Shown one piece after another: positions 1-33,404 of a stretch of 33,404 bases of DNA. The stretch comes from Fibrobacter sp. GTDB taxonomy: Bacteria; Fibrobacterota; Chitinivibrionia; Chitinivibrionales; Chitinispirillaceae. The stretch spans positions 1-33,404 of the forward strand of contig JAAYIG010000188.1 in the NCBI GenBank assembly GCA_012523595.1, given 5' to 3'. The position numbers were made by a program, and so were the translations under genes. Every line of letters begins with the position of its first letter. The first letter of the stretch is position 1. Under the pieces are notes generated by a model, which saw nothing but the letters and a program-made list of their open reading frames with translations, was not told where the DNA came from and did not search any database.

Positions 1-127
1 AATTCTCACCCTTTCTGTTGAAGCCTGCAGAAAGAATGAATTTATTTTAGGGATCGTCTAAACAGGGTGGCTGGTTTTGGGCTTCAAAAAGTGCCCATTT
101 CTGGCCGGTTTTAACTGCCCGCTAACA
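1..127. mobile_element. Possible terminal remnant of an IS21-type insertion sequence
   Basis: This stretch has no open frame of useful length. It holds two spaced near-identical decamers, GGCTGGTTTT at 69-78 and GGCCGGTTTT at 103-112, each followed by a short G/C-rich block, and ends near 126-127 in CA. Repeated internal motifs behind a TG/CA tip are typical of IS21-family ends, and the text resembles such ends from memory, which is weak evidence. If correct, the element extends left out of the window and only its end is seen. No transposase is visible. It could equally be ordinary intergenic DNA. Confidence 0.22.
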
Positions 128-135
128 TTTTATAG

Positions 136-309
136 CTGGTTGAAACGTCCTGTAAGCACTCGAAAGAAGAACATTTAAAAGAGATCTTTACTTTCATCTG
201 GGGAATCTTAAAATGTATCCCAGTGTTAATCTATGATAAAAAACACCCGGAAATGTCTGATGCACCTGTAAAAGGATACGATATTCCTGACCAACATTTC
301 CAATTATAA
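136..309 (+). pseudogene. C-terminal fragment of an unidentified protein
   Basis: From just after a TAG at 133-135, one frame stays open for 57 codons and ends at TAA 307-309. The peptide has a protein-like composition (segments such as EEHLKEIFTFIWGILK and PVKGYDIPDQHFQL) but no usable start codon or ribosome binding site. It converges with the polymerase gene on the other strand, the two stop codons lying side by side at 304-309, which is how a real gene end would look. It begins right after the possible insertion-sequence end, so it may be the tail of an interrupted gene. The family is not recognised. Confidence 0.35.
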
Positions 310-1683
310 TGCCAAAGCCAGAAAAATCATTTGTAACATCCAGAAATTGCCGAAAACCGGCTGAAACCAGAACGTCTCCTGCGTCATTCCACTAAAGAGA
401 AGTGCTATAGTAATAAAGAAGTAAATCTGGGCAAAAAGGTCTTTCTTCATTTTACTAAGCTGATAAAGTTGTACTCCAAATACTGCCAGAAAAAGCAGTA
501 GACCAACTATACCAAGCTCAATCGCTGCATGCAGTAAATTATTATGTGCTCCCGTAGTAAACCGACCGATTTCTAAATAATGATCATACTTTATAGTAGT
601 GAAACTACCCATTCCTGAACCGATAATCTTTTCAGGAATTGACGAGTTTAAAAAATGTTTTACAGCACCTCTCCAGATCAGTAATCTTCCGATTGAACTA
701 CGATCCAGTGTTCCAGTATCGCTGGCAGAAAAGGTTGCATTTTTAATACTCATTATTTCCGGCATGAAAATAACACTTATGAGCAAAATGCAGATGATGA
801 CACCTGCGGTTATTCTTTTTGACACTTTCCAGGAATAGAAGAAGATGAAGAACGCAATTGATACTATGACACCAAGCAATGTACTGCGAGATCTGGAAAT
901 TATGAGTGTGTAAATCGAGGCAAAGGTATATATTGCATAAATTATTCTAAACAACCAGGTATTAGCCGATGCTGATTTGTATATTCCAAATCCAATTGAC
1001 AATACCATTACATTTCCAAGCATTCCGTGGTGTATATAAGTCCCCCTGTCTGGATTAACATCAAAAAACAGAGGACCAATCAAAGCATAAAGCATTTCCA
1101 CCACTGAAAAAGCAATAAAGAGGATTATCAATTGTTCACGTTTGGCTCTCCAGTATTCCTGTGAGAAAAAGTAGTAAACAACAATCATCAGTATCAGATT
1201 TATGATATACCAGAATGATGTTGCTATGATCTCAAATTCATAGCGATGAATATTAGAGATAAAAGTGAAGACAGCCCAACAGAGAAACACAAGAAAAATC
1301 TTAAACACGCTGGTATTTTCTGATGAAAGTAAATTCCCGGGCGGACTTGTTCTCTTGTCAAGAGAGTAGGAAAACAATCCGGTCAGGAGTAATAATGATG
1401 CAACATCAGAAGCATCAATCAATATATATCCTTTACTCCAGACTGGAACACCGACAAAAAAAGAAGATACAAAAAGAACAAGAATTGAAACCTGCTGATT
1501 AAGGAAGAAAATACCCAGGAAAATCAAAAGCAAAGGTATTGAGAGGAAAAAGAGCTTAGCATTAATAAATGCAAAAAAAACAGACAAAAGGGTTATCAGA
1601 CTGAAAGAAAATGTTATAACATTTTCTTTCAGATAATCTCTTAATGTAGCATAACCTGGTACAATTCCATTTGGGAAAAGCAT
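304..1683 (-). CDS. O-antigen polymerase/ligase family protein (Wzy_C type)
   Basis: A 459-residue integral membrane protein with about ten to twelve hydrophobic segments. It is likely to polymerise or ligate polysaccharide repeat units on the periplasmic side of the inner membrane. The Wzy_C-type region is visible: a basic stretch SRSRSTLLGV opens one helix, a long periplasmic loop follows, and then AHNNLLHAAIELG, matching the conserved His-Asn of the ligase/polymerase family. Length is normal for the family. The ATG start lies 6 bases after the stop of the upstream Wzz-like gene, so the two form one minus-strand transcript. Polymerase and ligase cannot be told apart by sequence alone; the chain-length partner favours polymerase. 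Confidence 0.85.
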   Translation of the reverse strand: MLFPNGIVPGYATLRDYLKENVITFSFSLITLLSVFFAFINAKLFFLSIPLLLIFLGIFFLNQQVSILVLFVSSFFVGVPVWSKGYILIDASDVASLLLLTGLFSYSLDKRTSPPGNLLSSENTSVFKIFLVFLCWAVFTFISNIHRYEFEIIATSFWYIINLILMIVVYYFFSQEYWRAKREQLIILFIAFSVVEMLYALIGPLFFDVNPDRGTYIHHGMLGNVMVLSIGFGIYKSASANTWLFRIIYAIYTFASIYTLIISRSRSTLLGVIVSIAFFIFFYSWKVSKRITAGVIICILLISVIFMPEIMSIKNATFSASDTGTLDRSSIGRLLIWRGAVKHFLNSSIPEKIIGSGMGSFTTIKYDHYLEIGRFTTGAHNNLLHAAIELGIVGLLLFLAVFGVQLYQLSKMKKDLFAQIYFFITIALLFSGMTQETFWFQPVFGNFWMLQMIFLALAL

Positions 1684-1689
1684 ACAAAA

Positions 1690-2868
1690 CTATTTTTTTG
1701 ACTCACTGAGAGTAGATAAAACTCCTCTATACAGATTAGAGCTTTTAAATCTGAGCTTATAAAGCTCAATCAGAATAAGAAAACACAATATAAAAAACAT
1801 ATAAATGCCGGTTATTGTCACCATTACATGCAGTCTCTTTGGCCTTGCTTTATATTCCGGTATATAAGAAGGATCGATGATTATCAATGATGATATGTCT
1901 CTTGACTCTTGCATTTTTGCCTGCTCTAATTCCTTCGATATCAATAAAATCAATGCATTTTGAACTTCTATATCCCGTATCAGGTTTGTATATTTGGGCA
2001 AAAGTTTGGAAGAAAAACTTAAACTTGGAATTACATCCTTAACAGTTGTTGTTTCAAGTTCATTTAGTTTGTTTTTATACACCGATTCTGTTTTTTTCAA
2101 ATCCATTATTGCCGGTGTTGATTGGGAGAAACCCTTCTGAAGTGCCTTGAGCTTCAGTTCATTAAATAAAGCTGCTGATTTTATTTCGGCATAATTCTTC
2201 AATGAGAGTTTAATCTGCTCCGAAATATCGTATGCTTTATTCTCTATTTGAAAATTGTAAAGAACAGATTGAAGACTATCAAGTTTCAGCTTGTTAAGAT
2301 TAAGCTGATCTTCAATAAACATTCTATTCCTGCGGGCACGGTCAATACTGATACTGCGTACAGCAGAATCAAGCAGCCCAAAAGTAAAATCAGCCATCAT
2401 TTGAGCCGAATCAGGAGATGTGTGATAAGCAATGATTTTACATGAGAGTATTTTTGAAATACCAATAGCCCCTTTTTCCTGCACTTGAAAAAAAACATTT
2501 TTATTAAGTCTCTGAACTGCCAGCTCAAATTTGTTTTTGCTTTTTAAGAGTTTATAGTTTTTATAGAGCCGGAAATGATCAATAATCCTTCTTTTTATTG
2601 CTTTGCTTGCAAAAATTGATTCCAACTGGTCTGCACTGAGCTCAGCAGAAGACATCGATGGAAGTGACACGTTTAGAAGTGACGAAAGATTCTCTGTATC
2701 ATTTGCCGGAGGCAAAAAGGAAATCTGGGCACTGTATTCTTTTTTTTGTACAAAAAAAGCATAAGCCCAGGAAACGAGCAAGATCAGCAGAAGATTTAGT
2801 AAGATAATTTTCCGTTTCCGGATAAGGACCAGCAGATATGGTGTATAATCGATTTTGTGATCATCCAT
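1690..2868 (-). CDS. Wzz-like polysaccharide chain-length determinant
   Basis: A 392-residue polysaccharide co-polymerase that would set chain length for the adjacent polymerase. An N-terminal transmembrane helix (about 20-40) is followed by a long coiled-coil periplasmic domain. A C-terminal helix (about 348-370) is preceded by a proline-containing stretch (PSYIPEYKARPKR), as usual for Wzz. It has no cytoplasmic kinase domain, unlike the Wzc protein at 26627-28789. Two in-frame starts are possible: GTG at 2871 (spacer 6 from AAGGA at 2882-2878) and ATG at 2868 (spacer 9). ATG is chosen, with no strong preference. It is divergent from the Wza gene that follows. Confidence 0.85.
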   Translation of the reverse strand: MDDHKIDYTPYLLVLIRKRKIILLNLLLILLVSWAYAFFVQKKEYSAQISFLPPANDTENLSSLLNVSLPSMSSAELSADQLESIFASKAIKRRIIDHFRLYKNYKLLKSKNKFELAVQRLNKNVFFQVQEKGAIGISKILSCKIIAYHTSPDSAQMMADFTFGLLDSAVRSISIDRARRNRMFIEDQLNLNKLKLDSLQSVLYNFQIENKAYDISEQIKLSLKNYAEIKSAALFNELKLKALQKGFSQSTPAIMDLKKTESVYKNKLNELETTTVKDVIPSLSFSSKLLPKYTNLIRDIEVQNALILLISKELEQAKMQESRDISSLIIIDPSYIPEYKARPKRLHVMVTITGIYMFFILCFLILIELYKLRFKSSNLYRGVLSTLSESKK

Positions 2869-2990
2869 CACTATTGTTCCTTGAAAAATGCAGGGTTTTC
2901 ACAAGAATTCAAAAAAAGTTCCTATATACAATGAAAAGTGGAGTAATTCTGAGAAAAGTATTATTTTTTATAGTTCTAAATGTTACCATA

Positions 2991-3004
2991 AAGGAGAAAG
3001 CTTG
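2991..3004 (+). promoter_or_regulatory. Ribosome binding site with TTG start for the Wza-type gene
   Basis: AAGGAG at 2991-2996 stands 5 bases before TTG at 3002-3004. Starting here gives a protein that opens with a clean signal peptide ([19 protein letters not shown]). The in-frame ATG at 2888 would add 38 mostly polar residues ahead of it and has no comparable binding site. The 130 bases between the divergent genes must hold the promoters, but none was clear enough to call. Confidence 0.7.
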
Positions 3005-4597
3005 TTTTCCCGTAAAAATTGGTTTTTACTACTGATTTGCTCTACTCTTTCGGCTCAGGTTATACCTGAAAATATAATTCAAACTATCCCTAATCTCAAA
3101 AAAGAGAAGAACAACTCTGACTATCCCAGGAATAATTACTCTCTCCAATCTTCTTTGATCCATAACTCACGACCAATTGCCGATAACTCTATCGATGAAG
3201 AGAGCTATTACATAGGTGGCGGTGACCACTTCAGTATATCCCTGATCGATTTTCCCTCACATTCCTATGAGGGAAAAGTGAATCAGAACAACGATTTACA
3301 TATTCCCGAAATAGGTGTTATCAAGTTAGGACGGATAACACTATCAAAGGCAAAAGATGTTATTACCAGGTATTTCCAGGAAAAAGTGAAGAAAAATACA
3401 AACGTTTATGTTTCCTTGATCAACATCAAAGAATCTACAGTGTACATTAATGGAATGGTTAGTTCTCCTGGAAGGTATGTTCTCCCCGGCACAATGCGCC
3501 TGCTTGATGCTTTGAAATGCGCTAATGAAGAACAGCTCCCCCCTCTAAATGACTGTGATTATCGGGATGTTAAAAGCTCTTCCCGAGACACTACTAACAG
3601 CTATGACTTGCTAAAATATATCCTTTCCGGAGATCTTTCACAAAACCCTTACATATATCCAGGTGATAATATTACCCTTAATCTTGCTTCCAATAAAGTT
3701 TATCTTACAGGGGCTGTTAAGAGCATTATTTCAGGTTCAATCCCCGTGAAACCTAATGAAACAGTAGGCAGTTTTTTGTCCAATTTCAAACTTGATGCAG
3801 CGGCAGATTCCGGAAAGATAATACTGCAAACAAGTGAGGATGGGGTCCGAAAAGCTCTTAATCTTAAATTACCTGATGATTCTGAAATTCAGTTAAAAGA
3901 TCGGGATCTGATTATTATTCCTAACAAGGAGAATTACGCTGATATTGCCATCGTTTCAGTTTCTGGTGAAGCCGTCCGACCAGGAGCATATCCAATATCT
4001 AAACGGTCTTCAACGGTAAAAGAAATATTAAACTATGCCGGTGGAAACAACCAGTTTGGGGATCTTTCCAGGGCTGTTGTAATCAGAAGGGGAAAAATCA
4101 TACCTAAAGAACTCTCTCTCTCTTCTAACAACCATGATTTAAGAATAAACGCCACGAGACCAGAAATTAACTCTTCAATATCTTTAATGAACATGTCTAA
4201 TGATTTTGCTATTATTCCAATCACGGATGATAATGACATCTATCTGGAACCAGGTGACGAGATTTATATCCCAAGAATAGAAAATTTTGTTTATGTAAGC
4301 GGGGCTGTTAAGAGGCCAGGTGGTTATGAGTATAAGAAAGGAAAACCTCTAAAGTACTATATCGAGCAGGCTGGTGGATTTGATAAAAAAGCTGATAAAG
4401 CAAATATTACTGTGGTAACAAGATACTCGGATATTTTACAGATAACCGATGGTAAAAATATTCAGGAAGGTAATATAATAGTCGTTCCTATTTCACAGCA
4501 GAATAAAGTTTTTTCCAGTATTATTCTCCCTGTAATACAGGCTGTTGCAACAACAATCGGAATGTTATTGGCAATATATGCAACAGTCAAGGAATAG
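3002..4597 (+). CDS. Wza-type polysaccharide export protein with SLBB domains
   Basis: A 531-residue outer-membrane export channel subunit for capsule or exopolysaccharide. After the signal peptide and a variable linker comes a Poly_export domain ([17 protein letters not shown] through [19 protein letters not shown]). Three SLBB-like repeats follow, seen as [24 protein letters not shown] and [15 protein letters not shown], the last two with typical YAGG/QAGGF segments. A hydrophobic C-terminal helix ([20 protein letters not shown]) recalls the helix by which E. coli Wza crosses the outer membrane. No lipobox is seen, unlike classical Wza. A TTG start is preferred. It is followed after 11 bases by an acetyltransferase. 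A shorter paralog lies at 25731-26624. Confidence 0.88.
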
Positions 4598-4608
4598 ATG
4601 ACCCATTT

Positions 4609-5211
4609 ATGGAAACAACAATTCCGGATCAGCATCGTGAAATTCCCGTTTCATTTTTCAAGAGAGTAAGAACATCAGTCTCATCATTTGCATACTTTCT
4701 AAAGCTGTATACCGCAACTTGTATTGGAAATATACCCTCTCATTTTATCAGAAAGTCCTTTTACCGGCATGTACTTGGAATTAAGGTACCTGATGATTCT
4801 ATAATTTACTGGAAAGCCAGATTCTTTGGACCATCCGGAATAAGTATCGGCCATAATACCATAATTGGAAATGATGCATTTCTGGATGGACGAGGAGGTC
4901 TTTCAATTGGAAACAATGTCAATATAGCCGGAGAAGTACGCATTTACACAATGGAGCATGATATTAATTCAGATTCATTTGCAATTACCAGTGGCCAAGT
5001 TATCATTGAAGATTATGTCTATATCGCCAGCCGTGTTACAATAATGCCTGGCGTTTGCATCGGAGAGGGTGCAGTTGTTGCTTCTGGCGCAGTGGTGACC
5101 AAAGATGTGGAGCCCTGGACACTGGTTGGAGGAGTTCCAGCAAAACCTATTAAAAAAAGGCCTGTAGTCCGTTACGTGCTAGACACTAAAACCAAAGTAC
5201 TCTTCCAGTAA
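4609..5211 (+). CDS. Hexapeptide-repeat acetyltransferase (WbbJ/maltose acetyltransferase type)
   Basis: A 200-residue left-handed beta-helix acyltransferase, probably O-acetylating a sugar of the exported polysaccharide with acetyl-CoA. Hexapeptide repeats run from about residue 80 to 180 ([62 protein letters not shown]). The loop TMEHDIN holds the probable catalytic His. The ending [12 protein letters not shown] is typical of the NodL/LacA/WbbJ group. The N-terminal 70 residues are specific to this protein. It lies 11 bases behind the export gene with a weak AAGGAA site. The acceptor cannot be deduced. Confidence 0.85.
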
Positions 5212-5238
5212 ACATTGAAAGATTCAATAGACAGTATA

Positions 5239-5806
5239 TTATAATACATCAATCACTGGATCTTCCACTCCGTTAATTCTCACTATGCATATTCCTGCAA
5301 ATCTGACTTTATTTTTCAGAAATGAAAGCCTGATCAAATATCCATTTGCAGTTCTAAACCGCAGGGTCGAAATCTGCCAGAAGTTTACCACTGAGTGAAT
5401 AGATCCTTATTCTGTTGATCTTTCCATTCTTTGGCAGCTTTATGAAAAGATTCCCCGCATTAAATGAACATCTTAATTTATCCACTGCAATTGTCTGATA
5501 CAGTTTTGCAACTGATTGAGGCATTGAGGAATCAGGGGCATAAGAAGAATTTGTTTTTGCATAAGCTGTGGCAGTGGAATCATATCCCCTGAAAGAAGGA
5601 AATATTTTCATGCAATACTCTTCAGAAACAACACCATACTTCAATTCGATTCCGGTTTCATTTACTGCTGAGAGGCGCTCGCTGTTACCTGCCCATAATT
5701 TTACCAGTCCGGTGTCTTTAGATGCAGAATATGAAACAGCATTTGATCTTGCAGTGCTGAAAAGCTCTCCGGATACATCATATCCATTCCAGACGAAATC
5801 TTCTTT
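5239..5806 (-). pseudogene. Frameshifted remnant of a secreted protein with a C-terminal sorting-type tail
   Basis: Reading right to left, one frame opens after a TAA at 5809-5807 and runs about 145 codons (beginning KEDFVWNGYDVSGELF, later INRIRIYSLSGKLLADF) to a TAG at about 5359. Near 5370 the sense continues in a neighbouring frame as TLRFRTANGYLIRLSFLKNK and on to GVEDPVIDVL, stopping at 5241-5239. The sequence pattern K-x-x-R-I-x-x-Y-S-L-S-G-K-L, then NGYLIRL, then a basic end is that of beta-sandwich C-terminal secretion tails of the FlgD/T9SS-like kind found in FCB bacteria. There is no start codon or signal peptide, so this is a decayed 3-prime end. The parent protein is unknown. Confidence 0.6.
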
Positions 5807-5880
5807 TTATCCATTTTTCTTATACTTTCAGTATTTCCGGATGCAGCAGCTTACAGATAGATAGAACAAATCTGAGCAAA

Positions 5881-6004
5881 GAGCAACAGAAGCGGGTGAG
5901 AATCCGCTCGAAAAATTAGAGCAGTAGAGTGTGGGGAAGACTGGTTCAGCTATCCTGAATAACTACGCAGAAAGCACAGATATTTCCACAGCCAAACCAG
6001 GTTC
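5881..6004 (+). promoter_or_regulatory. Degenerate cobalamin-riboswitch-like element, orphaned
   Basis: A hairpin AGCGGGTGAGAATCCGCT at 5889-5906 matches the GGTGAGAATCC stem-loop of cobalamin riboswitches. About 30 bases later comes GGGGAAGACTGGTTCAG (5933-5949), like the conserved GGGAAGG...GGTTCAG block. Then CGCAGAAAGCACAGATATT (5966-5985) stands where the closing GAAGCCAGGAUACC-type segment is expected. The central CCCGC...ACTGT block is not recognisable and the closing segment is imperfect. The order is right but the element appears eroded. No plus-strand gene follows; the next gene is the 3-prime end of tex on the other strand. Confidence 0.42.
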
Positions 6005-6023
6005 AAAGTCAAAGTATCAATGC

Positions 6024-6048
6024 AGAGATTCTTTTTTCTACAATCTCT
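6024..6048. repeat. Hairpin between tex and the decayed region
   Basis: Perfect 7-base inverted arms AGAGATT and AATCTCT enclose an 11-base loop, 12 bases past the tex stop codon. It may help end the tex transcript or protect its 3-prime end. On the minus strand it is not followed by a T tract, so it is not a canonical intrinsic terminator. Confidence 0.35.
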
Positions 6049-6059
6049 ATTCAAGGGTC

Positions 6060-8366
6060 TTATTTCATAATCTGCCTGATATTGAATTTCGGCTTATAAG
6101 TCTTAAGTTTTCCGCTTTCATCCCTTCCTTTGCCGAATTTTTCCTTTAATGCGTCTGTACCGGATTTAGGTGCTGGGCGTTTCTGTTCTTTTTTCCCTGC
6201 GGGAATATGAGCACCAGGTTCACCTGTTTTCATGGAAAGAGAGATCCGTTTGAGTTCAGGATCTACCTTCATCACCCGCACTTTAACCACCTGACCCACC
6301 CTCACCACTTTCTTGGGATCATCAACAAACCTGTCCGCCAGCTCTGAGATATGTACAAGCCCATCCTGGTGAACCCCGATATCCACAAATGCCCCGAAAT
6401 TTGTGACATTGGTCACTGTCCCCTCGAGCATCATCCCTTCCTTGAGATCCTTAATCTCCATTACTGACTCACTGAAACGGGCATATTTAAACTCCTCACG
6501 GGGATCACGGCCCGGTTTCTCCAGTTCAGAGATAATATCCTCGATTGTAGGCAGACCAACGTCTTCAGAAATGAATTTTTTCTTATCAATAGAGCGAACC
6601 AGTTCTGCATTCCCGACTATTGCATCCAGTGTGGTGTTCATCTCAGAAGCCATTTTTTTGACCAGCTCATATCGTTCAGGATGCACTGCGGAATTATCCA
6701 GGGGGTTTTTTCCACCGGGAATGCGAAGGAAGCCGGCAGAGAGCTGGAATTTCTTTTCACCAAGTCCGGGAACCTTCAGAAGAGTATCCCTGGATGGAAA
6801 AGCTCCCTGCTGGTTGCGGTAATTGACAATGTTGGCAGCAATAAGCCGGTTCAGGCCGGATACATATTTCAGCAGTTCTTCCGAGGCCAGATTTACATCC
6901 ACACCCACCCTGTTTACACAGCTTTCAACTACTTCGTCAAGAGATTCCTTCAGCCTGCTCTGATTTACATCATGCTGATACTGACCCACTCCGATTGACT
7001 TGGGATCTATCTTTACAAGTTCCGAAAGGGGATCCTGGAGACGACGTGCAATCGATATGGCACCTCTTACGGTAAGGTCAAGGTCCGGGAATTCATGTAT
7101 AGCTACATCGGAGGCACTGTAAACGCTTGCACCGGACTCATTTACAACAACACTGACCGGCCTTTTCTCCGGTGGAACATCCTTGAGCACCTCGCGCACA
7201 AACTCGTCAGTTTCCCTGCTTGCGGTTCCATTTCCGATAGCTATGAGACGGATATCATATTTCTGGATATATGCAAGGACGATTGCCCGGGCCTCCTCCT
7301 TTTTATTCTGAGGCTCATGAGGGTAGATATTTGAGTGTTCAATAAATTTTCCCGTATCATCAACTACAGCCAGCTTACATCCGGTCCTGAATCCCGGATC
7401 CACCCCTATAACCGCTTTTCTTCCTGCAGGCGCAGAGAGCAGCAGTGCCTCGAGGTTTTCTCCAAATACCTTGATCGCCTCTGCCTCGGCTCTTTCCCTG
7501 ATCTCCTTGCGTACTTCGGTTTCTGTTGCCGGAAGAAGAAGCCTGTTTAAGCTGTCAATTACCACGTTTTTAAGCGTTTCCACTGCAGCACTCTCAGGAA
7601 AACGGATCAACTTTGAATTCAGATAGTTGATTGCCGCACTCTCCTGGAGTTCAAGATAGAGTCTGAGGACTTTTTCGCGTTCTCCTCTTAACATGGCCAG
7701 GACACGGTGTGAGGGGAGAGTACTCACCTTTTCCTTGAAATTATAATACATTTCAAATTTTGTCTTCTGTCCTTCAAACTCCTTCTTTACTTCACTGACG
7801 AGCAGTCCCTGTTCAAACGCCAGCTCACGCATCCATTTCCTTGTTTCTGCATCATCAGAAAGCTCTTCTGCCAGGATATCACACGCGCCCTGAAGCGCTT
7901 TCTGCGGAGAGTCGATCTCTTTTTCCGGATTGAGAAATTCAGCGGCTTTAAGAAGAAGATCACAAGCAGGATCCTCAAGTTCAGCAAGCCATCTTGCTAG
8001 TGGCTCCAAACCGGCATCTTTGGCCTTTGTAGCACGGGTAGAGCGTTTAGGTTTGTATGGGAGGTAAAGATCTTCCAGTTCGGTTTTGCTCAGAGTTTCA
8101 TTGATCTTCTTTTCCAGTTCAGGTGTCAATTTACCCTGAGATTTTATGCTTTCCAGTATTGTTGTTCTTCTCTCATCGAGTTCTTTATAGTAAGTGTACT
8201 TATGAAGCAGATCACGTACCTGTATTTCATCGAGGGAACCTGTTTTCTCTTTACGGTAACGTGCGATGAAAGGAACTGTTGCCCCCTCATCAAAAAGAGC
8301 AAGGGTGTTTTCTACCTGAAAGGGTTTGAATTCAAAATCTTTAATCAGTTGTTCGGTAATATTCAT
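6060..8366 (-). CDS. tex: Tex-family S1 RNA-binding transcription accessory protein
   Basis: A 768-residue cytoplasmic nucleic-acid-binding protein of the Tex family, normal length. The order is: N-terminal helical Tex domain (about 1-190, with YLPYKPKRSTRATKAKDAGLEPLA), YqgF/RuvC-like domain (about 318-445, starting AVIGVDPGFRTGCKLAVVDD), helix-hairpin-helix region (VNYRNQQGAFPSRDTLLKVPGLGEKKF), and a C-terminal S1 domain (LKEGMMLEGTVTNVTNFGAFVDIG through ISLSMK). A basic tail follows. The ATG at 8366 is chosen because GGAGG lies 8 bases upstream. A TTG at 8381 overlaps that binding site and is unlikely. It is a single gene with no partner. Confidence 0.96.
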   Translation of the reverse strand: MNITEQLIKDFEFKPFQVENTLALFDEGATVPFIARYRKEKTGSLDEIQVRDLLHKYTYYKELDERRTTILESIKSQGKLTPELEKKINETLSKTELEDLYLPYKPKRSTRATKAKDAGLEPLARWLAELEDPACDLLLKAAEFLNPEKEIDSPQKALQGACDILAEELSDDAETRKWMRELAFEQGLLVSEVKKEFEGQKTKFEMYYNFKEKVSTLPSHRVLAMLRGEREKVLRLYLELQESAAINYLNSKLIRFPESAAVETLKNVVIDSLNRLLLPATETEVRKEIRERAEAEAIKVFGENLEALLLSAPAGRKAVIGVDPGFRTGCKLAVVDDTGKFIEHSNIYPHEPQNKKEEARAIVLAYIQKYDIRLIAIGNGTASRETDEFVREVLKDVPPEKRPVSVVVNESGASVYSASDVAIHEFPDLDLTVRGAISIARRLQDPLSELVKIDPKSIGVGQYQHDVNQSRLKESLDEVVESCVNRVGVDVNLASEELLKYVSGLNRLIAANIVNYRNQQGAFPSRDTLLKVPGLGEKKFQLSAGFLRIPGGKNPLDNSAVHPERYELVKKMASEMNTTLDAIVGNAELVRSIDKKKFISEDVGLPTIEDIISELEKPGRDPREEFKYARFSESVMEIKDLKEGMMLEGTVTNVTNFGAFVDIGVHQDGLVHISELADRFVDDPKKVVRVGQVVKVRVMKVDPELKRISLSMKTGEPGAHIPAGKKEQKRPAPKSGTDALKEKFGKGRDESGKLKTYKPKFNIRQIMK

Positions 8367-8821
8367 GTAGTAGTCCTCCAATGGTGATCGGAAAAGATAA
8401 TACAGGAGCCGGGGAGTGGCAATATTAAGCTGAATTAATCAGGGATCTCCTCTCCAATTAAAGGAAGCTTTCAGATCTAATGGAAACATCAGGACAGGGT
8501 TCATGTTTTTACTGGAATAATACGAAAGCGAAAGTGTGCTGTTTTTGAAAAAAAAAAGAGAGGAGATCACAAAATAACTTTACTCAGGTGAATTGGACCA
8601 GAAGAGAAAGCAGATTCTACTAACAAAAAGACTGGTCACCTGCTCTCGCTACTCAGCTTTTGCCATGTTCCTGTTTGTATCTGAATTATCCAGGTATAAA
8701 ACCTGAATAATTCAGATCAATTGTGTTCCGGTAAATGGACCCAACCGATACTGATTTTGGTTCCGGAAACAAGGTATTGAGACTACCTGTAAATTAACCG
8801 GACACTGCTGATTTCAAAATG
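8367..8821. other. Gene-free intergenic region between tex and the thiamine-binding gene
   Basis: No open frame with coding character was found. Visible items are a near-perfect hairpin at 8681-8715 (listed separately); a looser inverted pair at 8585-8600 and 8631-8642 (CAGGT...GACCAG against CTGGTCACCTG, with a 5-base insertion in one arm); an A10 run near 8550; and a half-site TACTCAGGTGAATT at 8581-8594 that resembles palindromes at 9213-9230 and near 12640. The tex promoter must lie at the left end, but no convincing -35/-10 pair was recognised. Confidence 0.5.
8681..8715. repeat. Inverted repeat, 14-base arms
   Basis: CTGAATTATCCAGG at 8681-8694 and CCTGAATAATTCAG at 8702-8715 pair with one mismatch around a 7-base loop (TATAAAA). 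The hairpin lies about 105 bases past the stop of the minus-strand thiamine-binding gene. There is no T tract on either side, so it may be a processing or stability element, or an operator, rather than an intrinsic terminator. Confidence 0.55.
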
Positions 8822-9124
8822 TTAATGGTTAAGAGTAAAACCTACCTTGTTCTCAAGGGATTTGATATTCTGAGTCAATTTGTTGGTTTCCCCTCTTTCA
8901 TCTTCGATTATGATAGAGGTTATCAGATGAGGAGACTGTTCACGAATTTTATTATGGCAGACTTTTATGACATTCATCACCTCATCCCACTCTCCCTCCA
9001 TACAGGTTCCAGTGGGTGTAATCTTGTAGGGAATTTTACTCTCATGGATGATTTTCAGGACACCAGCCAGTGCATTGCTTAAATGAAGGTCGCCCAGAGG
9101 ATAAATGGAGAGTTCGAATAACAT
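8822..9124 (-). CDS. Thiamine-binding protein, MTH1187/YqgV family
   Basis: A 100-residue soluble protein of the MTH1187 (DUF77, thiamine_BP) family. These small ferredoxin-like proteins bind thiamine or pyrimidine precursors in the cytoplasm. The family signature is visible in the opening LFELSIYPLG, the central YKITPTGTCMEGEWDEVM and the later SIIIEDERG. Length is typical. The ATG at 9124 is preceded by AAGGAG with a good spacer. An upstream in-frame ATG at 9187 would add 21 lysine-rich residues unlike the family and is rejected. It stands alone; no thiamine transport or synthesis gene is in the window. Confidence 0.85.
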   Translation of the reverse strand: MLFELSIYPLGDLHLSNALAGVLKIIHESKIPYKITPTGTCMEGEWDEVMNVIKVCHNKIREQSPHLITSIIIEDERGETNKLTQNIKSLENKVGFTLNH

Positions 9125-9166
9125 AGATGCTCCTTTTTTACAGTGGAATTTTTGGTTGTTTTGTTT

Positions 9167-9245
9167 AAAAGCAATTTTTGTTCCCACCTTGAGCTGATTG
9201 TTAAGTCACTAATTCATCTCTTAGGTGAATAAATGAATGAGACGA
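9167..9245. repeat. Intergenic repeat modules shared with 12581-12690
   Basis: Three blocks here recur in the DegP-to-HTH gap: AAAAGCAATTTTTGTTCCC at 9167-9185 (one mismatch to 12672-12690); TTAAGTCACTAATTCATCTC onwards at 9201-9224 (about 80% like 12628-12650); and CTCTTAGGTGAATAAATGAA at 9218-9237 (like 12583-12602). The middle of the region is a near palindrome, TTCATCTCTTAGGTGAA at 9213-9229. The blocks are in a different order in the two places. This lies just upstream of the thiamine-binding gene and may be an operator or a small dispersed repeat. Confidence 0.5.
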
Positions 9246-9446
9246 GTTACTGACTATTTTTTACTATAAGAAATCCTGTCTCAAGAACTCAAAACCCTGG
9301 ATGCCTGTTTTCACAGGCTTGATGTCCAAAGGCAACACTGATCACCAACAAAAACGCCTCGGTTCAAGACCAATTTACGAAAGTTTCAGAATACTATCTG
9401 GTATAACGATTGCAAGTCTTTTCCACATTCGTTTTGGAGGCCTCAG

Positions 9447-10565
9447 ATGGGTAGTTTAAGACTATTTCTTTGCGGAGACGTGATGACCGGAAGGGGCATC
9501 GATCAGGCACTCCCTCATCCATTACCACCCCGAATTTATGAGCCATACATCAGAAATTCAATCGATTACCTGAGACTGGCAGAATCAGTAAACGGAAACA
9601 TCCCCTCTCCTGTCGATTATTCCTACATCTGGGGTGATGCTCTGGAATTAATTAGAGATCCATCCATCAATTTCCGCCTTATCAATCTGGAAACAAGTAT
9701 TACTCATAATGAGAACTACTGGAAATATAAGGGTATAAACTACAGAATGAACCCGGAGAACATACCCTGCCTAACGGTCGCAGGAATAAGCTGCTGCTCC
9801 CTAGCAAACAATCATGTACTTGACTGGGGATATGAGGGTCTTGAAGAGACACTCTCTGTCCTTGATAAGGCAGGGATTTCCCACACTGGAGCAGGCTGCA
9901 ACCTTGCAAGTGCTCAAACCCCGGCTCTTTTCCATATTAAAAATAAAGAGAAGCGTATACTTGTTTTTGGAGTCGGATCCCAAACAAGCGGAATTCCCTT
10001 TGAATGGGCAGCAGAAAAAGACAGAGCAGGTATAAACATGGTTTTCAACCTGTCAGAAGAATCAGCAGATCTTCTTGCAAACCTGATAAAGGAGAAGAAG
10101 GACTCTGGTGATATAGTAATCATCTCCATTCACTGGGGAAGCAACTGGGGATATGAGATTAACCCCTTATACAGACAATTTGCGCATGATCTTATAGACA
10201 AAACCGGAGCCACGGTAATTCACGGACATTCCTCACATCATCCCAGAGGAGTTGAGATATATAAAGGAAGTCTTATTCTTTACGGCTGTGGTGATTTCAT
10301 CAATGATTACGAGGGAATATCGGACTTTGAGGAGTTCAGGAGCGATCTCACTTTCATGTACCTTATTGATATAGGAGAATCGGGCCATTTGAACTCATGC
10401 AGAATGATACCTTTTAAAATGCAGAAATTCCGATTGAATCACGTTCAGGAAGAGGATATCGAATGGCTGCAAAGGTTATACCGAAGCGCCAACCACATTG
10501 AGGGGACTGAGGTGGTATTGAAAGAGAAGAGTTTTTTGGTGCAGTCGGTATCAAACCAGGGTTAA
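9447..10565 (+). CDS. CapA-family poly-gamma-glutamate synthesis-type metallophosphatase
   Basis: A 372-residue protein of the PGA_cap/CapA family, a calcineurin-like phosphoesterase fold. Metal-ligand motifs appear in order: GDVMTGR (residue 11 onward), NLETSIT, SLANNHVLDWG, ISIHWGSNWG, and VIHGHSSHHPRGVEIY followed by LILYGCGDF. GGAGG lies 6 bases before the ATG. No signal peptide or membrane anchor is seen, unlike Bacillus CapA, so the product is probably cytoplasmic or exported by another route. No capB or capC ligase gene is adjacent, so gamma-glutamate polymer synthesis is not supported here. The substrate is unknown. Confidence 0.88.
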   Translation: MGSLRLFLCGDVMTGRGIDQALPHPLPPRIYEPYIRNSIDYLRLAESVNGNIPSPVDYSYIWGDALELIRDPSINFRLINLETSITHNENYWKYKGINYRMNPENIPCLTVAGISCCSLANNHVLDWGYEGLEETLSVLDKAGISHTGAGCNLASAQTPALFHIKNKEKRILVFGVGSQTSGIPFEWAAEKDRAGINMVFNLSEESADLLANLIKEKKDSGDIVIISIHWGSNWGYEINPLYRQFAHDLIDKTGATVIHGHSSHHPRGVEIYKGSLILYGCGDFINDYEGISDFEEFRSDLTFMYLIDIGESGHLNSCRMIPFKMQKFRLNHVQEEDIEWLQRLYRSANHIEGTEVVLKEKSFLVQSVSNQG

Positions 10566-10617
10566 AAAATGTTCTCAGTGTGGATGCCTCTTTTTAAAAA
10601 TGATATCTGTACTTAAA

Positions 10618-10658
10618 GATTCGATACCGATGCCGATTCCGATACCGGCCCCGATGAG
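10618..10658 (+). repeat. GATNCC hexamer repeat, copy 1
   Basis: Consecutive hexamers GATACC-GATGCC-GATTCC-GATACC lead into GGCCCCGATG. A 22-base core at 10633-10654 differs by one base from 12936-12957, and both copies are preceded by AAAGA-T/C-TC-A/G-AT. It sits in the 126-base gap between the convergent capA-like and degP genes. No function is known to me. Confidence 0.65.
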
Positions 10659-10691
10659 CGAAACAAACAGTAGTGGATAGATAAACGGTGT

Positions 10692-12221
10692 TCAGCTACC
10701 GGCCTTGAAGGACACAAAAAAGGTTTCCCTTCTTCGCATCACAAGGAGCATCACTGAGTCATCGGGTTTTAGTTTTGCCACTATTTGCCTGAACTGTTCT
10801 ACAGAATTAATATCTTTAAAATTTTCACTTCTTATTTTGATCTCCTGAATCAGATCCCCCCTGATCAAGAGTGCCCGCTCATCCGACAATGATTGTTGCA
10901 CGCCTATAACCACAATCCCGTTCTCATCCTGAGGAATGTTAAGCTGTTGACGGATTTCAGGAGTGAGATTTGTAAGCTCGAGTCCCAGAAATGCCTCTTT
11001 TTTTTCAGACTGCTGCCGTGATTGCTTTGGAGGCTTAACAGTCCCTGTCGATTTTCTCTCGGCAATTGTGATCTTCAGTTTTACCTCTTTTCCACCCCTC
11101 ATAACTGTCAGTGGTACAGTTTGGCCGGGTCTGAAAGATGCCACAATATTTCGCAAACCATTGCCGCTCTCCACCTCTTTGCCATTTATGGTTAAAACCA
11201 CATCTCCCCTTTTTAAACCCGCCTTATCAGCCGGTTCTCCTTTTACGACATCGGAAACCAGGGCTCCCCGGGTGCTCTTCAACCCAAGTGCATCAGCGGC
11301 AGATTCATTAAGATCCTGAATATTGACACCGATATATCCTCTGGTAACAGTACCTGTGCGTATCAGGTCTTGAGCATCTTTTGCTGCGGTGTTGATCGGG
11401 ATTGCAAAACCGACCCCGGCAAAAGCTCCCGATGGGGTAATAATCATTGTGTTAATGCCGACCAGTTCCCCCCGTACATTCACAAGCGCACCACCGGAAT
11501 TTCCAGGATTGATCGCGGCATCAGTCTGGATAAAATCCTGATACATCTCTGATCCTTCAATTTTACGATTCAGTGCTGAAACTATCCCCAGGGTAACCGA
11601 AGAGGTGAAGCTAAATGGGTTTCCAACCGCAACCACAATATCTCCAGGTTTCAGGGAATCACTGTTGCCTATAAAGGCTACAGGTAAATTGTTTACCTTT
11701 TCGTTCAATTTGATAACAGCCACATCAGCCAGGGAATCAGCACCAATCACCCGTGCATAAAAATTCCTCCCGTCAGACAGAAGAACCCGGATTTCTGCAG
11801 CACCCTGCACGACATGGTAATTAGTGAGAATATAGCCATCAGAGGAGATAATCACTCCAGAGCCAAGCCCCTGCTGCCTGTATTCCCGCCTCTCTACCGG
11901 CGGAGCCCTTCCCGGAGAACCGAAGAAGTAATCAGAAGGAGTTGCGGATGATGTGTCTTTGAAGAAAAAGGGGTTTCTGAAAAATTCCACAGTATCTATA
12001 GTAGTAGGAATTACCGAAACTACAGTAGGGATTGTCTTCTCTGCAATCTCCCCGAAGATTTTATTGAGGGGGCCGGGATCGGAGATATTGGGAGAAGTTT
12101 TTGCACCAAGCTTTGGAGAATCCTTTCCGTGCTGCCCGAAAGAGGAGCAGTGATTACCTATAAACAGGGGTAATGCTGCTATGAGGAAATAAACCAGTGC
12201 CATATTAAGTTTTGAAATCAT
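10692..12221 (-). CDS. degP: DegP/HtrA-family periplasmic serine protease with two PDZ domains
   Basis: A 509-residue protease/chaperone of the envelope. It has an N-terminal signal peptide (about 1-30), then a trypsin-like domain with a full catalytic triad: His136 in TNYHVV, Asp166 in LADVAVIKL and Ser242 in NPGNSGGAL. The first PDZ domain spans about 285-385 (RGYIGVNIQDL, ADKAGLKRGDVVLTINGKEV), and a weaker second one follows after about 405. The LA loop (residues 75-115) is rich in Phe, Pro and Ser. The ATG has GGAG 6 bases upstream. Signal peptidase I cleavage is more likely than lipidation, since GNHC is not a lipobox. It probably handles misfolded envelope proteins. Confidence 0.95.
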   Translation of the reverse strand: MISKLNMALVYFLIAALPLFIGNHCSSFGQHGKDSPKLGAKTSPNISDPGPLNKIFGEIAEKTIPTVVSVIPTTIDTVEFFRNPFFFKDTSSATPSDYFFGSPGRAPPVERREYRQQGLGSGVIISSDGYILTNYHVVQGAAEIRVLLSDGRNFYARVIGADSLADVAVIKLNEKVNNLPVAFIGNSDSLKPGDIVVAVGNPFSFTSSVTLGIVSALNRKIEGSEMYQDFIQTDAAINPGNSGGALVNVRGELVGINTMIITPSGAFAGVGFAIPINTAAKDAQDLIRTGTVTRGYIGVNIQDLNESAADALGLKSTRGALVSDVVKGEPADKAGLKRGDVVLTINGKEVESGNGLRNIVASFRPGQTVPLTVMRGGKEVKLKITIAERKSTGTVKPPKQSRQQSEKKEAFLGLELTNLTPEIRQQLNIPQDENGIVVIGVQQSLSDERALLIRGDLIQEIKIRSENFKDINSVEQFRQIVAKLKPDDSVMLLVMRRRETFFVSFKAGS

Positions 12222-12879
12222 CTTAACTCCGAAAGCAAAGTGATGCGTATTTAAACCATTCAGCAGGTGTTTTTATAAATGAGCAATTAGCATTCCACCA
12301 ATCCAAACCCAGTCCTGAACTGTGTTTTTTTTGATTAAATGATCGGAGTGATTTCGGAATGCAGATGACAGGGTGAAATCAATTGACATAATCATCACGT
12401 TTCTGCATATACCGGGAAGAGCGGCATGATAAAGGTTCTTTGCCTTTAGAGGATGATTCAGAGTCAGGAAACAACGAAAGTCGTAAGTCTGGTTTTATCT
12501 ATTAATCATATTTTTTTTGGGGGGTAGATATCAGGAAACGGGAAGAAAACTCGAGATGAGGGCTGTAATGTCCCTAATTCTCCTCTGGGGTGAATCTATG
12601 AATCAGTGAGGCTCCCATTTAACAGATTAAGTCACTATTTCACCTCTGAGGTAAAACAGAGATCCAAAAAAAAAAGCAATTTTCGTTCCCTGCAAAACAA
12701 CACCAGAAAAACGATACTGTTTTTTCTTTATCCACCCCAGCAGCAAGTCGATTCCATTTTTACATAAACTCTACTTCATCTGTACCTCTGCACATTCCTA
12801 CCCTTCCAAACTTTGGACAATATGATTCTCTATCTTTCGACGGGGGTTGGCCCTCTTCAACATAACACTTCGCAAAGAC
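12222..12879. other. Gene-free region upstream of degP
   Basis: No frame with coding character was found on either strand. It contains the degP ribosome binding site at its left edge, T8 and A11 homopolymer runs (near 12510-12520 and 12664-12675), the repeat modules at 12581-12690, and a weak TTGACA at 12383 without a good -10. An intrinsic terminator on the plus strand follows at 12880-12906 although no plus-strand gene precedes it, so an unrecognised small RNA or a lost gene is possible. Confidence 0.5.
12581..12690. repeat. Intergenic repeat modules shared with 9167-9245
   Basis: CTCTGGGGTGAATCTATGAA (12583-12602), ATTAAGTCACTATTTCACCT onwards (12626-12652) and AAAAGCAATTTTCGTTCCC (12672-12690) match the three blocks at 9167-9245, in rearranged order. 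CCTCTGGGGTGAAT at 12582-12595 and ATTTCACCTCTGAGG at 12637-12651 also form an imperfect inverted pair, so the region could fold into a large hairpin. The shared half-site is AGGTGAAT. Confidence 0.5.
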
Positions 12880-12906
12880 AAGTGGTCACAGGCCACTTTT
12901 TTTCTT
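12880..12906 (+). terminator. Intrinsic terminator without a recognised upstream gene
   Basis: AAGTGGTC and GGCCACTT pair as an 8-base stem (one G-T pair) closed by the loop ACA, and a T run follows immediately on the plus strand (12897-12903). The reverse strand lacks a T run, so it acts on plus-strand transcripts. It insulates the array that starts at 13003 from upstream transcription. Confidence 0.75.
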
Positions 12907-12923
12907 CATAATCTCTGTAGATA

Positions 12924-12957
12924 AAAGACTCAATTCCGATTCCGATACCGACCCCGA
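12924..12957 (+). repeat. GATNCC hexamer repeat, copy 2
   Basis: AAAGACTCAATTCCGATTCC continues into GATACCGACCCCGA. Compared with copy 1 at 10618-10658 it lacks one hexamer and has one substitution in the 22-base core. It lies between the orphan terminator and the promoter of the large array. Confidence 0.65.
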
Positions 12958-13002
12958 AAAGGGAAGGGACCCAAAATCCCCCCGAAGAGAGCCACAAAAA
13001 CA

Positions 13003-13030
13003 TTGACATTAGTAGAAACAGCGGTATAAT
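13003..13030 (+). promoter_or_regulatory. Near-consensus sigma70 promoter of the large gene array
   Basis: TTGACA at 13003-13008 and TATAAT at 13025-13030 are both perfect consensus hexamers, separated by 16 bases. Transcription would start near 13037. This leaves about 70 bases to the leader ORF and about 170 to the HTH gene. The UTR holds two near-repeats, CAGGGTTAATGA and CAGGTTAATGA, at about 13036-13058, which could be an operator for the encoded HTH protein. Confidence 0.75.
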
Positions 13031-13106
13031 TAAAACAGGGTTAATGATCAGGTTAATGACAGGGTTTAAGGATATTTTAATTGCAGAAAAATCAAGGAGT
13101 TAGACA

Positions 13107-13205
13107 ATGACACAATCCAATGTATATATAAAAGCATTAACATACAATATATTGTGTATCAGCAGACGTTTTCTTTTATTAACAAAAGTAAAGGAGCGGC
13201 ATTGA
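13107..13205 (+). CDS. 32-residue leader peptide overlapping the HTH gene
   Basis: A strong AAGGAG (13094-13099) stands 7 bases before ATG 13107. The frame runs 32 codons: MTQSNVYIKALTYNIL, then a Cys/Ile/Ser, two Arg, and a Leu-rich basic end finishing KVKERH. Its TGA at 13203-13205 shares one base with the ATG of the HTH gene (TGATG), the arrangement of translational coupling or re-initiation. The HTH gene's own AAAGGAG lies inside the leader ORF. The peptide has no family resemblance; a hydrophobic middle and basic end are all that can be said. It may sense translation, or may simply keep the downstream binding site open. Confidence 0.5.
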   Translation: MTQSNVYIKALTYNILCISRRFLLLTKVKERH

Positions 13206-13471
13206 TGTCACAGTACCTGACCAGCGGGCAAGTGGCTAAAAAACTCCGTATCTCTCTGTCCACTCTCAAGCGATGGCTTGAGGACCCGGAACTGAATATC
13301 TCAAACCAGAGAAACTGTAACGGTTGGAGACTCTTTACTCTGGAAGATCTCGAGTCACTGCGGGAGTTTAAACGGCAGTTAAGAAAAAGCGGAAAACGGT
13401 TTAATGAGACAACACTGCTTCCGGTGGTGATAAGCGGAACGAAAAACTTGCAAAAAGAAATGAGCAGGTAA
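13205..13471 (+). CDS. Small MerR/excisionase-like HTH DNA-binding protein
   Basis: An 88-residue protein whose first 60 residues form a MerR-type winged-helix: LTSGQVAKKLRISLSTLKRW (helix-turn-helix), then a short wing region with NCNGWRLFTLEDLESL. There is no effector-binding or dimerisation domain beyond a short basic tail, so it is closer to excisionase/AlpA-like or orphan MerR regulators. The ATG at 13205 has AAAGGAG with a spacer of about 8 and overlaps the leader stop. A longer frame from 13154 is rejected. It ends 4 bases before the next gene, so it is the first cistron of the envelope array and probably its autoregulator. Confidence 0.8.
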   Translation: MSQYLTSGQVAKKLRISLSTLKRWLEDPELNISNQRNCNGWRLFTLEDLESLREFKRQLRKSGKRFNETTLLPVVISGTKNLQKEMSR

Positions 13472-13475
13472 CCCT

Positions 13476-14555
13476 ATGTTTCGCTCTTACTCCTCTCCCC
13501 TGCTTATTCTTCTCTGTTGCAGTCTCCTGTCATGGGGTCAGACTGTGAAGAGGGGAAGAAACGAGGGTACATTCAACATCCCATCTTCCAATGTAGCCGG
13601 AAACGGCAACATCACGGCTGGTGCTTTGTTGTCGGGAGGATACGGAGAAAACGGATTCAGAGCTGATCCCTCGTTCAATGCAGCAGTTGGAATATCCGAA
13701 ATTATGCAGCTTAGCAGCCGGGCATCTTTCACCAATTTTCAAGGACTCGGTTCAATTGATTGTCGTCTTCAGATAACAACTCCGGGAAATAACAATTTAA
13801 GGTTTTTCGGAATGAGTCTCAATGGAGATCTTTACCTCTCCACTACAAAGGATACCCTTATCGGGTCTGCAGAGGAAGGCAAACCTGATTACAATTTTTA
13901 TATCAGGCCTTCGGCGATCATCGATCTGGACTGGATTGCGTTGTTCAATAGATTTCCCCTTAAAAGCTATGTGTCTTTCAGCATGGCAGATGATCCTGAC
14001 ATACTCTATCTCTATGAGCAGCTTTCCTTCAAAGCCGGGCTTGAATGGAAGATGTATCAGCACAGTATCATTCTCGATGCGGGGCTTGGCCTTTACAAAG
14101 AAAAAAAGAACAAAGCCTTTACTGCTGGTGACAAGAATTTTGAGCAGAAAACCTTCTGGGTAGAACCGGGCATAAGGTACAGGATCTTAAACAGGATGAG
14201 CATCCTAAGTTCCGTTCGTGCACTTGTTTTCCAGAGTGTCAAACGGGTGAGACCGCTTCCTGCAAAGTACGTTGATGTATCATTTGCACTTGAGGTTCCT
14301 CTTCTTTACAGAGAGACAAATACAGAAGCGATCCGGACAATGATTTTTGTCGAGAGAGTAAAGGAAAAGAGCAAAGATTTCGTAGCAAGAAACATAGAGC
14401 AGCAGAAATCAATCAGGCCCGAATTTGAGATAACCTTTGATGAGCTGAAAGCTGATCTCCCTGATGCGGCTCAGGAAAAAGAGCAGCTCCAGAGACGTGA
14501 GGAAATACATCAGAGAATGCAGGAAATTGAAAGTCTTCTGGAGGAACTCGAATGA
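13476..14555 (+). CDS. Exported beta-barrel-type outer-membrane protein 1
   Basis: A 359-residue protein with a Sec signal peptide (MFRSYSSPLLILLCCSLLSW). A body of alternating polar and hydrophobic strands rich in aromatic residues suggests an outer-membrane barrel. The last 50 residues are charged and helical (QEKEQLQRREEIHQRMQEIE) and probably form a coiled coil. Its N-terminal mature region (N-V-A-G-N-G-N-I after GTF) resembles that of the next protein (N-T-S-G-P-G-N-I after GEAF), so the two are likely distant paralogs. By position it may correspond to the GltA/GltB/GltH outer-membrane proteins of the Myxococcus gliding machine; sequence similarity to them was not tested. Confidence 0.75.
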   Translation: MFRSYSSPLLILLCCSLLSWGQTVKRGRNEGTFNIPSSNVAGNGNITAGALLSGGYGENGFRADPSFNAAVGISEIMQLSSRASFTNFQGLGSIDCRLQITTPGNNNLRFFGMSLNGDLYLSTTKDTLIGSAEEGKPDYNFYIRPSAIIDLDWIALFNRFPLKSYVSFSMADDPDILYLYEQLSFKAGLEWKMYQHSIILDAGLGLYKEKKNKAFTAGDKNFEQKTFWVEPGIRYRILNRMSILSSVRALVFQSVKRVRPLPAKYVDVSFALEVPLLYRETNTEAIRTMIFVERVKEKSKDFVARNIEQQKSIRPEFEITFDELKADLPDAAQEKEQLQRREEIHQRMQEIESLLEELE

Positions 14556-15700
14556 GATTCACGCACGGCATAATAATGTTTATCCTTCTGGGCTTCAGCC
14601 TGATTCCATGCCTTTCTGCTGAAAGCAATCAGAAGCGGAACAGGGGAGAAGCGTTTTACAAGCTTCTTAATTCCAATACATCGGGGCCGGGCAATATCTG
14701 GATAACCTTCACAGGTGTAGGTTTTGTATGGGATGACACACCTTCCAGGGATGATCCGGTAGTAGCCAGAGAGCAGAAATGGTTCTCGAATTTCTATGCA
14801 TTCCCGGAGATCCGTGCCCAGGCCGGAATCGGAGAATTTATGACATTTATACTTGAATCAAGAATGCTCTCCTACAAATTCAGGTTTGGCAACCTGGTCG
14901 CCGGGGCAAAGTTTACAATTCCCAACAACAAGGAATTACGCCTCCATGGCTTCGGTCTTGACATCAGATTCGTTCGCCAGTTTTTCGAATCCAATCCTAC
15001 CCTGGGAGGCTGCATTGGTTTCATGCCCGAGGGATTTGTAGTGGAAGGGACGAGCATGGATGCCAAATTTCTTTACGAGTTAGATCTTCTCCCCAGGATA
15101 AGCAAACTGCCGCTGAGAGGGTTGATAAATGCCGGAGCGCGTATTCCATTAAGATCCGACCGTCTTGAGTGTTTCCAGTATCTTTTTGATTCAGGGATAA
15201 TTTACAGCGGCTACGGTTTCGATTTTTTTCTGATATATTCTATCGAAGCTTTCAACAATCTGACAAAACCACTGATTGTCAGCCAGAAAGACGGAAGAAA
15301 ATTCGCTGTCTTCTTTTCTGAAAATCCAATGTATCTGACTCTGGGCGGAAATGTGAGATATGATAACGGAATTGTGCTCTCTCTTGCCTTTCCTCTACTT
15401 CTGAGCAGGAACAAGTATTCTATCATGAGTAGAGAGGATGGTGAACGGCTTGACGATGGTTATTATCCGGAAGAATTAAAATACGGAGTCACTGATCCTT
15501 TCGATCCCTGGTTTACCAAATGGAAACTCGCCGCATCAATTTCTTTTCCTCTCCGGTACAAGATGACAGGTGCGGAGATGATGAGAAGTTTTCTCATAAT
15601 GAAAAACCGTAGACAGAATAAGTGGATGGATATAGATAACCGTCTTAAGGGCGCAGATCAGGAACAGGATAAGAAAGCTGCCCCGAAAAGGAAAGATTAA
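14552..15700 (+). CDS. Exported beta-barrel-type outer-membrane protein 2
   Basis: A 382-residue protein with a signal peptide (MRFTHGIIMFILLGFSLIPC). Beta-strand-like segments follow throughout (for example NIWITFTGVGFVWDD and FAVFFSENPMYLTLGGNVRY) and the C-terminus is basic and charged. Its ATG overlaps the stop of the preceding gene (ATGA), indicating coupled translation and a matched stoichiometry. The shared N-terminal N-x-x-G-x-G-N-I segment links it to protein 1. No enzymatic motif is visible. It probably forms an outer-membrane part of the trans-envelope complex with the TPR proteins that follow. The function is inferred from context only. Confidence 0.75.
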   Translation: MRFTHGIIMFILLGFSLIPCLSAESNQKRNRGEAFYKLLNSNTSGPGNIWITFTGVGFVWDDTPSRDDPVVAREQKWFSNFYAFPEIRAQAGIGEFMTFILESRMLSYKFRFGNLVAGAKFTIPNNKELRLHGFGLDIRFVRQFFESNPTLGGCIGFMPEGFVVEGTSMDAKFLYELDLLPRISKLPLRGLINAGARIPLRSDRLECFQYLFDSGIIYSGYGFDFFLIYSIEAFNNLTKPLIVSQKDGRKFAVFFSENPMYLTLGGNVRYDNGIVLSLAFPLLLSRNKYSIMSREDGERLDDGYYPEELKYGVTDPFDPWFTKWKLAASISFPLRYKMTGAEMMRSFLIMKNRRQNKWMDIDNRLKGADQEQDKKAAPKRKD

Positions 15701-15724
15701 CGGCTGATAAGCCCGGTGGAAGGT

Positions 15725-18700
15725 ATGAAAAAGACAGTCTATAAACTCTTGAGAAGAGGCGCACTCATGACAGGAATTATTCTTGTCTTGTGCCCGGACT
15801 GTCTATTTGCCGCCAGGTCAAAAGATGAAAGCGACGAGTGGCGAATCAGGGAAAACCTGACAACAAGACTTGGATCGGAATGGTATAAGATCGGAGTTCT
15901 TTCCAGAGAACTGTCGGCTATTGCCGATGTGCTTGCTGAGATCCGGGACCTTGGCCTCTTCCCTCCTGAGTTGACCGGTCTTAATGAAGAGAGCATGAGT
16001 CAGCTTAACACACGTGCCATGGAAATCGAGAAGAAATATGCTTCTCTTCTTTCAGAGGTGGAAGCATTCAAGCCCCCTCTTAACGATGCTATAGAGATAC
16101 TGCGTGAGATGGTCGTTGGGGAGCCTGTAGAGAGCATGTTTGAAACACTTGAAAAGGGTGATATGAAACGGATCACCCAGATGCTCGATGTCAAGCACAA
16201 TATTGACAGCCTTTGGAACAAAAGCGATTCCCTGCTCAACTTTGTAATGAGGAAGCTTGGACTCGGTTTCAAGAAAGAAAGCAGCAACGGACCAATTGAG
16301 GAGGAGTTTTTCGAGATTCTTAAAGCCAATCTCGGATTACAATCTGAGCAGTATTATCAGAAGCTCAATTATATCAAAGATCATCTTGCGTCAAAAAGCA
16401 GCAAAGACGATCTGTTTAAAATGTACCAGGTTGAGAAAGACAGAATTCACAAATATCTTCAGGAGAACAAATTAAACCTTGCTCATCAAAAGCTTGTCAT
16501 CCTTTTAAAGCGTTTTGAATCCGGGATGAATGTGGATGAATTATATAAACTGCTGGCCCGGGTTCATTTTCTTAAAGGTGAATACAATGATGTGCTTTCC
16601 ATAATGGTCAAATTTCCTGAAAGTGAGCAGACATCAAAAACCTTATACAGAATGCAGTGTCTTTACGCATTGAGAGATTACGAGAGACTCTGGAGTGAGG
16701 GAAATTCCATAGATTTCTCCGGCCTTAAGGGCAGCAGGAAGAATCTTCTGTTATGGATTGTGCTGGAGAGTGGTCTAGCACTCCAAAAACAGGATAATTT
16801 TCTCAAGCTGGCATCACTGGTTGACAAGACTGCATCATATTCGCTTCATGTGATGCATGCTCTTGCCCGTTCCTACCTTCAGATTGGCGATAAGGCAACA
16901 GCACTTTCAATTATGGAAAGTACCTTAAAGTACAAAGTTAACTCACCTGAGGATGCTTTTGCTTTCCGTGAAATCAATCTTGCTGTAGCACAACTTTATT
17001 ATGAAATAGGCAATTATAAAAAGGCACTCTCTCTTTTTTACAACATTTTAAACGACAAGAAAGATTTTGACCGGGCCATGTTCGGTATTCTCTGGTGCTA
17101 TATCCGACTGGGCCAGGATGACAAAGCTGAGACTGCTCTTCGCAAACTGATAAACCAGGCACCGGAATCACCTCTTGGAGCAGAGGGAATTCTAATTTTA
17201 GCTGAGAAGAATCTCTATAAAGCCGGATATGACTGGAAAAAAATCGTTTACCTCAAAAAAGAGGAACAGCGTCTAATGCAGATGCTTGAGAAGATTTCCA
17301 GAAAAGAGGTTGTAGAAAAATCTAAAGAAAACGCCCAGAAGTACGCCTATGCCCGTCGGGAACTGACCACTCTTTTAGGCAGACTTCATCAGGAGAAATG
17401 GCCGGATTACAAATCTATCAATGAATCCTACAAAAAAGTTGAGAGGATTTGTAACCTGTTAAGCAAACATTACAAAACCGGTTCTTTTCAGGAGAAAGCA
17501 TTTTCTCCCGATCGTGAACGCCTGCTTCATTATCTCGATTCTCTTATACTGGAAGCAAAGGGTAAACATTCGGAGGCGGTCGGCAGTCCGATGCTGTCCA
17601 ATGCCAGGCAGATCCGTAACCGTATAAAGAATATTGTTGATAAATCTGCTGTTTTCTCTACAGTGGCCGCGATTGATAAATTTAACTGGGAAAAAGAGTA
17701 TATCGACTGGGAGAAAGCCCTTGTAAAGCAGAGAGAGCTTAAGCTGGGCGAGATGATTGCTGAAACATCTGATTCCACACTCAAAAAGAGCTACATGGAG
17801 GAGAAGCAGATTTGTTCATCCAGAATTGATTCTCTTCTGGTTAAAGAGGACAGTATTTCCAGAATGCATTTCAGTAAACTTACTGAAGAGCTTCCTGCCA
17901 TTTTAAGCACCCGTCTGGACAGTGCTGATGAATCCTATTTCAGGTATCAGCTTGGTGAACTCTATTATGCCGAAGAGAACAAGAAGTATACAGCGGATTA
18001 TGAGAGATATGAAAAGGATCTTGCGGAATATAACAGTAAACTTGATGAATACAGGGAAGGGAAGCTTCTTAAGCCCCCTGTGGCTCCCGATCAACCCAGG
18101 TTGAATCATGACAGGAGTATCGAGCAGTTCAGAGCTGTTATCAATGGATATCAGAAATCGGAATTTATTCCCTCAGCCTATTACAGTCTGGCCTGGTGTT
18201 TTAATGACTTATCAATGCTTGACAGCGCTCTTTATTATATGGAAAACCTTGCTGCACTTTATCCAACAAGCGTCCATACTCCTCAGGCCTGGATGTACTG
18301 CGGGGAGTATAATTTTGACAGAGGTGAACTTGACCAGGCCATAAAGTGTTATCAGGCAACGATGAGATATCCGGAGAGCGAATGGTTTGATGAGGCTCTG
18401 TATAAACTTGCCTGGGCCCAATATCGCCTGTCAAATCCTGAGAAGGCAATCAGTTCATTTCTGGCACTGGTAAGTCTCGGCGAATCCGGTTCGGCAAAAC
18501 GGCCGGCGCTGCTGGAAAAAGAATCTATGGATTATATAGCTATCAGTTTCAGTGAAACTGACCTTACAGGCGATAAAGGTCTGCAGAGAGCTCTCTCGTT
18601 TATCAAGAAGCTGGGCGATATCAAGAAAGGCTGTCAGATCCTGCATCGTCTTGGTACTGTATACAGAGACCAGGGGCGGACAGATATGGCCAAAAAGACA

Positions 18701-19216
18701 CTTACAACACTGCTGAAAACATATCCCAACTATGAGAAAAATCCTGTTGCTGAATCTGATTTGCTCGCAATTAAAGAACGTGAGATCGGTATCGAGGAAA
18801 CCAACCGGATAAAGATAGATTTTTACAGGAAATACAATCGTAACAGCGCCTGGGCAAAATCACAGAATAATGAAGTAAAGGAACAGGCAGACAGTGTCGC
18901 TTCAAAGCAGCTTTATGAGGGAGCAATCGGATTCCATCAGTATGCGCTGCAGAAAAATGACAGCAGTATTTATTCCTCGGCACTGGAAGCATATAGTGAA
19001 TTCATTTCAGCCTACCCGGAATCTCCACAGGCAAATGAGTGTCACTACAATTTCGCAGAGATCAAATTTTCATTGGGGAATTATGCGGAAGCTGCAGAAG
19101 AGTATATGGCAGTTTCCAAACGATATCCGGACAGTAAATACAGAGAAACTGCCGCATGGAACGCCATCGTGGCATCTCAGAACCTGCTGAAACAGGAAAA
19201 TGCAACAACGCACTGA
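15725..19216 (+). CDS. Large periplasmic TPR-repeat scaffold protein
   Basis: A 1163-residue exported protein. A signal peptide (MKKTVYKLLRRGALMTGIIL, cleavage near LFA-A) is followed by a helical region and several TPR groups, clear at about 240-480 (LARVHFLKGEYNDVLSIM, LYYEIGNYKKALSLFYNIL) and 830-940 (YYSLAWCFNDLSMLDSALYY, EALYKLAWAQYRLSNPEKAI). A last pair lies near the end (ANECHYNFAEIKFSLGNYAE). Charged coiled coil fills the middle (about 560-800). An upstream in-frame GTG at 15716 lacks a binding site; ATG 15725 has GGTGG 5 bases before it. Giant TPR proteins of this kind (GltC, GltD and GltE-like) build the periplasmic part of Myxococcus gliding complexes, which fits the neighbours. 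Confidence 0.85.
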   Translation: MKKTVYKLLRRGALMTGIILVLCPDCLFAARSKDESDEWRIRENLTTRLGSEWYKIGVLSRELSAIADVLAEIRDLGLFPPELTGLNEESMSQLNTRAMEIEKKYASLLSEVEAFKPPLNDAIEILREMVVGEPVESMFETLEKGDMKRITQMLDVKHNIDSLWNKSDSLLNFVMRKLGLGFKKESSNGPIEEEFFEILKANLGLQSEQYYQKLNYIKDHLASKSSKDDLFKMYQVEKDRIHKYLQENKLNLAHQKLVILLKRFESGMNVDELYKLLARVHFLKGEYNDVLSIMVKFPESEQTSKTLYRMQCLYALRDYERLWSEGNSIDFSGLKGSRKNLLLWIVLESGLALQKQDNFLKLASLVDKTASYSLHVMHALARSYLQIGDKATALSIMESTLKYKVNSPEDAFAFREINLAVAQLYYEIGNYKKALSLFYNILNDKKDFDRAMFGILWCYIRLGQDDKAETALRKLINQAPESPLGAEGILILAEKNLYKAGYDWKKIVYLKKEEQRLMQMLEKISRKEVVEKSKENAQKYAYARRELTTLLGRLHQEKWPDYKSINESYKKVERICNLLSKHYKTGSFQEKAFSPDRERLLHYLDSLILEAKGKHSEAVGSPMLSNARQIRNRIKNIVDKSAVFSTVAAIDKFNWEKEYIDWEKALVKQRELKLGEMIAETSDSTLKKSYMEEKQICSSRIDSLLVKEDSISRMHFSKLTEELPAILSTRLDSADESYFRYQLGELYYAEENKKYTADYERYEKDLAEYNSKLDEYREGKLLKPPVAPDQPRLNHDRSIEQFRAVINGYQKSEFIPSAYYSLAWCFNDLSMLDSALYYMENLAALYPTSVHTPQAWMYCGEYNFDRGELDQAIKCYQATMRYPESEWFDEALYKLAWAQYRLSNPEKAISSFLALVSLGESGSAKRPALLEKESMDYIAISFSETDLTGDKGLQRALSFIKKLGDIKKGCQILHRLGTVYRDQGRTDMAKKTLTTLLKTYPNYEKNPVAESDLLAIKEREIGIEETNRIKIDFYRKYNRNSAWAKSQNNEVKEQADSVASKQLYEGAIGFHQYALQKNDSSIYSSALEAYSEFISAYPESPQANECHYNFAEIKFSLGNYAEAAEEYMAVSKRYPDSKYRETAAWNAIVASQNLLKQENATTH

Positions 19217-19235
19217 AAGGAATCAGCGGTAAGAA

Positions 19236-22232
19236 ATGTTTTCCAGGATATGCTCAGTCCTGTTTTACAGAGGAATTCCCTTATTGCTATCAGGTTTTTT
19301 ACTGGCTGGCTGTGTCAGCAGCGGCAGTAAAGTTTCTTCCATAAAAATACCCGATTCCAGGCAGCAGGCCGATTCTCTGTCACAGACACTGTCCGACAGT
19401 TCAAAGGCAGTATTCGAGCCTGTCGAAAACACCAAGTCCCCGGCGAGCGGCCTTTCTCCCGCTTCCGAACTTATGATTAGGGCTTGTGACAATTACATCA
19501 GCATCAATCCAAACACGTCAAAAACCGCTGAAGTTTTCACTATCAAGGCATCACTACTTTACAATAACAGAAAATTCGAGCAGAGCCGGGCTGTATACGA
19601 AGAGATAATAAGCAGATTTCCCGAGAGTCCAAACGCGCTGGATGCCACAAAGATGATAGCTCAGGCCTATTATGAAGAGAAAATGTTCGACAAGGCTCAG
19701 GAATGGTACAAAAAGCTGAGCAGTGTTGCTGTTGACGGTGTAGACAAACAGGAAGCATTGACCAGAATCGCCGAGTCGATATTCAGGATGGCAGAGAGCT
19801 TCGAGGAACAGAGTCGTTTCAAGGATGCGGCGACACAGTATGAGCGTGTAGCTCTTGAATATCCCGAATCCAAAATAGCCGACATCGCCCTGTTTAATTC
19901 AGGGTTGAGTTACGAGAAGCAGGCAGAATGGTCTCATGCTATTCTGGTTTTTCAGCGGTTACTTCAAAAATACAGTAATTCAGAACTTCTCCCTAAATCT
20001 CAGTTCCGAATTGCGAAATGCTATGAAAAACTGCTTCAATGGGATCTTGCAGCGGAAGCTTACCTGAAAGTCACTGCCAACTATCCGAAATCTGAACTTG
20101 CTTCTGTTTCCCTGTATAATGCGGCTTTCTGTTTTGAAAATGGAGGAAAGCTGAAGGAGGCAGGAGCGGCATTTGAGAAAATGGCCCAGGTTTTTCCTCA
20201 GTCCGAGGACGCAGCGGATGTGCTTTTCAGGGCTGGTGAGATTTATGGAAAAATCAAGGACTGGGCAAGTGTCGCCAGAGTCAATCAGATGTTTTCCGAG
20301 AGATTCGGTAATGATGAAAACAGGGTTGTGCAGGCTCTTTGCATGACCGGAATCGCCTTTTACATGCAAAACAGGGAAAAGGAAGCTGTAATTCAACTGG
20401 AAAAAGCGATTTCAACGTTCGCGAAACTTAAAAACCCCAGTACCATGAATCAGTTTTATGCCGCCAAAGCCATGTTTACTATTGGAGAAATCAGGCATAC
20501 TGAAATGAATAATATTTCACTCAGCAGCGCTCGACAACTTTATAAGAAGCAGCTCGGAGAAAAATCCGATCTGCTTGACAAAGCGCTTGAGTGCTATACC
20601 CGGGTTATAAAGTTCAATATCTCCGAGTGGACAACCCGCTCGATTTTCCAGATTGGACAGGTCTACGAGGACTTTGCTCTTGGGATATTCAAACAGGAGC
20701 GTCCCTCTTTCGGATCAATTGAGGAAAGGATAGCCCTTGAGCTGGGTATAGCACAGGCAATCGAGAACTATTTCATCGATAAAGCCGTGCATTATCACGA
20801 GCAGAATGTCAAGCTTGGCATAAAAGAGAAGATAGAAGACAAATATGTCATGCAATCCCGTGATAAATTGACATATCTTCCATATGCCGCCGGGGAGAAC
20901 TATCTATCACTTGTAGAGATCGCCCGAAGCACCGGAGAGAAAGGACGGCTTGAGGGTTTCGCACTAATAGCCCGTAAGCTTCAGATGCTTCAGAAGATCG
21001 CTCCATTTCAGGAAAAAGCAATCGATCTGTTCCTCAAGTGTCTCGAACTTGGCAGTACTTATCAGGAGTTCAGTGAATATTATAAAAAAGCCAGTAGCAG
21101 CATAACCGGAGTATCCTTTGTTGTTGGAGAAACTTACAGTGATGTTGTCAATATAGCCAGAGATGCTCCTATCCCGGGAAATTTCGATGCATACGAGCGA
21201 TTTATCTACCAGACCAAGCTTCTTAAGCAGATCGAGGGATATGAGGATCAGGCTTTGACAAATTACCTTAAGGCTGTTAAAATCGCAGAAGCCTATAAAC
21301 TGGACGATCCCAGTGTCAGGGATTCTCAAAACAGCATCGCAAAACTGCTCTTTAACAAGGCCCGGTGCATGGATCTTCTGTGTGAAACAGCTTTCAAACG
21401 CCCGCCGTTTCCCGCCGGTATAAGCGAGGCTGAAAAAGAGGAATACAAAGTGAGATTCGAGGAGATCGGACTTAAATTCCAGGAACAGGCATTTGAAATA
21501 TACAAAACAATCCTCAATTTTACATCTCAGAAATATGCTGCTGGCGATTATGTCACACATGCTTATGTCAGACTTTTCCAGAATTTCCCTGAAGAATATG
21601 GTTCAAAGGAAGATCAACTGGTCCAGTCCTCGATCAGTTCAGGATCACAATGGAGATGTACTTCTGATTCTTTAAAAAACTGGCAGGGATTCGACACCTC
21701 TGATTCCACCTGGGCAAAAGCCCAGAAAGCTTTTTTCAGTGAAAAGCCATTGGTTACAGGTTTTCCCGGTAACAACGCTCCTCTTCCGATGTGGCTTGGT
21801 TCAGGTAATCCCGAGGACAGCGTGAATTACAAGCCCTTTAAAGAGGTGTTTTTCAGAAGGTCCTTTACTATCGCAGAAACCCCGCACTCCGCCACTCTCT
21901 ATTTGTCATCAGGAGGACCGGTCGAGGTTTATTTTAATGGTGATTTACTGGCCCGCGATACCTCATTAACACTTGCTGCCAAAGCGCTTTCCTGGGATCT
22001 GATGGGGAAAATCAGGAAAGGCAAAAATGTCATTGCAATCAGAGCAATAAGCAGGGATGAAACCAGCAATGGAGTATTCCCTTTACTTTTGATGTCAGTT
22101 GGAACAAAAGTTTCTCTTCCCAAACCACCAGGTTTCAATAAACCGCTCGCTGCGGAAGAGGTCAGGGAGGATGTATATAAATTCCCGTCGATAAAGAATT
22201 TCAGCCCGGAACAGAAAGAGGTAAAGTTATGA
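19236..22232 (+). CDS. TPR lipoprotein with C-terminal galactose-binding-like domain
   Basis: A 998-residue lipoprotein. The lipobox LLAGC ends at Cys26 and the next residue is Val, so outer-membrane sorting is expected. TPR repeats follow at about 85-380 (FEQSRAVYEEIISRFPES, KDAATQYERVALEYPESK, LKEAGAAFEKMAQVFPQSE), then a long helical region. Residues about 872-957 look like a beta-sandwich of the galactose-binding type: RRSFTI, ATLYLSSGGPVEVYFNGDLL and GKNVIAIRA, the pattern seen in sugar-binding domains of family 2 glycosidases. This could bind the secreted polysaccharide or peptidoglycan, which is inference. It starts 19 bases after the scaffold gene and overlaps the next gene by ATGA. 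Confidence 0.85.
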   Translation: MFSRICSVLFYRGIPLLLSGFLLAGCVSSGSKVSSIKIPDSRQQADSLSQTLSDSSKAVFEPVENTKSPASGLSPASELMIRACDNYISINPNTSKTAEVFTIKASLLYNNRKFEQSRAVYEEIISRFPESPNALDATKMIAQAYYEEKMFDKAQEWYKKLSSVAVDGVDKQEALTRIAESIFRMAESFEEQSRFKDAATQYERVALEYPESKIADIALFNSGLSYEKQAEWSHAILVFQRLLQKYSNSELLPKSQFRIAKCYEKLLQWDLAAEAYLKVTANYPKSELASVSLYNAAFCFENGGKLKEAGAAFEKMAQVFPQSEDAADVLFRAGEIYGKIKDWASVARVNQMFSERFGNDENRVVQALCMTGIAFYMQNREKEAVIQLEKAISTFAKLKNPSTMNQFYAAKAMFTIGEIRHTEMNNISLSSARQLYKKQLGEKSDLLDKALECYTRVIKFNISEWTTRSIFQIGQVYEDFALGIFKQERPSFGSIEERIALELGIAQAIENYFIDKAVHYHEQNVKLGIKEKIEDKYVMQSRDKLTYLPYAAGENYLSLVEIARSTGEKGRLEGFALIARKLQMLQKIAPFQEKAIDLFLKCLELGSTYQEFSEYYKKASSSITGVSFVVGETYSDVVNIARDAPIPGNFDAYERFIYQTKLLKQIEGYEDQALTNYLKAVKIAEAYKLDDPSVRDSQNSIAKLLFNKARCMDLLCETAFKRPPFPAGISEAEKEEYKVRFEEIGLKFQEQAFEIYKTILNFTSQKYAAGDYVTHAYVRLFQNFPEEYGSKEDQLVQSSISSGSQWRCTSDSLKNWQGFDTSDSTWAKAQKAFFSEKPLVTGFPGNNAPLPMWLGSGNPEDSVNYKPFKEVFFRRSFTIAETPHSATLYLSSGGPVEVYFNGDLLARDTSLTLAAKALSWDLMGKIRKGKNVIAIRAISRDETSNGVFPLLLMSVGTKVSLPKPPGFNKPLAAEEVREDVYKFPSIKNFSPEQKEVKL

Positions 22233-22519
22233 TAAAGCCGGCCCTCTTTTTTCTCGTTCTCATTTGTGCAATTTGCAGCTATGGATCTCCTGGTGCTCCA
22301 GATACAGAATCTGACAGTGTTGAAGAACAGGGATACAGAATCGAGCAGCCCGGTACGATCACTTTTACTGTAGGTGTGAAAATAAAAGGTAAAGTTGAGA
22401 AACCCCAGGTGATGATTTTTCTTCCAAAAGAAAAGACAGTGTACAGGGAAATAAAATTTGAGAGATCATTTCTTGAGGACCTGGCGGACCCGCTGCCGTT
22501 TACGCCTATAATAGAATAG
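22229..22519 (+). CDS. Small exported protein of unknown function
   Basis: A 96-residue protein with a signal peptide (MIKPALFFLVLICAICSYGS, probably signal peptidase I; no proper lipobox). The mature part of about 75 residues includes a beta segment ITFTVGVKIKGKVEKPQVMI and a terminal proline-rich ADPLPFTPII. It resembles no family I can name. Its start overlaps the TPR lipoprotein stop (ATGA), so it is produced together with it and may cap or connect the complex in the periplasm. A 145-base gap with a possible promoter follows before the motor genes. Confidence 0.7.
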   Translation: MIKPALFFLVLICAICSYGSPGAPDTESDSVEEQGYRIEQPGTITFTVGVKIKGKVEKPQVMIFLPKEKTVYREIKFERSFLEDLADPLPFTPIIE

Positions 22520-22536
22520 GCAGAAATGGAGAAGTG

Positions 22537-22566
22537 TTGACATATCCAGCAGGTGAATGATAGACT
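22537..22566 (+). promoter_or_regulatory. Possible internal promoter for the motor genes
   Basis: TTGACA at 22537-22542 is followed after 18 bases by TAGACT at 22561-22566 (four of six consensus positions). It lies in the only gap of more than 100 bases inside the array, about 100 bases before the TolQ-type gene. It could allow separate expression of the motor and polysaccharide genes. Confidence 0.4.
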
Positions 22567-22664
22567 CAATGTTCAGGCATATCCATGGGAATTACCATTT
22601 CAGGGTATTTTTCAGCGCAGAAAAAGAAGCCAATGACTGTTTATTAATATAAGGAGGAGAAAGA

Positions 22665-23297
22665 ATGGAAGCGATAGCCCGATGGTTTCAGGAGGGTGGA
22701 GTATGGATGTATCCTATCGCGGCTGTTTCGGCATTTGCGTTTGCAGTTGTGCTGGAGAGACTTTACTTTTATTACATTCACTGCCGTATCGACGCCAAAG
22801 CTCTTCTGACACAGATTACCCGTCTTGTGCGTAACGGTGAGATTGAGCAAGCCAGACAGATCTGCGCTAAAACAAAGACTCCGCTTTCTGCAATTCTGGA
22901 GTCTGCTCTCTGGCATTATCAGCAACAGGAGCCTGATCAGGAGATTCAGAACGCAGTGGATGAAGTTGCTTTAAGAGAACTGCCCCGCATCCAGCGCAGA
23001 ACTCATTATCTTTCCCTTTTCGCAAACATTTCCACTCTGTTGGGTCTTCTGGGTACAATTTTCGGTCTTCAGCAGGCATTTGGTGCACTTGCGGCAGCAG
23101 ATCCCTCACAAAAAGCTGTAGTACTTGCAAAAGGTATCGCGATCGCTATGAACACAACGGCATTGGGACTGATTGTAGCGATTCCATGTATGATTATGTA
23201 TTCGATAATGGGTTCCAAATCAAACACCATTATCGAGGAGATCGATGAGAGTTCAGTCCGGCTTTTAAACTTCCTTTTCGCCCAGCGCAGATCCTGA
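22665..23297 (+). CDS. MotA/TolQ/ExbB-family proton-channel protein
   Basis: A 210-residue inner-membrane protein with three helices: about 15-38 (MYPIAAVSAFAFAVVLERLY), 118-142 (SLFANISTLLGLLGTIFGLQ) and 158-183 (MNTTALGLIVAIPCMIMYSI). The TLLGLLGT and MNTTALGL-AIP segments are the conserved pore helices of the TolQ/ExbB/AglR group, with the threonines kept. The binding site AAGGAGGAG is the strongest in the window, suggesting high expression. It would form the pentameric stator around the two ExbD-like proteins encoded next, using proton flow to drive movement or load transport across the envelope. No tolA, tolB or pal is adjacent, arguing against a standard Tol system. Confidence 0.93.
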   Translation: MEAIARWFQEGGVWMYPIAAVSAFAFAVVLERLYFYYIHCRIDAKALLTQITRLVRNGEIEQARQICAKTKTPLSAILESALWHYQQQEPDQEIQNAVDEVALRELPRIQRRTHYLSLFANISTLLGLLGTIFGLQQAFGALAAADPSQKAVVLAKGIAIAMNTTALGLIVAIPCMIMYSIMGSKSNTIIEEIDESSVRLLNFLFAQRRS

Positions 23298-23310
23298 TCC
23301 CGGGGGTGCT

Positions 23311-23817
23311 ATGGCTGACATAGATGTTGACAAGATTATGGACAAAGCTTTTCCTGCCACAAAGAGAGCCAACAAGTCGGTCAGTAAAGAGATAGAACTG
23401 GTTGATCTGGATGTGACACCGGTGATGAATCTTTTTATGGTGCTTATCCCTTTTCTTGTTTCCATGGCAGTATTCACTCATATCGCAGTAATAGATTTCT
23501 CTCTGCCGCCCGCACAGGGTACAGCAGGCGAGGCAACAGAATCCAAGGAACTGGATATCTCCATAGTGGTTACAAACGAAGGATTCAGGATAGTGGGTAC
23601 CGGCAAGAAACTGGATCAGGTCCCCAGAGTTCAGGGGCAGTATCAGTTTGAACAGTTAAGGGTTCTCCTTAAAGCAATCAAGTTCCAGTACCCGTCACAG
23701 AAAAGTGTTGTACTTGTTCTGGAGTCAGAAGTTCTATATGATGACATAATCAAGTTCATGGATGTATGTCGTGAATCACAATTTCCTGACATCGGCTTAT
23801 CAGGAGATGTAGGATGA
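23311..23817 (+). CDS. ExbD/TolR-like protein 1, with Asn in place of the proton-carrying Asp
   Basis: A 168-residue protein with one membrane helix (about 36-58) and a periplasmic domain, the ExbD/TolR plan. The helix begins LDVTPVMNLFMVLIPFLV. Aligned by eye to the family pattern TP-x-x-D-V-x-x-x-L-L, residue 40 is Asn where ExbD and TolR have the essential Asp. The cytoplasmic N-terminus is long (about 30 residues, basic). The periplasmic part keeps the beta-rich ISIVVTNEGFRIV and KSVVLVLESEVLYDDIIKFMD pattern. It starts 13 bases after the TolQ-type gene and overlaps the STAS gene by ATGA. It is probably an inactive partner in a heterodimer. Confidence 0.88.
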   Translation: MADIDVDKIMDKAFPATKRANKSVSKEIELVDLDVTPVMNLFMVLIPFLVSMAVFTHIAVIDFSLPPAQGTAGEATESKELDISIVVTNEGFRIVGTGKKLDQVPRVQGQYQFEQLRVLLKAIKFQYPSQKSVVLVLESEVLYDDIIKFMDVCRESQFPDIGLSGDVG

Positions 23818-24140
23818 GTATAAGACTCAAAATAAAAAAATTCAGATCCACTCCTGTGCTGGAGATAAACGGTGAAATCACAGGAGAAAATGTGGGTAAG
23901 ATCACAAAGAAGCTTGAGAATCTGAGAAAGGCAGAATCTGAGAAAATAGTGGTAGATCTGAGCAAGACGACATTTATAGACAGCCATGGATTGGGTGCAT
24001 TTGTGTATCTCTGGCGGCTGCTTGAGGAGCAGAAGAGGGAATTGGTTTTTTTAAATCCGCAGGGATTCATCAGGAGCTTATTTACCGGTACAAATCTGGA
24101 CAAGATATTCAGGGTAGTCGATTCAGAAGAGGCAATATGA
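23814..24140 (+). CDS. STAS-domain protein (anti-sigma-factor-antagonist type)
   Basis: A 108-residue single STAS domain: VLEINGEITGENVGKI, VVDLSKTTFIDSHGLGAFVY, and a last helix. The conserved loop reads Asp56-Ser57-His58-Gly59. In SpoIIAA the equivalent loop is D-S-S-G and the second Ser is the phosphorylation site, so the usual phospho-acceptor appears to be His here. Ser57 could still be modified. The gene lies between the two ExbD-like genes with ATGA overlaps on both sides, so its product is made with the motor. No serine-kinase (SpoIIAB/RsbW) gene or sigma factor is nearby. A structural or regulatory role on the cytoplasmic face of the motor is plausible but unproven. Confidence 0.9.
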   Translation: MSIRLKIKKFRSTPVLEINGEITGENVGKITKKLENLRKAESEKIVVDLSKTTFIDSHGLGAFVYLWRLLEEQKRELVFLNPQGFIRSLFTGTNLDKIFRVVDSEEAI

Positions 24141-24655
24141 GTTTTCCTGCATCAAAATCCTCCCTCAAACGCTTGCGCAAAACGAGGGGAAAAGGACAGA
24201 TAAAGGCTTTCAAACCCCAGCTTACATCTCTGGTTGATGTGATGACTATTCTTCTAATCTACCTTCTCCAGAGTTTCTCTTCAGAAGGCGAGATCATCAC
24301 CATATCCAAAGAGCTGGATCTTCCTGAATCCAGCGCACAGAAAAAACCCGAACTGAGAGTTACTTTAATTGTCAATAATAAGTACATACTTGCTGAAGAT
24401 CAGAAGGTAGCAGATGTTCCTGAAGTGCTTGAATCCGATGAACTGATTATTCCCGGCCTTTACAGTTGGCTTGGGAACCGGAGGGCGGCGACTGAAAAGA
24501 TCGGGCAGTACTCCAGTAAAACCAAATTCAAGGGTGAGATTACGATTCAGGGTGATAAAAAGATCCGTTTCCGCCTCATAAAGAAAATTATGTACACCTG
24601 CGGACAGCAGGAGTTCAATAATTTTTCTCTAGCTGTAAGGAAACGAGGAGAATAA
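24137..24655 (+). CDS. ExbD/TolR-like protein 2, with the conserved Asp
   Basis: A 172-residue ExbD-type protein: basic cytoplasmic start (KRLRKTRGKGQIKAFKPQ), one membrane helix (about 30-48, LTSLVDVMTILLIYLLQSF) and a periplasmic domain. Asp34 sits at the essential proton-carrying position. It is the only one of the two ExbD-like proteins here that has it. The periplasmic part includes PELRVTLIVNNKYILAED and ends IRFRLIKKIMYTCGQQEFNNF, the usual fold. The ATG overlaps the STAS stop. With the TolQ-type protein and ExbD-like 1 it parallels the AglR-AglQ-AglS motor (one TolQ, two TolR) of Myxococcus. Confidence 0.88.
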   Translation: MSFPASKSSLKRLRKTRGKGQIKAFKPQLTSLVDVMTILLIYLLQSFSSEGEIITISKELDLPESSAQKKPELRVTLIVNNKYILAEDQKVADVPEVLESDELIIPGLYSWLGNRRAATEKIGQYSSKTKFKGEITIQGDKKIRFRLIKKIMYTCGQQEFNNFSLAVRKRGE

Positions 24656-25699
24656 GTGGTGAGTAATACCGATAACGCTTTTATTGCCGGAAGCAGCGGC
24701 AGGTTTATTATTGACAACCGCTCTTTGAGGCAATTGCGTGGCACACCTTGGAGAAAAATCGATCTTCGTTTTTTCCTTTTAGCACTTTTGTCTATTCTAA
24801 TCCATTCCGCCCTGATTTACTACACAAACAAGATAGAGGTAAAGAAGGTGGAAGTAGTAATCGAGGAGATACCTGAGCGTTTCGCACGCCTGATAATTGA
24901 GAAACCCATCCCAAAAACAGAGAAAAAAGCCACAGGAACTGCTGCAGGTCCCGCAGAAACGAAGGTCGAGACAGAGCAGAAGTCCTCTGAGGTCAAATCT
25001 TCTGCGCCTGTCAGTCGTGCACAGGCTCAGAAATCTGTTCAGGCAAGGACAGCACGGGTAGAGGAAAAGATCCGGACTGTTGGAGTTCTGGGGATGCTTA
25101 CAGGTGTGGGCACAACTGCCAAAGGGCCCTCGGTTGTTGATGTACTCGGCTCGATGAAAGACCGGAAGGAAAAATTCACCGATCTTGATGCCGCTCTGGC
25201 CAACATGAGCGGACTTCAGAAGACACAGGAGGTTGACGTCCTCAACCGGAAACTGGTGAAAAGTAAGGACCTGGTTGTTTCCCACAGACAGGAAATAGAC
25301 GATCTGATCGCAAATGTCGGTGGTGCCAAAACAATGGAGCTGGCAAAAAAAGGTGAATTTCTGATCCAGCGGCCTGAAAGTATCGAGGGAGCCGCATCAT
25401 CGGATGCCAAGAGAGATTCTGACGTGATAAACTCCGTAGTGGCATCTCATAAAACAAGTATCAGGATGAGCTATGAAAAGTATCTCAAGCGTGATCCTTC
25501 TCTATCAGGAAAAATAACTGTCAGGTTCACCATTTCAGCATCAGGAAGTGTTACGATGGTCAAAGTACTGGAGAACACAACCGGAAATACCGAGCTTGAG
25601 AACGAAATAATGAGAAAAATAAAAATGTGGCAGTTTGAACCGATTGCTGAGGGAGATGTTACGGTCTCCTATCCATTCGTGTTTATGACTGCCGGTTAA
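24656..25699 (+). CDS. TonB-like energy transducer with AgmX/PglI-type C-terminal domain
   Basis: A 347-residue protein. A short cytoplasmic start is followed by one membrane helix (about 40-58, FFLLALLSILIHSALIYY). A Lys/Glu/Ala/Pro periplasmic linker follows, then a segment VGVLGMLTGVGTTAKGPSVV, then a TonB-type domain (about 258-347: VASHKTSIRMSYEKYLKRDP, LSGKITVRFTISASGSV, VTVSYPFVF). The YEKYLKRDPSLSGKITV pattern is characteristic of the AgmX/PglI C-terminal family from Myxococcus adventurous motility proteins. GTG 24656 follows GAGGAG by 5 bases; GTG 24659 (spacer 8) is equally possible. It probably transmits motor motion to periplasmic TPR or outer-membrane parts. Confidence 0.88.
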   Translation: MVSNTDNAFIAGSSGRFIIDNRSLRQLRGTPWRKIDLRFFLLALLSILIHSALIYYTNKIEVKKVEVVIEEIPERFARLIIEKPIPKTEKKATGTAAGPAETKVETEQKSSEVKSSAPVSRAQAQKSVQARTARVEEKIRTVGVLGMLTGVGTTAKGPSVVDVLGSMKDRKEKFTDLDAALANMSGLQKTQEVDVLNRKLVKSKDLVVSHRQEIDDLIANVGGAKTMELAKKGEFLIQRPESIEGAASSDAKRDSDVINSVVASHKTSIRMSYEKYLKRDPSLSGKITVRFTISASGSVTMVKVLENTTGNTELENEIMRKIKMWQFEPIAEGDVTVSYPFVFMTAG

Positions 25700-25730
25700 A
25701 TAAAAGCGGGATCTACCCTGCGAGGCTTTG

Positions 25731-26624
25731 ATGCTTAAGATATTCAGAGCAATAGTGTTTCTGGCAATTATCAATCTTCCGTTGTACGGAGCGATTATCA
25801 GGGCCGGCCACGTAATTAACATTCAGGTGATGTCCAACCCTGAGTTTTCCGGACAGTACATTGTGAATGAAAACGGTACAATTGAGTACCCTCTGCTAGC
25901 CGATCAGATCATAACAAACATAACCACATCCGAACTGATGAATGAACTTACTTTGAGACTCGCACGACATATAGACAACCCTCTTGTTCTGGTATCAATT
26001 GTCGAGAAACCGGAAATTACTCTTACAGTTCTGGGGCAGGTTCTAAACCCAGGTCCGGTGAAGGCTATTCAGGGGGCTACCATACAGGAAGCAATAAAGC
26101 TTGCTGGTGGAGCGCTGGAGAAAGCTGATCTGTCCCGTGTTAAAATTGTCCACAAGGGCAATCCCAGCTCCGAGGAAGTTTATGATTTGTTAAAATTCAT
26201 GGAGGAGGGAGAACTGGAAACCATGCCCAAGCTGGAAAACGAGGACATGGTGGTAGTCCTTGCCCAGGAGCGATCAAAGAAAGTCAAGGTTATCGGTTCG
26301 GTTCAGAAGCCCGGGCTATTTGATCTTGAAGAAAAAATGAATGTGTTCGAAGTGATTTATCTTGCCGGAGGGCCGGTAGAGAAGGCGGATTTGACAAAAG
26401 TAAGGAGAATCTCCCATCACGAAAACTCAAAGGCCGTTGAGGAGGTCCTCGATATTCAATCTTATATCGATAAGGGGCAGATGGAACAGATACCTGCTGT
26501 TTACGAAGGTGATATCATAATTGTCTATTCCAAATGGTATGACTGGAAGACAATACTTTCGATTTTGAACAATACACTGCTTTTTATTGTTACGATTCAG
26601 ACCTTTGCCAATCTTTTTAAATAG
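25731..26624 (+). CDS. Second Wza-type polysaccharide export protein, compact form
   Basis: A 297-residue export protein. A signal peptide (MLKIFRAIVFLAIINLPLYG) precedes a Poly_export domain (IRAGHVINIQVMSNPEFSGQ to NPLVLVSIVEKPEITLTVLG). Two SLBB repeats follow (VLGQVLNPGPVKAI with LAGGALEKADLSRVKIV, and VIGSVQKPGLFDLE with LAGGPVEKADLTKVRRI). It ends in a hydrophobic helix (ILSILNNTLLFIVTIQTF) like the outer-membrane helix of Wza. It is about 230 residues shorter than the paralog at 3002-4597. ATG 25731 is chosen, with GAGG 5 bases upstream; a TTG at 25728 is also in frame. Wzc follows after 2 bases, the standard export pair. Confidence 0.9.
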   Translation: MLKIFRAIVFLAIINLPLYGAIIRAGHVINIQVMSNPEFSGQYIVNENGTIEYPLLADQIITNITTSELMNELTLRLARHIDNPLVLVSIVEKPEITLTVLGQVLNPGPVKAIQGATIQEAIKLAGGALEKADLSRVKIVHKGNPSSEEVYDLLKFMEEGELETMPKLENEDMVVVLAQERSKKVKVIGSVQKPGLFDLEEKMNVFEVIYLAGGPVEKADLTKVRRISHHENSKAVEEVLDIQSYIDKGQMEQIPAVYEGDIIIVYSKWYDWKTILSILNNTLLFIVTIQTFANLFK

Positions 26625-26626
26625 AT

Positions 26627-28789
26627 ATGACTTCAATATCAATAGAGAAGTTTCAGACAAACACCGGGTTTAAAGACTATCTTGCGGTTATATTCCGGAG
26701 GCACTGGATAATACTCCTCTCATTCTTAAGCGTCTTTCTCTCGACAATCTATTATGTATTTCAGATCGAAGATATATACGAATCATCTTCCACACTGGTC
26801 ATAGAGGAGCATAGTGCCGTAGTCAATCAAATGATAAATGTTAACAGAAATCTCAGTTTTTACGAGGGTATTCTTGCCAGCCGTACTTTTCTGCAGTCTG
26901 TGCTTGACAGTATAGGGATGAATAATTTTGAACGCGTTTTTCCCAGAATTACGAAAGACGAGGCGCTGAAGTATATCCAGAACAGTCTCTCCCTTCGTAA
27001 AACTACCTTTACATCGTTTCTCAATCTGGTTGCACGCGCCAAAACAAGTGACCTTGCTTATCAGATCTCTTTTAAAGGGACCGAAATATTCCGTACCCGT
27101 TGTCAGGAGGTTGCCAGTGAGGAGTCGCGCAGGGCTCTTTTTGAGATTGAGAAACAACTGGAACTTATAAGGAAAAAACTGGAAACCGCGGAGCAGGATT
27201 ACCGGACATTCAGTGATAAGACCGGTCAAATTCATGAGGGGACAACACCAGAGCTCAAAACACTTCAGGATGCTTACGCAAGCGGTCTGGCTCAGATCGG
27301 ACTAAAGCAGGCTGATCTCGATGCTGAAAAGAAACAGCTCACCAACCTGGAGCGCAAATTTACTCCTGCAAGCAATATGCGTTCACCGGAGTACTCCCAA
27401 CTGAGGGCAAAATTAAGCGAGCTGGAAAAAGAGAGGCTGCGTCTTGAGGGTCTTGGGATCAGACTGGCGGGTGTATCCACAATTGACAGAGAGATTCAGG
27501 ATATAGAGAACCGTCTGCTCGAGTTCAAACAGACCAAGAGCAGCAGTCCGATAGATCCGGCAACAATGCGTCAGTGGCAGGAACTGCGTAAATCGGTTTT
27601 GACCAAAGAGGGGGAGCTTGAGCTTTTCAAGCGGCGTCTCGAATCTTATGAAAAAGCAATTAAATCCTACAAAGCAGGAAATCCTGATATTCTCTCTCAT
27701 TCACTGGAGCTGCTCAGACTTAAAAGAGCCAAGGAGATTTACGAGAATGTCTATAACATTCTGCTTGAAAAAGCAGAAGAACAGAGAATCAGGAGTGCAT
27801 CAAGTTCTGCCGGTATAAAGATTGTGGATCTTCCAGTAAAGCCACGGGATCCGATTCCGAAGAATGAGACAAGATTTTACCTGCTTGGCGCATTTCTGGG
27901 GCTTGCGCTTGGCCTGGGGCTGGCTTTTCTTATTGAGTTCAATGATACCACTATTAAAAGCAATGATGACATCGAGAGATATCTGGGCCTTTCGGTCCTT
28001 GGGACAATTCCCCATATAGCCCACATGAAGAAAAACGAAGTAGAGCTCCGCCGCCGCTCATCAATATCCCGAAAAGGCACCTCTGTACTCCATTATCCCA
28101 GACAGGTCTTTAATTTTGAAGGTGATGATTCTGTTACGACAGAATCTTACAGATCCCTGAGGACAAATTTATCATTTGTAAGTCCTGACAAACCTCTGAA
28201 AACAATTGTCCTTACTTCCGCAGGTCCGTCTGAAGGAAAATCTCTGACTATCTCCAATCTTGCAATGGCGTATGCTCAGATGGGAAAGAAGACTCTTCTT
28301 ATCGACACAGACCTGCGGCGTCCGGTACTCCACCACATCTTCAATACCAAACGAGAGCCTGGCTTTACTGATCTTTTCATGGGGAATCCCGATTACGACC
28401 GCGTTACCAAATGCACCGAGAAAGACAACCTTTTTCTGATCTCAGCAGGAATGTTCACCCCCAACCCGGCCGAACTGCTGGGTTCTAACCGTATGATTCA
28501 GATTATTGATTATTTCCGCAACCATTACGACATAGTATTTTTTGATACTCCACCGATTGTAGCCGTGACAGATGCAACGCTTCTGGGTACTAAAATGGAT
28601 GGACTTCTGATAGTAATCAAATCTCACCATACCGACCGGGATATCGCACTCAGAGCGGTAAACACAGTACGCAATGTTGGCGTGAGAATACTTGGAGCGG
28701 TTCTTAATGATATTAATCTTTCACATCGGTATTCCAGTTACGGATATTACAAATATTACTACCATTATTACAAATCGAAAAAAGACTAG
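26627..28789 (+). CDS. Wzc-type bacterial tyrosine autokinase / polysaccharide co-polymerase
   Basis: A 720-residue inner-membrane protein that controls polymer length and export. The Wzz domain has helices at about 25-45 and 425-445 with a long coiled coil between. The cytoplasmic BY-kinase domain (about 500-710) shows Walker A GPSEGKS, Walker A-prime LLIDTDLRRP, Walker B FFDTPP, and a C-terminal tyrosine cluster of nine Tyr within 15 residues (YSSYGYYKYYYHYY). This is the single-polypeptide form typical of Gram-negatives. Cyclic phosphorylation of the tail should alternate assembly with the export protein encoded just upstream. No phosphatase of the Wzb type is in the window. Confidence 0.95.
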   Translation: MTSISIEKFQTNTGFKDYLAVIFRRHWIILLSFLSVFLSTIYYVFQIEDIYESSSTLVIEEHSAVVNQMINVNRNLSFYEGILASRTFLQSVLDSIGMNNFERVFPRITKDEALKYIQNSLSLRKTTFTSFLNLVARAKTSDLAYQISFKGTEIFRTRCQEVASEESRRALFEIEKQLELIRKKLETAEQDYRTFSDKTGQIHEGTTPELKTLQDAYASGLAQIGLKQADLDAEKKQLTNLERKFTPASNMRSPEYSQLRAKLSELEKERLRLEGLGIRLAGVSTIDREIQDIENRLLEFKQTKSSSPIDPATMRQWQELRKSVLTKEGELELFKRRLESYEKAIKSYKAGNPDILSHSLELLRLKRAKEIYENVYNILLEKAEEQRIRSASSSAGIKIVDLPVKPRDPIPKNETRFYLLGAFLGLALGLGLAFLIEFNDTTIKSNDDIERYLGLSVLGTIPHIAHMKKNEVELRRRSSISRKGTSVLHYPRQVFNFEGDDSVTTESYRSLRTNLSFVSPDKPLKTIVLTSAGPSEGKSLTISNLAMAYAQMGKKTLLIDTDLRRPVLHHIFNTKREPGFTDLFMGNPDYDRVTKCTEKDNLFLISAGMFTPNPAELLGSNRMIQIIDYFRNHYDIVFFDTPPIVAVTDATLLGTKMDGLLIVIKSHHTDRDIALRAVNTVRNVGVRILGAVLNDINLSHRYSSYGYYKYYYHYYKSKKD

Positions 28790-28799
28790 TGGTTTTTAA

Positions 28800-30605
28800 A
28801 TGTCTACCAGAGCTGAGCGCTCTTTCTCACAGGAAAAATTCCAGTCAGGCCAGTGGAAAACACGCAAGGTTTCCATCAGACCAGGCCTGCTTCGATCATT
28901 CGCTGATTTCATCTCTCTGAAACGCAAAGGTGTCGACCACCTTGCATCCAAGTGCTTTTCCTTTCATAAAGTGGTAGATTTCGGCTGTGGAACCGGTGCT
29001 TACAGCAGGTGGTTTATTGACAGATCCCGATCTACAGTTCTGGCAGTAGACTGGTCAATAGAGGCATTGAAATCTGCCCGGTTGAATGATAATTCCGGAA
29101 AAGTGATTCCTGTCTGTGCAGATTTACATCTTCTGCCTTTCAAGCACGAATCTATTGATGCTCTCTTTTCTGTTGATGCTCTCGGTCATCTCTCTAACCA
29201 GGAAAGAGCTCTCGATGAAATATCAAGAATTTGCAGACCCGGTGCTCAACTTTTCCTGCACAGTGAATGCGGAGATTACAGAAAAAGGTGGCCCGATAAT
29301 ATTCTTCTGAAAAAAAGTGGAATCGATTACCTCGCCAGGCTGGACGGGCATTTTTCAATCCGCCAGTCCAGTGAACTTCATGCTTCACTTTGCAGACGAT
29401 TTGAGGTGAACAGGTCCTGCAGTCCTGCCGGTATTTTTGGATGGATTCTTGGATACCCGGAGAAATACCGTCTGGCATTTAAACATGCCCGTTTCCATCT
29501 TCTGTTCCTTCTTACATCTTTTTTTACACTGATAAAAAAGCTTCCGCTTGCAGGTCTGATATTCAGACTCTTAAACTCCATAACAAATAAAATAGAGGTG
29601 ATCTGCGGAATCGAGGGGGGGGGATCATTCTTTGCCCATGCCCGTAAACCATACAAAGAGGTCTCTTTTTTCCATAGTGACAATTTACCAGTTGATATAA
29701 TAATTCCTACCTACAAACGATCGGATTCAGTCTCAAAGACAGTTGATTTGATCCATAAACAATGCCGTCCCGGGGATTTCCTGTATATAGTCTGGCAGGG
29801 TGATGAGCCTCCGGTGGTACCGGTTTCAAACCAGGTACGCCTTCTCTACTCTCCCACACCAAATCTTCCACTGGCCCGTAACACTGGATTAAAAGCAGGG
29901 TTCAATCCTGTGGTCATTTTTCTCGATGACGATATAATACCTGATGCCAATCTGATTGATATGCACAGGAGATGCTACCTTGATAAGTCAATAGGAGCCG
30001 CAGCAGGTTTTACAGATGACCCTGTATTCGAAGGCAAAGCAGAAACACCTCCATGGTTTGATATCATAAATGGTGAAATACATCAGAATTTCTCGCTCTC
30101 CAAAAGCCAGTATGTAGTGAGTTTAATGGGCGCCAATATGTCTTTCCGGAGAGATGTATTGGCAGATATCGGTGGATTTGATGAGAATTTCAAGCACAAT
30201 GCTCTTTTTGAAGAAGTGGACTGTGCTTTCAGAGTGATGAAAGCAGGGTACAAAATCTGGTACTGCGCTGAAGCCAGACTTACTCATCTGCACAATAACA
30301 GTGGCGGATGCAGGTCAGATAAAAGATACAGATATCTTTTTCACAGCTTTGCAAACACAGCGTACTTTCTGTGCAAATATTCTCCCCGCAAATCTGCTCG
30401 TTCATCGACTAATTTCTGGAAATATCGTTTGGAGTACCTCTCAAGAAAACCCTTAAAAATCAATTCCAGCAAAATGAGACACGATCCATTTGCAGTTATT
30501 GCCGGATTATGCGGAGCCGGTGCTGGTCTTGCCAGGTTCTTTCTTTATGGAAAAAGAATCGGGCTTCCTTCTCAAATCCTGGAAGAACAGGAATCCTGCA
30601 AATGA
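28800..30605 (+). CDS. Methyltransferase / family 2 glycosyltransferase fusion
   Basis: A 601-residue two-domain enzyme. Residues about 10-210 form a class I SAM-dependent methyltransferase (VVDFGCGTGAYS at 58-69, acidic VLAVDWS, SVDALGHLSN). A helical or membrane-associating linker lies at 215-270. Residues about 297-560 form a GT-A glycosyltransferase: VDIIIPTYKRSDSV, Asp-Asp-Asp at 376-378 in IFLDDDI, and LMGANMSFRRDVLADIGGFD with FEEVDCAFRV. The N-terminal part may methylate, and the C-terminal part transfer, sugars of the exported polymer. A run of nine G at 29615-29623 codes for part of the linker and is a slippage risk. Overlaps the next gene by ATGA. Confidence 0.88.
   Translation: MSTRAERSFSQEKFQSGQWKTRKVSIRPGLLRSFADFISLKRKGVDHLASKCFSFHKVVDFGCGTGAYSRWFIDRSRSTVLAVDWSIEALKSARLNDNSGKVIPVCADLHLLPFKHESIDALFSVDALGHLSNQERALDEISRICRPGAQLFLHSECGDYRKRWPDNILLKKSGIDYLARLDGHFSIRQSSELHASLCRRFEVNRSCSPAGIFGWILGYPEKYRLAFKHARFHLLFLLTSFFTLIKKLPLAGLIFRLLNSITNKIEVICGIEGGGSFFAHARKPYKEVSFFHSDNLPVDIIIPTYKRSDSVSKTVDLIHKQCRPGDFLYIVWQGDEPPVVPVSNQVRLLYSPTPNLPLARNTGLKAGFNPVVIFLDDDIIPDANLIDMHRRCYLDKSIGAAAGFTDDPVFEGKAETPPWFDIINGEIHQNFSLSKSQYVVSLMGANMSFRRDVLADIGGFDENFKHNALFEEVDCAFRVMKAGYKIWYCAEARLTHLHNNSGGCRSDKRYRYLFHSFANTAYFLCKYSPRKSARSSTNFWKYRLEYLSRKPLKINSSKMRHDPFAVIAGLCGAGAGLARFFLYGKRIGLPSQILEEQESCK
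29615..29623 (+). repeat. Poly-G tract (G9) inside the fusion gene
   Basis: Nine consecutive G encode Gly273-Gly275 with flanking bases, exactly between the methyltransferase and glycosyltransferase domains. It is the longest G run I noticed in the window. Gain or loss of one base would truncate the product after the methyltransferase domain. Confidence 0.8.
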
Positions 30606-31708
30606 GAGTGGTGTGGATTTATCCCAAAATTGAGCGCTGCGGAATTTCAATTCATGCCCGTCACTACATCCATGCCCTGAAAAACCATCTGGACATTTTG
30701 GAAATTGACACAGATGATTTTTACTCAGACAACCGGCAGAACATCCAATTACTGGATTCCGCCGATCTGGTGCATCTTCAGTATGAATCATCTTTTTTCC
30801 TAAAAGACAGGAATGATTTTTTCCTCAGAACACTGAGCAGAATCAATAAACCGCTACTTGTCTCTCTTCACGAGGTTTACCGGGAATTTCCGGGAGTATT
30901 TGCGAGAAGCAAAATTTCGGGACCGTTGTTTTTACGGGTGATCCGGAGACTTATTTACGATTACAGACACCCCGCACAGACCGCTTACAGAAAGCATCTT
31001 GGAAAAAACTTCGGGGCTGACCTCGTTCTCGTTCACCATCATTACCACAAGAAGATACTTACAGAAAGTGGAGCTGATCCTTCCAAAATAGAGGTACTGG
31101 CACTTCCAGTAAAGATTTCCAGTGAATCTATTCCCTTTAAATGGACATCTGATCATGAAATCCACCTGGGGTCAACTGGTTTTATAAATCCTCAATTTAA
31201 CTATGATCTGCTTTTTTCAATACTCAAAAAACTTGACAAGAAATGGCGTTTCACATGGATCGGAGGGATTAGAAATTCTGAACAGCAGGAATTATTTAAC
31301 CGAATCATGAGTACCTTAAACCAGAACGGATGGGATAATCAATTCAGAATAACCGGATGGGTCAGTGAGGAAGAGCAGAGCAGATTTTTAAAAGAGCTCG
31401 ACATCTACATGGCGCTTTTCTCAAACCGTGCATCATCTGCGAGTCTTAATCGGGCAATCGGGGCTCTTATACCAATTATTGCAACTCAACTTCCTCTTAC
31501 TGAGGAAATCAACTCCCCGCACTGCAGTCCTCTTGTTGTAATTCCACCTGAGTGTGAATCTGCCATAGATGCGATCAATTCAATTTTGACCCGGAAAGGT
31601 TTCAGAGAAAAACTGCTGCAAAATGTTGGGAAATATGCGGAAATCCACAGTTACAGTGCCATGTCTTTAAAACTGGTTGAAATTTACAGGGGATTATCAG
31701 CAAAATGA
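30602..31708 (+). CDS. Glycosyltransferase, GT-B fold (GT4-like)
   Basis: A 368-residue protein. The N-terminal half has VVWIYPKIERCGISIHARHY (donor/acceptor loop) and VHLQYESSFF. The C-terminal half carries GSTGFINPQFNYDLLFSIL, FTWIGGIRNSEQQELF, and RITGWVSEEEQSRFLKELDI, the usual nucleotide-sugar half of GT4 enzymes. The region where an E-x7-E motif is expected is divergent (SLNRAIGALIPIIATQLPLTEE), so classification is tentative. The ATG overlaps the fusion gene stop; an upstream frame from 30509 only duplicates that gene. It would act in the cytoplasm, adding one sugar of the repeat unit. Confidence 0.8.
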   Translation: MRVVWIYPKIERCGISIHARHYIHALKNHLDILEIDTDDFYSDNRQNIQLLDSADLVHLQYESSFFLKDRNDFFLRTLSRINKPLLVSLHEVYREFPGVFARSKISGPLFLRVIRRLIYDYRHPAQTAYRKHLGKNFGADLVLVHHHYHKKILTESGADPSKIEVLALPVKISSESIPFKWTSDHEIHLGSTGFINPQFNYDLLFSILKKLDKKWRFTWIGGIRNSEQQELFNRIMSTLNQNGWDNQFRITGWVSEEEQSRFLKELDIYMALFSNRASSASLNRAIGALIPIIATQLPLTEEINSPHCSPLVVIPPECESAIDAINSILTRKGFREKLLQNVGKYAEIHSYSAMSLKLVEIYRGLSAK

Positions 31709-32790
31709 ATATTCTCTGGGATCTGCGCTTATTTTCATTCGGGTATGGCAGCCGTGGTGCAGGCAGGTTTACGGAGGCACTAACAAAAGCAATCATTGAA
31801 TGTAATGATGATTTCAGGATTTTCGCCTGGGGCGATAAAACGAAGTTCCACAATTCAATACTGGAAAATAAACTGGAATGGATCCCTTACCGGATCAGTA
31901 ACTGGAAAAGTGACCTTTTCACTATCCCTGCTTTGATTTTAAAGCATAAAATCGACCTTTTTCATTACTGGATCGCGCTTGGGCCCAAATGGCAGATTGG
32001 CCTTGGCCTGTTTAATCCCTGTGCTACTGTTGCTACGCTTTACGATCCGGGAGTTGAACTGTGGGATATTCCCTTTCTTAAAGCAGTGAGAACAAGCCGA
32101 TACTGGAAAATGCAGAAGAGACTGATAAAATCAACAGACCGCTTTATCTGCATATCCAAGGCGACACTATCCGGTTTCGCCGGAATTTTTCCATCATTAA
32201 AGGACAGAATGCAAACCATATACATGCCTCTTACGGATAGCCGTTATAAGGGGAAAAAACGCGATCCCTATCTCATAACTCTGGGAGGCAGCATTCATAA
32301 AAACTGTGCCCGTGTCGTAAAGGCATTTTCCATGATCAAGGATTCGTTTCCCCATTACAAACTGCTGATACTGGGTAAAATAGACAGGAAAGAAGAGAAT
32401 CTGGAGAGTGTTACGGAAAATGTATTTTTTGAAGAAAATATGGATTTTTATCATCATCATCTCACCCACGCGAGTGGCCTTCTCTTCTTTTCTCTTTACG
32501 AAGGACTTGGAATTCCACCGCTGGAGGCGATGAGTTACGGGTGTCCGGTTGCAGCATCCAGGATACCATCAATTGAGGAAACCTGCGGTGAAGCAGCCCG
32601 GCTCGCAGATCCACTGCAAACAGAGGCTATTGCGGATGCGATAAGTGATCTGATCATTAATAATGACTTATGGGCTGCCCGTTCGATGGAAGGTGCATCG
32701 AAATACAGGGAACTCAGTAAAAACTCCGGTACAAACTGTATTGAGATGTATCGTGAGTTGCTTTGCAATCGCAAGCATGCTGTTCTGTGA
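31705..32790 (+). CDS. Glycosyltransferase family 4 protein
   Basis: A 361-residue GT-B enzyme. An N-terminal glycine-rich segment GYGSRGAGRFTEAL marks the acceptor side. The C-terminal half contains ITLGGSIHKNCARVVKAFSM, YKLLILGK, and the GT4 signature SLYEGLGIPPLEAMSYGCPV, with the two glutamates of the E-x7-E motif spaced eight apart. Retaining mechanism is expected from the family. It overlaps the previous gene by ATGA and is separated by 36 bases from the next. It contributes a further sugar to the polymer; donor and linkage cannot be read from sequence. Confidence 0.88.
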   Translation: MNILWDLRLFSFGYGSRGAGRFTEALTKAIIECNDDFRIFAWGDKTKFHNSILENKLEWIPYRISNWKSDLFTIPALILKHKIDLFHYWIALGPKWQIGLGLFNPCATVATLYDPGVELWDIPFLKAVRTSRYWKMQKRLIKSTDRFICISKATLSGFAGIFPSLKDRMQTIYMPLTDSRYKGKKRDPYLITLGGSIHKNCARVVKAFSMIKDSFPHYKLLILGKIDRKEENLESVTENVFFEENMDFYHHHLTHASGLLFFSLYEGLGIPPLEAMSYGCPVAASRIPSIEETCGEAARLADPLQTEAIADAISDLIINNDLWAARSMEGASKYRELSKNSGTNCIEMYRELLCNRKHAVL

Positions 32791-32826
32791 CTACTGCTTT
32801 AATCAGTATTATAGTATACTTTGGAT

Positions 32827-33404
32827 ATGTTAGTTTCAATTGTAATACCAACCTTTGACAGACCGGGATATCTCCGTACGTGCCTGCAGTCACTCAGAGA
32901 ACAGGTAAAAGATGATTCTGATACCGAGATAATCGCAGTTGATGATGGATCAGATGAAAAAAATGCATGTGAAAACCAGCGGATCTGCGCTGAATTCAAT
33001 TGCCAATATCTGCATCAGGGTAGAAACAGGGGTATGGCTGTTGCCAGAAATGCCGGGATAGCCAAAAGCAGCGGCGAATGGGTAGTTTTTCTCGATGATG
33101 ATGTTCAGGTGAATGAAAACTGGTTTGACAATTTGATTACTCTGCTGAAAGAGGTTCCCTGCTCAGTTCCTGGCATAGAGGGAAAAGTTACAGGATCAGG
33201 AGGAGGAGTCTGGGACAGAGAGGTACAGAATCTCAGTGGTGGAGCGTTTTTAACTTGTCATTTAATAGTCCGCAGATCTGTTCTTGACCGCTTATCGGGA
33301 TTCGATCCTGAATTTGAATTTCTTGGACCTTTCTGTGAGGATCACGAACTTGCCGCGAGAGTTCTGATGTGGGGTGAAATTGTATTCAGTGATAAGATCA
33401 GTGT
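32827..33404 (+). CDS. Family 2 glycosyltransferase, 5-prime part
   Basis: An open frame of 192 codons runs to the window edge without a stop. It begins MLVSIVIPTFDRPGYLRTCL and has VDDGSDEKNACENQR, GRNRGMAVARNAGIAKSSGE, the metal-binding Asp triplet in VVFLDDDVQVNENW, and RRSVLDRLSGFDPEF with CEDHELAARV, the catalytic-base region. This is a typical GT-A inverting glycosyltransferase. The start ATG has only a weak binding site, so initiation may rely on readthrough from the preceding cistron. The remainder lies outside the window. Confidence 0.9.
   Translation, partial: MLVSIVIPTFDRPGYLRTCLQSLREQVKDDSDTEIIAVDDGSDEKNACENQRICAEFNCQYLHQGRNRGMAVARNAGIAKSSGEWVVFLDDDVQVNENWFDNLITLLKEVPCSVPGIEGKVTGSGGGVWDREVQNLSGGAFLTCHLIVRRSVLDRLSGFDPEFEFLGPFCEDHELAARVLMWGEIVFSDKIS

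Follow-up and report, generated by a model that had tools for sequence, protein, structure and literature searches.

An asymmetric ExbD pair with a single proton-site aspartate is conserved in AglRQS-like gene cassettes

The window, i.e., the whole stretch of 33,404 nucleotides of Fibrobacter sp. DNA analyzed here, carries a set of predicted membrane motor genes preceded by two genes encoding large TPR proteins. The features of the locus are the following:

15716..19216, + strand: large TPR protein of 1166 aa, upstream of the motor (TPR families)
19236..22232, + strand: large TPR protein of 998 aa with a lipoprotein-like N-terminus (TPR families, YbgF/BamD-type matches)
22229..22519, + strand: 96-aa protein whose N-terminal part includes a hydrophobic stretch, encoded after the TPR genes and before ExbB (open reading frame)
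22665..23297, + strand: ExbB/TolQ/AglR-like pentamer subunit (Pfam MotA_ExbB, E 2.5e-27; residue mapping by PDB alignment; column statistics)
23311..23817, + strand: ExbD1, ExbD/TolR-type subunit of 168 aa (Pfam ExbD, E 6.7e-14; alignments, model and fold match)
23814..24140, + strand: STAS-domain protein of the anti-sigma-factor-antagonist type, between ExbD1 and ExbD2 (Pfam STAS, E 7.4e-18)
24137..24655, + strand: ExbD2, ExbD/TolR-type subunit of 172 aa with Asp34 at the proton-carrying position (Pfam ExbD, E 1.7e-13; alignments)
24656..25699, + strand: predicted GltG/TonB-like force transducer with an AgmX/PglI-type C-terminal domain (NCBIfam NF033768; TonB_C)

From ExbD1 through the GltG-like gene, each reading frame either overlaps the next or directly adjoins it, as would be seen in a translationally coupled operon, and the STAS frame overlaps those of ExbD1 and ExbD2 by 4 bases on each side. 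The start of the 96-aa frame overlaps the end of the preceding TPR gene, and a Pfam search gave no family match for its product. The protein encoded by the last gene matched NF033768 with 97.6 bits (cut-off of 40) and GltG in part, with 96.4 bits, which is under the full-length equivalog cut-off of 650. Polysaccharide genes flank the motor on both sides (positions 304-5211 and 25728-32790) and include Wzy_C, Wzz, two SLBB export proteins, a Wzc-like kinase, and glycosyltransferases.

The two ExbD-type proteins, ExbD1 (DLDVTPVMNLFMVLIPFLV) and ExbD2 (PQLTSLVDVMTILLIYLL), scored 52.5 and 51.1 bits, respectively, against the ExbD/TolR family (PF02472), above its curated cut-off of 25.4. The first-pass annotation had placed Asn40 of ExbD1 and Asp34 of ExbD2 at the family position that carries protons, and the alignments bear this out. 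A phmmer comparison with PDB sequences put Asn40 on Asp25 of Escherichia coli ExbD in an ungapped block ("dldvtpvmnl" in ExbD1, "DINVTPFIDV" in E. coli ExbD), and Asp34 of ExbD2 fell on the same residue in the PDB alignment. The codons are AAT (23428-23430) for Asn40 and GAT (24236-24238) for Asp34. Hence ExbD2 has a protonatable Asp in its transmembrane helix whereas ExbD1 has none, which leaves one for the pair. The same annotation described known motors as having two Asp-bearing subunits, in agreement with the structures and reviews consulted. It also raised the possibility of an alignment shift that would move Asp34 of ExbD1 into the proton site; this was rejected, since that residue lies on Asn19 of ExbD, six residues upstream.

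In the AlphaFold2 model of ExbD1 (mean pLDDT 74), a transmembrane helix (residues 36 to 61) with Asn40 close to its N-terminal start and Pro47 within it is followed by a beta-alpha periplasmic domain. The best PDB matches of the model were TolR (5by4) and ExbD (8pek). Compared with its homolog at locus L014, ExbD1 showed 79 synonymous and 23 non-synonymous codon changes, revealing purifying selection. Asn at the proton site was also common to all the STAS-type orthologs that we saw. This conservation and the purifying selection on ExbD1 rule out that Asn40 is a sequencing error or a sign of pseudogene decay.

We surveyed 250 distinct ExbB-ExbD1-ExbD2 cassettes. They were obtained with an ExbD1 profile from Fibrobacterota, where 165 of the 168 genomes of the phylum had ExbD1-like matches, from 274 evenly sampled Gammaproteobacteria, with a strong match in about 59, and from 193 Myxococcota. 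The fourth source consisted of named genomes retrieved by searching for the ExbD2 motif as a GC-rich DNA pattern, in which the ExbD2 Asp is therefore present by construction. The gene order was constant, and the residue at the ExbD1 site was Asn in 127 cassettes, Asp in 108, Ser in 7, Gly in 4, Ala in 3, and Cys in 1. The ExbD2 site was Asp in 250 of 250 cassettes when the pattern-found set is included, and in all 142 cassettes from the three ExbD1-profile sets. The non-acidic member, present in 142 of the 250 cassettes, was always ExbD1; neither the reverse arrangement nor a pair with both sites non-acidic was found among the 250. The asymmetry noticed in the window is thus real, its active and inactive roles are never swapped, and the single-Asp pair is a conserved property of the family, not an accident.

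In the ExbD1-profile sets, ExbD1 was non-acidic in 79 of 79 cassettes of Fibrobacterota, 34 of 35 of Gammaproteobacteria, and 1 of 28 of Myxococcota, the latter being limited to the best matches. Orthologs with Asp at residue 40, which the first-pass annotation had named as counter-evidence, do exist, but only outside this branch, in Myxococcaceae-type AglQ homologs; they account for none of the 79 Fibrobacterota cassettes. In this phylum the ExbD1 site varies between Asn, Gly, Ala, Ser, and Cys beside a constant Asp in the partner ExbD2, as expected if the ExbD1 site no longer carries protons. By record title, non-acidic pairs occur in Fibrobacterota, Pseudomonadota, Myxococcota, Thermodesulfobacteriota, Bdellovibrionota, and Fermentibacterota; a record titled Acidobacteria was left out of this tally, as it groups with gammaproteobacteria in the tree. 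Four loci (L160, L117, L144, and L194) likely come from misnamed bins: a "Klebsiella pneumoniae" MAG has a myxobacterial-type cassette, and titles of Acidobacteria, Deltaproteobacteria, and Myxococcales among the four stand over gammaproteobacterial-looking cassettes.

The genome of the window has 9 ExbD-type matches. Its Tol and Exb systems are ordinary, and two further ExbB-ExbD(Asn)-ExbD(Asp)-TonB cassettes lie on contigs C97 and C105. ExbD1 of the C105 cassette (L010:6800-7585) and its relatives carry a periplasmic insert of about 90 residues, and in Fibrobacter-type genomes ExbD1 has an even longer insert (about 300 aa in total). In one Fibrobacter-type locus (L074, 2347-5383), the order is TPR-ExbB-ExbD1(Gly)-ExbD2(Asp)-TonB. 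In 18 cassettes, each of the Asn type, a STAS gene separates ExbD1 from ExbD2, and its product may be a regulator of the motor. The Ser of the DS.G motif known from anti-sigma-factor antagonists is retained in at least 11 of the 18 STAS proteins.

A natural fusion was found in 17 cassettes of Fibrobacterota (L060:1695-2978 on the + strand, also L059, L077, and L300-L314): a linker of about 25 aa connects the C-terminus of a second ExbB to the non-acidic ExbD1, whose site holds Asn in 16 of them and Gly in 1. A free ExbB gene adjoins the fusion wherever the stretch reaches that far, and ExbD2 then follows. Fusion to ExbB places ExbD1 in the ExbB complex. A hetero-pentamer of one fused and four free ExbB subunits is possible and would hold exactly one ExbD1. 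In an AlphaFold2 model of a fusion, the ExbD1 helix was of low confidence.

The loss of the ExbD1 Asp goes with changes elsewhere in the pore. In the window, Thr131 and Thr165 of the ExbB protein correspond to Thr148 and Thr181 of E. coli ExbB, the Thr pair of the proton path, which is invariant in the 173 ExbB sequences compared, suggesting that the channel is functional. Ile160 sits where ExbB has Glu176, a position that is acidic in 84% of Asp-type and 3% of non-acidic cassettes; at position 164, Thr predominates among the non-acidic cassettes, and the Asp-type ones have Asn or Cys. In ExbD1, a Pro seven residues after the site (+7) was found in 135 of 142 non-acidic proteins and in none of 108 Asp-type ones. 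An acid six residues before the site (-6), where Asn is usual in the Asp type, was found in 98 of 142 and 0 of 108, respectively, and was kept even where the site itself is Gly or Ala. In the other 44 of the 142, to which about half of the proteins from gammaproteobacteria belong, -6 is Asn or Lys and the site is still Asn. The stretch from -5 to +13 around the site contained no other acidic residue in any of these 142 proteins. One Myxococcaceae cassette type (L162, L170, L105, L126, and related loci) has Lys at the Glu176 site of ExbB and Asp in both ExbD proteins.

On a tree built from ExbB and ExbD2, with ExbD1 left out, the Asp-type and non-acidic cassettes are intermingled, the state having switched 3 to 5 times, and a single clade of Asp-type cassettes was rejected (AU p 2e-5). 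The linked changes accompany these switches, and the raw percentages given above partly reflect shared ancestry. When phylogenetically independent pairs were compared for ExbB positions 160 and 164 and ExbD1 positions -6 and +7, nearly all the pairs that differed did so in the same direction; the test of co-evolution was not significant because only 3 to 5 such independent switches are available.

The closest studied relative is the AglRQS system of Myxococcus xanthus, which moves slime and spore-coat polysaccharide (PMC3858216). In that species aglR, aglQ, and aglS are each required for sporulation, and the D28N change in AglQ abolishes proton conductance, motility, and sporulation (PMC3858216). 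The need for each of the three genes and the effect of D28N alone suggest that the two ExbD-type subunits are not interchangeable in M. xanthus. It follows that the normal residue of the window is the one that paralyzes M. xanthus when placed at the same position; Asn is not simply tolerated there, a point against a single-site motor, and the non-acidic family must compensate for it. AglQ and AglS have both been described with the Asp (PMC9389320); this is true of Myxococcus, whereas most of the cassettes surveyed here from Fibrobacterota and gammaproteobacteria depart from it. The first ExbD of Myxococcus has Asp at the site in two cassettes, at residue 28 counted from the ATG in one (173 aa) and at residue 29 in the other (162 aa, the published length of AglQ), and either cassette is a candidate for AglRQS. 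The idea that AglS could be the Asn subunit of M. xanthus was not supported, as both ExbD proteins of each candidate cassette have Asp. Loci L229 and L230 of Myxococcus, used as an outgroup, encode two canonical ExbD proteins (both NVTPLVD) after one ExbB.

The working motor could consist of five ExbB and a homodimer of ExbD2, i.e., a 5:2 complex with two Asp, and ExbD1 would then be a degenerate paralog acting as a regulator, a plug, or a cell wall anchor, outside the pore or in non-conducting complexes. ExbD2 retains every canonical feature, ExbD1 lacks the Asp and has a helix-breaking Pro, and the literature states that the choice between homo- and heterodimers of AglQ and AglS is undecided (PMC9389320). 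We nevertheless consider this arrangement rather unlikely, since ExbD1 is always there, adjoining and preceding ExbD2 in the paired cassettes, and the fusions tie it to ExbB. The pore changes of ExbB that go with the loss of its Asp would also be unexpected if it never entered the pore, and its counterpart in Myxococcus, AglQ, is a channel subunit with an essential Asp (PMC3858216). An improbable alternative is that the proton site has been relocated, so that the acid at -6 (Asp34 in the window) is a second, cytoplasm-facing carrier and two sites remain. The 98 ExbD1 with this acid make relocation possible in part of the family, which counts against a single-site motor. On the other hand, the 44 with Asn or Lys at -6 lack such a residue, and -6 precedes the transmembrane helix in the model and lies on Asn19 of ExbD, not facing the Thr pair.

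Two other explanations would change the nature of the complex or of the residue. The complex could be a non-conducting envelope tether or a signaling complex of motor origin, in which the ExbD2 Asp is kept for other reasons. The STAS regulatory protein between the ExbD genes of the window would suit such a role, and motor function is only predicted. The invariant Thr pair and ExbD2 Asp over deep divergence argue instead for retained proton transfer, and we give this explanation little credence. Conversely, a symmetric motor could be restored by post-translational deamidation of Asn to Asp. Asn is indeed the commonest replacement (127 of 142), but Ser, Gly, Ala, and Cys are also found in related cassettes. 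Moreover, the fast-deamidating context is Asn-Gly, and the site is surrounded by MNL or MNV, which makes deamidation very improbable.

We therefore regard as the more probable reading that the window encodes a force-transducing motor resembling AglRQS, with 5:1:1 stoichiometry and only one protonatable site, in which ExbD1 is a structural partner. The retention of ExbD1 as a full-length ExbD under purifying selection supports this motor. In the inner membrane, an ExbB/AglR pentamer would surround one transmembrane helix of ExbD1 and one of ExbD2, and protons would pass via Asp34 of ExbD2 and the Thr pair, with no proton carried at the ExbD1 site. Force would be passed to the GltG/TonB-like protein and from there, by analogy with the Agl system, through the large TPR proteins to the outer membrane or the surface. 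We infer the presence of both subunits in one pore, and with it the stoichiometry, the proton count, and the motion. With one active site, a full turn would take about five protons instead of ten; alternatively, five proton-driven steps could each be paired with a passive one, or the motor could perform a two-stroke swing. A directional or lopsided rotor, as proposed in the first-pass annotation, is speculation. The tether of the fusions would hamper continuous rotation of ExbD1 against its ExbB, which is a point against the rotary reading. Only tentatively do we extend the proposal to a widespread class of single-site motors with an obligate active/inactive heterodimer, in one branch of which the tether would limit the motion to a swing or ratchet instead of continuous rotation. 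As to the surface task, the neighboring polysaccharide genes and the likeness to Agl-Nfs lead us to guess that it could be the moving or anchoring of envelope polysaccharide or of an adhesion complex; these genes fit a surface-polysaccharide output and prove nothing.

That Fibrobacter and gammaproteobacteria possess the AglRQS-Glt core complex is already known, as their copies have been placed in this "core complex" family (Luciano 2011). In a search of openly readable papers, we found none that describes an Asn-bearing ExbD, a pair with a single Asp, the ExbB changes that go with it, or fusions of ExbB with ExbD1; a paper on tonB in Teredinibacter deals with different clusters. Structures and reviews of 5:2 motors take two Asp as standard, with ten ions and 36-degree steps per turn. 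A family of predicted one-Asp motors, present in at least six phyla by record names, offers a direct test of the two-Asp assumption in ExbBD, TolQR, and MotAB, for which the two-Asp motors of Myxococcus are a close comparison and the fusions a ready handle on stoichiometry. In Fibrobacter succinogenes, the ExbB, ExbD, ExbD, and TonB genes FSU_2400-FSU_2403 are raised on cellulose and were read as a TonB import system (PMC6851124). This cluster could possibly encode a machine that exerts force at the surface and not an importer.

In a comparison of gene order, the F. succinogenes cluster matches the window and corresponds to the C105 cassette. Unlike the window, this type has no STAS gene between the ExbD genes, and its ExbD1 has a large periplasmic insert. 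With AglRQS and Glt/Nfs, the window shares an ExbB-type gene followed by two ExbD-type genes, a TonB-like GltG partner, and TPR proteins. The Myxococcus type differs in that its AglQ-type first ExbD keeps the Asp (D28), as does AglS, while the first ExbD of the window has Asn; its ExbB has Glu or Lys at the 176 site, where the window has Ile160, and the helix of its first ExbD has no Pro, where the window has Pro47. The 5:2 motors ExbBD and TolQR of E. coli have in common with the window a homologous pentamer with transmembrane-helix subunits, the Thr pair, and the periplasmic fold. However, they rely on one ExbD or TolR gene, giving a dimer with two Asp, and on Glu176 in ExbB, whereas the window has two diverged ExbD genes and one Asp. 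GldLM/PorLM, implicated in type IX secretion and gliding, is also a proton-driven 5:2 motor, covered in the same review as AglRQS (PMC9389320), but it belongs to other protein families, without clear sequence homology, and uses two identical GldM subunits.
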